DNA of 64,000 nt from Nocardioides marmorisolisilvae (GTDB taxonomy: Bacteria; Actinomycetota; Actinomycetes; Propionibacteriales; Nocardioidaceae): positions 62,001 through 126,000 of the forward strand of contig NZ_CP134227.1 of NCBI RefSeq assembly GCF_031656915.1, written 5' to 3'. Shown here piece after piece: positions 1-64,000 of the stretch. Both the position numbers and the translations under genes were made by a program. Each line of letters begins with the position of its first letter. Position 1 is the stretch's first letter. A model generated the notes under the pieces. That model was not told the origin of the DNA and searched no databases. It saw nothing but the letters and a program-made list of their open reading frames with translations.

Positions 1-75
1 GCTGACCCGCGGTCGACCGATCGCTCGCCTGCTGCGCGCCACCGGGCGGGCAGGGGCCCCGCCCGCTGGCTGCCG

Positions 76-681
76 ATGCTCGCGGTGGTCGGCCTGGCGG
101 CCGCCGGGTGTGGGAGCACCGACCCGGCGGTGACGGACGTCCAGCGCCAGAACAACCACGGCTACCACGGCACCTACGTGGCCCCGCCGTACGACGTGCC
201 CGCCGTCCGACTCACCGACGACGGCGGCCGGCCGTTCACCCTGGCCAGCGACGACCGCGCCGTCGACGTCGTGTTCTTCGGCTACACCAACTGTCCTGAC
301 GTCTGTCAGGTCGTGATGAGCACGATCACGTCGGCCTACCTCCGGTTGCCCGAGTCCGAGCGCAGCCGGGTGCGGGTGGTGTTCGTCACCACCGATCCTG
401 CGCGCGACACCGGATCGGTGCTGGCGGACTACCTGGCCCGCTTCGACACGCACTTCCTCGGCGCGACCGGCCCGATCGACGCGATCGACCGGCTGGGCAA
501 GCCGCTCGGGGTCTACGTCAAGAAGGGACAGCGACTTCCGAGCGGAGGCTACGAGGTCGACCACACCACGGCGGTGTACGGCGTCACCGGTGGCACCGCG
601 CCGCTGGTCTGGTCGGGATCGACGTCGCCCAAGGACATGGCCGAGGACCTCTCGCGCCTGGTGAAGGAGAGCGCCGCGTGA
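76..681 (+). CDS. SCO1/SenC family copper chaperone lipoprotein (5' end probably outside window)
   Basis: SCO proteins bind copper on the outer face of the membrane and help assemble the CuA centre of cytochrome c oxidase. The thioredoxin-like fold shows the metal-binding CPDVC motif (Cys73, Cys77) and the third ligand His163 in VDHTTAVYG. A lipobox AAGC with Cys12 predicts lipid anchoring. The ATG at 76 is only the first start codon inside the window. The frame is open back to base 1 and encodes an Arg-rich stretch directly before the hydrophobic core, which a protein starting at 76 would lack, so the real start is probably upstream. The stop overlaps the lgt start by 4 bp (GTGA), which suggests coupled translation; Lgt is the enzyme expected to lipidate this protein. 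Confidence 0.88.
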   Translation: MLAVVGLAAAGCGSTDPAVTDVQRQNNHGYHGTYVAPPYDVPAVRLTDDGGRPFTLASDDRAVDVVFFGYTNCPDVCQVVMSTITSAYLRLPESERSRVRVVFVTTDPARDTGSVLADYLARFDTHFLGATGPIDAIDRLGKPLGVYVKKGQRLPSGGYEVDHTTAVYGVTGGTAPLVWSGSTSPKDMAEDLSRLVKESAA

Positions 682-1691
682 CCGCACTGTTGATCCCGGG
701 CTTCATCCCGAGCCCGAGCCAGGGGGTCTGGCACCTCGGCCCGCTCCCGGTCCGTGGCTATGCACTGTGCATCATCGCCGGCGTGATCGCCGCGGTGTGG
801 CTCGGCGAGCGCCGATGGGAGCAGCGCGGGGGCACCCGCGGCGAGATCGCCGACATCGCGTTGTGGGCGGTGCCGTTCGGCCTGGTGGGGGCCCGGGTCT
901 ACCACGTGATCACCGACCACGAGCTGTACTTCCCCAGCCATCCGATCGGGGCCCTCGAGGTCTGGAACGGCGGTCTGGCGATCTGGGGTGCGATCGCCGG
1001 CGGTGTGCTCGGCGGTGCGATCGCGTGCCGTCGCCGGGGCATCAGGATGCGGCCCCTGATGGATGCACTGGCGCCCGGACTGCTGCTGGCCCAGGCGATC
1101 GGCCGCTGGGGCAACTACTTCAACCAGGAGCTCTACGGCAAGCCGACCACGCTTCCGTGGGGGCTGAAGATCGACAGCTCCCACTGGGTGCCGCCGTACA
1201 CCGCCGACAACCCACCGCCCACCGCGCACGGGCTTCAGTACGCGACCTTCCACCCCACGTTCCTCTATGAGTGCGTGTGGAACCTCGGTGCCTTCGGGCT
1301 GGTGCTGTGGCTGGACCGGCGGCTCCGCCTGGGCTTCGGGCGGTGCTTCGCGCTGTACGTGGCCTGCTACTGCGCCGGGCGGTTCTGGATCGAGAACCTG
1401 CGCATCGACGTCGCCGCCGACGGTGACCATTTCCTCGGGATGCGGTTCAACGCGTGGGTCGCGCTGGTGCTCTTCGTCTGCGGGCTGGTCGCCTTCGTGG
1501 TGATCGGCCGCCGGCACCCTCGCCCCGGCAGTCGCGAGGAGTCGCCGTACGTCGACGGGCACCGGCCCGCCGACTCAACCGACCCCGCCGACTCCACCCG
1601 CTCCTCCGCGCCGAGGGAGGACGAGGACGTTGCTGAGCCGCCCGACCCCTCGACGCCCACCGGCTCGGCGGGCGCACAGCACCCCGGCTGA
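678..1691 (+). CDS. lgt: Prolipoprotein diacylglyceryl transferase
   Basis: Lgt transfers diacylglycerol from phosphatidylglycerol to the lipobox cysteine of preprolipoproteins in the cytoplasmic membrane. The family signature GRWGNYFNQE is at residues 142-151 and the conserved His76 lies in ARVYHVITD. Several hydrophobic segments span roughly residues 25-275. The last 60 or so residues are charged, Pro/Ser/Asp-rich and look disordered; such tails are common in actinobacterial Lgt. The GTG start at 678 overlaps the SCO gene stop. A GC hairpin overlaps its own stop codon, so the transcript probably ends here. Several lipoproteins in this window (SCO, two beta-propeller proteins, LivJ) would be substrates. 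Confidence 0.95.
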   Translation: MTALLIPGFIPSPSQGVWHLGPLPVRGYALCIIAGVIAAVWLGERRWEQRGGTRGEIADIALWAVPFGLVGARVYHVITDHELYFPSHPIGALEVWNGGLAIWGAIAGGVLGGAIACRRRGIRMRPLMDALAPGLLLAQAIGRWGNYFNQELYGKPTTLPWGLKIDSSHWVPPYTADNPPPTAHGLQYATFHPTFLYECVWNLGAFGLVLWLDRRLRLGFGRCFALYVACYCAGRFWIENLRIDVAADGDHFLGMRFNAWVALVLFVCGLVAFVVIGRRHPRPGSREESPYVDGHRPADSTDPADSTRSSAPREDEDVAEPPDPSTPTGSAGAQHPG

Positions 1692-1706
1692 CCGCGCCAG
1701 CCGGGG
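1682..1706 (+). terminator. Hairpin overlapping the lgt stop codon
   Basis: A perfect 9-bp inverted repeat (CCCCGGCTG / CAGCCGGGG) with a 7-nt loop includes the lgt TGA in its left arm and loop. There is no T tract, which is usual for GC-rich actinobacterial terminators. Confidence 0.55.
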
Positions 1707-1724
1707 CGGCGGTCCGGCGCGGGG

Positions 1725-1751
1725 TGCAACCTTGTGCCAGCGTCGGACGTA
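1725..1751 (+). promoter_or_regulatory. Possible ECF-type promoter of the sigma gene
   Basis: TGCAACC at 1725-1731 followed 16 nt later by CGTA at 1748-1751 resembles the AAC...CGT layout of ECF-sigma promoters and lies upstream of an ECF sigma gene, so autoregulation is conceivable. The match is short and could be chance. Confidence 0.3.
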
Positions 1752-1802
1752 AGGATCTGTGAGTCGGGTCAACAGTGGTCCGGACGGAGCCCTGGGGGAC
1801 AC

Positions 1803-2309
1803 ATGGACGAAGCCGAGTTCGACGACTTCTACGAGTCGTCCTTCCGCCGGATCACCGGCCAGGTCTACGTGATGATCGGCAACTGGGACGAGGCCGCCGA
1901 CTGCGTCCAGGAGGCGTTCGTCCGGGCCTGGCAGCACCGCGCTCGCCTGAGCCGGGAGTCCTCGCCCGAGGCGTGGGTGCGCACCACCGCCCATCGGCTC
2001 GCGATCAGTCGATGGCGTCGGATGGTGCGCTCCCGACGCGAGCCCGACCGTGCCCACGAACGACCGGCGGCGGCCAACGGGCCCAACCCGGACCACGTGG
2101 CCATCGTGGCCGCCTTGCGCCAGGTCACGGACGCGCAGCGTCGCGCCCTGGTCCTGCACTACGTCTGCGACCTGCCGATCGCGGCGATCGCCGCGGAGAC
2201 CGGCGCGGCCGAGGGGACGGTCAAGGCCCAGCTCTCCCGGGGGAGGGCCGCGCTGTTGGCGCAGTTCCGACCCGGTTCCGACCCACTTGAGGGAGTCCGT
2301 CATGCCTGA
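1803..2309 (+). CDS. ECF-type RNA polymerase sigma factor
   Basis: This is a 168-aa sigma-70 family protein with region 2 at about residues 8-70 (the stretch with DEAADCVQEAFVRAW) and region 4 at about 105-155 (ALVLHYVCDLPIAAIAAETG and the EGTVKAQLSRGR recognition helix). It would direct RNA polymerase to a small regulon. An upstream in-frame start exists at 1734, but the ATG at 1803 follows a purine-rich ribosome site (GGGGGACAC) and starts at the usual point for the family (MDEAEFDDFY). Its stop codon lies inside the start region of the next gene (8-bp overlap), so the two are probably co-translated. The neighbour is a single-span membrane protein, a typical position for an anti-sigma factor. 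Confidence 0.88.
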   Translation: MDEAEFDDFYESSFRRITGQVYVMIGNWDEAADCVQEAFVRAWQHRARLSRESSPEAWVRTTAHRLAISRWRRMVRSRREPDRAHERPAAANGPNPDHVAIVAALRQVTDAQRRALVLHYVCDLPIAAIAAETGAAEGTVKAQLSRGRAALLAQFRPGSDPLEGVRHA

Positions 2310-3018
2310 GCCCCTGGAACTGATCAAGCGGGTCGCCGAGGACGCCCCGCACCTGGTCCCGCAGCCCGCCGCCGAGGTGCGTCGTCGTGGCGACCGTCGC
2401 CGGCGCCGCCGTACCGCCGGGGCCGTCGCAGTGGCCGCCCTCGTCGTCGCCGGTGCGGTGACCGCGACCGTCCAGCTGACCGGAGGCAACGACGACGCCG
2501 TCGTACCGATCGGTCCGTCGCCGAGGCACACTGCGCCGGTCCGGCCGACGCCCACGGCGAACGCGGTCACCGGCGAGGTCCTGACCCATGATGGCTACGG
2601 GAAGATCAGGCTCGGGATGAGCCTCGCGCAGGTGCGGGCCACCGGTCACGTCGTGCTGACGGCGCATCGCTTCCGCGCTCCCGTGCGTTGCCTCAATGCG
2701 CAGTACTTCGACGCACCGGTCCGCGGCGGCCGGGGGACGGGGAACCACGTCGAGCTGGCGGTGTCCCAACGGCACGGTGTGGTCGCGATCTTCGCCAGCG
2801 ACAGCGTGTCCACGGTCGACGGGATCCACAACGGGAGCACGGAGGCCACAACACGCGCGACGTACCCCCATGCGCGCAGCGAGGCCAACGGCTGGTTCCA
2901 GCGGCTCAGCCCGGCCGGCCAGCAGCCGGAGATCGACTACCGGTTCAGTTTCGAGCGGGGTCATGGTCCGGTCACCGACCTGTTCCTGCAGCGCTCGGAC
3001 CAGGACTGTTACGAATGA
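2302..3018 (+). CDS. Single-pass membrane protein coupled to the sigma factor, possible anti-sigma factor
   Basis: This 238-aa protein has an Arg-rich cytoplasmic N-terminus (residues 28-38), one membrane span at about 40-58, a Pro/Thr-rich linker and an extracytoplasmic C-terminal domain of about 150 residues with two cysteines (in VRCLNAQ and DQDCYE) that might form a disulfide. The ATG at 2302 lies within the sigma gene, an 8-bp overlap that implies coupled translation. Architecture and position fit a sensor or anti-sigma protein, but I see no zinc-binding HxxxCxxC motif in the short cytoplasmic part, so anti-sigma function is an inference. The domain GYGKIRLGMSLAQVRATG resembles repeats found in actinobacterial exported proteins of unknown role. 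Confidence 0.75.
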   Translation: MPEPLELIKRVAEDAPHLVPQPAAEVRRRGDRRRRRRTAGAVAVAALVVAGAVTATVQLTGGNDDAVVPIGPSPRHTAPVRPTPTANAVTGEVLTHDGYGKIRLGMSLAQVRATGHVVLTAHRFRAPVRCLNAQYFDAPVRGGRGTGNHVELAVSQRHGVVAIFASDSVSTVDGIHNGSTEATTRATYPHARSEANGWFQRLSPAGQQPEIDYRFSFERGHGPVTDLFLQRSDQDCYE

Positions 3019-3085
3019 GTGCCCGAGTGCGCTCGTGAGACGTCCGTCCCACGAAACGGACGCGCGCTCCCAGCCCGCTCTGGGG

Positions 3086-3091
3086 TAGATT
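3086..3091 (+). promoter_or_regulatory. Likely -10 box for the gltBD operon
   Basis: TAGATT lies 116 nt before the chosen gltB start, leaving a leader of about 110 nt. No convincing -35 element is visible. Confidence 0.4.
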
Positions 3092-3207
3092 GAGCTCTCC
3101 GCTTGGGCCAATGTCGTCCCAACACACGCATGCCCATATCCGCCGTGCGCGCCGAGGTCCCGAGCCGGGATCAGCAGCGCGCACTCGAAGACGACGGGAG
3201 AGTGCTC

Positions 3208-6200
3208 ATGCCGGCATACCCGCCGCCCGCACCCGGGGCACAGACGTTCGGTGGTCCGCCACCGGCCGAGGGGCTGTACGACCCGCGACACGAGCACGAC
3301 GCCTGTGGGGTCGCCTTCGTCGCCACCCTGACCGGCGAGCCCAGCCACGACATCGTGGTCAAGGCCCTCACCGCGCTGCGCAACCTCGAGCACCGTGGCG
3401 CGGCCGGCTCGGAGACCAACTCCGGTGACGGCGCCGGGATCCTGCTGCAGGTGCCCGACGCGTTCTTCCGCGAGGTGACCGCGGAGGCGGGATTCGAGCT
3501 TCCCGCGGCACGCGCCTACGCCGTCGGCACCGCGTTCATCCCCGGCGACGCGGACACCGTGGCCAAGACCCGCCGCCGGATCGAGGAGATCGCTGCCGAG
3601 GAAGGTCTCAGCGTCCTCGGCTGGCGTGACGTGCCCACCGACCCGTCGTCGCTGGGCCGGACCGCCCTGGCCACCATGCCGACCTTCGTCCAGCTGTTCG
3701 TCGCCTCCAAGGGCGCCCGGGTGCTGGGGATGGGGCTCGAGCGGCTGGCCTTCTGCCTGCGCAAGCGCGCCGAGCACGAGACCGACGCCTACTTCCCGTC
3801 GCTGTCGAGCCGGACGATCGCCTACAAGGGCATGCTGACCACCGATCAGCTCGACCACGTCTTCCCGGACCTGCGCGACGAGCGGGTCGCGTCTGCGGTC
3901 GCGGTCGTGCACTCCCGGTTCTCGACCAACACCTTCCCGAGCTGGCCGCTGAGCCACCCCTACCGGTTCATCGCCCACAACGGCGAGATCAACACCGTGA
4001 TGGGCAACCGCAACTGGATGCGTGCCCGTGAAGCCCTGCTGGCCAGCGACCTGATCCCCGGTGACCTGGACCGGCTGTTCCCGATCTGCACGCCCGGCGC
4101 TTCGGACTCCGCGTCCTTCGACGAGGTGCTCGAGCTGCTGCACCTCGGCGGACGCTCACTGCCGCACTCGGTGCTGATGATGATCCCCGAGGCGTGGGAG
4201 AACCACGCCGAGATGGACGCCAGTCGTCGCGCCTTCTACGAGTTCCACTCCGCGCTGATGGAGCCGTGGGACGGCCCCGCCTGCGTGGTGTTCACCGACG
4301 GCACGCAGGTCGGTGCGGTCCTCGACCGCAACGGCCTGCGCCCGTCCCGCTATTGGGTCACCGACGACGGTCTCGTCGTGCTGGCCTCCGAGGTGGGCGT
4401 GCTCGACCTCGACCCGGCGACGATCGTCCGCAAGGGTCGGCTGCAGCCCGGCCGGATGTTCCTCGTCGACACCGAGGAGCACCGGATCATCGAGGACGAG
4501 GAGATCAAGTCCGAGTTGGCCGCCGAGCACCCGTACGACGAGTGGCTGCACGCCGGACTGATCCGGCTCGGTGACCTCGTCGAGCGTGAGCACGTGATCC
4601 ACAGCCACGCCTCGGTCACCCGCCGCCAGCAGATCTTCGGCTACACCGAGGAGCAGCTGCGGGTACTGCTCAGCCCGATGGCCAACACCGGCGCGGAGCC
4701 GATCGGGTCGATGGGCACCGACACGCCCGTGGCGGTGCTCTCGGACCGGCCGCGGCTGCTGTTCGACTACTTCGCGCAGCTCTTCGCGCAGGTCACCAAC
4801 CCACCGCTGGACGCGATCCGTGAGGAGCTGGTGACCAGCCTGAACGGAACCATCGGCCCGGAGGCCAACCTCCTCGACCCGACACCGGCCAGCTGCCGCC
4901 AGGTGGTGCTGCCGTTCCCGGTGATCACCAACGACGAGCTCACCAAGATCCGGCACATCAACCACGACGGCGACATGCCGGGCTTCATCACCCACGTGTC
5001 GCGTGGCCTCTATGACGTCAGCGGCGGTGGCGCCGCCCTCGGGCGTCGGCTCGACGAGATCTGCCGCGAGGTCAGCGAGGCGATCGCCGGTGGCGCGCGG
5101 ATCATCGTGCTCTCCGACCGGCACTCCGACGCGAACCAGGCGCCGATCCCGTCCCTGCTGATGACCGCCGCGGTGCACCATCACCTGGTCCGGGAGAAGA
5201 CCCGCACCCAGGTCGGGCTGCTCGTGGAGGCCGGCGACGTCCGCGAGGTGCACCACGTCGCCACCCTGATCGGGTACGGCGCGGCCGCGGTGAACCCCTA
5301 CCTGGCGATGGAGTCCGTCGAGGACCTGGCCAGGGACGGCTTCTACGTCAAGGCCGACCCCGAGGCCGCCGTCCACAACCTGGTGAAGTCGCTGGGCAAG
5401 GGCGTGCTCAAGGTGATGTCCAAGATGGGCGTCTCCACGGTGGCGTCGTACACCGGCGCTCAGATCTTCGAGGCTCTCGGGCTGTCCCAGGGACTGGTCG
5501 ACAAGTACTTCACCGGCACGACCTCCAAGCTGGGCGGCATCGGCCTGGACGAGATCGCCCACGAGGTCGCGCTGCGGCACCGCACGGCGTACCCCGTCGA
5601 CGGGATCGCGCCGGCCCACCGCAGCCTGCAGATGGGCGGGGAGTACCAGTGGCGGCGCGAGGGTGAGCTGCACCTGTTCAACCCCGAGACCGTGTTCCGG
5701 CTCCAGCACGCCACCCGGTCCGGCCGCTATGACGTCTTCAAGCAGTACACCCGCGCCGTCGACGACCAGGCCGAGCGGCTGATGACGCTGCGGGGCCTGT
5801 TCCGGTTCAAGGACGCCGAGGTGTCGGGTCGCCAGCCGGTGCCGATCGACGAGGTGGAGCCGGTCTCCGAGATCGTCAAGCGGTTCTCGACAGGCGCGAT
5901 GTCCTACGGGTCGATCAGCAAGGAGGCGCACGAGACGCTCGCGATCGCGATGAACCGGCTGGGCGCGAAGTCCAACACCGGAGAGGGCGGCGAGGACCCC
6001 GACCGCCTCCACGACCCCGAGCGCCGGTCGGCGATCAAGCAGGTCGCCTCGGGCCGCTTCGGCGTCACCGCGGAGTACCTCACCAACGCCGCCGACATCC
6101 AGATCAAGATGGCTCAGGGCGCCAAGCCCGGCGAGGGCGGTCAGCTGCCCGGCCACAAGGTGTACCCGTGGGTGGCGAAGACCCGGCACAGCACGCCGGG

Positions 6201-7788
6201 TGTCGGACTGATCAGCCCACCGCCACACCACGACATCTACTCGATCGAGGACCTCGCCCAGCTGATCCACGACCTCAAGAACGCCAACCCGCAGGCCCGG
6301 GTGCACGTCAAGCTGGTTGCCGAGGTCGGAGTCGGCACGGTGGCGGCCGGGGTGTCGAAGGCGCACGCCGACGTCGTACTCATCTCCGGACACGACGGCG
6401 GCACCGGCGCGTCGCCGCTGACCTCGCTCAAGCATGCCGGCGGCCCGTGGGAGCTCGGCCTGGCCGAGACCCAGCAGACGCTGCTGCTCAACGGCCTGCG
6501 CGACCGCATCGTGGTGCAGACCGATGGTCAGCTGAAGACCGGCCGCGACGTGCTGATCGCGGCGCTGCTCGGTGCGGAGGAGTACGGCTTCGCTACCGCT
6601 CCCCTGGTGGTGTCGGGCTGCATCATGATGCGCGTCTGTCACCTGGACACCTGCCCGGTGGGCGTGGCCACGCAGAACCCGTTGCTCCGGGAGCGCTTCA
6701 GCGGCAAGCCGGAGTTCGTGGTCAACTTCTTCGAGTTCATCGCGCAGGAGGTCCGCGAACTGCTCGCCGAGCTCGGCTTCCGATCCCTGGACGAGGCCAT
6801 CGGCCACGCCGAGGTGCTGGATGCGCGCGCGGCGGTGGACCACTGGAAGGCCGCAGGCCTGGACATCGCCCCGATCTTCCACGTCCCGGACCTCCCCGAG
6901 GGTGCCTCCCTGCACAACACCCACGGCCAGGACCACGGCCTGGACAAGGCTCTGGACAACGAGCTGGTGGCCCTCTGCGCGGACGCGCTCGAGAAGGGCG
7001 AGCCGGTTCGGGCCGAGCTGAAGGTCCGCAATGTCAACCGCACCGTCGGCACCATCCTCGGGCACGAGCTCACCAAGCGGTACGGCGGCGACGGCCTGCC
7101 GGACGGCACCATCGACCTGACGTTCACCGGCTCCGCCGGACAGTCGTTCGGAGCGTTCCTGCCGCGCGGGATCACCCTGCGGCTCGAGGGGGACGCCAAC
7201 GACTACGTCGGCAAGGGCCTGTCCGGCGGCCGAGTGATCGTCCGGCCGGACCGAGCCGCGAGGTTCGACGCTGCCGAGCAGATCATCGCCGGGAACGTGA
7301 TCGGCTACGGCGGCACCGCCGGCGAGATCTTCCTGCGTGGCAAGGTCGGCGAGCGGTTCTGCGTCCGCAACTCGGGCGTGACCGCCGTCGTCGAGGGCGT
7401 GGGCGACCACGGCTGCGAGTACATGACCGGCGGTCAGGTCGTCGTCCTCGGTGAGACCGGCCGTAACTTCGCCGCCGGCATGAGCGGCGGCGTTGCCTAC
7501 GTGCTCGACCTGGCAGAGGCGCGGGTCAACCCCGAGCTCGTCGAGCTCTCCGCGCTCGACGAGGCCGAGGCTGCGTCGTTGGGCGAACTGGTCCGCCGCC
7601 ACGTCGACGAGACCGGCTCGACCGTCGGTGAGCGACTGCTCGCCGACTGGCCGTCGGCCGCAGCCCGGTTCACCCGGGTGATGCCCAGTGACTACAAGCG
7701 CGTGCTCGAGGCTCGGGAGGAGGCCCGCGAGGAGGGCCTCGACGAGGACGAGACCGCCGCTCGGATCATGGAGGTGCTGCATGGGTGA
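3208..7788 (+). CDS. gltB: Glutamate synthase (NADPH) large subunit
   Basis: GOGAT large subunit: it hydrolyses glutamine and passes the ammonia to 2-oxoglutarate, making glutamate. The class-II amidotransferase nucleophile is Cys33 in HDACGVAF, so a short propeptide is removed. The FMN/synthase domain contains the 3Fe-4S cysteines C1138, C1144 and C1149 ([15 protein letters not shown]). The C-terminal beta-helix domain has the repeated Gly-rich pattern ([23 protein letters not shown]). Length, 1526 aa, is normal. The ATG at 3208 follows a GGGAG site by 7 nt; in-frame TTG and GTG codons further upstream lack one. gltD follows after 86 bp and supplies the NADPH-oxidising subunit. On the opposite strand a very long open frame runs across the gene but reads as GC-driven shadow. 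Confidence 0.97.
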
Positions 7789-7874
7789 CACATCGATCGT
7801 CTCGAACACGGGACGTCCGCTGGCTGCCGCCGCCGGATCTCCCGACGTCGCACGGATCACGGAGGCTCGTCTCA

Positions 7875-9332
<1,458 letters not shown>

Positions 9333-9381
9333 CCCGGCAGACCTCGAGGCGGGGCACACGCCGGACGGTGGGGTCAGGCTG

Positions 9382-9426
9382 GCAGCCCGTCACTGGCGGG
9401 TCAACCCGCCGGTGCTCCCGGGCTGC
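9382..9426 (+). terminator. Long two-part hairpin ending the gltBD operon
   Basis: An inner 10-bp stem (CACTGGCGGG / CCCGCCGGTG, one G-T pair, loop TCAA) at 9391-9414 is stacked on an outer stem of about 8 bp (GCAGCCCG / CGGGCTGC). It lies between gltD and the pyk -10 box. No T tract follows. Confidence 0.55.
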
Positions 9427-9453
9427 GATTGGATCGTTCAAGTCCGGACGCAT

Positions 9454-9459
9454 TAGGCT
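9454..9459 (+). promoter_or_regulatory. Leaderless -10 box of pyk
   Basis: TAGGCT ends 6 nt before the pyk GTG and there is no Shine-Dalgarno sequence, so transcription should begin at or next to the start codon. Confidence 0.65.
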
Positions 9460-9465
9460 CGGGGC

Positions 9466-10914
9466 GTGCGTAGAGCAAAGATCGTGTGCACCCTCGGGCC
9501 CGCGACCTCGACGATGGAGAAGATCCGTGAGCTGGTCGACGCCGGGATGGACGTCGCCCGGCTCAACCTGAGCCACGGCTCGTACGCCGAGCACGAGGCG
9601 GTCTACCGGATGGTGCGTCAGGCGTCCGACGAGTCTGGCAGGGGGGTCGGCATCTTCGTCGACCTGCAGGGTCCGAAGATCCGGCTCGGCAGCTTCGCCG
9701 ACGGGCCGGTCGTCCTGGAGCCGGGACAGCCGTTCACGATCACCACCCGGGACGTTCCGGGCACTGTCGAGCTCGCCTCGACGACGTACGACGGCCTGCC
9801 CGGCGACGTCGGCGTGGACGACCAGGTGCTGATCGACGACGGCAAGGTGCGGCTGCGGGTCACCGAGGTCGACGGGCCCGACGTGCACACGGTCGTGGTG
9901 GTCGGCGGGCGGATCAGTGACCACAAGGGGATAAACCTCCCTGGCGTTGCGGTGAGCGTGCCCGCGCTGTCCACGAAGGACAAGGATGATCTGCGCTGGG
10001 CACTGCACCTGACCGTCGACTACATCGCGCTGTCCTTCGTGCGGTCGGCCAGCGATGTCGACGAGGTGCGCTCGATCATGAGTGAGGAGGGCGTGCTGCT
10101 CCCCGTGATCGCCAAGATCGAGAAGCCGCAGGCGATCGAGAACCTCAACGAGGTGGTCAGGGCGTTCGACGCGTTCATGGTCGCGCGCGGTGACCTCGGC
10201 GTGGAGTGTCCGCTCGAGGACGTTCCGTTCCTGCAGAAGCGGGTCATCGACAAGGCGCGCCGCAACGCCAAGCCGGTGATCGTGGCCACCCAGATGCTTG
10301 AGTCGATGATCGCGAACCCGGCTCCCACGCGGGCCGAGGCCTCCGACGTCGCCAACGCCGTCCTCGACGGCGCGGACGCAGTGATGCTCTCCGGTGAGAC
10401 CAGTGTCGGGAAGTACCCCATCGAGACGGTGAAGACGATGGCGCGGATCATCTCCTCGACCGAGGGCCACGAGCTCGAGCAGATGGCCGCGATCGACTGG
10501 AAGCCGCTGACCCGCGGAGGCGTGGTCGCCAAGGCCGCGGCCGAGGTGGCCGAGCGCGTCGGGGCCAAGTACCTCGTCGCCTTCACCCAGAGCGGGGACT
10601 CCGCTCGCCGGCTGGCCCGCTACCGGGGGCGCATCCCGATGCTCGCCTTCACCCCCGAGGCGGTCGTCCGCTCGCAGCTCTCGATGACCTGGGGGGTCGA
10701 GGCGTTCAAGACGCTGCCGGTGGAGCACACCGACGAGATGGTGCGCCAGGTCGACGAGGAGCTGCTGCGCATCGGTCGGGTCCAGGAGGGCGACCTGGTG
10801 GTGATCATCGCCGGCTCCCCGCCGGGCATCCCGGGCTCGACCAACGCGCTGCGGATCCACCGGATGGGCGACGCCATCAACGAGGTGGCGCCGGCCTACC
10901 GCCGGCGTGGATGA
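9466..10914 (+). CDS. pyk: Pyruvate kinase
   Basis: Catalyses the last glycolytic step, phosphoenolpyruvate plus ADP to pyruvate plus ATP. The signature PVIAKIEKPQAIENL holds the catalytic Lys220, and the metal/substrate loop MVARGDLGVE is at about 238-247. The N-terminal RAKIVCTLGPA and the SHGSYAEH loop are intact, and the 482-aa length is normal. The GTG start at 9466 is supported by a TAGGCT box ending 6 nt upstream and by homology to typical N-termini. The neighbourhood (gltBD before, pdtaR after) follows the order I recall from Streptomyces. Confidence 0.97.
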   Translation: MRRAKIVCTLGPATSTMEKIRELVDAGMDVARLNLSHGSYAEHEAVYRMVRQASDESGRGVGIFVDLQGPKIRLGSFADGPVVLEPGQPFTITTRDVPGTVELASTTYDGLPGDVGVDDQVLIDDGKVRLRVTEVDGPDVHTVVVVGGRISDHKGINLPGVAVSVPALSTKDKDDLRWALHLTVDYIALSFVRSASDVDEVRSIMSEEGVLLPVIAKIEKPQAIENLNEVVRAFDAFMVARGDLGVECPLEDVPFLQKRVIDKARRNAKPVIVATQMLESMIANPAPTRAEASDVANAVLDGADAVMLSGETSVGKYPIETVKTMARIISSTEGHELEQMAAIDWKPLTRGGVVAKAAAEVAERVGAKYLVAFTQSGDSARRLARYRGRIPMLAFTPEAVVRSQLSMTWGVEAFKTLPVEHTDEMVRQVDEELLRIGRVQEGDLVVIIAGSPPGIPGSTNALRIHRMGDAINEVAPAYRRRG

Positions 10915-10952
10915 GCAGCAGGCGCTGTCAGGTTCCCGAAAGGTGCCGCCGC

Positions 10953-10958
10953 TAGCGT
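10953..10958 (+). promoter_or_regulatory. Leaderless -10 box of the beta-propeller lipoprotein pair
   Basis: TAGCGT ends 6 nt before the GTG at 10965; no ribosome-binding site is present. Confidence 0.6.
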
Positions 10959-10964
10959 GGATGG

Positions 10965-12203
10965 GTGACTTCAGCTCGAACTCGTCGATGGGCTGGTATC
11001 TCGGCCGCGGTCGGACTTGCGCTGGCTCTCGCAGGTTGCGCACAATCGGCCGCCCGGCCGACGGCCGCCACGCAAGCCCCGTCCGCATCTGCGACCTCGG
11101 CATCGGTGGCGACCCGGGTGCCCTGGCCGTTCCGCAACCCACTGCCCGGAATGCCGCCGGTCCTGCACGACGACGTGTACGCCGCCACCCGCGCCGGGAT
11201 GCTGAGCCCGCGTGTGGCGCACGACCCGGCGTACCTCTACGTGCCCGACTCCGACGGCAGCCGGGTGACTGTGATCAACCAGCGCACCCGCCGGATCGTG
11301 CGAGTCATCCCGAGCGGCTTCCTCAACCAGCACGTCGTCCCCAGCTACGACCTGCGCACCCTGATCGCCAACGCCAGCGCGTCCGACGAGCTGGTCGAGA
11401 TCAACCCACGGACCGCCCGCCGTACCCGAGTCATCTCGGTCCCGCGGCCGTACAACCTCTACTTCACCCCGAACGGCAAGGAAGCCGTGGTGATGGTCGA
11501 GCAGCACGACATCATCCGGTTCTCCACGCCGCACACGTTCCGGAAGATCGCGGACGTCTCCGCCCCCGACTGCCGTGGACCCAACCACGCCGACTTCTCC
11601 GCCAACGGCCGCTTCTTCGTGGTGACCTGCGAGTTCTCCGGTGAGCTCCTGAAGATCTCGACCCTCCGGCACAAGGTGATCGGCCACCTGGCCCTCGACC
11701 CCCGACCCACGAGTCGACACGTCGCACCGGGGACGATGGGGATGAGCATGCCCCAGGACATCCGGCTCTCACCCGACGGTCGCACGTTCTACGTCGCCGA
11801 CATGGGCACCAACGAGCTGCGGCTGATCGACGCCCGCACGCTCAAGCAGCGGCGGGTGATCGGACTGCCCAGCCACCCGCACGGCCTCTATCCGAGCCGG
11901 AACGGCAAGCTGCTCTACATCTCCGACCGCGGCGCCGGCAAGGTCAGCGTGCTCGACTTCGCGACCAACAAGATCGTCGACACCTGGACGATCCCGGGGG
12001 GCGGCAGCCCCGACATGGGTGGGGTCTCCGCGAACGGACGGATGCTGTGGCTCTCCGGCCGCTACGACGGCGTCGTCTACGGGTTCAACACGCGCACCGG
12101 CAAGCTGGTCGCGAAGATCCCGGTCGGCGGCAGCCCCCACGGGATCGCGGTGTGGCCGCAGCCGGGCCGTTACTCGCTGGGGCACACCGGGAACATGCGG
12201 TGA
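10965..12203 (+). CDS. YncE-like beta-propeller lipoprotein
   Basis: Exported lipoprotein of 412 aa: Arg-rich start, hydrophobic core and lipobox ALAGC with Cys25, then a low-complexity Ala/Ser/Thr linker. The mature part is a seven-bladed-type propeller of the YncE/surface-antigen kind, with repeated blades such as SRVTVINQRTRRIVRVI, RLSPDGRTFYVADMG and GKVSVLDFATNKIVDTW. No catalytic residues are evident; such proteins bind ligands or act as scaffolds. The GTG start follows a leaderless -10 box. It overlaps the next gene, another propeller lipoprotein, by 4 bp (GTGA), so the two are probably made together and may interact on the cell surface. Substrate unknown. Confidence 0.8.
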   Translation: MTSARTRRWAGISAAVGLALALAGCAQSAARPTAATQAPSASATSASVATRVPWPFRNPLPGMPPVLHDDVYAATRAGMLSPRVAHDPAYLYVPDSDGSRVTVINQRTRRIVRVIPSGFLNQHVVPSYDLRTLIANASASDELVEINPRTARRTRVISVPRPYNLYFTPNGKEAVVMVEQHDIIRFSTPHTFRKIADVSAPDCRGPNHADFSANGRFFVVTCEFSGELLKISTLRHKVIGHLALDPRPTSRHVAPGTMGMSMPQDIRLSPDGRTFYVADMGTNELRLIDARTLKQRRVIGLPSHPHGLYPSRNGKLLYISDRGAGKVSVLDFATNKIVDTWTIPGGGSPDMGGVSANGRMLWLSGRYDGVVYGFNTRTGKLVAKIPVGGSPHGIAVWPQPGRYSLGHTGNMR

Positions 12204-13198
12204 GGCGGATCCTCGCCGGAGTCGTGCTGCTCGCGGTGGCCGGCTGCGGCGGCACCCGTCCCGCCGCGGCGCCTCCCGCCGGGCCGACCGACACTCCCTC
12301 CAGCACGACGTCCGGCCCGCACGGAGCCGGCAGGTTCGGGCCGGGCAGCGCGACGGCGACCATCGTGCGCTGGCGGCTGCCCGAGCCGGTCGCGCGTGAG
12401 GTGATCGCGTCGGCCAGCGGGACCCGGGTGATCGTGGCCGGCGGCATGCGCGCCGACGACACCTCCACCGCCCGCAGCTACCGGCTCGACCTCTCCACCG
12501 GACGGACGACCTCGGCGCCTGCCCTGGCGGTCCCGGTGCACGACGCCGCCGGCGGCGCCTGGGCCGGCCTGCCCGGGGTGTTCGGAGGCGGCAACGCCAG
12601 CGAGCAGTCCGTGGTGCAGCAGCTCCGTGGCGGACGCTGGCGGGTGGTGGCGCACCTGCCCACCACCAGGTCGGACCTGTCGGTCGCCGAGGTCGCCGGT
12701 GCGACGTACGTTCTCGGTGGGTACGACGGCTCCTCCGTCCCGCGTCCGGTGCTGCGCCAGCGGAGCGGTGCGGGGCTGGTGCCGGCCGGCAGCTTGCGTC
12801 ACGGGGTGCGGTACGCCGCCTCCGCTGTGGTGGGCCGTGACGTCTACCTCTTCGGCGGCGAGGTCGCCGGCCGGGAGCTCGGTGTCGTCCAGCGCTACGA
12901 CGCCCGCACGGGCCGGACGGCGGCGGTCGCCCGCCTCCCGCACCCGCTCGGGCACGCGATGGCCGCCTCCATAGCGGGCCGGGTGCTGCTGATGGGGGGC
13001 CACACGTCGCCGACCGGCCGCACGGCACGGATGTGGTGGTTCGACCCTTCCTCGGGACGGTTCCGCCATGCCGGCCGCCTGCCGCGTCCGCTCAGCGACG
13101 CGGCGGTGGCGGTGGCGGGCAGCTCGGTGATGCTGCTCGGTGGGGAGGACCCCGCGGTCACCGACCGGGTGGTCCGGGTCGTCGTGCACCCGCGCTGA
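12200..13198 (+). CDS. Kelch-repeat lipoprotein
   Basis: Lipoprotein of 332 aa starting at GTG 12200, which overlaps the stop of the preceding propeller gene (GTGA). The lipobox is LAVAGC with Cys16. The mature part has kelch-type repeats, visible as regularly spaced Gly-Gly pairs: VIVAGGMR, ATYVLGGYDG, DVYLFGGEV, RVLLMGGHT and SVMLLGGED. This would fold as a beta-propeller of about six blades outside the cell. Function is unknown; coupling to a second, differently built propeller lipoprotein suggests a two-component surface complex. Confidence 0.8.
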   Translation: MRRILAGVVLLAVAGCGGTRPAAAPPAGPTDTPSSTTSGPHGAGRFGPGSATATIVRWRLPEPVAREVIASASGTRVIVAGGMRADDTSTARSYRLDLSTGRTTSAPALAVPVHDAAGGAWAGLPGVFGGGNASEQSVVQQLRGGRWRVVAHLPTTRSDLSVAEVAGATYVLGGYDGSSVPRPVLRQRSGAGLVPAGSLRHGVRYAASAVVGRDVYLFGGEVAGRELGVVQRYDARTGRTAAVARLPHPLGHAMAASIAGRVLLMGGHTSPTGRTARMWWFDPSSGRFRHAGRLPRPLSDAAVAVAGSSVMLLGGEDPAVTDRVVRVVVHPR

Positions 13199-13254
13199 GG
13201 GGCGGCCCTGTGCCGGACCTGATCGATGCGAGGACGCGGGACCGGCCCGGCTCC

Positions 13255-13272
13255 GGTTCCGGTTCCGGTTCC
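13255..13272. repeat. Three tandem GGTTCC hexamers
   Basis: GGTTCC is repeated three times, preceded by a variant GGCTCC at 13249-13254. It lies between the kelch lipoprotein gene and the tRNA and has no obvious function. Confidence 0.6.
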
Positions 13273-13278
13273 AGGCAC

Positions 13279-13297
13279 GATCCTGGCCGTGAGGATC
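13279..13297 (-). terminator. Hairpin downstream of the tRNA
   Basis: GATCCT and AGGATC form a 6-bp stem with a 7-nt loop just past the 3' end of the minus-strand tRNA; it could end or help process the transcript. Confidence 0.35.
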
Positions 13298-13307
13298 GAG
13301 ACAGAGG

Positions 13308-13381
13308 TGCCCCGGGTGGGACTCGAACCCACACTGGACGGTGTTTGAGACCGCGGCCTCTGCCGATTGGGCTACCGGGGC
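13308..13381 (-). tRNA. tRNA-Leu, anticodon CAA, with short variable region
   Basis: A 74-nt cloverleaf reads on the minus strand: acceptor stem GCCCCGG / CCGGGGC with discriminator A, a 3-bp D stem with leucine-like G21-A22 features, anticodon stem GCGGT / ACCGT around CTCAAAC (anticodon CAA at 13345-13347), and T arm GTGGG-TTCGAGT-CCCAC. CCA is not encoded. The variable region is only 5 nt (CCAGT), whereas bacterial tRNA-Leu normally has a long variable arm; this makes it a class-I-shaped molecule with a leucine anticodon. The amino acid is inferred from the anticodon alone. Confidence 0.85.
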
Positions 13382-13417
13382 GATGACCGCAGACGCTACC
13401 GGATCCGAGCTCTCGGC

Positions 13418-13423
13418 TAGCCT
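13418..13423 (+). promoter_or_regulatory. Leaderless -10 box of pdtaR
   Basis: TAGCCT ends 7 nt before the GTG at 13431, which supports that codon over the ATG at 13383. Confidence 0.5.
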
Positions 13424-13430
13424 CCCGGGT

Positions 13431-14006
13431 GTGACCGAGCAGCGCCGCGTGGTGATCGCCGAGGATGAGGCCCTCATCCGCATGGACCTGCGCGAGATGC
13501 TGGTCGAGGAGGGGTACGACGTCGTCGGCGAGGCCGGCGACGGGGAGACCGCAGTCCAGCTGGCCGAGGAGCTGCGGCCCGACCTCGTGGTCCTCGACAT
13601 CAAGATGCCGCGCCTCGACGGCATCACCGCCGCCGAGCGGATCGCCGGTCAGCGGATCGCGCCGGTGATCATCCTGACGGCCTTCAGCCAGCGCGACCTC
13701 GTCGAGCGGGCGCGGGATGCCGGGGCGATGGCCTACGTGGTCAAGCCGTTCTCGAAGTCCGACCTGGTGCCGGCGATCGAGATCGCTGCGGCCCGGTTCG
13801 CCGAGGTGCAGGTGCTCGAGGCGCAGGTCGAGGACCTCGACGAGCGGCTGGCCACCCGCAAGGCGGTGAGCCGGGCGCAGGGGGTGCTGCAGGACCGGCT
13901 CGGACTCAGCGAGCCGGACGCCTTCCGCTGGCTGCAGAAGACCGCGATGGACCTGCGCCTCTCGATGCGCCAGGTGGCCGAAGGGGTGGTCGAGCACGGC
14001 CCCTGA
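13431..14006 (+). CDS. pdtaR: ANTAR-domain response regulator (PdtaR-like antiterminator)
   Basis: Two-component response regulator of 191 aa that would bind RNA rather than DNA. The receiver domain (residues 6-118) has the acidic pair Glu11/Asp12, phospho-acceptor Asp56 in DLVVLDIKMP and the conserved VVKPFS lysine. The C-terminal ANTAR domain (about 128-188) contains ATRKAVSRAQGVLQ and AFRWLQKTAMD. It closely resembles M. tuberculosis Rv1626, which prevents termination in RNAs with paired hexaloop hairpins when phosphorylated by PdtaS. No histidine kinase gene lies nearby. The GTG at 13431 is preferred because of the -10 box before it; the in-frame ATG at 13383 would add 16 residues and starts right at the divergent tRNA. 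Confidence 0.92.
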   Translation: MTEQRRVVIAEDEALIRMDLREMLVEEGYDVVGEAGDGETAVQLAEELRPDLVVLDIKMPRLDGITAAERIAGQRIAPVIILTAFSQRDLVERARDAGAMAYVVKPFSKSDLVPAIEIAAARFAEVQVLEAQVEDLDERLATRKAVSRAQGVLQDRLGLSEPDAFRWLQKTAMDLRLSMRQVAEGVVEHGP

Positions 14007-14024
14007 GCGGCCGGACGGTGGCTC

Positions 14025-14040
14025 AGATCACAAGATCACA
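14025..14040. repeat. Direct repeat upstream of livJ
   Basis: AGATCACA occurs twice in tandem in the 169-bp gap before the livJ-type gene. The same gap also holds the inverted repeat GGCTAG-GTT-CTAGCC at 14097-14111, either of which could be a regulator site. Confidence 0.4.
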
Positions 14041-14175
14041 AATGGCTAACGACCTAGGGGTAATCACGGGTGTGGCCTCCACGTGTCCCGGTCGGCGGCT
14101 AGGTTCTAGCCACTTCGTATCAAGCGCGCCCGTCATGGCTCGGCCGGCGGCACGCCAACTCCAGATGGAGGCTCA

Positions 14176-15477
14176 ATGATTCGCCATCAAGGCATCCTCC
14201 GATCAGCTGCGGTGCTCGGTGTGGCCACGCTGGCGCTTGCCGGTTGCGGCAGCAGCAACTCAGGGGACAACAACACGTCGCCCAGCGCGAACAACAGCGC
14301 CAGCTCCGGCTCCGGCGGCGGGCAGGACGCAGGCAATGGCCGGCTGGTGATCGGCACCCTGCTCCCGCAGACCGGTGACCTCGCCTTCCTCGGCCCGCCC
14401 GAGTTCGCTGGCGTCGACGCTGCGGTCAAGGACATCAACGCGGCCGGGGGTGTGCTCGGCAAGCCGGTCACACAGGTCAAGGCCGACTCCGGTGACGGCA
14501 CGCCCGACATCGCCGGCTCGTCGGTGAGCAAGCTGCTCGCCGGCAACGCCGATGTCATCATCGGTGCCGCGGCATCGGGTGTCTCGCTCTCGGTGATCAA
14601 CCAGATCACCGATGCGGGCGTGGTCGAGTTCTCGCCGGCCAACACCTCGCCGACGTTCGACGACCCGAAGACCGACCCGCACAGCCTGTACTTCCGTACG
14701 TCGCCCTCCGACGTCCTCCAGGGTGCGGTGCTCTCCAACACGATCCTCGAGGATGGCCACAACAACGTGGCGATCCTCGCGCGTCAGGACTCCTACGGCG
14801 AGCTACTGGCGGCCCAGGTGGCCAAGGGCATCAAGGCCGGTGGCGGCACCGTCACGGCCAAGGTGCTCTACTCGGCCGACGCGACCAACTTCACCGCCGA
14901 GGTGAACAAGATCGCGGCGACCCACCCGGATGCGATCGCGCTGATCGCCTTCAACGAGACGACCAAGATCATCCCCACGATGATCGCCAAGAACATCGGC
15001 CCGAAGAACCAGCAGGTCTACTTCGTGGACGGCAACACCGCGGACTACTCCAAGGACTTCCCGAAGGGGACGCTCACCGGAGTCAAGGCCACCTACCCGG
15101 GAGCACAGCTCACGGGCAGCTTCAAGAAGGTGCTGCTCCAGACGAATCCCAAGCTGACGGACTTCACCTATGGTCCCGAGGCGTACGACGCGACCACGCT
15201 GACCGCGCTTGCGGCCGACGCGGCCAAGTCGGACTCACCGACGAAGTACGCGCCGTACATCATCAAGGTGTCGAAGGACGGCACCAAGTGCACGTCGTAC
15301 AAGCAGTGCCTGGACCTGCTCAACCAGGGCAAGGACATCGACTATGACGGTGTCTCCGGCCCGGTCGACCTGGGTACCACCGGTAGCCCGACGAAGGCCA
15401 CCATCGGCATCTTCCAGTACGGACCGAACAACACGTACCACAACGTGAAGTACGTGACCGGTGTGATCCCGGACTGA
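14176..15477 (+). CDS. livJ: Branched-chain amino acid ABC transporter substrate-binding lipoprotein
   Basis: A 433-aa periplasmic-binding-fold lipoprotein (lipobox LALAGC, Cys24, followed by a Ser/Asn/Gly linker). The mature part begins with LVIGTLLPQTGDLAFLGPPE and has the Leu/Ile/Val-binding fold (AAVKDINAAGGVLGKPV, and ASGVSLSVINQI in the ligand cleft). It would capture branched-chain or related amino acids for the livHMGF transporter encoded convergently downstream. ATG 14176 follows GGAGG with a 4-nt spacer. The convergent layout, with a shared terminator between, means it is transcribed separately from its transporter. The ligand is inferred from family. Confidence 0.9.
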   Translation: MIRHQGILRSAAVLGVATLALAGCGSSNSGDNNTSPSANNSASSGSGGGQDAGNGRLVIGTLLPQTGDLAFLGPPEFAGVDAAVKDINAAGGVLGKPVTQVKADSGDGTPDIAGSSVSKLLAGNADVIIGAAASGVSLSVINQITDAGVVEFSPANTSPTFDDPKTDPHSLYFRTSPSDVLQGAVLSNTILEDGHNNVAILARQDSYGELLAAQVAKGIKAGGGTVTAKVLYSADATNFTAEVNKIAATHPDAIALIAFNETTKIIPTMIAKNIGPKNQQVYFVDGNTADYSKDFPKGTLTGVKATYPGAQLTGSFKKVLLQTNPKLTDFTYGPEAYDATTLTALAADAAKSDSPTKYAPYIIKVSKDGTKCTSYKQCLDLLNQGKDIDYDGVSGPVDLGTTGSPTKATIGIFQYGPNNTYHNVKYVTGVIPD

Positions 15478-15494
15478 TCCATCCGAACAGCAAG

Positions 15495-15522
15495 CAGGGG
15501 CCCGGCTGATGCCGGGCCCCTG
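15495..15522. terminator. Bidirectional terminator between livJ and livF
   Basis: A perfect 12-bp stem (CAGGGGCCCGGC / GCCGGGCCCCTG) with loop TGAT sits between two convergent genes and can serve both strands. Confidence 0.75.
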
Positions 15523-15551
15523 TTGCATGCCGCGGGCTGCGGCGATGATGG

Positions 15552-16337
15552 CTACTTGGCCAGAGTGCCGAGGTAGAGCTCGATCACCTTGGGATCGTTG
15601 CCGAGGTCCTTGCCACTTGCCGTGTATGCGTTGCGGCCCTGGTCCAGGACGTAGCCCCGGTCGCAGATCTGCAGGCAACGACGGGCGTTCTGCTCGACCA
15701 TCACGACCGAGACGCCGGTCCGGTTGATCTTCCGCGTCTGGACGAAGACCTCGTCCTGCATGACCGGCGACAGCCCGGCGGACGGCTCGTCGAGCAGCAG
15801 CACGGAAGGCTCCATCATCAAGGCGCGACCCATCGCGACCATCTGGCGCTCGCCTCCGGACAGTGAGCCCGCCCGCTGGCCGCGGCGGTCGATCAGGGCG
15901 GGGAACAGGTCGCCGACGAACTCGAACCGCTTCCGGAACGACTTCGGGCTCTGGTAGCTGCCCATCTCGAGGTTCTCCTGGATGGTCAGCGAGGGGAACA
16001 CGTTGTTGGTCTGGGGGACAAAGCCGATGCCCTTGCGGACCAGCGTGTCGGCCCGCTCGTTGGTGATCTCGTCGCCCTTGAGCACGACCTTGCCGCTGCG
16101 GACGCGGACCAGCCCGAAGAGAGCCTTGAGCAGAGTCGACTTGCCGGCCCCGTTCGGGCCGATGATGCCGACCAGCTCACCGGGCTGGCAGTAAAGGTCG
16201 GTGCCGTTGAGGATGTTGACGCCCGGCAGGTAGCCGGCGATCAGGTCGTCGGCACGCAGCACGGCGCCCTCGGCAGCGGTGAGGTGTGCCGTGCGGCCGG
16301 CCGCGGCCTCGGCGGACGTGGGGGTCGAGTCGGCCAT
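15552..16337 (-). CDS. livF: Branched-chain amino acid ABC transporter ATP-binding protein LivF
   Basis: ATPase subunit of 261 aa: Walker A GPNGAGKS at 60-67, signature LSGGE at 159-163, Walker B LLLDEP at 180-185, and the conserved His replaced in the usual LivF manner by VVMVEQNARR. An N-terminal extension of about 25 residues precedes the ABC domain. Last gene of livHMGF; its ATG shares one base with the livG stop (TGATG), which implies coupled translation. It forms an ATPase heterodimer with LivG on the LivH-LivM membrane core. Confidence 0.93.
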   Translation of the reverse strand: MADSTPTSAEAAAGRTAHLTAAEGAVLRADDLIAGYLPGVNILNGTDLYCQPGELVGIIGPNGAGKSTLLKALFGLVRVRSGKVVLKGDEITNERADTLVRKGIGFVPQTNNVFPSLTIQENLEMGSYQSPKSFRKRFEFVGDLFPALIDRRGQRAGSLSGGERQMVAMGRALMMEPSVLLLDEPSAGLSPVMQDEVFVQTRKINRTGVSVVMVEQNARRCLQICDRGYVLDQGRNAYTASGKDLGNDPKVIELYLGTLAK

Positions 16338-17266
16338 CAGGCGTCCTTGTCAGTTGCTTCGTCGTCGGCGGCAACCTCGGCTGCGGCCTTCTCGTGGATC
16401 TCCTCGACGACGTCCTCGCTGAGGTCCTGGTCGTGGTGCGAGCCCAGGTAGGCGTCGATGACGCGCTGGTCGCTCATCACCGAGTCGGGCGGGCCCTCGG
16501 CGACGACCTGGCCCTGGGCCATCACGATCACCCAGTCGGAGATGTCGCGGACCATGTCCATGTCGTGCTCGACGAACAGCACCGTGCGGCCCTCGTCGCG
16601 CAGCGACTTCACGTGGCCGAGCAGTGACTGCTTCAGGGCCGGGTTGACGCCCGCCATCGGCTCGTCCAGCATCACCAGCTCAGGGTCGGCCATCAGCGCC
16701 CGCGCCATCTCGAGCAGCTTGCGCTGACCGCCGGACAGCGTGCCCGCGAAGTCGTCGCGTAGCCGCGCCAGCAGGAATCGCTCCAACAGGGCGTCGGCCT
16801 TCTCGGTGATCTCGTGCTCCTGGCTGCGCCACATGCCGAGCAGACCGGGCAGGAAGCGCTCGCCGCGCTGGCCGGTCGCTCCCAGGCGCATGTTCTCGAT
16901 GACCTTGAGCTTGGCGAGCACCTTGGTGAGCTGGAAGGTGCGGATCATCCCCATCCGGGCGACCTTGTAGGCCGGGACGTTGGCGAGCGACCGGCCGTTG
17001 AAGGCCCACTCGCCGGACTGCGGCCGGTCGAACCCGGTGAGCAGGTTGAAGAACGTGGTCTTCCCGGCACCGTTCGGCCCGATCAGCGCGGTGATCACGC
17101 CGCGTTGGATCTCGACGTGATCGACGTCGACGGCGGTGAGTCCGCCGAAGCGACGGACCACGTTGTCGGCGACGACGATCGCGTCCGGCTTCGGCGCGCC
17201 CGGCTCGCGGGGCACGTCGGCGAGCGCGGCTCGGGCGGCGCTCAGGCCGCTGGTGTCAACGGGCAT
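16337..17266 (-). CDS. livG: Branched-chain amino acid ABC transporter ATP-binding protein LivG
   Basis: ATPase subunit of 309 aa with Walker A GPNGAGKT at 63-70, signature LSGGQRKLLEMARAL, Walker B VMLDEPMAGVNP and switch histidine in FVEHDMDMV. The region after the switch, including the PxxVxxxxxVIDAYLG motif, is typical for LivG. An acidic, Glu/Asp/Ala-rich tail of about 35 residues follows. It overlaps livM by 11 bp and livF by 1 bp, so all four transporter genes form one tight operon. Confidence 0.93.
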   Translation of the reverse strand: MPVDTSGLSAARAALADVPREPGAPKPDAIVVADNVVRRFGGLTAVDVDHVEIQRGVITALIGPNGAGKTTFFNLLTGFDRPQSGEWAFNGRSLANVPAYKVARMGMIRTFQLTKVLAKLKVIENMRLGATGQRGERFLPGLLGMWRSQEHEITEKADALLERFLLARLRDDFAGTLSGGQRKLLEMARALMADPELVMLDEPMAGVNPALKQSLLGHVKSLRDEGRTVLFVEHDMDMVRDISDWVIVMAQGQVVAEGPPDSVMSDQRVIDAYLGSHHDQDLSEDVVEEIHEKAAAEVAADDEATDKDA

Positions 17267-18251
17267 CGATCGCCAACTCCCTTCGGTCGCCGAAGATTCC
17301 TTGTGGTCGGTAGATCATCAGCAGCATCAGCGCCAGCCCCATGATGATCAGCCGCATCAGGCTTGCCTGGTCGCTGTTCATCAGCCAGGTGGGCATGATC
17401 GGGTGGTTGCCGGAGGTCATCTGGCCGAACATCACGTCCAGGAACTGGATCAGGAACCAGAAGATGATCGAGCCGACGACCGGACCGAGCACTCGGGCCG
17501 CGCCGCCGAGGAGGAGGACGGTGTAGGCGAAGAACGTGGTGTCGGTGGCGACCCACGTGGGGTTCATGTTCGAGTGCTGCAGGGCGACGAAGAATCCCGC
17601 GAACGCGCCGAACAGACCGCCGAGAACCAGCGACTGCATCTTGTAGAGGTACACGTTCTTGCCGAGGCTGCGGACCGCGTCCTCGTCCTCGCGGATGCCC
17701 TTCATCACGCGGCCCCAGGGCGCGCGCATCAGCAGCCAGACCAGCACGCACCCGATGGCCACGATGATCCAGCCCAGGAACAGCACCCAGAAGTCGTAGG
17801 GTCGCCACGACACGATGCCGAGGTCGACCGTGTTGTGGAAGGGGTTCATGTTCGAGAAGGCGTTGTCGAAGTGGATCAGGCCGTCCTGGCCGCCGAACCA
17901 TTTCAGCAGCGTCACCGAGCCGAAGCTGAAGCGCAGGATCTCGGAGGCCGCGATGGTCACGATCGCCAGGTAGTCCGCACGCAGTCGCAGCGTCGGGACG
18001 CCGAGGATCAGGGCCAGCACGACGGTGAAGAAGAGGCCGGCGAGGATGGCCAGCCAGAAGGGCAGACCCCACGTCGAGATGAAGGCGGCCATCACGTAGC
18101 CGCCGACCGCCATGAAGCCGGCCTCACCGAAGTTGAGCAGCCCGGTGTAGCCGAAGTTGATGTTCAGGCCGATCGCGGCCAGGGCGTAGACCACGGCAGT
18201 GGGGCCGAGGCCCGACTGTAGGGCCTGGCTGATGGTGCTTCCCCAGTCCAT
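17256..18251 (-). CDS. livM: Branched-chain amino acid ABC transporter permease LivM
   Basis: Permease of 331 aa with about nine hydrophobic segments. The family motif GYTGLLNFGEAGFMAVGGYV is near the N-terminus (residues 34-53) and the coupling-helix region EDEDAVRSLGKNVYLYK lies around 190-207. The start ATG at 18251 follows GAGGAGG. It pairs with LivH to form the transmembrane path for branched-chain amino acids. Ten bases separate it from livH upstream. Confidence 0.93.
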   Translation of the reverse strand: MDWGSTISQALQSGLGPTAVVYALAAIGLNINFGYTGLLNFGEAGFMAVGGYVMAAFISTWGLPFWLAILAGLFFTVVLALILGVPTLRLRADYLAIVTIAASEILRFSFGSVTLLKWFGGQDGLIHFDNAFSNMNPFHNTVDLGIVSWRPYDFWVLFLGWIIVAIGCVLVWLLMRAPWGRVMKGIREDEDAVRSLGKNVYLYKMQSLVLGGLFGAFAGFFVALQHSNMNPTWVATDTTFFAYTVLLLGGAARVLGPVVGSIIFWFLIQFLDVMFGQMTSGNHPIMPTWLMNSDQASLMRLIIMGLALMLLMIYRPQGIFGDRRELAIDAR

Positions 18252-18261
18252 GCGTTCCTCC

Positions 18262-19626
18262 TCAGCCCACTCGCTCCGCGCGCCCGAGCAGCCCCTGCGG
18301 GCGGATCAGGAGCACCACGATGAGCACAACCAGTGCCCCCACGAACTTCAGCTCGGCCGGGATGACCAGCGTGGAGACTTCGATGAAGATGCCGATGATG
18401 AACGAGCCCAGCAGCGCGCCCCAGACGCTGCCGAGGCCACCGAGGACGACCGCGGCGAAGACCAGCAGCAGGATCTTGAAACCGACCTGGTAGTCGAACC
18501 CCTGCGTCATGCCGAGCAGTACGCCGGACAGGCCGGCGAGCCCGGCCCCGACGGACCAGACCACCGAGATCACCCGGTCGACGTTGATGCCCGAGGACGC
18601 CGCGAGCGCGGGGTTGTCGGAGACTGCGCGGGTCGCCTTGCCGATCCTGGTGCGCTGGATCGCCAGGCAGACCAGGACCAGGACGACTGCGGAGAAGATC
18701 ACCACGCCGAGGTCCTTCGGGGTGAAGCTGACCTGTCCGACGTTCCACGGTGAAGGGTTGGTCCACTGCGTGTAGTTGTGGGTGTCGGCGCCGGCTACGT
18801 ACTGGTAGATGTTGCGCAGGAAGATGGACAGACCGATCGAGACGATCATCGCTGCGATCAGCCCCACGCCCTTGCGACGCAAGGGACCCCACAGGATCTT
18901 GTCCTGTGCCCATCCGAAGAGCGTGGACAGCACGATGGCGGTGATGATGCCGGCCACCATGGTGACGTTGACACCGCCGAGGTCGACGTTGCCGGGGAGG
19001 CGGTCGATCGCGAAGGCGGCCATCGCGCCGAAGGTGATCAGCTCGCCGTGGGCGAAGTTCACCAGCCCCGTGGTGCCGAAGATCAGGGACAACCCGAGGG
19101 ACGCCATCGCCAGCAGGAACGAGAAGACCAGTCCGCCGACGGCGAGTTGGATGCCCTGGATGAGATTGCTGGTCTCCTTGGGCGCGTTCCCGATGGGGAA
19201 CGTCACGTAGCGGTCGCTCTGCAGGTTGAAGGTCAGCGGCAGCGACTCCTGCTTGGGGTTGCGCAGCTTGGTCCCGTGGGGGAGCGACTTCGAGTCGATG
19301 TGCACCGTGAAGGTGTGGCCCAGGATGTCGATCGCCTTGCCCGGGAGGGTGATGTCGAAGATGCCGGTCTGGTCGGTGACCGACTTGCCGACGACCTTGT
19401 GCGCTTCGTCGGTGACAGTGATCGTGACGCCGGGCACCGGAGTCGCCGGCTTGTGCCGGGCGTCGAGCAGGCACCCCTGCACGTGGATGGTCTCGTCGTT
19501 GTGGGCCGGCGGCCGGACGCAGGTCGGAGACGCTGCTTGGGCCGGGGAGCCGACGAGGACGGTCAGCAGGGCTACTGCCATGGCTGCCAGGGCAAGGCAG
19601 GCCAGCCGTACGGGGCGGGTGTGCAT
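18262..19626 (-). CDS. livH: Branched-chain amino acid ABC transporter permease LivH with an extra exported N-terminal domain
   Basis: First gene of the transporter operon, 454 aa. The last 300 or so residues are a normal LivH permease (GTTGLVNFAHGELITFGAM, and the coupling motif RAVSDNPALAASSGINVDRV). Before it lies something LivH usually lacks: a signal peptide (residues 1-33, ending SPAQAA) and about 130 exported residues resembling a carboxypeptidase-regulatory or Ig-like beta-sandwich (HVQGCLLDARHKP, VPGVTITVTDEAHK, DQTGIFDITLPG) with two cysteines that could pair. The ATG at 19626 follows GGGAG; the longer open frame upstream is not used. The exported domain may contact LivJ or the cell wall, which is an inference. 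Confidence 0.9.
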   Translation of the reverse strand: MHTRPVRLACLALAAMAVALLTVLVGSPAQAASPTCVRPPAHNDETIHVQGCLLDARHKPATPVPGVTITVTDEAHKVVGKSVTDQTGIFDITLPGKAIDILGHTFTVHIDSKSLPHGTKLRNPKQESLPLTFNLQSDRYVTFPIGNAPKETSNLIQGIQLAVGGLVFSFLLAMASLGLSLIFGTTGLVNFAHGELITFGAMAAFAIDRLPGNVDLGGVNVTMVAGIITAIVLSTLFGWAQDKILWGPLRRKGVGLIAAMIVSIGLSIFLRNIYQYVAGADTHNYTQWTNPSPWNVGQVSFTPKDLGVVIFSAVVLVLVCLAIQRTRIGKATRAVSDNPALAASSGINVDRVISVVWSVGAGLAGLSGVLLGMTQGFDYQVGFKILLLVFAAVVLGGLGSVWGALLGSFIIGIFIEVSTLVIPAELKFVGALVVLIVVLLIRPQGLLGRAERVG

Positions 19627-19659
19627 GTGGCTCCCAGGATCGCTGGTGGGTCTTGCGGG

Positions 19660-19665
19660 ACTATA
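19660..19665 (-). promoter_or_regulatory. -10 box of the livHMGF operon
   Basis: TATAGT on the minus strand lies about 33 nt upstream of the livH ATG, giving a short leader with a good ribosome site (GGGAG). No clear -35 element. Confidence 0.55.
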
Positions 19666-19739
19666 GGGCCAAAAGAGTGATCCGGCGCACATTTGGTCTG
19701 GCCCCGCTCACACTGAGTCCGACGTGTTACCGGCGACGC

Positions 19740-20495
19740 TCATCGAAGGGCGGCGACCAGCTCGGTGAGCACCGGTGCCATCACCAGGGCCGGGAGCAGG
19801 TCGCCGACCTTGATCCGGCGGACGTCCAGGAGCCGGAGGCCGACCCCGACCAGGAGCAGGCCGCCGGTGGCGGTCAGCGCGGCCAGGTGCGCATCGGGCA
19901 GGAAGTTGCCGAGCAGTGCACCGACCACCGTCAGCGCCCCCTGGATCGTCACGATCGACACGACGCTTGCCGCGACCCCCCAGCCGAAGGACGCCGCGAA
20001 GGCGATCGCGGCGAAACCGTCCAGCGCAGCCTTGAGGTAGAGCTGCTGCGGGCCGTCGCCGATCCCCTCGGTCAGGGAGCCGAGGATCGTCAGCGGGCCG
20101 ACGCAGAAGACCAGCGAGCTGGTGACGAACCCTTGCACGAAGCGTTCCCGTGCGGCGTGGCCGGCGCCGCCGGACCGGCGCAGGACCAGGCGCTGGAGGT
20201 GGCCGCCGACGCCCTCGAGCCGGTCCTCGATGCGCAGCAGCGAGCCGAGGATGCCCCCGGTCAGCACGGCTCCGAGCACGATCAGTGTGGGCGCCGACGT
20301 ACCGACGAGAGCGGACAGGGCGGGGTCTGTGACCGAGGTGGCAGCAGACGCGGCGATCAGCAGCGTGACCAGACCGAGGCCGTCGGTGACCACGGTGCGC
20401 GTGCGCTCCGGCAGCCGATGCCCGACCAGGACGCCGATGGTGGCGCCGAGGAGCACCGCGACGGCGTTCACCAGCGTTCCGATTCCGGGAAACAC
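19740..20495 (-). CDS. DUF554 family membrane protein (YqgA-like)
   Basis: Integral membrane protein of 251 aa with about seven hydrophobic segments. The N-terminus (GIGTLVNAVAVLLGATIGVLVG) and the stretch FVTSSLVFCVGPLTILGSLTEGIGD are characteristic of DUF554, a family with no assigned biochemical role. The GTG start at 20495 follows an AGGAG ribosome site. It stands alone, divergent from the acetyltransferase gene. Confidence 0.85.
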   Translation of the reverse strand: MFPGIGTLVNAVAVLLGATIGVLVGHRLPERTRTVVTDGLGLVTLLIAASAATSVTDPALSALVGTSAPTLIVLGAVLTGGILGSLLRIEDRLEGVGGHLQRLVLRRSGGAGHAARERFVQGFVTSSLVFCVGPLTILGSLTEGIGDGPQQLYLKAALDGFAAIAFAASFGWGVAASVVSIVTIQGALTVVGALLGNFLPDAHLAALTATGGLLLVGVGLRLLDVRRIKVGDLLPALVMAPVLTELVAALR

Positions 20496-20611
20496 GGTTC
20501 TCCTCTACCATCGCGACAGAGACCCCGGCCGGGGGGACGGCACAGTGTCTCACTGCAGTCGGCGGGCGCAGGATGCGCGCACCGACGTCGACCTGTGGAA
20601 GGTGGGGAGCG

Positions 20612-21187
20612 ATGCGTCGGCAACCGATGCCGGTCCGCGATGCCGTACCGGAGGATGCAGCCGCACTGGTGCTGCTGTGGTCCGAGGCCGGTCCCTCCGG
20701 TGAGCCGCTGGCCACCTTCGCCGAGGAGGTCCCGCGGGCGCTGGCCCATGTCGCCGCCGACCCCGACGAGCGCGTCGTGGTCGGTGAGTCCGACGGCGCC
20801 ATCGTCGCGATGATGCACCTTCGACGTGCGCCGCTGACGCCCCTGCACCTCGAGCAGGTGGTGCACACCTCGTTCCTGCTGGTGCGGCCCGAGTACCGCC
20901 GACACGGCTATGCGCACGCATTGCTCGAGACCGCGGTGGCGTGGGCCGAGGAGAAGGACATCGCACATGTCAGCGCGGCCGCGTCGAGCGCCTCGCGTGA
21001 CACCAACCGGTTCCTGGCGCGTCTGGGGCTCGGGACGGTCGGCACCTACCGGATGGCTGCGACGGCGACCCTGCGCAAGAAGCTGACCCCGCCGGCGCCA
21101 GGTCCTCGTAGCCGCAACGTCGGGCAGGTCCTTGCGGCCAGGCGGTCGATGCGGCGGCGGCGCGCGCTGACCGACGCCGACGACTGA
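20612..21187 (+). CDS. GNAT family acetyltransferase
   Basis: A 191-aa acyl-CoA-dependent acetyltransferase. The acetyl-CoA-binding core is visible as FLLVRPEYRRHGYAHALLETAVAWAEE (the R/QxxGxG/A equivalent is RRHGYA), followed by ASRDTNRFLARLGLGTVGTYRM. A basic tail after about residue 150 (KKLTPPAPGPRSRN... RRSMRRRRALT) is unusual and could bind nucleic acid or phospholipid. ATG 20612 has a GGGGAG ribosome site; an earlier in-frame ATG at 20573 lacks one. Substrate unknown. Confidence 0.82.
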   Translation: MRRQPMPVRDAVPEDAAALVLLWSEAGPSGEPLATFAEEVPRALAHVAADPDERVVVGESDGAIVAMMHLRRAPLTPLHLEQVVHTSFLLVRPEYRRHGYAHALLETAVAWAEEKDIAHVSAAASSASRDTNRFLARLGLGTVGTYRMAATATLRKKLTPPAPGPRSRNVGQVLAARRSMRRRRALTDADD

Positions 21188-21221
21188 CCCGCCTCCCCGG
21201 CGGAGCGTCCCCGCCACCCAC

Positions 21222-21227
21222 TAGGGT
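21222..21227 (+). promoter_or_regulatory. Leaderless -10 box of polA
   Basis: TAGGGT ends 7 nt before the polA GTG; no ribosome-binding site is seen. Confidence 0.6.
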
Positions 21228-21234
21228 CGACAGG

Positions 21235-23901
21235 GTGGCAGAAACCAGACCTCGCCTCCTGCTTCTCGACGGGCACTCCCTCGCCTACCGAGCCTTCTTC
21301 GCCCTCCCGGTGGAGAACTTCTCGACCACCACGGGCCAGCCCACGAACGCCGTCTACGGCTTCACGTCGATGCTCATCAATGTGCTCCGCGACGAGGATC
21401 CCACCCACGTCGCAGTGGCCTTCGACAAGTCGCGCCAGACCTTCAGGCTCGCGGAGTACGCCGAGTACAAGGCCAAGCGGAACAAGACCCCCGACGAGTT
21501 CAAGAGCCAGCTGCCGCTGATCCAGGAAGTGCTCGACGCGCTGCGGATCCGGCACCTCGAGATGGACGGCTACGAGGCGGACGACATCATCGCCACGCTG
21601 ACCACCGAGGCACTGGCCGCCGGCCTCGAGGTGCTGATCCTCACCGGCGACCGCGACTCGCTGCAGCTGGTCACCCCCGAGTCGACCGTGCTGTACCCGA
21701 TGCGTGGAGTCTCCGAGCTCGCCCGGATGACGCCTGCCGCGGTCGAGGCGAAGTACGGCGTCCCCCCGCACCGCTATCCCGAGCTGGCTGCGCTGGTCGG
21801 TGAGGACTCCGACAATCTGCCCGGCATCCCCGGCGTGGGGCCGAAGACCGCGGCGAAGTGGATCGTCCAGTACGACGGCCTCGACAACGTCATCAACCAC
21901 GCCGACGAGGTCAAGGGCAAGGCAGGTGAGAACCTCCGCGCCCATCTCGACGACGTGATCCGCAATCGCCGGCTCAACGCACTGGTCCGCGACCTGCACC
22001 TCGAGGTGGGCCCGACCGACTTGGTGCGCAACCCCTGGGACCGCGCCGAGGTGCACACGCTCTTCGACGGGCTCGAGTTCCGGGTTCTGCGTGACCGACT
22101 CTTCGAGACGCTCGAGTCCGAGGAGGACGTCGACGAGGGCGGGTTCGAGCTCAGCGCCACCACGCTCGCGGCCGACGGCGTCGCCGACTGGCTGGGTGCG
22201 GTCGGCACGCTCACGGTCGGGGTGCACGTGCGCGGATCGTGGGGCTCGGGCACGGGACGCGTGGAGGGCGTCGCGCTGGCGACCGCGGCCGGCGACGCGG
22301 CGTATGTCGATGTGGCCACGATGAGCCAGGCCGACGACGCCGCGCTGGCCGGGTGGCTCGCCGACCCGGCGCGACCCAAGGTGCTGCACGACGCGAAGGG
22401 ACCGCTCCACGCGCTCGGCGCCCAGGGCTGGCCGCTCGCTGGGCTGCAGAGCGACACCGCGCTGGCGGCGTACCTCGTCCGGCCCGACCAGCGGTCCTAC
22501 GATCTGGCGGACCTCACCGTGCGCTACCTGCGCCGCGAGCTGCGCGACGAGAGCACCGGAGAGCAGGGGATGCTCTTCGACGACGAGCGGGTTGTCTCCG
22601 AGGCGGCGATGCTCCGCGCGCGCGCCGTCGTCGACCTCGCCGAGGCGCTGGACGCCGCAGTCGAGGAGCACGGGGGCACCCGGCTGCTCGCCGAGGTCGA
22701 GCTGCCGCTGGTCGGGGTGCTCGCCACCATGGAGCGGGTCGGGATCGCCGTGGACCACGAGCTGCTCACCGAGCTCGAGTCGGGGTTCGCCGACCAGGTG
22801 CGCTCGGCCGCGCAGGAGGCCTACGACGTCATCGGCAAGGAGATCAACCTCGGCTCGCCCAAGCAGCTCCAGGTCGTGCTGTTCGACGAGCTGGGGATGC
22901 CGAAGACCAAGAAGACCAAGACCGGCTGGACCACCGACGCAGACGCGCTGCAGGGCCTCTACGAGAAGACCGAGCATCCGTTCCTGCAGCACCTGCTGCG
23001 GCACCGCGACGTGAGCCGGCTTCGGCAGACCGTCGAGGGACTGCTCAAGACCGTCGCCGACGACGGCCGGATCCACACCACCTTCAACCAGCTGATCGCC
23101 GCCACCGGGCGGCTGTCCAGCACCGACCCGAACCTGCAGAACATCCCGGTCCGCACCGAGGAGGGACGCCGGATCCGCGAGGCGTTCGTCGTGGGGCCGG
23201 GCTACGCGACCCTGCTCACCGCCGACTACAGCCAGATCGAGATGCGCATCATGGCGCACCTGTCCGAGGACGCCGGTCTGATCGAGGCGTTCCGCTCCGG
23301 CCAGGACTTCCACCAGGCCACCGCGTCCCGGGTCTTCGGGGTCGGCGCCGGCGAGGTCACCCCGGAGATGCGCGCCAAGATCAAGGCGATGAACTACGGC
23401 CTCGCCTACGGACTGTCCGCCTACGGGCTGTCCCAGCAGCTGCGGATCGACACCGGCGAGGCGCGCGGGCTGATGGACGAGTACTTCGAGACCTTCGGTG
23501 GGGTGCGCGACTACCTCGCCGGCGTGGTCGAGGAGGCGCGCCGGACCGGCTTCACCGAGACGATCATGGGTCGTCGGCGCTATCTTCCCGACCTGACCAG
23601 CGACAACCGACAGCGTCGGGAGATGGCCGAGAGGATGGCGCTCAACGCTCCCATCCAGGGGTCGGCCGCCGATGTGATCAAGGTGGCGATGCTCAACGTC
23701 GACCGGGCGGCCTCCGAGGCCGGCATGTCCTCACGGATGCTGCTGCAGGTGCACGACGAGCTGGTGTTCGAGGTCGCCGAGGGCGAGCAGGAGGCTCTCG
23801 AGCTGCTGGTGCGTGAGCAGATGGGGGCAGCTGCGGAGCTCACGGTCCCGCTCGACGTGTCGGTCGGCACCGGTGGCAGCTGGCACGCCGCCGCTCACTG
23901 A
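21235..23901 (+). CDS. polA: DNA polymerase I
   Basis: Repair and Okazaki-fragment polymerase, 888 aa. The 5'-3' exonuclease/flap domain occupies about residues 1-300 (LLLDGHSLAYRAFFA, EADDIIATL, TGDRDSLQLV, GVGPKTAAKW). The middle domain corresponds to the 3'-5' proofreading fold but lacks the acidic DxE metal-binding motif, as in other actinobacterial Pol I. The polymerase domain has motif A DYSQIEMRIMAHLSE, motif B (KAMNYGLAYGLSAYGLSQ) and motif C QVHDELVFEV. GTG 21235 is supported by a leaderless -10 box. The 3' end shares a terminator hairpin with the convergent flippase gene. Confidence 0.97.
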   Translation: MAETRPRLLLLDGHSLAYRAFFALPVENFSTTTGQPTNAVYGFTSMLINVLRDEDPTHVAVAFDKSRQTFRLAEYAEYKAKRNKTPDEFKSQLPLIQEVLDALRIRHLEMDGYEADDIIATLTTEALAAGLEVLILTGDRDSLQLVTPESTVLYPMRGVSELARMTPAAVEAKYGVPPHRYPELAALVGEDSDNLPGIPGVGPKTAAKWIVQYDGLDNVINHADEVKGKAGENLRAHLDDVIRNRRLNALVRDLHLEVGPTDLVRNPWDRAEVHTLFDGLEFRVLRDRLFETLESEEDVDEGGFELSATTLAADGVADWLGAVGTLTVGVHVRGSWGSGTGRVEGVALATAAGDAAYVDVATMSQADDAALAGWLADPARPKVLHDAKGPLHALGAQGWPLAGLQSDTALAAYLVRPDQRSYDLADLTVRYLRRELRDESTGEQGMLFDDERVVSEAAMLRARAVVDLAEALDAAVEEHGGTRLLAEVELPLVGVLATMERVGIAVDHELLTELESGFADQVRSAAQEAYDVIGKEINLGSPKQLQVVLFDELGMPKTKKTKTGWTTDADALQGLYEKTEHPFLQHLLRHRDVSRLRQTVEGLLKTVADDGRIHTTFNQLIAATGRLSSTDPNLQNIPVRTEEGRRIREAFVVGPGYATLLTADYSQIEMRIMAHLSEDAGLIEAFRSGQDFHQATASRVFGVGAGEVTPEMRAKIKAMNYGLAYGLSAYGLSQQLRIDTGEARGLMDEYFETFGGVRDYLAGVVEEARRTGFTETIMGRRRYLPDLTSDNRQRREMAERMALNAPIQGSAADVIKVAMLNVDRAASEAGMSSRMLLQVHDELVFEVAEGEQEALELLVREQMGAAAELTVPLDVSVGTGGSWHAAAH

Positions 23902-23935
23902 GGGGCCGCCGGCCAGTGTGGTGGGCCGGTCTCAG
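23898..23935. terminator. Shared convergent terminator overlapping both stop codons
   Basis: CTGAG / CTCAG enclose an inner CCGGCC / GGCCGG stem with a 9-nt loop. The polA stop and the stop of the convergent flippase gene are both inside the structure. Confidence 0.5.
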
Positions 23936-25191
23936 CGAACGGGCGAGCGCTCCGACGAGCGGAGCCGCAGCAGGCTGAGTGCGAGCAGCGCGACGAACAG
24001 CGTGGCATCGGTGGCGACGACGATCATCAGCAGCTCGTTGAAGCTAGTCGCGGTCCGGCCCACGGCGACAAGGACGACCAGCGCCGCCCAGATGAGCAGC
24101 ACTGAGCGTCGGGCCTGGCGGGCCAGCACGCTGTAGACCAGCAGCTGGAGCAACGAGAGCAAGGTACCCAGGGCCGCGAACACCCACAGCTGGTGCTGGA
24201 TGGCCAGGTACTGGTGGCCGCCGACGAAGATCAGCGCGAGACCTGACAGCGCGGCCGCGCCGCCGGCGGTCAGGACGCCGATCAGCGCCAGCAGCCCCAG
24301 TCCCTTGAGCAGTGTGCCCACCCGAGCTCCCGCGGTGCTCATCGTGGGAAAGGCCATCACGACCACGAACTGGGGGAGGAACAACCCCGCCTTGACGAGG
24401 ATGAGGCCACCGGCGTAGAGGCCGGCCTCGTGAGAGCCCAGGGTGTTGCGGGCGACCAGGAGGTCGACGTTGGACAGCGCGAAGAAGGCCAGCAGGGTCT
24501 GGCCGTTGTGGGCCGTCTCGATCCACAGGGCGCGAGCCCGGTGCTCGCCCGAGCCGGCGTCGGAGCGGTCGGGACGCGACCGTCGCAGCGCGAAATGGCC
24601 GACGACTGTGGGAACGAAGGCCGAGAGCGTCACGCCGAGCATTCCGGAGAGCTCGGTCGGGTGCCACGCGACCGCAGCCACCCCGATGACCAGTCGGCTG
24701 ACTCCCATGGAGAGGTAGACCAGGGAGAGGGAGGTCCAACGGCGCTCGCCCTGCAGTACGCCGGCTTGCGCGCCCATCAGGCTGAGCGGGGCCATGGCGA
24801 CCCCGACGAGCGCCGCGGTGGCCACACTGTGCAGGTGCAGCAGCGCGTTCAGTGCGGGGGACAGGACCAGGCAGAGCACGGCAAGGCCCACCGACGCCTG
24901 CCAGCCGACCCGGAGCACCGTCTTCTCCACCTCGCCGGCATGGTCCAGATTGGCGGAGATCCTTCGGGCGGCCACGGCTTGGAGGGCGAGCTGGAGCACG
25001 CCGAGCACCAGCATCACGTTCATCAGCGACGCGACCGCGCCGTACGCCTGGGGGCCGAGCAACCGGGCCGCGACGATGGTGAAGCCGTAGGTCGAGACGT
25101 TCATGATCCCGACCGCGACCGCGATCACCGCACCGCCACGCAGGGCCTTGTTGGTGGCGTTGGCCGTCGTGCCCGGCGCCTGCTGCTGCAC
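23932..25191 (-). CDS. Polysaccharide flippase-like membrane protein (MOP superfamily)
   Basis: A 419-aa membrane protein with about twelve hydrophobic segments, of the oligosaccharide flippase kind (Wzx/RfbX). The N-terminal segment NKALRGGAVIAVAVGIMN leads into TIVAARLLGPQAYGAVASLM, the family's hallmark. It would move a lipid-linked glycan across the membrane. The GTG at 25191 is chosen since a GAGACT -10-like box ends 7 nt before it and the longer frame adds a Cys/Pro/Arg-rich stretch unlike a membrane protein. It is divergent from the AftD-like gene, 71 bp away, so both probably serve the same envelope polymer. Confidence 0.82.
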   Translation of the reverse strand: MQQQAPGTTANATNKALRGGAVIAVAVGIMNVSTYGFTIVAARLLGPQAYGAVASLMNVMLVLGVLQLALQAVAARRISANLDHAGEVEKTVLRVGWQASVGLAVLCLVLSPALNALLHLHSVATAALVGVAMAPLSLMGAQAGVLQGERRWTSLSLVYLSMGVSRLVIGVAAVAWHPTELSGMLGVTLSAFVPTVVGHFALRRSRPDRSDAGSGEHRARALWIETAHNGQTLLAFFALSNVDLLVARNTLGSHEAGLYAGGLILVKAGLFLPQFVVVMAFPTMSTAGARVGTLLKGLGLLALIGVLTAGGAAALSGLALIFVGGHQYLAIQHQLWVFAALGTLLSLLQLLVYSVLARQARRSVLLIWAALVVLVAVGRTATSFNELLMIVVATDATLFVALLALSLLRLRSSERSPVR

Positions 25192-25198
25192 GCCGGCG

Positions 25199-25204
25199 AG
25201 TCTC
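25199..25204 (-). promoter_or_regulatory. Possible leaderless -10 box of the flippase gene
   Basis: GAGACT ends 7 nt before GTG 25191; it keeps only A2 and T6 of the consensus, so it is a weak match. Confidence 0.35.
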
Positions 25205-25247
25205 CCACACGGGCAAGGGAACGGCCCTTCGGCGCGGTGTCGTTGGG

Positions 25248-25253
25248 TACGGT
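25248..25253 (+). promoter_or_regulatory. -10 box of the AftD-like gene
   Basis: TACGGT ends 9 nt before ATG 25263, so any leader would be only about 2-3 nt long. Confidence 0.45.
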
Positions 25254-25262
25254 GACCCGGAC

Positions 25263-28200
25263 ATGAGCGCACGACAGGTCCGGCCGACCACGGTGGCCTC
25301 CCTTGCCGTGTATGGACTGCTCCTGCTGAGCGCCGTCGCCGAACAGTTCGGCAAGGTCACCAGCGACACGAAGTCGCAGCTGGTGGTGACCCCGTCGCGC
25401 TTCCTCGGGCAGGCCTTCTCGCTCTGGGATCCCACCGAGACGCTCGGCCAGCTCCAGAACCAGGCGTACGGCTATCTGTTCCCGATGGGGCCGTTCTTCC
25501 TCGTCGGCCACCTCGCGCATCTGCCTCCGTGGCTCACCGAGCGCTTCTGGTCCACGCTGCTGCTCGTCCTGGGCTGTGAGGGCGCTCGCCGGCTGGCGGC
25601 CGCCATCGGGCTGTCGGCGTGGCCGGCCTGGGTGGCGGGGATGGCCTACGGGCTCAGCCCCCGGGTGATCAGCGAGGTCGGCGTGCGCAGCGCCGAGATC
25701 CTCCCCGGCGTCGTTCTGCCGTGGGTGCTGCTGCCGATCGTGCTGGTGGTGACGGGCCGGCTGGGACCACGGCGCGGCGCGGTGCTGTCCGTGGCCGCCT
25801 TCCTCTTCTCGGGCGCGGTGAACGGGACCGCCACGGTCGCGCCGCTGCCGCTCGTCGTGCTCGTGATCCTCTGGGCGGTACGGCGGGGCCGGCTGCGTTG
25901 GTCGTTCGTGGCGGCGTGGTCCGGACTGATGGTGCTGGCGAATCTGTGGTGGGTGCTGTCGCTGCTGAAGCTGAACAGCTACTCGCCGCCGTTCTTCGAC
26001 TACGTCGAGGACGCCACGACCACGACGTCGACGAGCGACTTCCTCGAGGCGCTGCGGGGCGCGAGCAACTGGGTGAGCTTCCTCAACGTGGGGTCGGCGC
26101 CGAACTGGCCGGCCGGGTGGGTGGTGAGCTTCTCTCCGGCGTACGTCGTGGCCAGCGGCGTGCTCGCGACCGTGGGGCTGCTCGGCCTGGCGCGCTGGCG
26201 CAGCCCCTGGCGCACTCCGTTGGCGGCCAGTGCGCTCCTCGGGCTCATCTGCCTCACGATCGGGCACGCGTCCGCCCTCGAGTCGCCGCTGGCGCCCTCG
26301 GTCCGCGACCTGCTCGACGGTCCCTTCGCGCTGCTCCGCAACGTTGCGAAGGCCGACCCGCTCTTGCGGCTGCCGCTGGCGATCGGCACGGGCTGCGTGG
26401 TCGTCGCGCTGTTGGGCCACGTGCCCCGGTGGCGGATCCGGTGGTGGCCCGCTGCGGCTGCCGTGGCGGTCGGGGCGCTCGCTGTCGGGATGGCTCAACC
26501 GGCATTGGCGGCGAACCTGCGAACGCCGGGCTGGACGAGGGTCCCGTCGTACTGGTCGCAGGCTGCACACTTCGTGGCCACGGGAGCGCATGGATCGGCG
26601 TCATGGGTGGTCCCGGGCACCGGATTCGGCATCCAGACGTGGGGCTGGACCGACGACGAGCCGATGTCGATCGTCGGGCGATCACCCTGGGTCACCCGCT
26701 CGCAGGTGCCCCTCGCCCCGCCGCAGACCATCCGGATCCTGAGCCAGCTGGAGAACTACCTGGCGACGGGGTCGGGCTCTCCCCAGCTCGGTGGGATCCT
26801 CGCGCGGCTCGGCATCGGCGACATCGTCGTGCGCCACGACCTGGCCCCGGACTCCGGTGACGCGACCTCCGCCAGCCTGGTCTCGATAGCGCTTGCGCGT
26901 TCCGGCGGGCTGACCCGGGTGCGCACCTTCGGACGCCTCGACCTCGGCCCGGCGATCGAGGTCTACCGGGTGGACCGGCCGGTGCCCCCGGCGGGCCTCA
27001 CCGTCCGTTCGGCCGATGCGGCGGTGACCGTGGCCAGCGACAGCGCGGACGTGGTCAATGCGATCGGGGCCGGGCTGATCCCGGTCGGGCGGGCGGCGGT
27101 CGTCCGCGGCGACAGCGGCTGGGTCCGCCCCGTCCAGGTGCTCGGGGACGCCTACCGCGACCGGGAGCGGCAGTTCGGGCGCGTCCAGGAGGCGGAGGGC
27201 CCGATGCTGGCGCGTGGTGAGCCTCGGCACGGGCGGCGGGTGGTCGCGAACTACCCGAGCAACCCGGGAGCGCGCCCGACACTCGTCCAGTACGCCGGCC
27301 TGCGCTACGTCACCGCGTCGAGCTCGCAGGCATGGACGAACAACCTCGGCGCGGTCCTGCCCGAGGACGCGCCGTACTCCGCGGTCGACGGCGACCTGAG
27401 CACGGGCTGGGTCTCGGGCTACTACCACCGCGCGCTGGGCCAGTGGGTCGAGGTCCGCTATCGCGCGCCGCACACGTTCCACCGGGTCACCGTCGCGACC
27501 CCGCAGGGGGACCCGGTCTACGACGACGTCACCCAGGTCACCGTCACCGTCGGGCGCACCTCCCGGCTCGCCCACGTGGATCCCTCCACCGGCATCGCCT
27601 ACGTCGACCTGGACGGAGCGACCGGCGACCGGCTGCGGGTGACCGTGACGGGCGTCGAGCACCCCGCGCAGCGCGGCCCGGTGCGGATCACGGAGATCGC
27701 CGGCCCCGGGCTCCCGGCGCGAAGGACCCTCGTGCTGCCGTCACCGCCGATGGCCCCGGACGTCGACTACCTGTTCACCGCTGCACCGGAGACCCGAGCC
27801 TGCCTCCCGACGCTGCTGGGTCCCGACTGTGACCCCGAGCGGATGAGGGCGAGCGAGGAGAGCGCTGGGATCGACCGGACGTTCCGGGTGCCTTCCCGTG
27901 GTCGGTGGACGGTGGGCGGCACGGTGGTGGCACGCTCGTCGCCAGCGACGGTCGGTCTGCTCGACCCGATCGGTGGTCGGGTCGTGATGCGCGCCAGCTC
28001 GACCTACGCGGACGACCCCACGGTCTCGGCCCGGATGGCCTACGACGGCACGCCCAACACGTCCTGGATCGCCGATGCCCGGGACCCGGCTCCGACGCTG
28101 ACGGTCGACTTCGCCAAGCCCCGCCGGATCGATCGGATCACGGTCAGTGCCCCGGCTGCTCCGGCGATCGCGCCGACGACCGCCGTACTCCGCTCGGGAG

Positions 28201-29258
28201 GTGAGGTCCGGCGGGTCTCCCTGGACGACCTCGGCACCTTCGCGCCGCTACGGGTCAAGCACCTCACGATCAGGTTCGCGAACCCGACCCGCCGGGGCGC
28301 GCCTCTGGGGGTGGGCGACGTGTCGCTCCTGCCCGGACGGGTGGCGGTGCCGCTGCATGGCGACGCGCTCACCGGCGCGGTCTGCGGGTTCGGGCCGGAG
28401 GTCCGCATCGACGGTGCCCGCCACCGTACGGCGGTCCGCGGGCTGATCGGCGACGTGGTGTCCTCGGGTCCGCTCAGCATCGTGCCGTGCGGCGAGCCGC
28501 TGCGGCTGTCCCGCGGCGTGCACCACCTCCGCGTCGTGTCCACCTCCCAGTTCCAGCCGGTCCGGGTGAGCCTGACCCGACACCAGAGGACGAGCACGGT
28601 CGGCGTCAACCGGACCCTGCGCGTCGAGCACCGCTCGGCGTCGGGGCGCGTGGTCCGGGTCGGCCCCGGGGGAGCGGCGCTGCTGTCGCTGACTCAGAAC
28701 TTCAACCGCGGTTGGGTGGCGACCCTGGACGGCCGTCCGCTCACGCCGCAACGGATGGACGGCTGGGCTCAGGGCTGGCGGCTCCCGGCCGGCGCCGGTG
28801 GGACGGTGCGGATCCACTATGCCCCGGAGGCGTCGTACCGCATCGAGCTCGTGGGCGGCCTCGCCCTGGCCGGGGTGGTCCTGCTGCTCGCGCTCGTGCT
28901 GCTGGGGTCCACCCGCCTGACGGCCGGCATGCCGGTCGAGCAGGACGCCGTCCGGCGGCCCGTCGGTCGCCGACGGTACGTGCTCGGGGGCTTGCTGATC
29001 GTGGTCGGCGTGCCGTTGGGCTGGCTGCTCCTCGGTGTGCCCGGTGCGGCGGCTGCGCTCGTCGCCTGGACGTTGAGGCGCTGGCCCGGTGTGGTCACCG
29101 GGTTGGCGGCCCTTGCCGTGGTTGCGGGGACGGTGCTGGCCGGCGCACAGCTTCTCGAGGTCCCACAGCTGCCGGGTGCGGTCTCGGCCGGACTGTGCGG
29201 GCTGGGCGCCTGCGTGCTGCTGGTCGCTGCGTTGCTCCCCGCACGGCGGGCGCAGTGA
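25263..29258 (+). CDS. AftD-like alpha-(1->3)-arabinofuranosyltransferase (DUF3367)
   Basis: A 1331-aa polytopic GT-C glycosyltransferase. The N-terminal half (to about 430) has multiple membrane spans and the first-loop acidic motif TSDTK (Asp35) followed by FSLWDPTETLGQLQNQAYGY, strongly resembling mycobacterial AftD, which adds arabinofuranose to arabinan using decaprenyl-phospho-arabinose. The large exported region (about 430-1200) contains two discoidin/F5-8-type carbohydrate-binding modules (near 690-800 and 910-1000). Two more membrane spans and Ala/Leu-rich helices close the protein. The donor here need not be arabinose, because I see no arabinan-biosynthesis genes in this window. It is coupled by GTGA overlap to the next membrane protein. 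Confidence 0.85.
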   Translation: MSARQVRPTTVASLAVYGLLLLSAVAEQFGKVTSDTKSQLVVTPSRFLGQAFSLWDPTETLGQLQNQAYGYLFPMGPFFLVGHLAHLPPWLTERFWSTLLLVLGCEGARRLAAAIGLSAWPAWVAGMAYGLSPRVISEVGVRSAEILPGVVLPWVLLPIVLVVTGRLGPRRGAVLSVAAFLFSGAVNGTATVAPLPLVVLVILWAVRRGRLRWSFVAAWSGLMVLANLWWVLSLLKLNSYSPPFFDYVEDATTTTSTSDFLEALRGASNWVSFLNVGSAPNWPAGWVVSFSPAYVVASGVLATVGLLGLARWRSPWRTPLAASALLGLICLTIGHASALESPLAPSVRDLLDGPFALLRNVAKADPLLRLPLAIGTGCVVVALLGHVPRWRIRWWPAAAAVAVGALAVGMAQPALAANLRTPGWTRVPSYWSQAAHFVATGAHGSASWVVPGTGFGIQTWGWTDDEPMSIVGRSPWVTRSQVPLAPPQTIRILSQLENYLATGSGSPQLGGILARLGIGDIVVRHDLAPDSGDATSASLVSIALARSGGLTRVRTFGRLDLGPAIEVYRVDRPVPPAGLTVRSADAAVTVASDSADVVNAIGAGLIPVGRAAVVRGDSGWVRPVQVLGDAYRDRERQFGRVQEAEGPMLARGEPRHGRRVVANYPSNPGARPTLVQYAGLRYVTASSSQAWTNNLGAVLPEDAPYSAVDGDLSTGWVSGYYHRALGQWVEVRYRAPHTFHRVTVATPQGDPVYDDVTQVTVTVGRTSRLAHVDPSTGIAYVDLDGATGDRLRVTVTGVEHPAQRGPVRITEIAGPGLPARRTLVLPSPPMAPDVDYLFTAAPETRACLPTLLGPDCDPERMRASEESAGIDRTFRVPSRGRWTVGGTVVARSSPATVGLLDPIGGRVVMRASSTYADDPTVSARMAYDGTPNTSWIADARDPAPTLTVDFAKPRRIDRITVSAPAAPAIAPTTAVLRSGGEVRRVSLDDLGTFAPLRVKHLTIRFANPTRRGAPLGVGDVSLLPGRVAVPLHGDALTGAVCGFGPEVRIDGARHRTAVRGLIGDVVSSGPLSIVPCGEPLRLSRGVHHLRVVSTSQFQPVRVSLTRHQRTSTVGVNRTLRVEHRSASGRVVRVGPGGAALLSLTQNFNRGWVATLDGRPLTPQRMDGWAQGWRLPAGAGGTVRIHYAPEASYRIELVGGLALAGVVLLLALVLLGSTRLTAGMPVEQDAVRRPVGRRRYVLGGLLIVVGVPLGWLLLGVPGAAAALVAWTLRRWPGVVTGLAALAVVAGTVLAGAQLLEVPQLPGAVSAGLCGLGACVLLVAALLPARRAQ

Positions 29259-30988
29259 CGAGGCGCGGTCCAGAGACGGAGCGGCTGGTCGAATGGGGCT
29301 GGTGCGCGCTGCTCGTCGTTGCGGCCCTCGGACCGGCCCTCTGGCGCGCGGGGTACGTGCTGCGCAGCGACATGGTCTTCGTGCCGCATCAGCCCTGGAA
29401 GGGAACCTGGCTCGGGCTCGACGGGACGGTGGGCCGAGCAGTGCCGGCAGACGCGATCGTGTCCGTGCTGACCCACCTGGTGTCCGGCGACGTGGTGCAG
29501 AAGCTCGTCTTGGGCGGCTCCCTGCTGCTGGCGGGTCTCGCGGTCCGCGCCCTGGTGGCGGACTGCTGCCTCGCCGGCCGGCTGGCCGCGACGACCCTCT
29601 ACGTGTGGAACCCCTGGGTGGAGGAGCGGCTCGCCATCGGGCAGTGGGGCACCGTCCTCGGCTACGCGCTGCTGCCATGGGTCGTGGTGGCGGCGCGAGG
29701 ACTGCGCCGGGACCGCCCCGGCCGGGGTGTGCCGCTGCTGGTCCTCGCGTTGGCGGGATGCTCCGCCTGCACGCCGTCTGCGGGGCTCCTTGCAGGCGCG
29801 ACCGCCCTGGCGGTGGTGGTGACAGGCCGGAACGGTCGTGCGACGCGGGCCGGTGTCGTGGTCCTGACCACGCTGGTGGTGAGCCTGCCCTGGGTCCTGC
29901 CCTCCCTGCTCGGCGGCGGCCTGCGGGCGGCGTCGGGTGGGCAGTTCCAGGTGTTCGGCGCCCGTGCCGAGTCCGGTCTCGGCACCGCTGCCAGCGTGTT
30001 CTCGCTCGGCGGGATCTGGAAGGCGGCCGCCGTACCTCCCGAGCGGACCAGCTCGGCGATCGTGCTGCTCTCGCTGGTGGTCACCTGCGTTGCGATCGCT
30101 GGCGCCGCCCGCTGGTGGTCGGTGACCCGCGATCGCACCTGCCTGGGTTTGGCGCTGCTCGCGGCAGTGAGCGTCGTGCTCGCGCTCGCGGCCGCCGTCC
30201 CCGGGGTCGCCGCCGCTCTGGACAGCGCGTCGGTGTCGGTTCCCGCTCTCGGGTTCGTGCGCGACTCGCAGCGGTTCCTCGCCCCGCTGGCGTTGCTGCT
30301 CGCGGTCGGGACGGCCTGGTCGGTCGACTGGCTGTGGCGGCGTGCTCGGGTCGACGGCGCCCGCATCCTGGCTGGTGCGTTGGTGCCGTTGCCGGCGTTG
30401 CTGCTTCCGACGATGGCCTGGGGCCTGCACGGCGACTTCCGTCCGGTGCAGTATCCCGCCGAGTGGGGCACCGTCGCCCGCCAGCTGGCGGACCGCCCGC
30501 AGCCCGATCGGGCCACCGTCGTACTGCCCTGGCACGGCAGCTACCGCGGTTTCGCCTGGAACGGCCACCATGCCGTGCTCGACCCGGCCGACCGGTTCTT
30601 TCCCGGCCCGGTGCTGGTCGACGACCGGCTCTATGTCGGCAGCCACGTGGTCGGGTCGGAGCGTGCCCTGCTCGGGCGGGTCGGTGATGCGCTGGCAGCG
30701 CCGGACCCGGCACGCCGGCTGCGCGCCCTCGGCGTACGACGGATCCTGGTCGAGAAGGGCAACGGACAGCCGGCATCTGCTGTGCCGACGGGGCGCATCG
30801 TGCACGACGGGCCACAGCTGCGCCTCGTCGACCTCGGTACGGCGGCGTCGCTGCCGCGTTCGGGACCACCCACGCTCCCGGTCCTGGCGGTCGATGCCGG
30901 GTGGGCGGTGCTCGTGCCGGCCTGTGCGGCGCTGCTTGTCGCGAGTCGGCGCGGGGTCAGCGTGCGCCAGCGCGCTCGACCACGATGA
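29255..30988 (+). CDS. Large multispanning membrane protein coupled to the AftD-like gene, putative GT-C glycosyltransferase
   Basis: A 577-aa protein beginning at GTG 29255 inside the AftD stop (GTGA overlap). About twelve hydrophobic segments are followed by a soluble exported domain (about 415-545: DRATVVLPWHGSYRGFAWNGHH, VLDPADRFFPGPVLVDDRLYVG) and a final span. The opening segment carries YVLRSDMVFVPHQPW, with an acidic residue in the first exported loop as in GT-C enzymes, and LYVWNPWVEERLAIGQWG, which resembles loops in AftD-like proteins. I do not recognise a named family. Coupling to the AftD-like gene suggests the two act on the same polymer. Its 3' end overlaps the convergent methyltransferase by 32 bp. 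Confidence 0.72.
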   Translation: MTRRGPETERLVEWGWCALLVVAALGPALWRAGYVLRSDMVFVPHQPWKGTWLGLDGTVGRAVPADAIVSVLTHLVSGDVVQKLVLGGSLLLAGLAVRALVADCCLAGRLAATTLYVWNPWVEERLAIGQWGTVLGYALLPWVVVAARGLRRDRPGRGVPLLVLALAGCSACTPSAGLLAGATALAVVVTGRNGRATRAGVVVLTTLVVSLPWVLPSLLGGGLRAASGGQFQVFGARAESGLGTAASVFSLGGIWKAAAVPPERTSSAIVLLSLVVTCVAIAGAARWWSVTRDRTCLGLALLAAVSVVLALAAAVPGVAAALDSASVSVPALGFVRDSQRFLAPLALLLAVGTAWSVDWLWRRARVDGARILAGALVPLPALLLPTMAWGLHGDFRPVQYPAEWGTVARQLADRPQPDRATVVLPWHGSYRGFAWNGHHAVLDPADRFFPGPVLVDDRLYVGSHVVGSERALLGRVGDALAAPDPARRLRALGVRRILVEKGNGQPASAVPTGRIVHDGPQLRLVDLGTAASLPRSGPPTLPVLAVDAGWAVLVPACAALLVASRRGVSVRQRARPR

Positions 30989-31706
30989 ACGCGCGGTCGC
31001 TCGATGGCCGTTGCTGCTGCTCGAGCGGGAACCGGCGGCGAAGGACCCAACGGACGACGAACCGCGTCAGTGCCCGGAGGTCGTGACCGTAGCGCGCGCG
31101 CACCGCGGTGCGGAGCAGCTCGTCACCCTCGGGGTAGCTGCCGGTGAAGTGGACCCGGACCGTGCGCGCCGGGTCGGCCGCCCTTGCCCAGTCGACGACG
31201 TCGGCGGGACGGGGCAGGCCGTGCTCCAGGTGCTCGGCCAGGAAGGGCAGCGTCAAGGAGTGCTCGGCCCGCATCCAGTCCGCGAGATCGCGCTCCGCGG
31301 CGCACTTGCCGGGGGAGCCGCACGGAACGCCGATCACCACGCGCCGTCCTGCCACGCGGACCAGCTCCGCGACGTGCGCGGCCCGCTGGGCCACCGGGAT
31401 GTGCTCGAGCACGTCGCTGCTGGTGACCACGTCATAGGCGTCGTCGGGGTACGGCAACCGGCCGGCCGGCACCACCACGTCGGCGGGTGCCTCGACGTTC
31501 AACGAGGTCACCCGGGCAGCGCCCAGCAGGCTGGCCAGCTCGTGGCCGCGCCCTCCGACGTCGAGCACGCTGCCGTCACTGCCCGCCAGCTCGGCGACGG
31601 TGAGCAGCCGGTCCCACTTGTCCGGCTGCCAGGTCCAGCGCGCCACGAGACGCCCCCGCAATGAGGGCACCGAGGTGGAGTGACGACGGTCGACACAGCG
31701 CGGCAT
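30957..31706 (-). CDS. SAM-dependent methyltransferase
   Basis: Class I methyltransferase fold, 249 aa: motif I VLDVGGRGHELASLLG, motif II region ARVTSLNVEAPAD, and YDVVTSSDVLEHIP (motif IV). The C-terminal third (FTGSYPEGDELLRTAVRARYG) is less typical. Probably modifies a sugar or lipid of the neighbouring envelope glycan; the substrate is not visible from sequence. ATG 31706 is supported by a TAGGCT box ending 6 nt upstream. Its 3' end overlaps the end of the convergent membrane protein gene by 32 bp. Confidence 0.8.
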   Translation of the reverse strand: MPRCVDRRHSTSVPSLRGRLVARWTWQPDKWDRLLTVAELAGSDGSVLDVGGRGHELASLLGAARVTSLNVEAPADVVVPAGRLPYPDDAYDVVTSSDVLEHIPVAQRAAHVAELVRVAGRRVVIGVPCGSPGKCAAERDLADWMRAEHSLTLPFLAEHLEHGLPRPADVVDWARAADPARTVRVHFTGSYPEGDELLRTAVRARYGHDLRALTRFVVRWVLRRRFPLEQQQRPSSDRAFIVVERAGAR

Positions 31707-31712
31707 CGGGCC

Positions 31713-31718
31713 AGCCTA
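31713..31718 (-). promoter_or_regulatory. Leaderless -10 box of the methyltransferase gene
   Basis: TAGGCT ends 6 nt before ATG 31706. Confidence 0.6.
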
Positions 31719-31792
31719 GGAGGGGGTGGGACCTTGGTCCTGAGCTTGCGGCGATTGGTGATGCGCCGGCGCTCAGGTCGTGTAGCCTTCAG

Positions 31793-31816
31793 CCACATTC
31801 CGGGGAGGGAATGTGG
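31793..31816 (+). promoter_or_regulatory. Hairpin in the leader of the DUF2613 gene
   Basis: A perfect 9-bp inverted repeat (CCACATTCC / GGAATGTGG, loop GGGGAG). Its right arm touches the ribosome site GGGAGGGG at 31815-31822, so it could be a translational control hairpin or, as DNA, a regulator site. Confidence 0.4.
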
Positions 31817-31829
31817 GAGGGGAATCACT

Positions 31830-31961
31830 GTGAAGATCGCCATTGCGGCTGCCGTGGGAGCGGTCATTGCCGTTGCTGGTGCGGTCGGTGGAGTCGCTGC
31901 GTACCAAGGGAGCCCGCACGGGGTGTCCCAGACCAGCCTCTACACCTACGCCGACAACTGA
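31830..31961 (+). CDS. Small membrane protein, DUF2613-like
   Basis: A 43-aa protein: one membrane span (residues 3-25, Ala/Val/Gly-rich) and a short exported tail ending QTSLYTYADN. It matches the size and layout of DUF2613, a family of small exported or membrane proteins; in M. tuberculosis one lies beside aftD (Rv0236A next to Rv0236c, from memory), just as here. GTG 31830 follows a GGGAGGGG ribosome site. The role is unknown; association with AftD-like enzymes in different genera suggests a small partner subunit. Confidence 0.78.
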   Translation: MKIAIAAAVGAVIAVAGAVGGVAAYQGSPHGVSQTSLYTYADN

Positions 31962-32030
31962 CGTTTCCAGCTTGATGGCCCCACGCCGTACGGCGTGAGG
32001 TCCGTCTGTGGCTGGGGAGGGCCGTCAGAC

Positions 32031-32804
32031 ATGCAACTGATCATTCCTGCGTACAACGAGGAAGCCAGGCTTCCGGAGACGCTGCGCGCCCTGCGGGCCT
32101 ACGCACTGTCGCCCCGGGTCGTGCCCGGCCGCCCGCTCGAGGTCATCGTCGTGGACAACGCCAGCACCGACGGCACCGCGCTCGTGGCCGCCGCCGCCGA
32201 CTCGCCGGCGATGCGCGTTCGGGTGGTGCACTGTCCGGTGCGCGGCAAGGGTGCAGCGGTCGCTGCGGGGGTGGCGGTGACGACAGCCGACGTCGTCGGC
32301 TTCATGGACGCCGACGGGGCGACCGCCCTGGTTGCCTTCGCCGATGCCGCCGTGCTGCTGGCCCAGGGCGTCGATGTCGCCATCGGCTCCCGAGCGGTCG
32401 CAGGTGCGGTGACCTCCGAGCGGCACAGCCGGGCGCGTGCGTTCGGCGCCCGCGCCTACCGCAGCCTGGCCGGCCGGATCGTTCCCGGTGTCCTGGACAC
32501 CCAGTGCGGGTTCAAGCTCATGGGCGGCGACCTCGCCCGTGTCGTGTTCGCGGACATCGCGACCACCGGCTTCAGCTTCGACGTGGAGGTGCTGGCCCGT
32601 GCGCGCACGCTCGGTGCCCGGATCGCGGAGTTCCCGGTGCACTGGGTCGACGTGCCGGGCTCGACCTTCAGTCCGGTGCGCCACGGGCTGGACAGCTTCT
32701 GCGCCCTCGCCGTCATCGCCTGGCGGGTACGCCGTCCGGTCCGCACGCCGGTGACGCTGCCGGTCCGGACGCCCGCGGCACTCGAGCTGGCGGCGGAGGG
32801 CTGA
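32031..32804 (+). CDS. GT2 glycosyltransferase, dolichyl-phosphate-sugar synthase-like
   Basis: A 257-aa GT-A fold enzyme with LIIPAYNEEARLPETL, VIVVDNASTDGT and the metal-binding MDADGAT (DxD). The order and the DTQCGFKLMGGDLAR motif match polyprenyl-phosphate glucose/mannose synthases, which load a sugar onto a lipid phosphate that membrane GT-C enzymes then use. It would supply the donor for the AftD-like or second membrane glycosyltransferase upstream. ATG 32031 has a GGGGAGGG site a little far upstream; the longer frame adds 12 unsuitable residues. It overlaps the GT4 gene by one base (TGATG). Confidence 0.87.
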   Translation: MQLIIPAYNEEARLPETLRALRAYALSPRVVPGRPLEVIVVDNASTDGTALVAAAADSPAMRVRVVHCPVRGKGAAVAAGVAVTTADVVGFMDADGATALVAFADAAVLLAQGVDVAIGSRAVAGAVTSERHSRARAFGARAYRSLAGRIVPGVLDTQCGFKLMGGDLARVVFADIATTGFSFDVEVLARARTLGARIAEFPVHWVDVPGSTFSPVRHGLDSFCALAVIAWRVRRPVRTPVTLPVRTPAALELAAEG

Positions 32805-33979
32805 TGGACCTCATCGGCAGGCACGTCGTCGTGGCCAACTGGCGCGATCCGGACCACTCGCTCGCAGGCGGCGCCGAGCGCTACGCCTGGGAGTTCGCGT
32901 GTGCTCTGGTTGCCGCCGGTGCCCGGGTGGACTTCCTCACTGCGCGGGAGGCCGGCCAGCGACGCAGCGAGCTGCGCGACGGCATCCGGATCCTCCGCCG
33001 GGGTGGCCGCCTCGGCTTCTACCCGAGCGCCGCGCTGCACCTGCTGCGCCATCGGCGCCGGGTCGACGCAGTCGTCGACGCCGAGGCCGGGATCCCGACG
33101 TTCTCCCCGCTGTTCGTCTCCCGTCGGACCGGCGTCGTGCTGCTGATGCATCACGTACACCAGACCCAGTTCGACACCTACTTCCCCCGTCCCCTGGCCG
33201 TGGTGGGTCGGCTGCTCGAGCGGGTGGCGATGCCACGGGTCTACCGGGGCCGCCCGGTCCTCGCCGTGTCCGAGTCGACCCGGACCGAGATGGCCCGGCA
33301 GCTCGGATGGACCCCCGCGGTCACGGTGCTGCCCAACGGCACCGCCGCCGTCGTACGCCGGGACGTGCCGGCAGAGGACACCGTCGACCGGGTCGTCGTG
33401 CTCGGTCGGCTCGCCACCCACAAGCGCGTCGACCTCGTCGTGCGCGCGGTCGCCGCGCTGGTGCCGCTCCGCCCGGCGCTGCACCTCGACGTGGTCGGGC
33501 GGGGGCCGGAGATGGAGAGCCTGGCGGCCCTCGTCGACACCCTGGACGTCGCGAAGCACGTGACGTTGCACGGGTATCTCGACGAGGCGGACAAGGCCGA
33601 CCTGATGACCCGCGCCCGCCTGCACGTCTGTGCCTCGGATGCCGAGGGGTGGGGGCAGGTGGTCGTCGAGGCCGCGTCGTACGGCGTGCCGACGGTGGCG
33701 CGTGACGTCCCCGGCATGCGGGACTCGGTGCGCGACACGACCACGGGCTGGCTGCTCCGGGAGCCGGCCGACGACCTCGTGGCCGTCCAGGCACGGCTGC
33801 TCGCAGGTATCGAACAGGCCCTCGAGGAGCTCGACGACGAGGAGCGGCGCGAGGAGATCGCGGTCGCGTGCCGCGCATGGGCGGCGCGGTTCAGCTGGGA
33901 AGAGATGCACGACGGCGCTGTTGCCGCCGTGCTGCAGGCACTGGAGAAAGGCGGGACGTCATGTCCTCCATCGCAATGA
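32804..33979 (+). CDS. GT4 family glycosyltransferase
   Basis: A 391-aa GT-B fold enzyme. The C-terminal half shows VVLGRLATHKRVDLVVRAV, LDVVGRGPEMESL, the YLDEADKADLMTRARLHVCAS segment and the nucleotide-sugar motif EGWGQVVVEAASYGVPTVA with its ExxxxxxxE glutamates. The N-terminal half has GGAERYAWEFACAL, typical of acceptor domains. It probably adds a sugar to a lipid-linked intermediate at the inner membrane face. The start ATG shares a base with the stop of the GT2 gene, and the 3' end overlaps the DUF3068 gene by 19 bp, so these three are one transcription unit. Confidence 0.88.
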   Translation: MDLIGRHVVVANWRDPDHSLAGGAERYAWEFACALVAAGARVDFLTAREAGQRRSELRDGIRILRRGGRLGFYPSAALHLLRHRRRVDAVVDAEAGIPTFSPLFVSRRTGVVLLMHHVHQTQFDTYFPRPLAVVGRLLERVAMPRVYRGRPVLAVSESTRTEMARQLGWTPAVTVLPNGTAAVVRRDVPAEDTVDRVVVLGRLATHKRVDLVVRAVAALVPLRPALHLDVVGRGPEMESLAALVDTLDVAKHVTLHGYLDEADKADLMTRARLHVCASDAEGWGQVVVEAASYGVPTVARDVPGMRDSVRDTTTGWLLREPADDLVAVQARLLAGIEQALEELDDEERREEIAVACRAWAARFSWEEMHDGAVAAVLQALEKGGTSCPPSQ

Positions 33980-34971
33980 GTCATTCCGAGGCCGAGGACG
34001 GGCACTCACGCCGCCGCATCACGGCGAGTGCCGGATCCGCAGGTGGGGCCTCGCCGTGGCTGGCCGTGGTCGCCGCCGTCGGCGCCTTCCTCCTGGTCGC
34101 CGGGATGCTGGTCCACTTCTATGCCACCCCCGCATTGGCGGTGGCGCCGAGCGACCAGAGTTCGGTGACCTCCCTGTCCGCGGCGGGTGCGACCGTCTTC
34201 GACACCAACAGCCTCAAGGACGTCACGACCGACCTGTCGATCAAGGCGCGCACCGTCGGCGACGTCGCCGCCTCGCAGAAGGCACCCGGCGACGCCGTGG
34301 TGTGGGTCAGCTCCACCTCGATCCGCGACGGCCAGGGTCAGGTGCTGTCCCGCAGCATGAAGCGTGCCGCGTTCGACGAGCGGACCGGCTCGGCGGTGAA
34401 CTGCTGCGGGAGCTTCATGCAGACCGCGCAGGGCGCGCGCACCTCCGTGGTCCGCCACGGGCTGGTCTTCAAGTTCCCGTTCTTCGCCAAGAAGCAGACC
34501 TATCCGTTCTGGGACGACACCCTGGGCAAGGCCGTCGACGCGAAGTACGTCGGCATCGGCAGCGTCCAGGGGCTCAGCGTCTACCGGTACGTCGCCGACG
34601 TGCCGGCCAGTCAGGTGGGGACCCGGGACGTGCCGCGGTCGGTGCTCGGGCTGCATGGGTCGAGCAACATCGCCGCCGACAGCAACTACCAGAACCACAC
34701 GACGTACTACGTCGAGCCGGTGACGGGCGCGATCATCAACCAGGTCAGCGACACGAAGTCCTGGCTCAGCGCTGCGGGCCACGACCTGGTCACCACCCAG
34801 GCCCACATCGGCTACACGCCCACCCAGGTCACCTCGATGGTCAAGGACATCAAGGGCAAGGCCTCGATGCTGTCGCTCGCCGACGGCGTCGTGCCCTGGC
34901 TGCTCTCCCTGGTGGGACTGGCCATGATGGGTGCCGCGATCCTGCTCGGCCGGCGGCGCCGGGTCGTCTGA
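33961..34971 (+). CDS. DUF3068 family membrane-anchored exported protein
   Basis: A 336-aa protein with an N-terminal span (about residues 28-50), a large exported domain and a C-terminal span followed by the basic tail RRRRVV. The exported region (TDLSIKARTVGDVAASQ, VVWVSSTSIRDGQG, AFDERTGSAVNCCGSFM, FKFPFFAKKQTYPFWDDTL) matches DUF3068, which has no proven role; some databases call it PorA-like. ATG 33961 follows a GGCGGGA site; an ATG at 33976 overlapping the GT4 stop (ATGA) is the alternative and would remove five residues. It is the last gene of the GT2-GT4 unit and may receive or handle their glycan. Confidence 0.82.
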   Translation: MSSIAMSHSEAEDGHSRRRITASAGSAGGASPWLAVVAAVGAFLLVAGMLVHFYATPALAVAPSDQSSVTSLSAAGATVFDTNSLKDVTTDLSIKARTVGDVAASQKAPGDAVVWVSSTSIRDGQGQVLSRSMKRAAFDERTGSAVNCCGSFMQTAQGARTSVVRHGLVFKFPFFAKKQTYPFWDDTLGKAVDAKYVGIGSVQGLSVYRYVADVPASQVGTRDVPRSVLGLHGSSNIAADSNYQNHTTYYVEPVTGAIINQVSDTKSWLSAAGHDLVTTQAHIGYTPTQVTSMVKDIKGKASMLSLADGVVPWLLSLVGLAMMGAAILLGRRRRVV

Positions 34972-34991
34972 GTCCGTACTCCGACCCAGAC
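34966..34991. terminator. Weak hairpin between convergent genes
   Basis: GTCTG / CAGAC with an inner GTC / GAC, one mismatch and an 8-nt loop, directly at the DUF3068 stop codon. Confidence 0.3.
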
Positions 34992-35007
34992 GGCCACGCG
35001 ACCGGCT

Positions 35008-36039
35008 TCAGCCGCCGAGCTGGCCTGCGACGGCCTCGAGCAATTGCTCGAGGCCGTCGTGGTCGTGGTCGCGACCCCTGGCGCGCAACGTCACCACGGT
35101 GCGGTCGGCGACGGTGGCGGCGCCGAGAGACAGCCCGGACCCGCCGCCCGAAACGGGGTAGAACGCGATGTCCTCCACCCCGGGCGCGTGCACCCGCCCC
35201 AGGTGGGAGACCAGCAGCGTGGACCCGAGCCGAGGCGCGGCGAGCCGGGTCGCAGCCCCCACGACGGTCGTCAGCGGGCCGTTGCCGGGAGCGCGTGAGG
35301 GCTGCAGGGGAGCGGTGCGCAGCGCCACTGCCACCTCGTCCCGGGAGAGGCGCTCCACGTCGCGCAACCGGAGGAAGCCGCTGTGGTCGCCCAGGTGGCG
35401 CGCCCCGGAGCCGGTCAGCGTCACGCCCACAGCAACGCTGATCCGCGCGGACCGGCCGCCGCGGTGGGCGTTCCACGCGCGTACGGCGAGTGCGCCCGCC
35501 CGGACCAGGTCTGCAGTGCTCAGCGGCGCGTCCACCGTGCGGCGTGCGAAGACGTCCGGAGACGGTCTCCCCGCTGCTCGGCTGCGTCGCGAGGGAGCCA
35601 CCCGGGCCGAGGGCCGGACCAGCACTTCGGTCAGCCGGTCCACGACTGCCGGCAACAGCGGGGCGTCCCGGTCCGCGGGCGCGATCCCGCGGGCCGCTGA
35701 CGCGGCCGGTGCGCCGATCAGCTCGCCCAGGACCGAGAGCAGGCTCAGTCCGTCGAGCACGCGGTGGTCGCCGCGCAGGACCAGGCCGTCCGCGTGCACC
35801 GCCACGTCCAGCGGCTCCTCCGGCGCAAGCCGTGCCGACAGGGAGGCGAGCAGTGCCGGGGCCTCACCGGCGGCCACGGCGTCGAGCGCTGGCTCGGGCC
35901 ACCGCTCGCGTCGTGCCAGGGCCTGGAGCCGTCGCCGGACGGATCCGGACTCAGGAGGTGTCGTCGTACGAGCGTCGAGCAGCACGTTCCAGGGGATCCG
36001 CGGATCGCCCAGGCCGTGGCGCGGCGGAGCGCCGGTCAC
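35008..36039 (-). CDS. Condensation/wax-ester-synthase-type acyltransferase-like protein
   Basis: A 343-aa protein of the CoA-dependent acyltransferase superfamily. The active-site motif HxxxDG appears as HRVLDG at residues 92-97 and a second conserved segment, VSHLGRVHAPG, lies about 45 residues before the end, near the place where condensation and PapA/WES enzymes carry their solvent-channel motif. At 343 aa it is shorter than typical condensation domains (about 430). DHRVLDG also matches the 2-oxoacid-dehydrogenase E2 signature, but in E2 that lies at the C-terminus and no lipoyl domain is present. The GTG start overlaps the methyltransferase stop (GTGA), so the two are coupled. Probable role: acylation of an envelope glycan or lipid, inferred from context. 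Confidence 0.68.
   Translation of the reverse strand: MTGAPPRHGLGDPRIPWNVLLDARTTTPPESGSVRRRLQALARRERWPEPALDAVAAGEAPALLASLSARLAPEEPLDVAVHADGLVLRGDHRVLDGLSLLSVLGELIGAPAASAARGIAPADRDAPLLPAVVDRLTEVLVRPSARVAPSRRSRAAGRPSPDVFARRTVDAPLSTADLVRAGALAVRAWNAHRGGRSARISVAVGVTLTGSGARHLGDHSGFLRLRDVERLSRDEVAVALRTAPLQPSRAPGNGPLTTVVGAATRLAAPRLGSTLLVSHLGRVHAPGVEDIAFYPVSGGGSGLSLGAATVADRTVVTLRARGRDHDHDGLEQLLEAVAGQLGG
35028..35059. repeat. 32-bp perfect palindrome inside the acyltransferase gene
   Basis: Arms CGACGGCCTCGAGCAA and TTGCTCGAGGCCGTCG with no spacer. It lies in the last codons of the minus-strand gene (GLEQLLEAVA) and just beyond the end of the convergent DUF3068 gene, so it may act as that gene's terminator. 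Confidence 0.8.
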
Positions 36040-36740
36040 GATGTCGGCCGGGTCGCGTGCAGAACGAGACTCATGCCCCGGCGTCGTCGCAGTGGCAGGT
36101 GCGCCTCGACCGCGAGGACGGCACGCAGCACCATGTTGAGCAGCGCGTTGACCGGCTGCATCTCGCTCTCGGAGGTGCGCCGGCGCCGACGGCGGACCCT
36201 CGCGATCGGCCGCAGCAGCACGTTCCAGCCGAAGACGTCCTCCACCTGCAGCCCGGAGCCTTGGACGAGCTCGACCAGGCTGCGTCGCTCGTAGCGCCGG
36301 AAGTGCGCGAGCGCGACGTCGTGCCCGCTCCACAGGTCGGTGCCCGCAGGGACGGCCAGGAGGAGGTGGCCACCGGGGCGGAGCACCCGTCGCGTCTCGG
36401 CGGCCACGATGTCGTCCCGGTCGACGTGCTCCCAGGCGTCCGTCGAGAGCACCAGGTCGAAGCTGGCGTCGGCGAAGGGAAGCGCGCGGGCGTCGCCGCG
36501 GACCACGGGCAGGCCGCGCCCGTGGGCGACCTCGGCCGACGCGGGGGAGTGGTCCAGACCCGTCACCTGCCAGCCGAGGTCCCGCAGCACCTCGGTGTTC
36601 CCGCCCGACCCGCACCCGACGTCGAGCGCGCGGCCGATCCGGAGCGGGGCGAGCTCGCGACGGACCATCGTCCGGCGCGCGGCATACCACCAGTGTCGCC
36701 GCTCGAGCGCGGCCGACTTGCGGATCTCGGCCTCGTCCAT
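36036..36740 (-). CDS. SAM-dependent methyltransferase
   Basis: A 234-aa class I methyltransferase: motif I ALDVGCGSGGNTEVL, motif II WQVTGLDHS, and FDLVLSTDAWEHVDRDD followed by RRVLRPGGHLLLAVPA. An N-terminal ALERRHWWYAARR motif, common in sugar or quinone methyltransferases of polysaccharide clusters, precedes it. The tail has a run of arginines (RRRRRR around residue 186) and then AVLAVEAHLPLRRRRGMSLVL, which may lie on the membrane. First gene of a pair with the acyltransferase, coupled by GTGA overlap; ATG 36740 has a purine-rich site upstream. Confidence 0.83.
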   Translation of the reverse strand: MDEAEIRKSAALERRHWWYAARRTMVRRELAPLRIGRALDVGCGSGGNTEVLRDLGWQVTGLDHSPASAEVAHGRGLPVVRGDARALPFADASFDLVLSTDAWEHVDRDDIVAAETRRVLRPGGHLLLAVPAGTDLWSGHDVALAHFRRYERRSLVELVQGSGLQVEDVFGWNVLLRPIARVRRRRRRTSESEMQPVNALLNMVLRAVLAVEAHLPLRRRRGMSLVLHATRPTS

Positions 36741-36810
36741 CCCTGTCCCTCCCGCGGCGGTGTCGGCTCCCCGAGGGTGGTCGCCGGAGCCCTGTTGCCC
36801 GGGCGGGAGC

Positions 36811-37611
36811 CTAGCCGAGGTCGGCGACGAAGATCGCGGTGCCGGGGGTGAGCAGGCCGCGGGTGCGCGACCACCCGCCCCAGGTCCGGTCGTGGTCCTC
36901 GGGCCACTCGGGCTCGACGATCTCGCGGAGGCGGAAGCCGGCCGTCGAGAGAGCGTGCACCCAGTCGCCGATGGTGCGGTGATGCTCGACGTACCGGGTC
37001 TCGCCGGTCAGGTCGTCGACCTCGACGTACGGCGTCCGGTCCCAGTAGGACTGTGAGGCGATCAGGCCGCCCTCGCCGGGGTCGTCGGGGAACATCCACC
37101 GGGTGGGGTGGGTGACCGAGAACGAGAACCGTCCACCGGGTCGGAGCACGCGCGCGATCCCGTGCACCAGCGCGTGGGCGTCGGCGATGAACTGCAGCGC
37201 GCCGAAGGCCGAGAACACGATGTCGAACGAGCCGTCGCGGAACGGCAGGTCGGCAGCTCCCGCGCAGAGCAGCGGAACCCGGGTGCCCTGCTCATCGTCG
37301 ATCCGGACGCTGTGCTGCAGTTGGCGCATGGACACGTCGGTGCCGACCGGCCGGCCGCCGTGCTCGAGCACCCATCGGGAGCACTGAGCGGCCCCGCAGC
37401 CCAACTCCAGCACGTCACGTCCGGCGACGTCGCCCAGCGCCCCGACGACGTCCTCGGTGACGCCCTCGGGCCCCCAGAGGAAGCCCGCGTCGCCGAGGAA
37501 CGCGCCGTGCGTGGCCTGGTACTCGTCGGCGTAGGCGTCCCAGTCGGCGCGGTTGGCCCGCAGCGAGTCACGCTCGTCGACGGCGCGACGGTCCGGGTGC
37601 ACCTGGTTCAT
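36811..37611 (-). CDS. SAM-dependent methyltransferase
   Basis: A 266-aa class I methyltransferase: motif I VLELGCGAAQCSRWVLEHGG, RPVGTDVSMRQL, and FDIVFSAFGALQFIAD followed by RVLRPGGRFSFSVTHPTRWMFPDDP. The segments DRTPYVEVDDLTGETRYVEHHRTIGDW and FRLREIVEPEWPEDH are typical of a widespread actinobacterial group of unknown substrate. ATG 37611 is supported by TACGGT ending 6 nt upstream. The insertion sequence begins 26 bp beyond that -10 box. It is separated from the previous methyltransferase by 70 bp and has its own promoter. Confidence 0.87.
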   Translation of the reverse strand: MNQVHPDRRAVDERDSLRANRADWDAYADEYQATHGAFLGDAGFLWGPEGVTEDVVGALGDVAGRDVLELGCGAAQCSRWVLEHGGRPVGTDVSMRQLQHSVRIDDEQGTRVPLLCAGAADLPFRDGSFDIVFSAFGALQFIADAHALVHGIARVLRPGGRFSFSVTHPTRWMFPDDPGEGGLIASQSYWDRTPYVEVDDLTGETRYVEHHRTIGDWVHALSTAGFRLREIVEPEWPEDHDRTWGGWSRTRGLLTPGTAIFVADLG

Positions 37612-37617
37612 GATGAG

Positions 37618-37623
37618 ACCGTA
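37618..37623 (-). promoter_or_regulatory. Leaderless -10 box of the methyltransferase at 37611
   Basis: TACGGT ends 6 nt before the ATG. The left end of the insertion sequence is 26 bp further upstream. Confidence 0.6.
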
Positions 37624-37649
37624 GCGGCAGCCGGCCGGCCGGCTCGTCT

Positions 37650-37676
37650 TGCCTCACGTCAAGGTGTCCGCGTGGG
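37650..37676. repeat. Insertion sequence, left outer repeat
   Basis: Outer left copy of the terminal motif: TGCCTCACGTCAAGG then TGTCCGCGTGG. Confidence 0.75.
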
Positions 37677-37685
37677 TTCATCGGT

Positions 37686-37711
37686 TGCCTCACGTGAAAT
37701 GTCCGCGTAGG
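37686..37711. repeat. Insertion sequence, left inner repeat
   Basis: Second left copy, TGCCTCACGTGAAA then TGTCCGCGTAGG, 36 bp inside the first and ending directly at the transposase stop codon. Confidence 0.75.
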
Positions 37712-38905
37712 TCAGGCTGCGGGGCGGGTGCCTCGGGTGCGGGCGGCGGCGAGGTCGATGAGTTGGTTTTGGATCTTGTTGATCGCTCTGGTGACCTTGG
37801 CCGGGTTCAGTGCGGCGTGCTCGGTCTCGAGCCTGCTTCGGATCTTTTCGTCGAGGACGCCGGCGTCGAGCAGCCGCTGGTAAGGGGTGCGTGGCGGGTC
37901 GTAGATGCGCTTCTTGCGGCCCGCTTTCGTGGTTGTCCACCCGGTCGCCTTGACGCAGGGCAGCAGGTGGTTCTTGCGGGCCATGACGAGGGCCCACAGG
38001 TCGTTGAGTAGCGCCAGTTCGGCTTCGGTCTCGTAGCGGTAGCGGAAGGCGTGCTTGCGGACCCAGTCGCCGTTGCGCTGCTCGACGTGGGCGTTGTCGT
38101 TGTGCTGGTAGGGACGGGCGCGGGTGACAGGGATGTCGTGGTCGTCGCACCAGGCGATCACGCCCCAGTTGATGAACTCGCTGCCGTTGTCGAAGTCCAC
38201 CCCGGCCACTGGCACTGGTGCTTGCGCGGTGATCCACTCCAGGGCGCCGTGGACGTGCAGGAACGCGTTGTTGCGGATGCTGCGCAGCATCGTCCACCCG
38301 GTGAGCGGGTCCGTCGCGGTCAAGGTGCGCAGGAACTCGCCCTTGAGGGTGTGCCCGCAGTGCGCGACGGTGTCCAGCTCCAAGAACCCAGGCACCGTGA
38401 TCGGCTCGTCCATGCTTGTGCGCGTCGGGATCGAGGAGCGCAGGATGTGGGAGGGCTTGGTGCCCGAGAGCGCGCTCGGGTAGGCGGCGTCCTTGTGGGG
38501 CTTGAGGTAGCGGTCGATCGTCGCTGCGGACATCGAGCGCAGCTCGTCGAGTACTTCGGGTCTGACGCGCGGAGCGACCTTACCGAGCTCACCGAACCGG
38601 ACCAGGCGTTCGAGGGTGTCGTCCATGACCGCGGCCAGGTACTTGCCCGACGGCTGGCCCGATAGCCGCCAGACCTCCTGGAGCACGATCAGGGCGTCAT
38701 AGGAGTACTTCTTCGGCCGTGGTCTGCGCTGGACATCACGGGCTGCGCCCTTGCGCGCTGCTGCCACACGGATCGCACGCCGGGCGTGATCGCGGGTCCA
38801 CCCGGTCGTCTCGACCAGCGCATCGAGCATCGCGCCCTTCTCGGCCCTGTTCGCACGGGCGTACTCACGAGCGAACTTCTTGGTGATCTCATGCCGCGTC
38901 GCCAT
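37712..38905 (-). CDS. DDE transposase (integrase-core type)
   Basis: A 397-aa transposase. The N-terminal third is helical and basic (HEITKKFAREYARANRAEKG, TTGWTRDHARRAI), which suggests a helix-turn-helix that binds the terminal repeats. The rve-type catalytic core has Asp178 (LELDTVAHCG), Asp239 (GVDFDNGSEF) and Glu275 (NAHVEQRNGD); 35 residues separate the last two, as in IS3/IS481-like enzymes. All three are intact, so the element may be active. ATG 38905 follows GGGAG; a GTG 18 bp upstream is the alternative. I cannot assign the IS family. Confidence 0.87.
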   Translation of the reverse strand: MATRHEITKKFAREYARANRAEKGAMLDALVETTGWTRDHARRAIRVAAARKGAARDVQRRPRPKKYSYDALIVLQEVWRLSGQPSGKYLAAVMDDTLERLVRFGELGKVAPRVRPEVLDELRSMSAATIDRYLKPHKDAAYPSALSGTKPSHILRSSIPTRTSMDEPITVPGFLELDTVAHCGHTLKGEFLRTLTATDPLTGWTMLRSIRNNAFLHVHGALEWITAQAPVPVAGVDFDNGSEFINWGVIAWCDDHDIPVTRARPYQHNDNAHVEQRNGDWVRKHAFRYRYETEAELALLNDLWALVMARKNHLLPCVKATGWTTTKAGRKKRIYDPPRTPYQRLLDAGVLDEKIRSRLETEHAALNPAKVTRAINKIQNQLIDLAAARTRGTRPAA

Positions 38906-38944
38906 CGACAACTCCCTGTTCACCAGGCCAGGGAACCGCTCGCG

Positions 38945-38970
38945 CTACGCGGACATCCTTAGATGAGGCA
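38945..38970. repeat. Insertion sequence, right inner repeat
   Basis: Inverted copy: reverse complement reads TGCCTCATCTAAGGA then TGTCCGCGTAG. Confidence 0.75.
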
Positions 38971-38982
38971 CGTGCTGCCGTT

Positions 38983-39005
38983 CCCGGACATTTTTGGTGA
39001 GTCAA
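38983..39005. repeat. Insertion sequence, right outer repeat
   Basis: Outermost right copy, more diverged: reverse complement reads TTGACTCACCAAAAATGTCC. It lies 35 bp outside the inner copy, close to the 36-bp spacing at the left end. Confidence 0.65.
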
Positions 39006-39014
39006 GTCGCGGCT

Positions 39015-39044
39015 TTGACCGCGTGCGTGCACGCCGGATACCCT
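39015..39044 (+). promoter_or_regulatory. rpsA promoter
   Basis: TTGACC (39015-39020) and TACCCT (39039-39044) are separated by 18 bp, a housekeeping-sigma promoter. The insertion sequence ends 9 bp upstream of the -35 box. The leader to the rpsA ATG is about 165 nt; just before the start, GAAGG (39196-39200) can pair with CCTTC (39206-39210) and so mask the ribosome site. Confidence 0.6.
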
Positions 39045-39213
39045 GTCAGGTGCGCCAGTTGCCTGCCTGGGTCTCAGACGGAGCAGCCTCTCGCTCGTCA
39101 TCGGCCCCACGTTCGGGGCAAGCGAACATTCGTGATGGTGAAACCGGCACCGGCGCGCCCGAAACGAGAAGTGCCCCTACTACTCACAGCCAACCGAAGG
39201 ATCCACCTTCCCA

Positions 39214-40683
39214 ATGACAAGCACCCCAACGCTCTCCGAGACCGTCGCCCCGCAGGTAGCGGTCAACGACATCGGCTCGGAGGCTGACTTCCTCGCCGCG
39301 ATCGACTCCACGATCAAGTACTTCAACGACGGTGACATCGTCGACGGCACCATCGTCAAGGTCGACCGCGACGAGGTCCTCCTCGACATCGGCTACAAGA
39401 CCGAGGGCGTCATCCCCTCGCGTGAGCTGTCGATCAAGCACGACGTCGACCCCAACGAGGTCGTCGCCGTCGGCGACAAGGTCGAGGCTCTGGTCCTGCA
39501 GAAGGAGGACAAGGAGGGTCGGCTGATCCTGTCCAAGAAGCGCGCTCAGTACGAGCGCGCCTGGGGCACGATCGAGCAGGTCAAGGAGGAGGACGGCGTC
39601 GTCGAGGGCACTGTCATCGAGGTCGTCAAGGGCGGCCTGATCCTCGACATCGGGCTGCGCGGCTTCCTGCCGGCGTCGCTGGTCGAGATGCGCCGGGTGC
39701 GCGACCTGCAGCCGTACGTCGGGCAGAAGCTCGAGGCGAAGATCATCGAGCTGGACAAGAACCGAAACAACGTGGTGCTGTCCCGTCGCGCCTGGCTGGA
39801 GCAGACCCAGTCCGAGGTCCGTCATGGCTTCCTCACCCAGCTCCAGAAGGGCCAGATCCGCAAGGGTGTGGTCTCCTCGATCGTCAACTTCGGTGCGTTC
39901 GTCGACCTCGGCGGCGTCGACGGTCTGGTGCACGTCTCGGAGCTGTCCTGGAAGCACATCGACCACCCGAGCGAGGTCGTCACAGTCGGCGACGAGGTCA
40001 CCGTCGAGGTGCTCGACGTCGACATGGAGCGCGAGCGCGTGTCGCTGTCGCTCAAGGCGACCCAGGAAGACCCGTGGCAGCACTTCGCCCGGACCCACCA
40101 GATCGGCCAGATCGTGCCCGGCAAGGTCACCAAGCTGGTTCCGTTCGGTGCGTTCGTGCGGGTCGAGGAGGGCATCGAGGGCCTGGTGCACATCTCTGAG
40201 CTGGCCGAGCGTCACGTGGAGATCCCCGAGCAGGTCGTCCAGGTCAACGACTCGGTGATGGTCAAGATCATCGACATCGACCTCGAGCGTCGTCGGATCT
40301 CGCTCTCGCTGAAGCAGGCGAACGAGACCGAGACCGCCAGCCAGGTCGAGGAGTTCGACCCGACGCTCTACGGCATGACCGCCACCTACGACGAGCAGGG
40401 CAACTACATCTACCCCGAGGGCTTCGACCCGGAGACCGGCGAGTGGCTCGAGGGCTACGACGAGCAGCGCGCCACCTGGGAGGAGCAGTACGCCAAGGCG
40501 CACGCTCGCTGGGAGGCGCACGTCAAGCAGCAGGCCGAGGCCAAGAAGGCCGAGGTCGAGGCCGGCGAGGCCACGTCGTACAGCAGCGACGCAGGCGACG
40601 ACTCCGGCTCCGCGCAAGGTGGCTCGCTGGCGTCCGACGAGGCGCTGCAGGCTCTCCGCGAGAAGCTCACCGGCAACGCCTGA
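39214..40683 (+). CDS. rpsA: 30S ribosomal protein S1
   Basis: RNA-binding ribosomal protein S1, 489 aa. Four S1 (OB-fold) repeats can be seen at about residues 40-110 (DGTIVKVDRDEVLLDIGYK), 130-195 (GTVIEVVKGGLILDIGLRG), 212-282 (GVVSSIVNFGAFVDLGGVDG) and 298-368 (GKVTKLVPFGAFVRVEEGIEG). The acidic/Gln-rich tail is typical of actinobacteria. ATG 39214 follows GAAGGA with a long 12-nt spacer, and that site can fold into a small hairpin. The gene has its own promoter and terminator. Confidence 0.97.
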   Translation: MTSTPTLSETVAPQVAVNDIGSEADFLAAIDSTIKYFNDGDIVDGTIVKVDRDEVLLDIGYKTEGVIPSRELSIKHDVDPNEVVAVGDKVEALVLQKEDKEGRLILSKKRAQYERAWGTIEQVKEEDGVVEGTVIEVVKGGLILDIGLRGFLPASLVEMRRVRDLQPYVGQKLEAKIIELDKNRNNVVLSRRAWLEQTQSEVRHGFLTQLQKGQIRKGVVSSIVNFGAFVDLGGVDGLVHVSELSWKHIDHPSEVVTVGDEVTVEVLDVDMERERVSLSLKATQEDPWQHFARTHQIGQIVPGKVTKLVPFGAFVRVEEGIEGLVHISELAERHVEIPEQVVQVNDSVMVKIIDIDLERRRISLSLKQANETETASQVEEFDPTLYGMTATYDEQGNYIYPEGFDPETGEWLEGYDEQRATWEEQYAKAHARWEAHVKQQAEAKKAEVEAGEATSYSSDAGDDSGSAQGGSLASDEALQALREKLTGNA

Positions 40684-40719
40684 GCCACTCGGCGAGGCCA
40701 CTGAACGACCGCAGCAAGC

Positions 40720-40749
40720 CCAGCGGCACCCCGATCGGGGTGCCGCTGG
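40720..40749 (+). terminator. rpsA terminator
   Basis: A perfect 13-bp stem (CCAGCGGCACCCC / GGGGTGCCGCTGG) with loop GATC, followed by TTTGCGTTT. Confidence 0.85.
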
Positions 40750-40770
40750 TTTGCGTTTCGAGGACCGCCC

Positions 40771-40947
40771 TCAGGCCGCCGGCCGATCCGCGCCGGTGTC
40801 GAACGCGTCAGGGTGATGGCTGCGGGGGAGCGGGTGGGCGCGGGGGTGTCCGTAGCCGTCGTTGACGACGTAGTCGTAGAGAGTGGCGCCAGCCCAGCTG
40901 AGGGCGGTCAGGGCGGTCAGGGCGAGGATCAGGATCAGCAGGCTCAT
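40771..40947 (-). CDS. Small membrane protein, 58 aa
   Basis: Begins MSLLILILALTALTALSWAG, one clear membrane span, followed by TLYDYVVNDGYGHPRAHP and a His/Pro-rich tail (LPRSHHPDAFDT). The NDGYGxR/H-P pattern with a short hydrophobic start is one I recall from small actinobacterial hypothetical proteins. It is divergent from the GlxA/AraC regulator and shares with it a control region containing a strong palindrome, so it may be a target of that regulator. The ATG has only a weak AGGA site. Confidence 0.62.
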   Translation of the reverse strand: MSLLILILALTALTALSWAGATLYDYVVNDGYGHPRAHPLPRSHHPDAFDTGADRPAA

Positions 40948-40970
40948 GGCAGCAATCCTGCGATGGAGAG

Positions 40971-41019
40971 ATTCCTGCCACCAGTGGCAGGAATGACATT
41001 ATGCATTGATTTCCTGCCA
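40971..41019. promoter_or_regulatory. Palindromic operator between the small membrane protein and the AraC-type regulator
   Basis: ATTCCTGCCA / TGGCAGGAAT form a perfect 10-bp inverted repeat with a 4-nt spacer (40971-40994). A third half-site TTCCTGCCA follows at 41011-41019 and a weaker one, AATCCTGCGA, lies at 40954-40963. Repeated half-sites next to an AraC-family gene suggest autoregulation. Confidence 0.7.
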
Positions 41020-41040
41020 AGGCGGGCGCATGCTGGAGCG

Positions 41041-42024
41041 ATGGTGCACCGGATGCAGAGGGTCGTCGTGATCGTGCAGGACGGCGCCGAGCCGTTCGGG
41101 CTCGGGTCGATGTGCGAGGTGTGGGCCGAGCCTTACCACCCCGAGGACGACGCCCCCGTCTTCGACTTCCGGGTCTGCACCCCCACCCCGGGCCGCGTGC
41201 GTGGGGCCTCCGGCTTCGACCTGTACGTCGAGCACGGACTCGAGGTGGTCCGTGGAGCCGACCTGGTGTGCGTCTGCCCCAAGCGTGACTTCACCGAGCC
41301 CGCTCCGGCGGTGGCGGATGCGTTGCGTGCCGCACACGACGCCGGCGCGACGATCTTCGCGCACTGCACGGCCGCCTTCGCGCTCGGCGAGGCGGGTCTC
41401 CTGGACGGGCGTGCCTGCACCACCCACTGGCGCCACGTCGACACCTTGGCCCGGACCTACCCGGAGGCCAGGGTCGACCCCGACGTGCTCTACGTGCAGG
41501 ACGGCCGGGTGCTCACCGGGGCCGGCTCCTCGGCCGGGATCGACGCCGCGCTGCACCTGCTGCGCACGACGTTCGGCGGCAGGGTCGCCGCGACCACGGC
41601 GCGACGGATGGTGGTCGCCCCGCACCGTGACGGCGGCCAGGCCCAGTTCATCCGGTCGGTGGTACCCGACTTCGAGTCCGACGCGCTCGGCTCGGTGCTG
41701 GCCTGGATCCCCGAGCACCTCGGGGACGACCTCAGCGTCGAGGCACTGTCCAGGCACGCGCTGATGTCTCCGCGGACGTTCGCCCGTCGGTTCCGTCAGG
41801 AGACCGGGAGCACGCCCCACGCGTGGGTCACCCACCAGCGGGTGCTCGCCGCCGAGCAGCTGCTGGAGGAGACCGCGCTCCCGGTCGAGGAGGTCGCCTC
41901 CGAGGTCGGCTTCGCCAACGCGGCAACGCTGCGGCACCACTTCACCCGGGCCCGCAGGGTCAGCCCCCGGCAGTACCGCCGCACGTTCAGCTGTGCAGCG
42001 GATCCGGAGGAGCGGACCGGCTGA
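41041..42024 (+). CDS. GlxA-type AraC-family transcriptional regulator (DJ-1/PfpI plus HTH)
   Basis: A 327-aa regulator with an N-terminal DJ-1/PfpI (class I amidotransferase-like) domain, about residues 5-190, including VVIVQDGAEPFGLGSMCEV and the nucleophile-elbow region TIFAHCTAAFALGEAGLLDG, and a C-terminal AraC/XylS domain (about 218-315) with two helix-turn-helices (LSVEALSRHALMSPRTFARRF and LPVEEVASEVGFANAATLRHHF). The N-terminal domain presumably senses a small molecule. ATG 41041 is 21 nt after the last operator half-site. Its 3' end overlaps the convergent ligase gene by 38 bp. Confidence 0.88.
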   Translation: MVHRMQRVVVIVQDGAEPFGLGSMCEVWAEPYHPEDDAPVFDFRVCTPTPGRVRGASGFDLYVEHGLEVVRGADLVCVCPKRDFTEPAPAVADALRAAHDAGATIFAHCTAAFALGEAGLLDGRACTTHWRHVDTLARTYPEARVDPDVLYVQDGRVLTGAGSSAGIDAALHLLRTTFGGRVAATTARRMVVAPHRDGGQAQFIRSVVPDFESDALGSVLAWIPEHLGDDLSVEALSRHALMSPRTFARRFRQETGSTPHAWVTHQRVLAAEQLLEETALPVEEVASEVGFANAATLRHHFTRARRVSPRQYRRTFSCAADPEERTG

Positions 42025-43294
42025 TGCCCGGCAGCTCGTTGCGACGCACCTTGCCGGTGGCCGTGCGCGGCAGTACCGGCACCGGGTGGTACTCCTTGGG
42101 CCGTTTGGCAGGGGCGAGCCGCTCACGGGCGAATGCGTCCAGCTCGACGGGATCGGCGCTGCCGACGTACGCCGCACAGACCCGCTGGCCCCAGTGCTCG
42201 TCGGGTTGCGCGAACACCGCGATGTCGTTGACCCCGGCCGCCTCGGCCAGCACGTTCTCGACCTCGGCGGGGTAGACGTTCACGCCGCCGCTGATGATCA
42301 GGTCCTCGCGACGGGCGTCGAGGTAGACGTAGCCGTCCGGGTCGATCCGGCCGAGGTCTCCGACGGTGAAGGCATCACCCGACGGTAGATGCCGCCACGC
42401 CGCCGCGGTCTTCTCCGGGTCGCCGAGGTACTCGAACCGTGCGTACCGCGGCACCGTGCACCACAGCAGCCCGTCGTCGTCGACGGTCATCATCCGTCCC
42501 GGTCGGGCGCGGCCGAGGGTGCCCGGTCGGGTCAGCCACTCCTCGCTGCGGCACGCGGTGAACTGCCCCTCGGTCGACCCGTAGAACTCCCACGTCGACT
42601 CCGCCGGGAAGAGCTCGATCAGCCGTCGCTTGACGTGGGCGGGGCACGGTGCCCCGGCGTGGGCCACCAGCCTGAAGCAGCCGAGGTCGGGAACGCCGAC
42701 CTCGTCCCAATGGGAGAACAACCGCTGCAGGTGGGCGGGCACGCAGAACATCGTGGTCGGGCGCTCGGTCCGGATCGCCTCGGTCACCCTGGCGGGATCG
42801 AACGCGCCAGGGGCGACGACGCGACCACGGGCCAGGAGAGTGCCCATCGCGAAGCGCAGCGGCGCTGAATGGTGCAGCGGGCTGAGCACGAGGTTGACGT
42901 CGGTGTCGGTGAAGCCCCACAGGGAGCGCTCCTCCTCGACGAGAGCCCGGGCGTCGGACTCGTCGAGGGGGCCGCTGAACACGCCCTTGGGTCGCCCCGT
43001 GGTCCCGCTGGTGACGTGGATCGGCCGGCCGCGCGGAAGCCCGAGACGGTACTGCGGAGGAGTGTTGGCCACCATCGAGACCAGCTGCTCCTCGGTCTCG
43101 ACGACCAGGTGCGGACGGACGTCCTCGAGGATCCGCTGCCGCTCGAAGGAGGTCAGCTTGGGGTCCAGTGGCACCGGGAAGCGTCCGGAGGCGAGCAGGC
43201 TGATCACCAGCTCGACGTACGCCACCGAGCCCGGGACCAGCAGTGCTACCCGGTCGCCCCGTCGCAGCTCCACATGTCCGTCACCGGCTTCCAC
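41987..43294 (-). CDS. AMP-dependent acyl-CoA synthetase/ligase
   Basis: An ANL-superfamily adenylating enzyme of 435 aa that would activate a carboxylic acid with ATP and CoA. The P-loop is TSGTTGRPKG (95-104), the YGSTEG motif (A5) and GDLGRIDPDGYVYLDARREDLIISGG (A7-A8) are present, and the catalytic lysine is in TGKVRRNEL near the C-terminus. At 435 aa it is shorter than usual FadD enzymes (over 500) because the N-terminal domain before the P-loop is reduced to about 90 residues. GTG 43294 is supported by TACCGT ending 6 nt upstream. Substrate unknown. It is divergent from the antiporter with only 41 bp between starts. Confidence 0.88.
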   Translation of the reverse strand: MEAGDGHVELRRGDRVALLVPGSVAYVELVISLLASGRFPVPLDPKLTSFERQRILEDVRPHLVVETEEQLVSMVANTPPQYRLGLPRGRPIHVTSGTTGRPKGVFSGPLDESDARALVEEERSLWGFTDTDVNLVLSPLHHSAPLRFAMGTLLARGRVVAPGAFDPARVTEAIRTERPTTMFCVPAHLQRLFSHWDEVGVPDLGCFRLVAHAGAPCPAHVKRRLIELFPAESTWEFYGSTEGQFTACRSEEWLTRPGTLGRARPGRMMTVDDDGLLWCTVPRYARFEYLGDPEKTAAAWRHLPSGDAFTVGDLGRIDPDGYVYLDARREDLIISGGVNVYPAEVENVLAEAAGVNDIAVFAQPDEHWGQRVCAAYVGSADPVELDAFARERLAPAKRPKEYHPVPVLPRTATGKVRRNELPGISRSAPPDPLHS

Positions 43295-43300
43295 TCCTGC

Positions 43301-43306
43301 ACGGTA
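43301..43306 (-). promoter_or_regulatory. Leaderless -10 box of the ligase gene
   Basis: TACCGT ends 6 nt before GTG 43294. Confidence 0.6.
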
Positions 43307-43322
43307 CCGAGGACCGACCCGG

Positions 43323-43328
43323 CATACT
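43323..43328 (+). promoter_or_regulatory. Leaderless -10 box of the antiporter gene
   Basis: CATACT ends 7 nt before ATG 43336; the same hexamer and spacing precede coaE. Confidence 0.55.
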
Positions 43329-43335
43329 CGCGGGC

Positions 43336-45180
43336 ATGGTGCTCGACGACATCGGCCCAGCGCCGTACCTCGCCGTCGTGCTGGTCGTCTCGGTCATCGC
43401 GCAGTGGCTGGCCTGGCAGGTGCGGATGCCGGCGATCCTGGCGCTGCTGCTCGTCGGCTTCGGGCTCGGACGGCTGGTTGCTCCCGAGCAGGTGCTGGGC
43501 CGCGAGGTGCTCTTCGGCGGGGTGACGATCGCCGTCGGGATCATCCTCTTCGAGGGGAGCATGTCGCTGCGGCTCAAGCACGTTCGCGACCTCGGCAAAC
43601 CGGTGCTGCGGCTGTGCACCGTGACGGTGGCGATCGCCTGGGCGCTGATCACCCTGACTGCCTGGCTGCTGGGCTTCCGGCTCCCGCTGGCGCTGCTGCT
43701 GGGGGCGATCCTCGTGGTGACCGGGCCGACCGTGATCGCGCCGATCCTGCGCCAGCTGAGGCCGACCCGGCGGGTCTCGTCGCTGCTCCGGTGGGAGGGC
43801 ATCGTGGTGGACCCCCTGGGTGCGCTGCTCGCCGTCCTCGTCTTCCAGGGTGTGCTGATCGGCGGGCTCGGCGAGGCCCTGCCCGAGCTGTTGTGGGCGG
43901 TGGTCAAGACCCTGCTGGTGTCGGTGGCGATCGCTCTCGCGCTCGGGATCCTGTTGGAGTTCTTGATGCGTCGACACGCGGTACCCGACTTCCTGCACGG
44001 GGTCACCTTCCTCGCCGCGGCCGTCGGCGGCCTGGTTGGCGCGAACGCGGTGCAGGACCAGAGCGGGCTACTGACGGTCACGATCCTCGGGGTGTACGTC
44101 GGCAACCGGCCCGATCTGCACGTGGAGCATGTCGCCGAGTTCAAGGAGCACCTGCAGGTCTTGTTCGTCGGCGGGCTGTTCGTCGTGCTCGCCGGGCGGA
44201 TCAGTCCGAGGCAGATCCTGGACGTGGCGCCGCAGGCACTGCTGTTCGTGCTGGTCCTCATCGTGGTGGTCCGACCGGTCAGCGTCCTCATCGGTCTGTG
44301 GGGCACGAAGGTCACCCGGTCCGAACGGATCCTGCTGGCCTGCATGGCGCCGCGCGGGATCGTCGCCGCCGCGGTGAGCAGCATCTTCGCGCTCGCGATC
44401 GCCTCCGCCGCCCATGACCGTCCCGGCCTGCGGACCCTTGCGGGCCAGGCCGACCGGCTGGTCCCGGTGGTCTTCGTCGTCGTGGTGTGCACGGTCGCGA
44501 TCTACGGGTTCGGGGTGGGCCGCCTCGCGGAACGACTCGGCCTCGCCAGCCCGTCGCCCCAGGGCGCCTTGTTCGTCGGCGACCAGGACTGGGTGGTGCA
44601 AGCGGCGCGGGTCCTCGACGAGGGCGGCATCCATACGCTGGTGGTGTCCCGGCACTACCGGTCGCTGGCCGGAGCCCGCATGTCGGGCCTGCCCACGGTG
44701 ACGGCGAACATCTTGAGCGACTACGCGGTCAAGGACATGGAGCTGGCCGGGATCGGGACGCTGATCGCCTGCACACCGGAGGAGGAGGTCAACGCCACCG
44801 CGGCGCGCGAGTTCGCGCACGTGCTCGGGCGGGCCCACGTCTACCAGCTGCGACGCGACCAGACCGAGGATCGGTCGGGCGACCAACGCAAGGCGGAGGC
44901 TCGGCACCTGTCTGCGCGGTTCCCCTTCCGTCCCGCCCTCTCGGAGCCCGAGCTCGAGGAGCGGGTCGCTGCCGGGATGACCGTGAAGCGGACCAGGCTG
45001 TCGGAGGCGTTCACCCTCGACGACTTCCTGGCCAGGTACGGCGAGCAGACCGTGCTGATGTTCGCCGTCAAGGGGGATCAGCTCGAGGTGCTGCACGAGG
45101 GCAGCAAGCCCCCGCAGACCGGGGTCAGCGTGGTGGCCCTGGTCCACGACCGTAAGGACGAGGCAGCCGGAGCGGGCTGA
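43336..45180 (+). CDS. Cation:proton antiporter (CPA1) with C-terminal TrkA-N domain
   Basis: A 614-aa Na+/H+ or K+/H+ antiporter. Residues 1-395 form about twelve membrane spans with the family motifs VVTGPTVIAPILRQL and WEGIVVDPLGALLAV, whose acidic residue is likely the ion/proton site. Residues about 405-525 form a cytoplasmic TrkA-N/RCK-like domain (GALFVGDQDWVVQAARVL, ANILSDYAVKDMELAGIGTL) that would bind nucleotide or ions to gate transport; the GxGxxG motif is replaced by VGDQDWV, so binding may be altered. A TrkA-C-like domain closes the protein. ATG 43336 is supported by a leaderless -10 box; the longer open frame upstream overlaps the divergent gene. Confidence 0.88.
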   Translation: MVLDDIGPAPYLAVVLVVSVIAQWLAWQVRMPAILALLLVGFGLGRLVAPEQVLGREVLFGGVTIAVGIILFEGSMSLRLKHVRDLGKPVLRLCTVTVAIAWALITLTAWLLGFRLPLALLLGAILVVTGPTVIAPILRQLRPTRRVSSLLRWEGIVVDPLGALLAVLVFQGVLIGGLGEALPELLWAVVKTLLVSVAIALALGILLEFLMRRHAVPDFLHGVTFLAAAVGGLVGANAVQDQSGLLTVTILGVYVGNRPDLHVEHVAEFKEHLQVLFVGGLFVVLAGRISPRQILDVAPQALLFVLVLIVVVRPVSVLIGLWGTKVTRSERILLACMAPRGIVAAAVSSIFALAIASAAHDRPGLRTLAGQADRLVPVVFVVVVCTVAIYGFGVGRLAERLGLASPSPQGALFVGDQDWVVQAARVLDEGGIHTLVVSRHYRSLAGARMSGLPTVTANILSDYAVKDMELAGIGTLIACTPEEEVNATAAREFAHVLGRAHVYQLRRDQTEDRSGDQRKAEARHLSARFPFRPALSEPELEERVAAGMTVKRTRLSEAFTLDDFLARYGEQTVLMFAVKGDQLEVLHEGSKPPQTGVSVVALVHDRKDEAAGAG

Positions 45181-45235
45181 CCCCGGCTCGGGCTGGGCCG
45201 ACGGACTGCGACGAGAGTGACAGGTCGAGGTCTGC

Positions 45236-45241
45236 CATACT
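45236..45241 (+). promoter_or_regulatory. Leaderless -10 box of coaE
   Basis: CATACT ends 7 nt before ATG 45249. Confidence 0.55.
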
Positions 45242-45248
45242 CCCGCCC

Positions 45249-45866
45249 ATGCGAGTGGGCCTGACCGGCGGGATCGCGTCGGGCAAGAGCACGGTGTCCG
45301 CGCTGCTGACCGAGCTCGGTGCCGTCGTCATCGACGCCGACGCGTTGGCGCGCGAGGTGGTAGCCGCCGGCACGCCGGGGCTGGCCGCCGTCGTCGAGGA
45401 GTTCGGGCCGGCTCTGCTACGACCTGACGGCGAGCTGGACCGTCCGGCGATGGCTTCGCTGGTGTTCGCCGACACCGAGGCGAGACGGCGACTCGAGGCG
45501 ATAGTGCATCCGCTGGTCTTCGAGCGGATCGTCGAGCTCGAGGCATCCGCACCGGCCGACGGCGTGGTCGTTCACGACATCCCGTTGCTCGCCGAGTCCG
45601 GCCGCGCCACCGGATCGGATCGAGGGGGCTTCGACGCGGTGATCGTGATGGACGTGCCCGAGGAGGTCCAGGTAGCCCGCATGGTCGCCGACCGCGGCTG
45701 GACCGAGGCTGAGGCGCGCTCCAGGATCGCTGCGCAGGCCGATCGGGAGCAGCGCAACGCGCTGGCGACGTACCTCATCGACAACACCGGCACCCTCGAG
45801 GACCTGCGAGCCCGGGTAACGGAGGTCTACCGCGCGCTCACCAGCAGCGGTGGCACCGACGCCTGA
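45249..45866 (+). CDS. coaE: Dephospho-CoA kinase
   Basis: Last step of coenzyme A synthesis: phosphorylates the 3'-OH of dephospho-CoA. The P-loop is GLTGGIASGKST at residues 4-15, followed by VVIDADALAREVVAAGTPGL, the lid/CoA region IVHPLVFERI and VVHDIPLLAESG, and TYLIDNTGTLEDL. At 205 aa it is the plain enzyme, without the GrpB-like fusion found in many actinobacteria. A leaderless -10 box supports ATG 45249. It lies downstream of rpsA in the order I recall from Streptomyces, here separated by four inserted genes. Confidence 0.95.
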   Translation: MRVGLTGGIASGKSTVSALLTELGAVVIDADALAREVVAAGTPGLAAVVEEFGPALLRPDGELDRPAMASLVFADTEARRRLEAIVHPLVFERIVELEASAPADGVVVHDIPLLAESGRATGSDRGGFDAVIVMDVPEEVQVARMVADRGWTEAEARSRIAAQADREQRNALATYLIDNTGTLEDLRARVTEVYRALTSSGGTDA

Positions 45867-45900
45867 CTGCCGACCAGTCCGACCAGCCCGCTCAGGCCGG

Positions 45901-46848
45901 TCAGGCCGCCAGGTCGGGGTCGGCGAGTCGGCGCAGCTTCGCGATCGCCTCGCGCTCCAACTGGCGGACCCGCTCTGCGGAGATGCCGTGCCGGGTGCCG
46001 ATGTCGGCCAGCTTGTGCTGGCGACCGTCGACCAGGCCGTAGCGGGACCGGATGATGTCCGCCGAGCGCTCGTCGAGGTGCCCGACCAGGGACAACAGCC
46101 GGTCGCGCGCCTCCACGTCCAGCACCGTGAGGTCGGGACCGGGGGAGTTCTCCTGGGCGATCAGGTCGCCGAGTGAGGTGTCGCCGTCCTCGTCGATGGG
46201 GGTGTCCAGGCTGACATGGTCGCGGCCCCAGCCCATCAGGTCGATCACCCGGTCGACGTCCATGCCCAGCTCCTCGGCGATCTCCGCGGGCTCGGGGTCC
46301 CGGCCGAGCTGGCGCTCGAGCAGCCGTCGGGCCGAGCCGACCTGGTTCAGCTCCTCGACCACGTGCACGGGCAGCCGGACGACACGTGCCTGCTGGGCGA
46401 TACCGCGGGTGATGGCCTGCCGCACCCACCAGGTGGCGTAGGTCGAGAACTTGTAGCCCTTGGCGTAGTCGAACTTCTCGACGGCGCGGATCAGGCCGGT
46501 GTTGCCCTCCTGGATCAGGTCGAGCATCGGCATCGCGCTGCGACCGTACTTGCGGGCGATCGACACCACGAGCCGGAGGTTCGCATTGATGAACTGCTGC
46601 ATGGCGCGCTCGCCTTCCTCGGCCATCCAGCGCAACTCGTCCTCGGTCGCGTACTTGGGGGCGCCGCCCTTCTTGCGTCCGACGCGGCCCTCGTCGAGCA
46701 GCGCCTGGGCGAAGAGGCCAGCCTCGATGGTCTTGGAGAGCTCCACCTCGGTGATCGCGTCGAGCAGGGGGGTACGGGCGATCTCGTCGAGGTACATGCC
46801 GACGCTGTCGCGGCCCTCGATGTCCCGGTTGTTGCGGCGAGTGGTCAC
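45901..46848 (-). CDS. Group-2 (primary-like) sigma factor, SigB/HrdD type
   Basis: A 315-aa sigma-70 protein with region 1.2 (DSVGMYLDEIARTPLLD), region 2 ([49 protein letters not shown]), region 3 and region 4.2 (GISAERVRQLEREAIAKLRRL). It lacks region 1.1 and the long N-terminus of the principal sigma factor encoded about 6 kb away, so it is probably a stress or stationary-phase sigma that uses similar promoters. GTG 46848 follows AGGAAGGGAG. No anti-sigma gene is adjacent. It converges on coaE with 34 bp between. Confidence 0.9.
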   Translation of the reverse strand: MTTRRNNRDIEGRDSVGMYLDEIARTPLLDAITEVELSKTIEAGLFAQALLDEGRVGRKKGGAPKYATEDELRWMAEEGERAMQQFINANLRLVVSIARKYGRSAMPMLDLIQEGNTGLIRAVEKFDYAKGYKFSTYATWWVRQAITRGIAQQARVVRLPVHVVEELNQVGSARRLLERQLGRDPEPAEIAEELGMDVDRVIDLMGWGRDHVSLDTPIDEDGDTSLGDLIAQENSPGPDLTVLDVEARDRLLSLVGHLDERSADIIRSRYGLVDGRQHKLADIGTRHGISAERVRQLEREAIAKLRRLADPDLAA

Positions 46849-47531
46849 TGTGACGCTCCCTTCCTACAGGGGGGCCGGTGCTGCTGGCTCCGTACTACTC
46901 CAACGCTCCGAGGGGGCCCGGGATTCCCGGTCCGGCCGCTTCGCATGGGCTGTCACCCGTCTAGACGTTTGGGAGTTCCCGGAAGTTGCCGGTCCATGCG
47001 CTTCTCAGTCAGTTCACAGGCGTCCGTCCTCCACAGGCGAGGGCCCGGCCCTGTGGACGACGGCGCCGAGATGGTGGAGATCGGCCGCCGATCTGTGGAG
47101 CGAGGCCGGTACTTCCGCAGTTGCGCGAGATTCCTTCCCCACGACCCTTGCGCGCGGCTCGTCCGTGCCGTAGACATCTCTCACCGGGGCCCGCAAGGGT
47201 CTCGGGGCCGAACGAAGAAGCACCGTCCAGTGAAGGTGGGGAGACCCGCCTGAGGCGACCGGGTGATGAGGTCAGCCGGAGGGTGCGGAGGCGAGCGGTC
47301 TGGGTCGGAGCATCACGGCCGGTCCGCACCGTAGGGCCCGTGAAACTCATACTTTCGCGGGCCCTACACCTTTCTCCGAGTGCTCGGCGTGGCTCGGCTC
47401 CCGGGGTCCCTCTCCGGGCTCGAGCGTCGGATCACTGGCTGAGCTGCTCCAACCGGAAGGTGTCGGTCCACGGGATCGGCGCACCCTGCGCGCATCTCCA
47501 TGGTCAGGTCGACGGCGTCGCCGAGTGCCGA
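46849..47531. other. 683-bp gap with hairpins but no convincing gene
   Basis: Between the group-2 sigma gene and dinB I find no reading frame with plausible protein sequence on either strand. The stretch contains TCCACAG / CTGTGGA (47030-47057) as an inverted repeat, with nearby copies of CTGTGGA-like words, and the strong 15-bp hairpin at 47331-47367. The sigma promoter must lie at its left end. It could hold a small RNA. Confidence 0.6.
47331..47367. other. 15-bp stem-loop, possible terminator or part of a small RNA
   Basis: GTAGGGCCCGTGAAA and TTTCGCGGGCCCTAC pair over 15 positions with one G-T pair around the 7-nt loop CTCATAC. No U tract follows on either strand. Confidence 0.65.
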
Positions 47532-48869
47532 TTATGAGTCGTCGGCGAGCACGGGGGCCCGGAGCGCGGGGTCGTCGGCGGGGAACGACCGGACCGGGCC
47601 GGGACCCGTCTCGGCCGTCTCGAACCGGACGGTGACCACTCCCTTGCCCGAGCCCCACACCCACCCTGGTCCGTGCTCGTCGTGGACGACGTCCATGCCC
47701 GGGTGCCAGCCGGTCCGACGCCGGGTCGCGATCACGTCGGCGGCCGCCGACGTATCCACCACGTCGCCGGCATCGTCCGGGGCCGGGTCGGGGTCCTCCG
47801 CGGTGAAGAGGTCGTCCTGGATCCAGTCGGCGAGGCCCGAGACCCCGACCCCCAGCAACCGCACTCCGCCCGACGTGTCCACCTCGCCGAGGAGTGCACG
47901 AGCCAACCGGGACACCGTGCGTGCGTCGTCGGTGGGCGCGGGCAGCGTCGTCGACCGGGTGTGGGTGGAGAAGTCGTGCAGCCGGACCTTGAGGGTGATG
48001 GTGCGGCCGGACAGCCCCGCACGACCGAGCCGTTCGGTGACCTTGGCCGCCTGCCGGTCCAGCAGCGCCTCGAGCAGTCGTCGATCGACGTGGTCGGTCT
48101 CGTAGGTGTCCTCCACGCTGATCGACTTCGCCTCGCGGGAGGCCGTCACGGGCCGGTCGTCCTCGGCGCGAGCGAGCAGGTGCAGGCCCCGGCCGTGGGC
48201 GCGGCCCAGGACGCGAACCAGCTCCTCCTCGCTGATCTGCTCCAGGTCACCGACCGTGTGCACGCCGATGCGCCGCAGCCGCTCGGTGGTGGCAGGGCCG
48301 ACCCCCGGGATCACGGTGACCGCCATCGGACCGAGCAGCTCGCGCTCCATGCCTGGTGCCACCACGACCAGTCCGTCGGGCTTGTCGAGGTCGCTGGCGA
48401 TCTTCGCGACCAGCTTGGAGGTGCCGATGCCCACCGAGCTGGTCAGCCCGCGGGTGGCGTCGTACAACCGCTGCTTGAGCTCGCGGCCCACCCGACTGAC
48501 CGTCGCGACGGTGAGATCAGCGAGGTCGGCCGCGGCGAGGTCGACGAAGGCCTCGTCCAGGGAGAGCGGCTCGACCAGCGGGCTCATCGAGCGGAGAACC
48601 TCCATCACCCGCCGGCTGCTGTCCCGATAGGCCTCGAATCTGCCGGAGAGGAAGGCCGCGTGCGGGCATCGGCGCCGCGCCTCCGAGGTGGGCATCGCCG
48701 AGTGCACGCCGTACTTGCGCGCCTCGTACGACGCGGTGGCCACGACTCCACGACCGCCGACGCCCCCGACGACGACCGGCTTGCCGCGCAGGGACGGCTT
48801 GTCGCGCTGCTCGACCGCGGCGAAGAAGGCATCGAGGTCGACATGCAGGATGGACGCCTCGGCACGCAC
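47532..48869 (-). CDS. dinB: DNA polymerase IV
   Basis: Y-family translesion polymerase of 445 aa. The catalytic acidic residues are in LHVDLDAFFAAVEQ (Asp11) and SLDEAFVDL; SAMPTSEARRRCP and IGTSKLVAKIASD are typical, as is the HhH region VIPGVGPATTERL. A C-terminal extension of about 70 residues (DVVHDEHGPGWVWGSGKGVVTVRFE) follows the little-finger domain and resembles a small beta-barrel seen in other actinobacterial DinB proteins. GTG 48869 is chosen by similarity of the N-terminus; CACCAT ends 6 nt before it, a weak -10 match. I see no SOS box. It is divergent from the DUF4192 gene. Confidence 0.92.
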   Translation of the reverse strand: MRAEASILHVDLDAFFAAVEQRDKPSLRGKPVVVGGVGGRGVVATASYEARKYGVHSAMPTSEARRRCPHAAFLSGRFEAYRDSSRRVMEVLRSMSPLVEPLSLDEAFVDLAAADLADLTVATVSRVGRELKQRLYDATRGLTSSVGIGTSKLVAKIASDLDKPDGLVVVAPGMERELLGPMAVTVIPGVGPATTERLRRIGVHTVGDLEQISEEELVRVLGRAHGRGLHLLARAEDDRPVTASREAKSISVEDTYETDHVDRRLLEALLDRQAAKVTERLGRAGLSGRTITLKVRLHDFSTHTRSTTLPAPTDDARTVSRLARALLGEVDTSGGVRLLGVGVSGLADWIQDDLFTAEDPDPAPDDAGDVVDTSAAADVIATRRRTGWHPGMDVVHDEHGPGWVWGSGKGVVTVRFETAETGPGPVRSFPADDPALRAPVLADDS

Positions 48870-49000
48870 CCGTGCATGGTGCCACGCGCAGCGGAGGACG
48901 GCTGACCGTTCCGGGTCCACATCCGAGCCGAGCAGGGACCTTTCCACAGCCGTCTTCGAGGGGGCACGGAACGGTCCCCGGCCGGGCGCACGGTGTCGCC

Positions 49001-49960
49001 ATGACGAACGAGACCTACACCGCACGCACGGCCGTCGACCTGATCGCCATCGCTCCTCACGCGCTGGGCTTCCAACCGCATGACGACGTCGTGCTGATGG
49101 CCTTCGGGTCGCCCGGGGGCACGTTCCACGCGCGGGTCGACCTGCTCACGGGGACCGACGACCAGCACCAGATCGCCGAGATGCTCGTCGGCGCCGTGGT
49201 GCGCAACCGCGGGACCGGGGCGGCCGTGCTGATCTACTCGACCGATGCCGAGGTCGCGGCGGCCCAGGGGAGGGTGCTGTGCGACCGGTTGCACGCCGCG
49301 GGCGTCGACGTGATCGATGTGGTGCGGGTGGAGGCCGAGCGCTACTTCCCGGCGCTGGAGGACGGCGCAGAGGGCACGGCGTACGACGTCACGGGGCACC
49401 CGTTCACCACCCAGCGGGTCTTCGAGGGTGAGGTCGTGGAGCGTTCTCGTGAGGCGCTGGCCGACACGTTGGTCGGCACCGATGAGGACGACCGCGAGGC
49501 CGTCGCCCGGGCGGCCGAGGCGATCATGGCGGCGGGGTCCGCGCCCGGACCGGTCGCGCGCGATGCGCAGTGGCTGCTGGCCTGCCTGCGGGCCAGGCTT
49601 CGGCGTCGCGGCGGTCTGCCGCTCACGGCCGCCGACGCGGGCCGGGTGCTCGCCCTGTGCCGGTCGATCCCGCTCCGCGACCTGGCTTGGGCGGAGATGA
49701 CCCGGGACAACGCCGCCGCGTGTGTCGACGTGTGGCGCGACCTGGTCCGGCGAGCCCCCGACGAGTTGTTGCCGCCCGCCGCCGCGCTGCTGGGGTTCGC
49801 GGCCTGGCTCGCTGGCGACGGTGCGCTGGCGTGGTGCGCTCTGGACCGATGCACGGAGGTGGACCCCGACTACTCGTTGGCGCAGTGCATCGCCGACCTG
49901 CTGCTCGGCGCCGTCCCGCCGACGGTGTGGGACGAGATGTGTGCCGACGGGGCCGGGTGA
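49001..49960 (+). CDS. DUF4192 family protein
   Basis: A 319-aa cytoplasmic protein. The opening TARTAVDLIAIAPHALGFQPHDDVVLMAF and HARVDLL match DUF4192, an actinobacterial family without known function, followed by GAAVLIYSTD, the RYFPALEDGAEGTAYDV segment, and a helical C-terminal part rich in Ala/Leu (AAALLGFAAWLAGDGALAWCALDRC). ATG 49001 gives this family-typical N-terminus; CACGGT ends 6 nt before it and may be a leaderless -10. Neighbour dinB is divergent. Confidence 0.83.
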   Translation: MTNETYTARTAVDLIAIAPHALGFQPHDDVVLMAFGSPGGTFHARVDLLTGTDDQHQIAEMLVGAVVRNRGTGAAVLIYSTDAEVAAAQGRVLCDRLHAAGVDVIDVVRVEAERYFPALEDGAEGTAYDVTGHPFTTQRVFEGEVVERSREALADTLVGTDEDDREAVARAAEAIMAAGSAPGPVARDAQWLLACLRARLRRRGGLPLTAADAGRVLALCRSIPLRDLAWAEMTRDNAAACVDVWRDLVRRAPDELLPPAAALLGFAAWLAGDGALAWCALDRCTEVDPDYSLAQCIADLLLGAVPPTVWDEMCADGAG

Positions 49961-49998
49961 GGAACCCGTCGGGGATCCCGGTGGGGCGATCTGCGCCG

Positions 49999-50004
49999 TA
50001 GTGT
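49999..50004 (+). promoter_or_regulatory. Leaderless -10 box of the GCS2-family gene
   Basis: TAGTGT ends 6 nt before ATG 50011. Confidence 0.6.
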
Positions 50005-50010
50005 GCGGAC

Positions 50011-51498
50011 ATGGGACGCGACGTCGACCTCCAGGAGTTCAGCCGCGCCGACCGGACGCGCTACCGAGAGAAGGTGCGTCGCTGCCTCGACGTGCTGGCG
50101 CTGATGCTGCGGGAGTCCCGCTTCGACTCCGAGGACCCCATGACGGGGCTCGAGATCGAGTTCAACCTCGTCGACGACGAGGGCCGGCCGGCGTTGAAGA
50201 ACGTCGAGGCGCTGAGTCGGATCGCCAACCCCGCCTTCCAGACCGAGCTCGGGCAGTTCAACCTCGAGATCAACGTCCCGCCGCGGCGGCTGGACGAGAA
50301 CGGCGCGGCCCGGTTCGAGGAGACGTTGCGCGCCAGCCTCAACGACGCGGAACGGGCCGCGAACGAGGTCGACGCCCATCTGGTGATGATCGGCATCCTC
50401 CCGACACTCGAGGCCGGACACCTCGGGCCCGCCACGATCAGCCCCAATCCCCGCTACCAGCTGCTCAGCGACCAGATCCTGGCCGCGCGCGGCGAGGACC
50501 TGCTCATCGACATCTCCGGGCAGGAGCGGTTGCGCACGACCTCCGAGTCGATCATGCCTGAGGCCGCGTGCACCAGCACCCAACTGCACATCCAGGTGAG
50601 CCCGGACAACTTCGCGGCCTACTGGAACGCCTCGCAGTCGATCTCTGCCATCCAGCTCGCCCTGGGCGCCAACTCGCCGTACCTGCTCGGCAAGGAGCTG
50701 TGGCACGAGACCCGGATCCCGCTGTTCGAGCAGGCCACCGACACCCGGAGCGAGGAGCTCAAGACCCAAGGGGTGCGGCCGCGCGTCTGGTTCGGCGAGC
50801 GTTGGATCAACTCGATCTTCGACCTCTTCGAGGAGAATGCCCGCTACTTCCCGGCCCTGCTGCCGATCACCGAGGACGAGGACCCTGTCGCGGTCCTGGA
50901 GGCAGGTGGCACGCCGGCCCTGGAGGAGCTCAAGCTGCACAACGGCACCATCTATCGGTGGAACCGACCGATCTACGACGTGGTCGGCGACGTGCCGCAC
51001 CTCCGGGTCGAGAACCGGGTGCTCGCGGCCGGTCCCACGGTCATCGACACGATGGCCAACGCCGCGTTCTATTTCGGCGTGGTGCGGTCCCTCGCGGAGA
51101 GCGAGCGGCCGCTGTGGTCCCGGATGTCGTTCTCGGCGGCCGAGGAGAACTTCCACGCCGCCGCCCGGTGGGGAATCGACTCTCGGGTCTACTGGCCCGG
51201 CATCGGGGAGGTCTCCAGCACCGAGCTGGTACTGCGCAGGCTGCTGCCGATGGCTCGCGAGGGGCTTGCGACCTGGGGCGTCGACGCAGCGGAGGCCGAC
51301 CGGCTGCTCGAGGTGATCGAGCGCCGCTGCGTGGTCGGGCAGAACGGTGCCTCCTGGTTCGCCGGCCGGGTCCACGAGCGTGAGGCGACCGGCGTCGACC
51401 GCGGAGAGGCGGTCCGCCGGACGCTGCTCGACTACCTCGACCGGATGCACGCCAACGCTCCGGTGCATGAGTGGGACCGGCCGGTCGAGACAGGCTAG
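50011..51498 (+). CDS. GCS2-family glutamate-cysteine ligase-like protein
   Basis: A 495-aa carboxylate-amine ligase of the GCS2 (COG2170-type) family. GLEIEFNLVDDEG is the ATP/substrate motif at about residues 47-59, FNLEINVPPR follows, and ACTSTQLHIQVS, LRVENRVLAAGP and SWFAGR complete the core. Family members join glutamate to an amine or amino acid, but many actinobacterial ones have no proven substrate; these organisms make mycothiol or ergothioneine rather than glutathione. ATG 50011 has a leaderless -10. The stop overlaps the convergent small gene by 4 bp. Confidence 0.85.
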   Translation: MGRDVDLQEFSRADRTRYREKVRRCLDVLALMLRESRFDSEDPMTGLEIEFNLVDDEGRPALKNVEALSRIANPAFQTELGQFNLEINVPPRRLDENGAARFEETLRASLNDAERAANEVDAHLVMIGILPTLEAGHLGPATISPNPRYQLLSDQILAARGEDLLIDISGQERLRTTSESIMPEAACTSTQLHIQVSPDNFAAYWNASQSISAIQLALGANSPYLLGKELWHETRIPLFEQATDTRSEELKTQGVRPRVWFGERWINSIFDLFEENARYFPALLPITEDEDPVAVLEAGGTPALEELKLHNGTIYRWNRPIYDVVGDVPHLRVENRVLAAGPTVIDTMANAAFYFGVVRSLAESERPLWSRMSFSAAEENFHAAARWGIDSRVYWPGIGEVSSTELVLRRLLPMAREGLATWGVDAAEADRLLEVIERRCVVGQNGASWFAGRVHEREATGVDRGEAVRRTLLDYLDRMHANAPVHEWDRPVETG

Positions 51499-51932
51499 GC
51501 GTCGTGACGGAGCAGCCGAGCCGGTCTGACCCGGTGCCACGGATGCTGCTGGCCACCGACCAGCTCCGCCCAGCCGTACCGCGTCACCAGGAAGAACCCC
51601 GGCATCGCCAATCCGTGCCGGTCGTGCGCCGTCCGGGCTGCGGCCAGCCAGTCCCAGTCGGCGTCGTGGGGCTTCAGGTCGCCGCCCCGGGAGATCCAGG
51701 CCAGTGGGTCGGGGACCTCGAGACCGTCGATCGCACAGGTGGCGAGGTCGGCCCTCAGACCGTGGTCGTACCAGGGCTGGTCGCACACCGAACGGGTCTC
51801 GCCACCGGGGAGCCCCACGTGCAGCGTGACCGGTAGCTTGCGGCGCCGGCCGGCATCGGCGACGAACTGCTGCATCGCGATGTTGACCAGTCCTGCCAGG
51901 GGCACTCCGCCCCGCACCCATTCCGGCGACAT
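51495..51932 (-). CDS. Conserved-looking hypothetical protein
   Basis: A 145-aa soluble protein without a family I recognise. It contains LPVTLHVGLPGGETRSVCDQ, LATCAIDGLEVPDPLAWISRGGD and GFFLVTRYGWAELVGG; the composition, with four or five tryptophans and balanced charges, looks like a real folded protein rather than a shadow. The start ATG at 51932 has CATCAT ending 6 nt upstream, a weak leaderless -10. It is convergent with the GCS2-family gene (4-bp overlap). Confidence 0.6.
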   Translation of the reverse strand: MSPEWVRGGVPLAGLVNIAMQQFVADAGRRRKLPVTLHVGLPGGETRSVCDQPWYDHGLRADLATCAIDGLEVPDPLAWISRGGDLKPHDADWDWLAAARTAHDRHGLAMPGFFLVTRYGWAELVGGQQHPWHRVRPARLLRHDA

Positions 51933-52088
51933 GCCGCCATGATGCCCCCCGAGGGCCCGCTCAGCACGGACTCTCCACAGGCATCGGAAGCCGCCGTACG
52001 GCGTGACCTCCGGCGGATCCGAGCGTTCATGCTGGACAGGTGCGGTCGGGTGCCGCTTGGCCGCGTGTCACAATGGTCCGTGCGGCTG

Positions 52089-52094
52089 TTGACA
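52089..52094 (+). promoter_or_regulatory. TTGACA element upstream of the principal sigma gene
   Basis: A perfect -35 consensus lies in the 272-bp gap before rpoD, but no good -10 follows at the normal spacing, so it may not be the real promoter. The gap also has a short GCCGTACGGC palindrome. Confidence 0.3.
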
Positions 52095-52204
52095 GGTACG
52101 AGCCTTGGTGTGCCCGGGACCGCCGCGAGCCCAGTGAGAAGCAACCCAGACAGCACAACGGCTGCGCATCAGTGCCCCCCGTAGATCGACCCGAGAGGTA
52201 GTTC

Positions 52205-53440
52205 GTGTCCGCGAGCTCATCCCCTGCCGGAAAGACGGCCAAGAAGGCGACGGCGGCGCCGAACACCGCGAAGAAGCCCGCCGCCAAGCCTGCGGCGAAG
52301 AAGGCGCCGGTCGCCAAGAAGATCGCCCCCGGCACTGCCGAGGCGCTGCAGGCGACCGCCCAGGTGATCGGCCCCGACGGCAAGCCGGTGCTGGCCGACG
52401 TCCCCGACGAGCAGTTCGAGGCCGACGTCAAGGCTGACCCGACGATCGAGGAGGACGAGAAGAAGGCGTCCTTCATCGTCTCCGCCGCCGACGACACCGA
52501 CGAGCCCGAGCAGCAGGTGATGGTGGCCGGTGCCACCGCCGACCCGGTCAAGGACTACCTCAAGCAGATCGGCAAGGTGCCGCTGCTCAACGCCGAGATG
52601 GAGGTCGAGCTCGCCAAGCGGATCGAGGCCGGCCTGTTCAGCGAGGAGAAGCTCGCCAAGGGCGGCAAGATCTCGCCGAAGATGCTCGAAGAGCTCGAGT
52701 GGATCGCCGCCGACGGACGGCGCGCCAAGAACCATCTGCTGGAGGCCAACCTTCGCCTGGTTGTCTCCCTGGCCAAGCGCTACACAGGTCGCGGCATGCT
52801 CTTCCTCGACCTGATCCAGGAGGGCAACCTCGGCCTGATCCGTGCCGTGGAGAAGTTCGACTACACCAAGGGATACAAGTTCTCGACCTACGCCACCTGG
52901 TGGATCCGGCAGGCGATCACCCGGGCGATGGCCGACCAGGCTCGCACCATCCGCATCCCGGTGCACATGGTCGAGGTGATCAACAAGCTCGCCCGAGTCC
53001 AGCGGCAGATGCTCCAGGACCTCGGTCGCGAGCCCACGCCGGAGGAGCTCGCCAAGGAGCTCGACATGACCCCGGAGAAGGTCGTGGAGGTGCAGAAGTA
53101 CGGCCGCGAGCCGATCTCCCTGCACACCCCTCTTGGTGAGGACGGCGACTCCGAGTTCGGCGACCTGATCGAGGACTCCGAGGCGATCGTCCCGGCCGAC
53201 GCGGTGAGCTTCACGCTGCTGCAAGAACAGCTGCACGCCGTGCTCGACACGCTGTCGGACCGTGAGGCCGGGGTGGTGTCGATGCGGTTCGGCCTCACCG
53301 ACGGACAGCCGAAGACCCTCGACGAGATCGGCAAGGTGTACGGCGTGACCCGCGAGCGGATCCGCCAGATCGAGTCGAAGACGATGTCGAAGCTGCGTCA
53401 CCCCAGCCGTTCACAGGTGCTGCGCGACTATCTCGACTAG
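52205..53440 (+). CDS. rpoD: Principal RNA polymerase sigma factor (SigA/HrdB)
   Basis: Housekeeping sigma-70, 411 aa. The N-terminus is Lys/Ala/Pro-rich ([21 protein letters not shown] is the general character) and acts in place of region 1.1. Region 1.2 begins [16 protein letters not shown]; region 2 has [20 protein letters not shown] and [17 protein letters not shown] with [10 protein letters not shown]; region 3 and region 4.2 ([20 protein letters not shown]) are standard. GTG 52205 follows GAGAGG. It would recognise the TANNNT boxes found throughout the window. It converges on the kstD-like gene with 12 bp between. Confidence 0.96.
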
Positions 53441-53452
53441 GACGAGCGAGGA

Positions 53453-54970
53453 TCACCCTGGCGGAGCCAGGTCCTCGACGGCCAGCGCGCCGAACACCAT
53501 CGCGCTGCCCAGCGGCGCACCCGGCCCCGGGTAGACGGCTCCGAACACCGAGGCTGCACCGTTGCTCGTCGCGTAGAGCCCGGCGATCGGCCGGCTCTGG
53601 TCATCGAGCACCCGGGCCGCGGCGTCGGTGACCAGGCCGCCCTTGGTGCCCAGGTCCGAGAGCACGAACTGCGCGGCATAGTACGGCGGCCGGTCGATGG
53701 GGGTCAGTGCCGTGTTGGGCCCGTCGCCGCCGGCGAAGAACGTGTCGTACTCGTCGCCCCCGCGCCCGAAGTCCTCGTCGACGCCGGTGGTCGCGAAGTC
53801 GTTGAACCGGGCCACCGTGGCCGGCAGGTCGGGCAGCCCGAGCACGTCTGCGAGCTCCTCGAGCGCGTCCGCACGCACCCAGGTGCCGCCGGCGAGGTGC
53901 GCCTCGGGGTCGCCCTCGGGCATCGCGATCGCGGGAAGTCGGCCGGCCTCGCGGTCGTCGAAGACGAACCACGACGGCACCCGGTCCGCCGACCTCGCCA
54001 TCTCACGGCCGAACCGGTCGTAGGGCAGGCACTCGTTGGCGTAGCGGTGCCCGGTCTGGTCCACCATCAGCCCGCCGCGGAAGCCCAAAGTGAAGCTCCC
54101 AGAGCCATCGGGCTGCACCAGACCGGGGCAGAACCAGCCCTGGTCGAGCAGATCGGTCGCGGCTCCGATCTCGCAGGCCGCGGCGATCGGCTCGCCGGTG
54201 TTGGTGCCGGCGGGAGCCATCGACCAGCGCGAGTCGCCGGGCACGCCGTACTGGCTGCGCCACGGCTGGTTGTGCTCGAACCCGCCGGCCGCCAGCAGGA
54301 CGCCGCACCGGCCGTCGATCCGGACCCTGCCCGACTCACTGACCGCCTCGACCCCGACCACGCGGTCGTCCTCGACGACGAGCCGGTCCATGCAGTGGCC
54401 GGTCAGCACGGTGCCGCCGTCCCGGGTGAAGGCCCACAGCAGCCGGGCGATCAGCGCCTGGCCGCCGCTGAGGGTGTTGCGGCCGCGCTCTCCAGCGCGA
54501 TCACGCTCGATCGGCGGCCGGACCAGGGCAGCGACGACGTCGGGCAGGTCGGAGCGCCTGACCTTCACCGGTTGGATGGAGCGTCCCCCGCCGACGCGCC
54601 CCGGCGCGTCGAAGTACTCCGGGAACGGCGACCACTCGAACTCCATCGTGGGATCGTCCTCGAGCGCGGCGACGAGGCCGGGGGCCGTGGCAAGGAAGGC
54701 GTCGATCTTGATCGGGTCGGGGTCTGCGAGCACCGCGTCGAGATAGCTGCGCGCCGACTCGGTGGAGTCGGTCAGGCCGGCACGCTGCTGGACCTGCGAG
54801 CCGGGCAGCCAGCAGGAGCCGCCGGAGTACGCCGACGTCCCGCCGAGCAGTGCGGTCTTCTCGACCACCACGGTGGACAGGCCGCGCTTCTGGGCAAGGT
54901 GCGCCGCGGTCATGGCGCCCCCACCGGAGCCCACCACGACGAGGTCGAAGCGGGCGGGGGAGTCGGTCAT
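53453..54970 (-). CDS. kstD: 3-ketosteroid delta-1-dehydrogenase-like flavoprotein
   Basis: FAD enzyme of 505 aa. The dinucleotide motif VVVGSGGGAMTAA is at residues 12-24, followed by VVVEKTALLGGTSAYSGG. The C-terminal YPGPGAPLGSAMVFG (Tyr480, Gly484) is the KstD active-site/flavin signature; RYANECLPYDRFG and YYAAQFVLSDLGTKGGL are also typical. KstD removes hydrogens from C1-C2 of steroid ring A during sterol breakdown. A KstR-like operator 16 bp upstream of ATG 54970 supports a steroid role. GAAGGG before that ATG makes it the likely start; the longer frame would run through the operator. No other steroid gene is in the window. Confidence 0.85.
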   Translation of the reverse strand: MTDSPARFDLVVVGSGGGAMTAAHLAQKRGLSTVVVEKTALLGGTSAYSGGSCWLPGSQVQQRAGLTDSTESARSYLDAVLADPDPIKIDAFLATAPGLVAALEDDPTMEFEWSPFPEYFDAPGRVGGGRSIQPVKVRRSDLPDVVAALVRPPIERDRAGERGRNTLSGGQALIARLLWAFTRDGGTVLTGHCMDRLVVEDDRVVGVEAVSESGRVRIDGRCGVLLAAGGFEHNQPWRSQYGVPGDSRWSMAPAGTNTGEPIAAACEIGAATDLLDQGWFCPGLVQPDGSGSFTLGFRGGLMVDQTGHRYANECLPYDRFGREMARSADRVPSWFVFDDREAGRLPAIAMPEGDPEAHLAGGTWVRADALEELADVLGLPDLPATVARFNDFATTGVDEDFGRGGDEYDTFFAGGDGPNTALTPIDRPPYYAAQFVLSDLGTKGGLVTDAAARVLDDQSRPIAGLYATSNGAASVFGAVYPGPGAPLGSAMVFGALAVEDLAPPG

Positions 54971-54985
54971 CGCGAGCCCTTCGTC

Positions 54986-54999
54986 TAGAACACGTTCTA
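54986..54999. promoter_or_regulatory. KstR-like operator
   Basis: TAGAACACGTTCTA fits TnnAACnnGTTnnA, the binding motif of the TetR-type repressor KstR of sterol-degradation genes, and lies 16 bp upstream of the kstD-like start. Confidence 0.75.
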
Positions 55000-55065
55000 T
55001 TCCCCGGCTAGCCTGCTCCACCGGCGACTTGCCCGCAACCTGCACGGCGGTCGAGGGACGCCCCC

Positions 55066-55071
55066 TAGGTT
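55066..55071 (+). promoter_or_regulatory. Leaderless -10 box of the amidotransferase gene
   Basis: TAGGTT ends 6 nt before ATG 55078 and supports that start over the one at 55072. Confidence 0.6.
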
Positions 55072-55077
55072 GTGCTC

Positions 55078-55785
55078 ATGAGCAAGATCCTGGTCGTCCA
55101 GCACCAGTCGGACTGCCCGCCGGGGTGGTTCGGCGACTGGCTGCTCGAGGAGGGCTGCCAGCTCGACGTACGCCGTCCGGACCGCGGGGAGCCGGTCGGC
55201 GCCACGCCTCAGCACGTCGGTGTCGTCGTCCTGGGCGGGTCGCCGAACGCCCACGACGACGAGTCGGCTCCCTGGCTAGCGGCGGTGCGCGCGCTGTGTG
55301 CCGATGCGCTGGCTCGGGAGGTGCCGCTGTTGGGGATCTGCTTGGGTCATCAGCTGCTCGCCGTCAGCGTCGGCGGACGTTCGGTCCGCAATCCCGACGG
55401 CCAGCAGATCGGAGTGCTGCCCATGGGTTGGACCGAGACCGCTGGTGCCGATCCGCTCCTCGCCTCGCTTCCGGCGGTGGCGGTGCAGTGGAACCACGAC
55501 ATCGTCGTGGGCCTGCCCGAGTCGGTGCAGGTGCTCGCGCGAGCAGCCGGGGGAGAGGTGCAGGCTGCCCGGTTCGGCCCGACCGCATGGGGCCTGCAGT
55601 GCCATCCCGAGGCCGGCGCCCAGATCTGCGCGGCCTGGGCCGAGCACGATCGTGGGGAGTATGCGGCCCGCGGCGAGGACGTGTCGGCCTACGTCGACGG
55701 GGTGCGGGTCGCCGAGGTCGCCCTGGCCGATGCCTGGCGACCGGTGGCGACGGCGTTCAGTCGGCTGGTCCGGTCCCGGAGTTGA
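55078..55785 (+). CDS. Class I glutamine amidotransferase
   Basis: A 235-aa stand-alone class I glutamine amidotransferase of the GMP-synthase-like (COG0518) type. The nucleophile is in GICLGHQLLAVSVGG and the His-Glu pair in GLQCHPEAG. The oxyanion segment is VVLGGSPNAHDDE. Such stand-alone proteins hydrolyse glutamine or gamma-glutamyl compounds; the substrate is not predictable here. ATG 55078 has a leaderless -10. Its 3' end overlaps the convergent phosphodiesterase gene by 29 bp. Confidence 0.88.
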   Translation: MSKILVVQHQSDCPPGWFGDWLLEEGCQLDVRRPDRGEPVGATPQHVGVVVLGGSPNAHDDESAPWLAAVRALCADALAREVPLLGICLGHQLLAVSVGGRSVRNPDGQQIGVLPMGWTETAGADPLLASLPAVAVQWNHDIVVGLPESVQVLARAAGGEVQAARFGPTAWGLQCHPEAGAQICAAWAEHDRGEYAARGEDVSAYVDGVRVAEVALADAWRPVATAFSRLVRSRS

Positions 55786-56683
55786 GCCAGGAGTCCTTGC
55801 GCGAGACCAGCTCGAACTGCTCGGTCGCGCTGAGGGCGGCGAACGGCTCGGCCATCTCGGTGGCATAGCCGGTCACCTCTACCGCGTCGGCCGTCGGCAC
55901 CACCGAGTGCACCACCTGGTCGTCGTAGAGGTGCAGCATCGTGAACGACTGGTGGCCGTCGACCCCGGACAGCAGCCGGTCGGCGGGCGCGACGTCCATG
56001 GTGTAGCAGGTTGCCCCGGCCACCGAGACCGGGACGCCGGCGAACGTCGAGAACGACGTGAAGTGGAAGTGCCCGCCGATCACCGCGCGCACGTCGGTGC
56101 CACGCACCACCTCGGCCAGTCGGCGCTGGTCGTGCAGCTCGATGAGCTCGGCCAGCGGGAGCATCGGCATCGGGATCGGGGGGTGGTGCATCGCCAGCAG
56201 CGTGCCGTCGGGGGCCGGCTCGGCCAGGAGGTCGGCCAGCCACGTGAGCTGATCGTCGGTGAGTTCGCCGTGGTGCCAGCCGGGCACCGTGCTGTCCATC
56301 GCCACGATGCGCAGCCCGCCGATGTGATGGACCCGGTCCTGAGGTGTCTCGGACTCGGCGTCGAAGAGGCCGTGGGAGTAGGCCGCCCGCTCGTCGTGGT
56401 TGCCCATCACCCAGACCACCTCGGCACCGAGGTCGGCCGCGACCGGCTCGACGATCTCGCGCAGCCGTAGGTAGGCCTTCGGCTCGCCCTTGTCGGCCAG
56501 GTCCCCGGTGAAGACCAGAGCCTCGGGCGGCGTCTGGAGGCGTCCGAGCAGCCGTAGCGCTCGTTCGAGTCGGACCTCGGTGTCAACGGCGCCGTACTGC
56601 AGCGCTCCGCCGGCCAGCAGGTGCGGATCGCTCAGGTGCGCGATCGTGTGCCGGGGCGCGCCGTGCTGCCCGAGGTTCGTCAC
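55757..56683 (-). CDS. Metallophosphoesterase, cyclic-nucleotide phosphodiesterase (CpdA/Rv0805-like)
   Basis: A 308-aa calcineurin-like phosphoesterase. The binuclear metal motifs are HLSDPHLL (Asp-x-His), VFTGDLADKGEP (GDxxD), VWVMGNHDERA (GNHD/E), LLAMHHPPI and IGGHFHFTSF (GHxH). It resembles Rv0805-like enzymes that hydrolyse cyclic nucleotides or other phosphodiesters. GTG 56683 is chosen since TACCGT ends 6 nt upstream; the open frame continues far beyond, but that is a GC-rich shadow of the next gene. Convergent overlap of 29 bp with the amidotransferase. Confidence 0.88.
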   Translation of the reverse strand: MTNLGQHGAPRHTIAHLSDPHLLAGGALQYGAVDTEVRLERALRLLGRLQTPPEALVFTGDLADKGEPKAYLRLREIVEPVAADLGAEVVWVMGNHDERAAYSHGLFDAESETPQDRVHHIGGLRIVAMDSTVPGWHHGELTDDQLTWLADLLAEPAPDGTLLAMHHPPIPMPMLPLAELIELHDQRRLAEVVRGTDVRAVIGGHFHFTSFSTFAGVPVSVAGATCYTMDVAPADRLLSGVDGHQSFTMLHLYDDQVVHSVVPTADAVEVTGYATEMAEPFAALSATEQFELVSRKDSWLNSGTGPAD

Positions 56684-56689
56684 CGCACA

Positions 56690-56695
56690 ACGGTA
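56690..56695 (-). promoter_or_regulatory. Leaderless -10 box of the phosphodiesterase gene
   Basis: TACCGT ends 6 nt before GTG 56683, identical in hexamer and spacing to the ligase promoter at 43301. Confidence 0.6.
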
Positions 56696-56776
56696 CGCCG
56701 GACTTCGCCACCAGACAGCCGAAATCATCCCAACGGATGACGACTCCGCCGCGCTCGCTCGCACACCATCTGCGGT

Positions 56777-59239
56777 ATGCGGAGTGTGCGGGCTCTCGGA
56801 CTTGCGCTCGCGTGCGCCCTGGTCACGGCTCTGGTCACGATCCTGCCCTCGTCGCTTGCGCCGGCCGTCGCCGACTCGACCGACGTCACGCCGATCCTGA
56901 GCGGCGGTGAGGCGCACTGGGTCGGCACCGCGACCCGGGTCTACAGCGGGAGGTCCGACGACGGCTACGTGCGGACCACCGACGACGCCACCTCGACGAT
57001 CAGCTGGGACACCCGGATCCTGCTCGCCGGCCACTACCCCGACGACCCGAAGACGCCGGTCGGGGTGGGCGGCAACGGCTATGTGCTGCCCACCGACTTC
57101 AGGACCGACCTCGGCACCGGCACGGAGCACCTCACGCAGGAATGTGACGTCGACAATGGCGACCCCGACTGCTCGGCCAACATCACCCCGACCACCGACT
57201 GCAGCTGGCACGAGATCACCGCTGGCCCGGCGGCCTTTGCCTATGACGGAGGCCTCGGACACAGGTGGGTGATCTCGGAGGGGAATCCCACCGGCCACGG
57301 CGCGGACAGCAAGTACAGCTGCGCCGCGCAACAGCCCTGGTACGAGCCCGGGATGTGGCGCGACTGCGACGAGTTCGCTGGTGACAACGACCCGTGTGGG
57401 GCCTTCGTCGACTTCCCGGCGGAGCCCCTGACCGGAGCCGCGGCGAAGATCACCAAGACCTTCGACCACGCGAAGTCGCCCGCGGAACCCAACTGCGAGC
57501 GCACCGACGACACCGAGTCGTGCACCCAGACCGGCTCGTCGACGCTCACCGTCAGCTGCGCACTGTGCGTCACCGCCATCGACTTCCAGCAGGCGAACAT
57601 CGACCGGGGCGGGATGCACGCCGTACCCGACGACGGCACCTTCGACGGCAACGTCGTGCGGGTCACCGCGACCGTGCACAACCAGACCAAGCACGCCATC
57701 ACCGCGCCGGTGCGGTTCCGCGACCTCACCGTGGACAAGGACCTGCCGGTCGCGAAGGACGGACTGAAGCCGACCTCGTCGGTCACGTTCCCCGCTGGCG
57801 CGGACACCAAGGTGACCCTCGACTGGGACACCGAGGGCTTCGCGTGGTACCTCCCGCACAAGCCGGACCCGCACAAGGTCGCGGTCCTCACGCCGTACGG
57901 CGGTGGCCGCCGCGACCTGTCCGTGCGCCCCAAGCCTGTGCTGCTGGTGCACGGCTGGAACTCCGACGCGTCCACCTGGGACGGCTATCCCGACCGGTTC
58001 AGCAACATCCGCAGCGACTGGATCGCCCAGGCGGTCACGGGGATGAACACCGACCCGGGATCGGGCGACCCGATCGATCGGAACGCCCGGGTCCTGGGGT
58101 TCGCCATCGACAAGCTGCGCGCCCGCTACGACGCGGCGCACATCGACCTGTTGGCGCACTCGATGGGCGGGCTGATCTCGCGCGACTACCTGCAGTACCA
58201 CGCGCCCGACGTCGCCGATCACCGTCCACTCGTCGCGCACCTGGTCATGCTTGGCACACCCAACATGGGCTCGGACTGCGCCTATCTGGCCTTCATCGCC
58301 GGGAAGACCGGACAGCCGACCTTCCAGCTGACCCCGGCGTTCATCGAGGGTGTGTTCAACCACCGCGTCACCGACCGTCGCGGCACGAAGTTCTCTGTGC
58401 TGGCGGGCATCGCCACGGGAGGCTTCCTCAACCAGTTCGCGAGCCATGTGCTGTGCGGGTTGGAGGAGCCAAACGACCTGGTGGTGTGGCGAACATCGGC
58501 GTTCTGGACGATCGTCGACCGCGCCGAGCAGCAGGGCCTGGTGCACATCAACATGACCCACGACGGACGCGCGTTCAGCACCTTCGTCACCCGCCATCTC
58601 GAGGTCACACCTGAGGGCACCGTGGCCGGTGCCCGGGCCGTGGCGTCGCCTCGCCCGGCCGTGGTGGCTGCGAGACCCGACCCCCTGCCCGGCATGGCGC
58701 TGGCCAAGACCGTGCGGGTGCCAGGACACCACACGACGAGAGTCCGGCTGGCAGTCCGCTCCGGCACCAGCGTGGGCGCGCTGCTGGTGGCGCCGGCAGG
58801 GATCCGCGCTCGACTGCTCGACCCGCACGGCAGGCAGATGTCTACGGTGGCGACCGGTCAGGAGCTCAGCGCGGTCGCAGCGAAGGTGCGCCGGCACGGC
58901 ACGTGGACCATCGAGCTGAAGAACCTGCGTGCGACCACCGCGAGGGTCGGCATGGCCGCCCGGATCGGCGGGGACGACTTCGTCGTCAGACCTTCGGTGA
59001 AGAGGAAGTCACGCCACCGGCTCGCGCTCACCGTCAAGGTCGGTGGTGCCGGCCACCATGTCAGGGCGACCGCGCTCATCAGCAGCACCTCGAGCATCTC
59101 GCACCCGACGAGGTTGCGCCTGAAGCGGCACGGCACGGCCTGGAAGGCGACCACCACGTCGCTTCCTGCGGGCACGGTCATCACGGTGAAGGTGAAGGGC
59201 TCGCACGGCACCAGGACAGCGCTGGTCGGCGTGCCCTGA
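56777..59239 (+). CDS. Large secreted lipase-like alpha/beta-hydrolase
   Basis: An exported protein of 820 aa. Signal peptide residues 1-33 (ends PAVADS region). Residues about 35-370 form an uncharacterised beta-rich domain with ten or more cysteines (NPTC-like runs such as ECDVDNGDPDCSANITPTTDC) that probably form disulfides. The hydrolase domain starts at VLLVHGWNSDAS (oxyanion HG), with the nucleophile elbow AHSMGG (Ser462), and VMLGTPNMGSDC as in triacylglycerol lipases. The C-terminal 200 residues are a basic beta-sandwich-like repeat region (RTRVRLAVRSG type). The His and Asp of the triad are not assigned. CACCAT ends 7 nt before the ATG, a weak leaderless -10. Confidence 0.8.
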   Translation: MRSVRALGLALACALVTALVTILPSSLAPAVADSTDVTPILSGGEAHWVGTATRVYSGRSDDGYVRTTDDATSTISWDTRILLAGHYPDDPKTPVGVGGNGYVLPTDFRTDLGTGTEHLTQECDVDNGDPDCSANITPTTDCSWHEITAGPAAFAYDGGLGHRWVISEGNPTGHGADSKYSCAAQQPWYEPGMWRDCDEFAGDNDPCGAFVDFPAEPLTGAAAKITKTFDHAKSPAEPNCERTDDTESCTQTGSSTLTVSCALCVTAIDFQQANIDRGGMHAVPDDGTFDGNVVRVTATVHNQTKHAITAPVRFRDLTVDKDLPVAKDGLKPTSSVTFPAGADTKVTLDWDTEGFAWYLPHKPDPHKVAVLTPYGGGRRDLSVRPKPVLLVHGWNSDASTWDGYPDRFSNIRSDWIAQAVTGMNTDPGSGDPIDRNARVLGFAIDKLRARYDAAHIDLLAHSMGGLISRDYLQYHAPDVADHRPLVAHLVMLGTPNMGSDCAYLAFIAGKTGQPTFQLTPAFIEGVFNHRVTDRRGTKFSVLAGIATGGFLNQFASHVLCGLEEPNDLVVWRTSAFWTIVDRAEQQGLVHINMTHDGRAFSTFVTRHLEVTPEGTVAGARAVASPRPAVVAARPDPLPGMALAKTVRVPGHHTTRVRLAVRSGTSVGALLVAPAGIRARLLDPHGRQMSTVATGQELSAVAAKVRRHGTWTIELKNLRATTARVGMAARIGGDDFVVRPSVKRKSRHRLALTVKVGGAGHHVRATALISSTSSISHPTRLRLKRHGTAWKATTTSLPAGTVITVKVKGSHGTRTALVGVP

Positions 59240-59252
59240 CCCGGGCGCGGCC

Positions 59253-60143
59253 TCAGGTGTCCAGCACGAACCACACCGTCGTACCGACCGCGTCGACCAC
59301 CGAGCCCCAGCGCGAGGCGAGCGCGTCGACGATCTGCAGCCCGCGCCCGTAGCCAGCCAGGACGTCGGTCTCCGCGGGCTGCGGAAGGTGCTCGGAGCCT
59401 TCGTCGCGGACGGTGGCCGTGAGCACGCCGCCGTCGAGGACGACCCGGACCTCACAGCCCCGGGTCGTGTGGATCAGCGCGTTGGTGATCAGTTCGCTGA
59501 GGCACAGCCCGGCGGTCTCGACCTGCTCCTCGGCCAGGCCCCAGGTGGACAGTGTGGCGGCGACGCTGCGCCGGGTGTCGCCGACGGTGCGTGGGTCGGT
59601 GTCCACGTCGTACGACACCGCGCGGGCATCCTCGGGCACCGGTTCGTCGGCCAGTCGCCGTCCGTGGCGGCGGCGCAGCCGCTGGCTACGTCGGAGTCGA
59701 CGACCCAGGTCCGCGGCGATCGACTCGAGATCGGAGGTGTCAGGTGACCCGGTGCCCGCGAGGTAGAGCACGATCCCGCCGAGCACCTGCCCGGTCGCCC
59801 TGATCGGTACCGCCACCAGGGCCGACGTGACGGTCGGGTCCTGCCGGGAGACGAAGGCGGGGTAGCCCTGCTGAAGTTCGGCAAGCGAGCCGGTGATGGA
59901 GTCGCCACTGCGGACCGCCGTGTTGAGCGGCACGTCCTGGTAGGCGTCGACCTCGCACCAGTCGATCCGCTCGGCGTTGTCGCGGTCGCTGGCGGCGAAG
60001 AGCAGCCGCCGGCCGCCGCCCTCCGAGACCGCGAGGCCGACACGTCGTACGCCGGGCAGCGCAGTGAGCTCGGCGAGCGCCTCGCGCGCCCAGCCGTCGA
60101 TCGCGGGCGCCCAGGCTCGGGCGCCATCGACTGCCCGGTTCAC
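59253..60143 (-). CDS. GAF plus HATPase protein, RsbW-type anti-sigma/kinase-like
   Basis: A 296-aa protein with an N-terminal GAF-like sensor (about 15-150: VTSALVAVPIRATGQVLGGIVLYL) and a C-terminal HATPase_c domain of the serine-kinase/anti-sigma (RsbW/SpoIIAB) type: N-box ELITNALIHTTRG, G1 DEGSEHLPQ, G2 GYGRGLQIV. Such proteins phosphorylate anti-anti-sigma factors or act as output of phosphatase cascades. GTG 60143 has TAGGCT ending 7 nt upstream. No partner STAS or phosphatase gene is adjacent. Confidence 0.85.
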   Translation of the reverse strand: MNRAVDGARAWAPAIDGWAREALAELTALPGVRRVGLAVSEGGGRRLLFAASDRDNAERIDWCEVDAYQDVPLNTAVRSGDSITGSLAELQQGYPAFVSRQDPTVTSALVAVPIRATGQVLGGIVLYLAGTGSPDTSDLESIAADLGRRLRRSQRLRRRHGRRLADEPVPEDARAVSYDVDTDPRTVGDTRRSVAATLSTWGLAEEQVETAGLCLSELITNALIHTTRGCEVRVVLDGGVLTATVRDEGSEHLPQPAETDVLAGYGRGLQIVDALASRWGSVVDAVGTTVWFVLDT

Positions 60144-60150
60144 GCCGGAC

Positions 60151-60156
60151 AGCCTA
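60151..60156 (-). promoter_or_regulatory. Leaderless -10 box of the GAF-HATPase gene
   Basis: TAGGCT ends 7 nt before GTG 60143. Confidence 0.6.
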
Positions 60157-60314
60157 GTTTCGTCGCGTGGCTGTGTGGGGAGCGCGGGTCATGTCGCAGG
60201 CCACGATCGGCGGCCTGCAGGCGATGCGGATGCGTGCGAGTTGCGGTCGCGCCGTTGCCGCATGGTGCGGGACGGTGCCCTGGGCGGCGCCGCGCCACCG
60301 TCGTCGTGGTGGGC

Positions 60315-60320
60315 GATACT
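60315..60320 (+). promoter_or_regulatory. Leaderless -10 box of the DUF1905 gene
   Basis: GATACT ends 7 nt before ATG 60328. Confidence 0.5.
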
Positions 60321-60327
60321 CGGCCCC

Positions 60328-60624
60328 ATGGAAGTCATGGACTTCGAGTTCGCCGGACCAGTCGTCGAGTGGCGCGGCCCGGCGCCGTACTTCTTCGTGG
60401 CCATCCCGGTGGAGGAGAGCGCCGACATCAAGGTCGCCGCGCGAGGGGTCGAGTACTGGGGTCAGGTGCCGGTCGTCGTGCGGATCGGCGACACCGACTT
60501 CACCACGGCGCTGTTCCCCAAGGACGGTCGCTATCTGCTGCCGCTGAAGGGCGTGGTCCGCAGGTCCGCGCAGATCGAGGTCGATGAGCTGGTGACGGTC
60601 GCTCTGTCAGTGGGGCGCCGCTGA
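60328..60624 (+). CDS. DUF1905 domain protein
   Basis: A 98-aa single-domain protein: FEFAGPVVEWRGPAPYFFVAIP, VRIGDTDFTTALFPKDGRYLLPLKG and DELVTVALSV match DUF1905, a small beta-barrel of unknown function often found alone or beside bacteriocin-protection (YdeI/OmpD) domains. ATG 60328 has a leaderless -10; the longer frame upstream to 59977 runs antisense through the neighbouring gene and looks like shadow. Its 3' end overlaps the convergent acetyltransferase fusion gene by 18 bp. Confidence 0.85.
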   Translation: MEVMDFEFAGPVVEWRGPAPYFFVAIPVEESADIKVAARGVEYWGQVPVVVRIGDTDFTTALFPKDGRYLLPLKGVVRRSAQIEVDELVTVALSVGRR

Positions 60625-61656
60625 GGGCCCTCTCCTGCTCGTCAACGGGACGTCCCGATCGTCGTCCCATGCGGCGGCACTGATCTGCCACCCGGCTTCG
60701 GTGCGGACGAACTGGATCGACTTCATGCCTCCGCCGGCGTACGGCGCACCGTTCATCCGGCCGTCCTTCGCGTACCGGCCGAACCAGTGCGCGATGTCGC
60801 CGAAGATATCGATGCGCCCGCTGGTCGGCCACTCGTGGAAGTCGGTGAGGGTGCCATCGGTCAGCAGTGCCTGCCGCGGCTTGATGAAGGAGTCGACGTC
60901 GTAGGACGCGGGCACCACTCCGCAGGTGCGGACGATCCGGGCCTCGGGCAGCATCGCGGTGCGCAGCTCCTCCATCCGGACGTCGAGGCCAGGGCCCGAG
61001 GCGAAGGCGTCGAAGAACCGGCGGACGAGCGATTCGATCTCCCGCAGGTCGTCCGAGACTGTGGTGGGTGCTCGCCAGGCGTCTTCAACGAGGGCGAAGA
61101 CGAGCTGAGTTGCCCAGGCGCCCTTGAACCAGATGTTGTCTACCAGCCGGGCTTCCTGCACGAACCCCAGACGACGCAACAAACGGACCGATGACTGATT
61201 GCCGTCGATGCACATGGCGGTGACGCGGTGCAGCCCCAGGTCGTCGAAGGCCAGGCGCAGCATCTCGGTGGCAGATTCGGCGGCGTACCCGCTTCCGTGA
61301 TGCTGCCGCGCGAAGGCGAAGCCGATCTCGCCCTGGCGATGCTCGGCGCTTGCCCACTTGAGCAGCACCTCGCCGATCACCTGGCCCGTCTCGCGGAGTT
61401 CGACAGCCAGCACGAGCCACTGATCGGGACGGTCGATGCAGCCCTGATCGACCTTGACCGCCAGTGCCTCTCGGGTGGCCTCGCGATCGCGGACCGGCCA
61501 CGGGACGAAGCGCACCACCTCAGGGTCGGAGTGGAACTCGAGCAGATCCTCAAGATCCTCCGGCCGGTGCGGTCGCAGCGCCAGGCGCGCGGTCAAGATC
61601 GGATAGTCCGGACGGAGTCCGACCGGCAGATGCGCTTCATGATCGACGTTCCGCAT
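60607..61656 (-). CDS. Fusion of a GNAT acetyltransferase and a SnoaL/DUF4440-like domain
   Basis: A 349-aa protein with two domains. Residues about 15-190 are a RimJ/RimL-type GNAT acetyltransferase (LTARLALRPHRPEDLEDLLEF, IGFAFARQHHGSGYAAESATEML, ICIDGNQSSVRLLRRLGF equivalents). Residues about 200-335 form an NTF2-like DUF4440 fold (IESLVRRFFDAFASGPGLDVRMEEL, GRIDIFGDIAHWFGRY, GMKSIQFVRTEAGWQISAAAWDDDRD). I know such DUF4440 proteins as separate genes, so the fusion is unusual. ATG 61656 has TACGTT ending 7 nt upstream; a TTG nine bases earlier is the alternative. No frameshift was needed to join them. Confidence 0.83.
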   Translation of the reverse strand: MRNVDHEAHLPVGLRPDYPILTARLALRPHRPEDLEDLLEFHSDPEVVRFVPWPVRDREATREALAVKVDQGCIDRPDQWLVLAVELRETGQVIGEVLLKWASAEHRQGEIGFAFARQHHGSGYAAESATEMLRLAFDDLGLHRVTAMCIDGNQSSVRLLRRLGFVQEARLVDNIWFKGAWATQLVFALVEDAWRAPTTVSDDLREIESLVRRFFDAFASGPGLDVRMEELRTAMLPEARIVRTCGVVPASYDVDSFIKPRQALLTDGTLTDFHEWPTSGRIDIFGDIAHWFGRYAKDGRMNGAPYAGGGMKSIQFVRTEAGWQISAAAWDDDRDVPLTSRRGPSAAPH

Positions 61657-61663
61657 GCCTGCC

Positions 61664-61669
61664 AACGTA
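61664..61669 (-). promoter_or_regulatory. Leaderless -10 box of the GNAT-DUF4440 gene
   Basis: TACGTT ends 7 nt before ATG 61656. Confidence 0.5.
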
Positions 61670-61808
61670 GATCACGACCACCCCACGCGCTCATAGCTCG
61701 AGCCTCTGCCGTGGTCCGCGACTCATCGACCCGGATCCGGGCAGGCGGCGCGATCGTGGGTGCCCATGTGCCAGCAGATGGCGCACCGAGGCGACGGGAC
61801 CCGCAGAG

Positions 61809-62642
61809 TCACATCTGGAGCAGGGCGCCGGTTGCGTCCAAGATGCTGTTGCCGGTGGGGTCGACCAGCTTCCGAGCGGCGAATCCAGCCGCGTCCGCCG
61901 AGGACTGGTAGCGCAGCGCGGGGGAGGGATCGGCGGCGATCTGGCAGATGACCTCCGCGACTGATTCGGGTGACTGCCCCGCGGAGCCGAGGGCGGCCAT
62001 GGTGGCGGTGAACCGATCGATGAGCTCCTTGTAGGGATCATCAGCGGCGATGTTGTCGACGCTGCCGCCGAGCTTGGCGAAGAAGGGCGTGCGCACGGGA
62101 CCGGGCTCGAGGACCGAGACGTGCACTCCGAACTCCCTCATGACCGCGGCAAGGCCCTCCATCAGTCCCTCAACCGCGAACTTGGAAGCGTTGTAGGCGT
62201 CGCTGAAGGGCAGCGCGACCACCCCGTTGAGACTCGTCACGGTGATGATTCGGCCCGCGCGCGCGACCCGCATGCCCGGCAGGACCGCTTTGGTCACGCG
62301 GGCGACGCCCAGATAGTTGAGGTCCATCGTCTGCGCCAGCTCGCGCACGTCGAGCTGCTCGAGTGTGCCGCGGTGCCCGGCGCCGGCGTTGTTCACCAAC
62401 AGATCGACCGCGCCCAGGTCGTCGATGACGGAGCTCACGCAGCTGGCGACCGATGCGTCGCTGGTCACGTCGAGGGCGCGGACCTGCACCGTCGGCAGTG
62501 CGGCGGCGAGTGCGCGCAGGGTGTCCGCCGTCTCTGGTTGGCGCGCCGTGGCGACGACCTCCCAGCCCGCCGCTGCCAGGGCGCTGGTGGTAGCCAGTCC
62601 GATCCCGCTGCTCGCACCGGTGATCATGGCGATCTTGGACAT
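61809..62642 (-). CDS. SDR family oxidoreductase
   Basis: A classical short-chain dehydrogenase of 277 aa. The cofactor motif TGASSGIG is at residues 8-15, NNAG near 85, catalytic Ser in ITVTSLNG and YNASK with the Tyr and Lys. The C-terminal segment (PVRTPFFAKLGGSVDNIAADDPYKELIDRF) is typical of actinobacterial members that accept small alcohols or ketones; substrate unknown. ATG 62642 follows GAAGAAGGA; a longer frame starting upstream lacks such a site. Stands between unrelated genes. Confidence 0.9.
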   Translation of the reverse strand: MSKIAMITGASSGIGLATTSALAAAGWEVVATARQPETADTLRALAAALPTVQVRALDVTSDASVASCVSSVIDDLGAVDLLVNNAGAGHRGTLEQLDVRELAQTMDLNYLGVARVTKAVLPGMRVARAGRIITVTSLNGVVALPFSDAYNASKFAVEGLMEGLAAVMREFGVHVSVLEPGPVRTPFFAKLGGSVDNIAADDPYKELIDRFTATMAALGSAGQSPESVAEVICQIAADPSPALRYQSSADAAGFAARKLVDPTGNSILDATGALLQM

Positions 62643-62739
62643 GTCGTTCCTTCTTCCGGTGGGCCCCCGAGTCATCGTCGCAGAGGTCGCCTGCCGCCGG
62701 GCTGAAGTGCCCAAAGATCACGTCCAGCGGCCGGGACCC

Positions 62740-63281
62740 TCACCGGGGCCCGAGGCCGACGCTGCCGTCGATGAGCTCGCGCGCGGCATCGAGATGGCCG
62801 GCGTGGCGCGCGGTCTCCTCGATGAGGTGCAGGGCCACCCAGCGCACGTCGGTGATCGGCTCGTCCGGCCAATCCATGCCGTGGTCGGCGGCCAAGGTTT
62901 GGTCGAGTTCGCAGGAGCGCAGGAGCGCAGGATCGCGTTCGAGTGCTCGCACTGGCGTCGGTAGTGTGCGATCACCGCCGCCGTCGAGTGCTCGGTCACG
63001 AGGGCGGCCTCCGGATCGTACGGCGGATCGACGACGCCATCGTCCCACTCGACGCCCGACTGTGACCCGGCGACAACCCGCTGGAACCACGCCGCCTCGG
63101 CGTTGGCCAGGTGGAGGATCATCCCGATCGGGGTCCAACCCGACGGCAGCACGGGCGTGCGCAACTGCTCTTCGTCCAGCCCGTCGAGGATCGCCAACAC
63201 GGCACCGCGCTGCTGATCGAGGAAGTACACCAGCCGATCGCGTTCATCAGGCGTTGGCGACGCGGGCCGATGGGCGGGCAC
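62740..63281 (-). pseudogene. DUF664/DinB-superfamily gene broken by an 8-bp duplication
   Basis: The first part reads PDERDRLVYFLDQQRGAVLAILDGL and GWTPIGMILHLANAEAAWFQRVV, a DUF664 (DinB-like four-helix) protein. After NAILRSC the frame turns into Ser/Pro/Thr-rich nonsense, while the frame beside it continues with RSCELDQTLAADHGMDWP, WVALHLIEETARHAGHLDAARELIDG, the normal ending. The switch point is a tandem duplication of CAGGAGCG (62912-62927); removing one copy restores one frame of 177 aa. The unrepaired frame stops at 62718. The start is GTG 63281 with an AGGAAG site. Real pseudogene, sequencing error or slippage switch cannot be told apart here. Confidence 0.8.
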
Positions 63282-63392
63282 GCCGCCATCTTCCTGCGCT
63301 GGATGATCCGCTCTCGTGACCGTCTCCCTTCATTCCTTTCGCAGTTTGCAACTCCGCACGGTTCGCCGCCGAGTCCGCCGCATCGGGGAAGG

Positions 63393-64000
63393 TCAGCCGG
63401 GTTCCTCGCGTAGCGCCTCGAACTTGGCGGTGAAGCGGTCCAGGCCGGCCGCGGCCGTCCGTTCGATCGCGTCACCGATCACGACCTCCGCCCGAGCATG
63501 GTGTTCTGCGTCGGGGCTGCGCAACAGGCTGAGGGCGCGGTACCACGCGATCGGGTTGCGGATCGGGTGGAGACCGCGCTCGTCCAGCAGCGCGTCGGCG
63601 CGACCGAACAGCTCGTCGGCCTCGCCATACCTGCCCTGGGCGCCCACCGCGGCCGCCAACATCGCAGAGATCGGGCCGTTGGTGAAGATGTCGACGTTGG
63701 CCCACAGGTCTTGGTGGGGGCGGAGCACCGCTTCGACGGCACGACCCAGCTCGACGTCGTCGATCACCAGCGCCACGTAGCCGAGATAGGACTGAGAGAG
63801 CAGCGTGAAGTCGTCGACCGGGAACGCGTCCGGCCGACGCAGGCCGAAGGTGTCGACGATCTCCAGGGCCTCGGCGATCCGGCCGGCCATGCAGAGCAGG
63901 GTCGCGTGCAGGCATCGCCAGGCCGCTGCTTCGCCGTACCGGTCTGCGAACTCGCCGGCGGCGTCCGCCAGGTCCTCGGCTGTGCCCCTGGCGTACTGGA
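63393..64000 (-). CDS. C-terminal part of a tetratricopeptide-like protein, possibly a large regulator (5' end outside window)
   Basis: The frame is open to the window edge, so this is the last 202 residues of a longer protein. It consists of paired helices of TPR-like type (AEALEIVDTFGLRRPDAF, RYGEADELFGRADALLDERGLHPIRN, YRALSLLRSPDAEHHARAEVVIGDAIERTAAAGLDRF). Such ends occur in AAA-ATPase or LuxR-type regulators and adenylate-cyclase-linked ATPases, but the diagnostic N-terminal domains are missing here. ATG 63890 is only an internal methionine. Confidence 0.6.
   Translation of the reverse strand, partial: QYARGTAEDLADAAGEFADRYGEAAAWRCLHATLLCMAGRIAEALEIVDTFGLRRPDAFPVDDFTLLSQSYLGYVALVIDDVELGRAVEAVLRPHQDLWANVDIFTNGPISAMLAAAVGAQGRYGEADELFGRADALLDERGLHPIRNPIAWYRALSLLRSPDAEHHARAEVVIGDAIERTAAAGLDRFTAKFEALREEPG

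Follow-up and report, generated by a model that had tools for sequence, protein, structure and literature searches.

A Nocardioidaceae counterpart of the tmaT-mmpA-pgfA-aftD cell-wall locus, with an AftD-like MmpA protein, in a genome without detectable Emb, DprE1, DPPR synthase or Pks13 orthologues

Homologues of MmpA and PgfA are essential or important in mycobacteria, where they are now interpreted through trehalose mycolate transport, and AftD (Rv0236c) lies near the mycobacterial cell-wall locus. This locus is conserved in mycobacteria and corynebacteria and comprises TmaT, LmcA/PgfA, MmpA and MtrP together with further uncharacterised genes (PMC8698533; treated also in PMC9678360 and PMC8972800). 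PgfA interacts with an analogue of trehalose monomycolate and with MmpL3 (PMC9678360), and full-length lipomannan/lipoarabinomannan (LM/LAM) requires its counterpart in corynebacteria (PMC8972800). In C. glutamicum, NCgl2760 acts in LM/LAM, and the co-located TmaT, MmpA and MtrP act on trehalose lipids (PMC8698533).

The window analysed here is a stretch of 64,000 nucleotides (G000:C1:62001-126000) from the single-contig, 4,228,226-base genome of Nocardioides marmorisolisilvae. The gene set between polA and rpsA in this window is the Nocardioidaceae counterpart of the tmaT-mmpA-pgfA(lmcA)-aftD locus (Rv0224c-Rv0236A; NCgl2759-2765), a variant of that locus and not a new kind. A preliminary description of the DNA had taken the genes for a complete route to a polymer that may be undescribed; the envelope module that it recognised is indeed there and is conserved, but the module is not unknown, being the described locus with its studied MmpA and PgfA homologues, which had gone unrecognised. 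Every gene that it had named between polA and rpsA is present, as follows (coordinates in the window):

21235-23901, plus strand: polA, flank of the gene set (profile search)
23932..25272, minus strand: flippase-like (MOP/Wzx type) membrane protein (orthologue L019 matches PF01943)
25263..29258, plus strand: AftD-family GT-C glycosyltransferase with two F5/8C carbohydrate-binding modules (PF11847, PDB 6w98)
29255..30988, plus strand: MmpA-family membrane protein with a predicted GT-C fold (NF053599, HHalign, AlphaFold)
30957..31706, minus strand: SAM-dependent methyltransferase 1, a variable accessory gene (PF13489)
31830..31961, plus strand: 43-residue membrane peptide, tentatively DUF2613-like (MKIAIAAAVGAVIAVAGAVGGVAAYQGSPHGVSQTSLYTYADN)
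32031..32804, plus strand: GT2, probably of polyprenyl-phosphate-sugar synthase type, ALG5/DPM-like by motif (PF00535, DTQCGFK motif)
32804..33979, plus strand: GT4 glycosyltransferase (PF00534, 98.9 bits)
33961..34971, plus strand: PgfA/LmcA (DUF3068, PorA), periplasmic lipid-carrier-like (PF11271, NF053601)
35008..36039, minus strand: condensation-fold (HxxxD) acyltransferase (AlphaFold fold, HxxxD motif)
36036..36740, minus strand: SAM methyltransferase 2, tentatively MtrP-like by position (PF08241, 87.8 bits)
36811..37611, minus strand: SAM methyltransferase 3, kept beside rpsA (PF08241, 65.7 bits)
37712-38923, minus strand: insertion-sequence-like gene (rve), between the gene set and rpsA
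39214-40683, plus strand: rpsA, flank of the gene set (profile search)

Gene order, read in 47 loci and in 20 more, falls into three layouts in Nocardioidaceae, most of the loci lying between polA and rpsA. Layout A, that of the window, comprises flippase, AftD, MmpA, small peptide, GT2, GT4 and PgfA, with the acyltransferase and methyltransferases on the opposite strand. It occurs in 23 distinct Nocardioidaceae genomes, in many of which another GT-C-like match lies between AftD and MmpA; methyltransferase 1, the small peptide and the acyltransferase are its variable members. Layout B comprises flippase, MmpA, GT4, methyltransferase, AftD, an AT3 TmaT-like acyltransferase, another GT-C-like protein and PgfA, with ubiA-dprE1-dprE2 inside the locus in five members and ubiA alone in two. 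Type-B loci (e.g., L066, L067 and L072) share polA, flippase, MmpA, GT4, methyltransferase and AftD, and mostly PgfA and rpsA, with the window; these three differ from layout A in carrying ubiA-dprE1-dprE2 and the AT3 TmaT-like acyltransferase and in having no GT2 with the motif DTQCGFK. In layout C, otherwise similar to A, the acyltransferase sits next to AftD and the GT2 is missing, and some loci include ubiA. The layout-A sequences form one clade (100/100) in the AftD tree, sister to layout C, where the placement of L025, a record broken by frame shifts, is to be ignored.

A sample of 216 genomes from across the phylum contains 31 with AftD and, counting only matches above cut-off, 18 with PgfA, 13 with MmpA and 6 with Emb. 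The preliminary description had proposed a survey of the co-occurrence of DUF3367, DUF2613 and DUF3068 in non-mycolate actinobacteria; across the genomes sampled here, AftD, PgfA and MmpA were found to co-occur (Fisher p 1e-10 to 1e-14, phylogeny uncorrected). All three occur together in 12 of the 216, half of which (6 of 12, the window's genome included) have no Emb. Independent variation of the neighbours in related strains had been named as a point that would speak against a module; the core neighbours do not vary independently in the relatives. Within the family, AftD is present in 102 of 159 genomes.

Four loci of the mycobacterial family (L034, L035, L052 and L053) carry AftD, an AT3 TmaT-like protein, PgfA and MmpA within 20 kb, with a GT4 and a methyltransferase also present in L035 and L052. 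Two of them (L035 and L053) resemble the window in having the flippase as well, beside MmpA, and in Nocardioidaceae the flippase is adjacent in nearly all layout-A loci. The window shares MmpA, PgfA/LmcA, GT4, a methyltransferase and AftD with the Corynebacterineae tmaT locus and aftD; its GT4 and the one next to mycobacterial MmpA are 34-36% identical, and methyltransferase 2 has a homologue beside the GT4 of L052. It differs in that layout A has a condensation-fold acyltransferase instead of an AT3-type TmaT (no Acyl_transf_3 was found among the window's genes, and none in layout-A loci by tblastn with a type-B AT3 query), in its extra GT2 and methyltransferases and its site between polA and rpsA, and in that the window's genome has no detectable mycolate or arabinan pathway.

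The AftD-like enzyme with two carbohydrate-binding modules that had been recognised earlier was borne out by a full-length GT-C_AftD domain (PF11847, 588 bits against a cut-off of 26, residues 21-659), by 425 bits to the solved AftD structure (PDB 6w98), and by two F5/8C and two CBM_AftD stretches. Its closest relatives in the named collection are from Nocardioides and other Nocardioidaceae (45-55% identical). Like the mycobacterial AftD (6w98), it has the full GT-C domain, the loop Asp and carbohydrate-binding modules; unlike it, to which it is ~32% identical, it resides in a genome without the decaprenyl-phosphate phosphoribosyltransferase (DPPR synthase; UbiA, Rv3806c type) and DprE1 that would supply decaprenyl-phospho-arabinose. 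The loop residue Asp35, the GT-C catalytic Asp of the first periplasmic loop, is conserved in at least 95% of 46 sequences, and its retention suggests that the enzyme is probably active. Layout-A AftD also retains the motif DT[KR]...QNQAYGY, as in arabinan-making lineages, and this speaks against a donor site of a radically different kind. A search for AftD residues that switch with donor status set layout A apart at only A178, F245 and W448, none obviously in the active site.

The second membrane protein, which had been described as coupled to AftD, proved to be MmpA. Its start and the AftD stop share 4 bases, and with 381.5 bits against a cut-off of 210 for the NCBIfam equivalog NF053599 it is classed with MmpA (NCgl2761/Rv0226c). 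The paper that named MmpA described no recognisable catalytic domain and no homology to known proteins (PMC8698533). However, HHalign comparison of MmpA with AftD (20 and 24 sequences, respectively) resulted in a probability of 99.5% and an E value of 1.8e-22 over 471 columns, and the controls, MmpA against an Emb alignment (E 0.35) and against a flippase alignment (E 0.62), were both negative. The MmpA profile also matches the AftD genes of genomes G013 and G028. Additionally, the AlphaFold model of the window's MmpA (pLDDT 88.5, pTM 0.89) has AftD as its best PDB match (Foldseek E 1.1e-7; VIA-align Z 27.2, rmsd 4.4, 496 residues), followed by OST/PglB oligosaccharyltransferases, AftA and ArnT. 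An Asp that sits between helices 1 and 2, where the first juxtamembrane helix has its tip, is essential in GT-CA enzymes (PMC12041299); in MmpA, Asp39 lies in the loop directly after TM1 and is invariant in 20 of 20 sequences, and the MmpA-AftD HHalign alignment has a gap there. Taken together, the profile comparison and the predicted structure indicate that MmpA is a GT-C protein homologous to AftD, which is new relative to the published description; a shared predicted fold would not in itself prove glycosyltransferase activity. Unlike that of MmpA as described, the genomic setting here is one without detectable mycolate synthesis (no Pks13), so that literal "trehalose lipid delivery", that is, export of trehalose lipids by the window's MmpA, is unlikely.

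The earlier calls of GT2, GT4, DUF3068 and three methyltransferases were all confirmed by Pfam profiles. For the flippase, the window protein itself has no direct Pfam or NCBIfam match, and the call is supported through a 53% identical orthologue (L019), which matches PF01943 (Polysacc_synt, 37.2 bits, cut-off 28.2); because its longest open reading frame overlaps the divergent AftD start by 10 bases, its true start is probably the GTG at 25191. The GT2 (PF00535, 86.6 bits) has weak matches to dolichyl-phosphate hexose transferase models and to the DPM synthase 5mlz (E 7e-7). The motif DTQCGFK, known from ALG5-type polyprenyl-phosphate-sugar synthases, is found in the gt2 of every layout-A locus, and this GT2 is the feature that marks the layout; the motif and the weak profile matches suggest that it is probably of the polyprenyl-phosphate-sugar synthase type. 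The DUF3068 protein scored 212.6 bits to PF11271 (cut-off 29.5) and 236.5 bits to the PgfA model NF053601 (cut-off 160). The acyltransferase has no Pfam or NCBIfam match; its assignment as condensation-type is upheld by an AlphaFold model with a condensation fold (pLDDT 81.9), by VIA-align matches to 8s6l (best Z 29.4), many NRPS condensation domains, wax ester synthase (19.4) and PapA5 (16.6), and by the HxxxDG motif, whose His and AspGly are invariant in 10 homologues. Methyltransferase 1 has a close homologue in only 1 of 7 relatives compared (L024), and copies of methyltransferase 3 that are 57-80% identical lie beside rpsA, including in two loci of other families, L027 and L036. The peptide that had been labelled DUF2613 exists as a 43-residue open reading frame, kept at the same place in many relatives, and its family label is tentative, with no match to PF11021 and a best orthologue at 18 bits, below the cut-off of 22.1.

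Genome-wide absences in the window's genome were assessed by targeted searches. These resulted in no DprE1 orthologue (the best match covers 137 query residues at 40 bits; a second genome, of the mycobacterial family, gives 710 bits), no match to DPPR synthase (positive controls were found), no match to Emb (PF04602, found in all six genomes of family f4) and no full-length Pks13 (the one match was to the ketosynthase, at 27% identity; G038 and G214 each have a full-length Pks13). The preliminary description had held that the gene order does not look like that of a mycolate-making genome and had proposed a check for DprE1 and UbiA genes, and these searches agree with it; its remark that no arabinan genes lie at the locus is true for the window's genome but not for several relatives, which have ubiA, dprE1 and dprE2 inside the locus. 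Among candidates for DprE1, 10 of 11 FAD_binding_4 proteins read by eye are of glycolate-oxidase, D-lactate-dehydrogenase, sugar-lactone-oxidase, DHCR24-like and berberine-bridge types, with which the direct DprE1 search agreed, and a third UbiA match was ruled out as DPPR synthase by direct search.

DprE1 and DPPR synthase were also absent from five genomes of three families that bear AftD, PgfA and MmpA (G198, G082, G133, G013 and G028; mycobacterial controls positive); mycobacteria, deeper branches and three AftD bearers with large genomes in family f3 have them. Thirty-one of the 159 family genomes have DPPR synthase, and all but one of these (30 of 31) have AftD (Fisher p 5e-6). No match to DPPR synthase was obtained in 22 of the 23 layout-A genomes, all of which carry the DTQCGFK GT2; the exception, G238, has a distant match far from the locus. 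Donor status on the AftD tree needs at least 6 changes, fewer than any of 500 label shuffles, which is most simply read as repeated losses of the arabinan donor in lineages that keep AftD. The idea that the GT2 is a universal replacement for the arabinan donor was only partly supported: DPPR synthase occurs in 1 of 18 layout-A genomes and in 29 of the 84 remaining genomes with AftD (p 0.02, phylogeny uncorrected), and many other AftD-bearing Nocardioidaceae have neither DPPR synthase nor the DTQCGFK GT2, so that such a replacement does not explain all cases. No papers linking Nocardioides with DprE1, arabinan and AftD were found in the open-access literature.

Gene content, synteny, the homology and predicted fold of MmpA, and the absence from this genome of any detectable orthologue of Emb, DprE1, DPPR synthase and Pks13 were computed directly; the enzymatic steps, their order, the donor sugar and the product we infer. 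We consider it somewhat more likely than not that the cluster, as the Nocardioidaceae form of the tmaT-mmpA-pgfA-aftD locus, assembles and exports a glycolipid or lipoglycan of the cell surface, other than arabinogalactan or a trehalose mycolate and built without the usual arabinan donor. The GT4 would build on a lipid acceptor in the cytoplasm, the GT2 would charge polyprenyl phosphate with a sugar, and the flippase would turn lipid-linked intermediates outward. AftD and MmpA, which the polyprenyl-phosphate sugar from the GT2 could feed outside the membrane, would add sugars at the outer face, PgfA would shuttle the lipid-borne product, and the condensation-fold acyltransferase and methyltransferases would decorate it. 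As was hypothesised earlier, the set may form a complete route to an undescribed polymer. A bolder proposal, which we hold to be doubtful, is that MmpA proteins, that of M. tuberculosis included, are active AftD-type GT-C glycosyltransferases and not transporters, and that the GT2, as polyprenyl-phosphate-sugar synthase, has become the new supplier of AftD and MmpA in this lineage, the enzymes building an undescribed surface glycolipid carried by PgfA.

Other readings of the cluster were considered. AftD might still transfer D-arabinofuranose, provided by a donor pathway non-homologous to UbiA/DprE1, in the building of an arabinan-bearing, LAM-like lipoglycan, as its unchanged active-site motif, the presence of ubiA-dprE1-dprE2 in the same locus of relatives and the need for the PgfA homologue LmcA in making LM/LAM in C. 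glutamicum (PMC8698533, PMC8972800) would allow; we judge this unlikely in a genome with no Emb, DprE1 or DPPR synthase orthologue, whose FAD_binding_4 and UbiA proteins, as read, resemble other enzymes. The C. glutamicum locus, with NCgl2760 for LM/LAM co-located with TmaT/MmpA/MtrP for trehalose lipids (PMC8698533), is also a precedent for separate envelope pathways at one chromosomal site, in which MmpA and PgfA would serve one lipid while AftD, GT2 and GT4 make another glycan. This arrangement appears quite unlikely here, where AftD and MmpA are homologous, overlap by 4 bases and co-occur across families.

The patchy distribution of DPPR synthase and the linked dprE genes in the family, in which AftD persists, would likewise fit a relic, with AftD and its neighbours being remnants of an ancestral arabinan/mycolate locus that have no coherent present function. 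We regard this as very improbable, since open frames, catalytic residues and gene order are kept in 23 diverged genomes (AftD mostly 37-55% identical), which argues for selection, and 57 of the 159 family members have no AftD match, indicating that the gene can be lost.

The locus is of interest because AftD, MmpA and PgfA are here uncoupled from both arabinan and mycolate, and because MmpA is identified as a GT-C protein; its homology with AftD provides a concrete enzymatic hypothesis for a protein previously without one. In such genomes, the automatic names "arabinofuranosyltransferase" and "trehalose lipid delivery protein" mislead. That MmpA and PgfA accompany AftD in lineages where neither mycolate nor arabinan synthesis is detectable suggests that these proteins have an older, more general role.

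Two further genes of the window lie near the polA and rpsA ends of the envelope locus:
19740-20495, minus strand: DUF554 membrane protein, near polA
37712-38923, minus strand: integrase-core (rve) gene, between the methyltransferases and rpsA

The DUF554 gene is kept near polA in several relatives that share the window's gene order (layout A). The rve gene is probably an insertion sequence, and since about 250 bases separate the third methyltransferase gene from rpsA in a relative's locus (L019), it was inserted in the window's lineage. In the locus of Nocardioides sp. TF02-7 (L025), polA, AftD, GT2 and GT4 are each split into several frames, which probably reflects sequencing errors in that record.

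In several Nocardioidaceae (G272, G279, G325, G339, G346, G369; locus L083) the AftD family is represented by two or three genes that lie within some 10 kb of each other, and one member of the group is highly divergent. A further GT-C-like protein was found in the two other gene orders, layouts B and C:
L026:7338-9164, L027:12307-14184 and orthologues: next to PgfA or AftD, length about 610 residues

This protein had no Pfam match, and HHalign related it weakly to AftD (probability 84%, E 8e-6).

DprE1 and DPPR synthase were found in three AftD-bearing genomes of 8-10 Mb from one family, f3 (G104, G123, G153), where PgfA and GT4 adjoin AftD and MmpA is missing; a congeneric genome, G023, carries PgfA and neither AftD nor DprE1. 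In six further actinobacterial loci outside Mycobacteriaceae (L043, L066, L067, L071-L073), dprE1 and dprE2 adjoin AftD, accompanied by ubiA in the five from Nocardioidaceae; this adjacency suggests that arabinan donor synthesis ranges more widely than the mycolate formers.

Follow-up and report, generated by a model that had tools for sequence, protein, structure and literature searches.

A putative KstR operator before a solitary kstD1 gene in Nocardioides, and a candidate operator of a dedicated TetR in sister genomes

The regulator KstR of mycobacteria and rhodococci recognizes the motif TnnAACnnGTTnnA and responds to cholesterol-derived 3-oxo acids, according to the passages of PMC5348764 accessible to us. 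For R. ruber the same passages report boxes before cyp450 and a start belonging to kstD1 itself 34 bp upstream of that gene, which counts against a KstR reading of kstD1, and they propose TATAAC as a −10 element inside the kstD3 box. In N. (Pimelobacter) simplex the kstD1 gene KR76_02655 lies outside the steroid clusters, has a predicted KstR site and is induced 5.2-fold by phytosterol, as given in the accessible parts of PMC7807495. These parts also report that induction was seen for only about one third of the operons for which KstR or KstR2 sites had been predicted, and that another kstD1 gene, KR76_27115, showed a stronger, 16.7-fold induction without a predicted site. A predicted box thus does not guarantee control.

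The stretch of DNA analyzed here, called the window throughout, is 64 kb long and comprises bases 62001-126000 of a host genome that consists of a single 4.23 Mb contig; positions outside the window are given as genome coordinates. Its kstD1 gene resembles KR76_02655 as described in those parts of PMC7807495, in that both belong to the kstD1 orthogroup, lie outside steroid clusters and have a predicted KstR site. The two P. simplex loci in our collection that we infer to correspond to KR76_02655 differ from the window in their neighbors and in having degenerate boxes (TAGAACACGTTATC in L150 and TAGAACGCGTTATC in L162), whereas the window box is the full consensus. The host shares with the mycobacterial and rhodococcal regulon the motif, the type of regulator and the targets KshA, KstD, FadA5, CYP125, Hsa and YrbE-type proteins, but unlike that regulon it has one dehydrogenase gene that lies by itself, some 540 kb away from the cluster. 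Likewise, R. ruber kstD1 follows the cyp450 gene near fadA5 in the accessible text of PMC5348764, whereas the window kstD1 stands alone. Because KR76_02655 is published and 50 of 69 related loci carry a box (see below), a lone KstR-boxed kstD1 is already known in kind, and the interesting part is the comparison with sister species. Steroid manufacture relies on engineered kstD genes, and it is of practical use there to know that an isozyme is separately controlled, and by what.

The box and the kstD1 gene

The initial annotation had claimed an exact KstR-motif match directly before a gene with the KstD signature YPGPGAPLG, at a distance of 16 bp. The full 14-bp palindrome TAGAACACGTTCTA is indeed present and the signature occurs in the product; the spacing has to be corrected, as 15 bases separate the box from the ATG at 54970. 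The features of the locus are as follows.

54986..54999, no strand assigned: putative KstR-type operator, palindrome TAGAACACGTTCTA (exact match, matrix score, recurrence at related loci)
54977..54982, minus strand: Shine-Dalgarno-like GAAGGG, 6 bases before the ATG (a reading of the sequence)
53453..54970, minus strand: kstD1-type 3-ketosteroid delta1-dehydrogenase gene, 505 aa (PDB KstD1 matches, catalytic residues, Pfam FAD_binding_2)
55072..55785, plus strand: class-I glutamine amidotransferase gene, divergent (Pfam GATase)

A mechanical open reading frame extends upstream of this ATG to a GTG at 55045. We prefer the ATG because KstD1 homology begins at residue 3 of the product read from this ATG and because the Shine-Dalgarno-like sequence precedes it.

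The nearest solved structures to the 505-aa product are three 4c3x-type KstD1 sequences (4c3x, 8jbz and 8joj) at E about 1e-157, the best being 4c3x at 4.2e-157, and the next relative follows only at 1.5e-79. The product is 54% identical to the Rhodococcus enzyme 4c3x (271 identities over 499 aligned positions) and shares its four catalytic residues: Y119, Y317, Y480 and G484 align with Tyr119, Tyr318, Tyr487 and Gly491 in the R. erythropolis numbering, as listed in the consulted passages of PMC5348764. All four are invariant across an 11-sequence alignment that includes the window protein. The product falls below every cut-off of the NCBIfam ketosteroid dehydrogenase models, the best named model giving 423.4 against an annotation threshold of 789, and we count this against the KstR reading of the locus. 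A KstD3-type protein of the same genome (genome 731885-733588), which is 37% identical to the window KstD, exceeds its NCBIfam cut-off as a 3-oxosteroid 1-dehydrogenase (869.4 versus 788), and the models seem to have been built on other KstD types than that of the window. No deviation was seen in the base composition of kstD1. From these sequence comparisons the product is predicted to be a KstD1-type 3-ketosteroid dehydrogenase with the corresponding activity.

Across the 64 kb window the loose pattern TNNAACNNGTTNNA has a single match, the box at 54986-54999. Dinucleotide shuffles of the window contain on average 0.07 matches, with at least one match in 7 of 100 shuffles; the loose motif by itself, in one window, is only mildly unusual and makes a weak case. 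Our case is made by the full palindrome, its position, its genome-wide company and its conservation. Regarding position, the exact palindrome lies close to the start of its putative target, as in operators of the KstR regulon. In a leave-one-out matrix analysis of 29 intergenic sites, which were hand-chosen such that the intergenic exact matches at genome 936092 and 2973840 were excluded and six one-mismatch sites were included, the window box ranks first at 26.76 bits, and it is also the highest-scoring site across the 672,432 bases scanned. A scan for sigma-70-type promoters around the box found none, which counts against the KstR reading.

We propose that the palindrome is a KstR operator that switches a single-gene transcription unit, kstD1, encoding a KstD1-type dehydrogenase, and that a sterol-derived ligand releases KstR; we consider this highly probable. 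Without sterol, KstR would occupy the box, on or next to the promoter, and block RNA polymerase, possibly by covering the promoter −10, as the upstream half of the box (TAGAAC) is similar to TATAAC. Oxidation of the cholesterol side chain would then produce 3-oxo-4-cholestenoic acid or a CoA thioester, either of which could release KstR and so allow kstD1 to be expressed together with the distant sterol cluster. KstD1 is predicted to introduce the C1-C2 double bond into ring A; ring B is opened in two steps, and this is one of them.

The nearest neighbors of kstD1, among about 10 scanned, encode a sigma-70-type factor, the class-I amidotransferase and a phosphoesterase, and all other KstD homologues of the host genome lie outside the window. 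The earlier statement that the gene is far from other steroid genes in the window agrees with this and with the distance to the sterol cluster. Only 72 bases separate the box from the start of the divergent amidotransferase gene, and the box may have a side effect on it. We considered the amidotransferase as part of the steroid system and dropped this idea, as homologues are found in 14 of the 23 other genomes of the genus, among them all six that have no KstR match; the gene probably stands outside the steroid system.

Recurrence of the box before kstD1 and its history

Named genomes were scanned with two short peptides chosen from aligned sequences of the genus; 70 of 165 candidate stretches were confirmed and 69 kstD1 loci obtained, a set in which more distant orthologues are missed. 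One locus is from Saccharopolyspora and the rest are titled Nocardioides, Marmoricola, Pimelobacter, Aeromicrobium or higher groups; ten of the 69 belong to genus genomes that are also discussed below (G005-G007, G011-G013, G016-G018 and G020). A box with at most one mismatch lies no more than 60 bp from the start of kstD1 at 31 of the 69 loci, compared with 8 of the 567 further genes that these loci contain. Another 19 loci have a box with two mismatches, bringing the count to 50 of 69 versus 11 of 567, where some of the control genes may be true targets or divergent neighbors with a box in common. The boxes lie 8-34 bases before the kstD1 start. Of the remaining loci, ten are TetR operons without a box, six are lone kstD1 genes without a recognizable box and three are cut; the ten boxless operons and six boxless lone genes count against the KstR reading. 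Such recurrence in independent orthologues speaks against a chance match.

Around the boxed loci, 51 in number when the cut locus L170 is included, a helicase gene is found in 28 cases, another conserved block in 17 and neither in six, and no counterparts of the window sigma factor or amidotransferase were seen among the five listed neighbors of each related locus. Because these neighborhoods differ, the box and the gene seem to travel as a single unit.

Among 24 genomes of the genus, 12 (the host included) have a kstD1 orthologue, the other 11 being 69-75% identical to that of the window; a thirteenth match, in G009, has 41% identity. A KstR match is found in every one of the 12, and the six genomes without KstR are also without kstD1. 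In ten of the 11 other genomes kstD1 is the last gene of an LLM-TetR-kstD1 operon, where LLM denotes an F420-type protein of family TIGR03619. These ten are G005, G006 (N. marmorisolisilvae, L098:7401-10504), G007, G011-G013, G017, G018, G020 and G021; in G012 the TetR gene is cut by the start of the contig, and a separate contig carries the LLM gene. Most of the operons are near GlnE-like and release-factor-like genes, as named by eye. No KstR box was found at the operons, either with up to one mismatch across the operon stretches or with up to two mismatches at distances of at most 700 bp from kstD1 and 250 bp from the LLM gene. The eleventh genome, G016, has a lone kstD1 with the box TAGAACACGTTCTT.

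In a tree of the 69 rows, from which L166, L170 and L172 were dropped for a short or cut kstD1, the window kstD1 groups with the operon forms with support of 95/97, and the same grouping has support of 98/95 in a tree of 34 rows hand-picked from the 69, without the outgroup and the longest branches. The larger tree goes further and puts the window gene inside the operon group (90/43). This placement would fit a history in which the window kstD1 left a TetR operon, regained a box and came again under KstR, a history that is compatible with KstR control today. We consider it possible though doubtful. In the 34-row tree the placement is open, as an arrangement in which the operon forms make up a clade that excludes the window kstD1 loses only 0.48 log units (AU p 0.341, for a group named after the first tree had been viewed). 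Retention of the box from an ancestor is more likely than its regain, since a lone kstD1 with a box is found at more of the 69 loci than any other arrangement, and retention needs fewer steps.

A KstR-like regulator, the sterol cluster and other boxes in the host genome

The initial annotation had read the box as a sign of a sterol-degradation regulon in the organism. It had named a kstR gene and further boxes as the things to look for, and the lack of any KstR homologue as what would speak against it. The host genome encodes a KstR-like TetR protein at genome 750738-751352, within a sterol cluster, as well as a KstR2-like regulator at 693428-694018. The former matches PDB KstR 5cw8 at E 7.5e-57, with a helix-turn-helix almost identical to that of the PDB protein in the alignment. 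Against the NCBIfam KstR model NF033703 it scores 266.6 bits, slightly below the cut-off of 280, a curated limit for annotation rather than for biology, and the next-best model gives 40.4 bits; we count this score against the KstR reading. The protein is a probable KstR orthologue. A weak box, TGGAACGTGTTTCT (genome 750691, L011:10691; 16.0 bits), lies 33 bases before its gene and suggests that the gene is autoregulated.

The cluster holds CYP125, KshA, FadA5, HsaA, HsaC and HsaD about 540 kb from the window gene. Boxes precede the genes for KshA (655 kb; gene identity E 9.9e-161) and CYP125 (680 kb; E 4.6e-168), as well as those for FadA5, EchA19, KstD3 and HsaA, with HsaC and HsaD following in the HsaA gene run. 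FadA5, EchA19, KstD3, HsaA, HsaC and HsaD all exceed their curated cut-offs (six of six), and a boxed MlaE/YrbE-type permease at 764 kb is below its own.

Further boxes are also present genome-wide, where the exact motif occurs 38 times versus 10 times for a reversed-pattern control. Compared with script-called genes, 13 of the sites are inside and 25 are between genes, and for 23 of these 25 (all but 447393 and 936092) a gene starts at a distance below 60 bases, distances that depend on starts from our own gene caller trained on the host genome. Sites with one mismatch to TAGAACNNGTTCTA include 665947, 680393, 718998, 764862, 1715634 and 3778335. The window kstD1 is located at 117 kb, the next full-consensus box at 560 kb and the main cluster from about 655 kb onward. 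The KstR regulon of the host thus very probably extends well beyond the sterol cluster, and KstR control of kstD1 is, as a prediction, well supported.

Additional boxes are found near the starts of scattered genes, namely an old-yellow-enzyme-like gene (1935408), a short-chain dehydrogenase gene (2602889), a phosphotransferase-like gene (2692851), an FAD enzyme gene (2696988) and a gene for a ChsH2-like OB protein (3778335). Others near gene starts are at 1785705, 3145149, 3148943, 3444839 and 3449046. The scattered boxed genes are candidates for further outlying members of the regulon.

The second perfect box, TAGAACGCGTTCTA at genome 560210-560223 (L005:15211-15224), lies 11 bases before the gene of an F420-type LLM oxidoreductase and shares its intergenic region with a divergent TetR gene. 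Another palindrome, CTGGACATCTGTCCAG, is present in the same region.

Divergent TetR genes often autoregulate, and the host genome contains 47 TetR_N matches. Given a full-consensus box between the 560 kb pair, the box before kstD1 could be the site not of KstR but of a different TetR-family regulator whose palindrome is similar, such as the LLM-adjacent TetR. We regard this as improbable and rank it second. A like box precedes the genes for KshA, CYP125, FadA5, KstD3, HsaA, the YrbE-type permease and, weakly, KstR itself, all typical of KstR. The box also recurs before kstD1 at 50 of 69 loci, and CTGGACATCTGTCCAG is the better candidate site for the 560 kb TetR.

That the palindrome is a functionless chance 14-mer before an ordinary FAD enzyme gene is scarcely credible: loose matches do arise in some window shuffles and about a third of the exact genome matches (13 of 38) fall inside called genes, but the window box has the full consensus and the top score of the sites examined, and a box with no more than two mismatches precedes kstD1 far more often than it precedes other genes of the same loci.

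A candidate operator of a dedicated TetR in sister genomes

With KstR as the preferred regulator in the host, the sister operons are of particular interest. The host orthologue of their LLM gene is the solitary gene at 560 kb with the perfect box, and the LLM gene of G023 has the box TAGAACCTGTTCTA; other LLM copies outside operons have a two-mismatch box (G009 and G014) or none. Within otherwise unalignable DNA, the operon promoters (nine sequences) share an invariant stretch, the imperfect palindrome TCATTGAnnnCnCTATGA. Exactly one copy of TCATTGAnnnCnCTATGA is present in each of the ten operon genomes and none in the other 14, host included, with a reversed control also giving none. As the pattern was written after all ten promoters had been viewed, its presence there is by construction, and the test lies in the single copy and in the absence elsewhere. 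A search of the host genome for the operon TetR found only distant TetRs, the best at E 4.0e-5.

We propose TCATTGAnnnCnCTATGA as a candidate operator of a dedicated steroid-responsive TetR. This TetR resembles SRTF1, the TetR beside N. simplex kstD2 in the accessible parts of PMC7807495, in being encoded next to a kstD gene, and differs from it in that SRTF1 adjoins kstD2 whereas the operon TetR adjoins kstD1. Since the LLM family is named after Rv2161c, we also considered whether the operon TetR is an orthologue of BCG_2177c/Rv2160A; the passages of the paper accessible to us contain no operator and no gene comparison.

Relatives of the operon TetR at E 1e-40 or better occur in 30 of 394 genomes of the class. 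Because no match to kstD1 or LLM was found beside the TetR at these 30 loci (up to 1.5 kb on each side), the TetR also exists apart from kstD1. An exact TCATTGAn6TATGA lies immediately upstream of the TetR gene at two of the 30 loci, L220 (1492-3176) and L223 (407-2097). In L220 the gene opposite the TetR resembles a 3-ketosteroid 9alpha-hydroxylase oxygenase (4qdc, E 2.3e-32) but is only 28% identical to the host KshA, and the gene opposite the TetR in L223 begins like this Rieske oxygenase gene. With up to two mismatches, at least one palindrome site is present in 13 of the 30 loci and none in the other 17, as compared with about 0.55 hits expected from letter-shuffled loci. By hand count, each of the 13 has a site no farther than about 0.2 kb from the TetR gene at its upstream end. 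Outside the genus, in Saccharopolyspora sp. HNM0986 (L146), an LLM gene diverges from an FAD-TetR-kstD1 run around TCATTGAAGCACCTATGA, which differs from the TCATTGAnnnCnCTATGA pattern at one fixed position.

These observations lead us to a further hypothesis, for and against which we find the balance about even. In the sister lineage kstD1 and the F420/LLM gene would have left the KstR regulon and joined into LLM-TetR-kstD1, with TCATTGAnnnCnCTATGA as the site of a dedicated TetR, while KstR and other boxes were kept. The window species would represent the state before this handover, in which each of the two genes is a KstR target by itself. The operon TetR would belong to an undescribed class of steroid-responsive repressors, encoded at other loci across from a KshA-like Rieske oxygenase gene. 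This possible handover is the less expected part of our finding. Our literature search, which covered listings, abstracts and passages and for the most part did not reach subscription papers, found no published account of a handover from KstR to a TetR, and such silence is weak evidence of novelty. The sister comparison amounts to a natural experiment on how a catabolic gene comes under a new regulator: the same enzyme in the same genus, with KstR present on both sides, has a regulon-wide operator in one case and, in the other, an operator that occurs as a single copy next to a TetR of its own. In N. marmorisolisilvae and N. pocheonensis the candidate sites for the operon TetR are TCATTGAGTCCTCTATGA and TCATTGAGTGCACTATGA.
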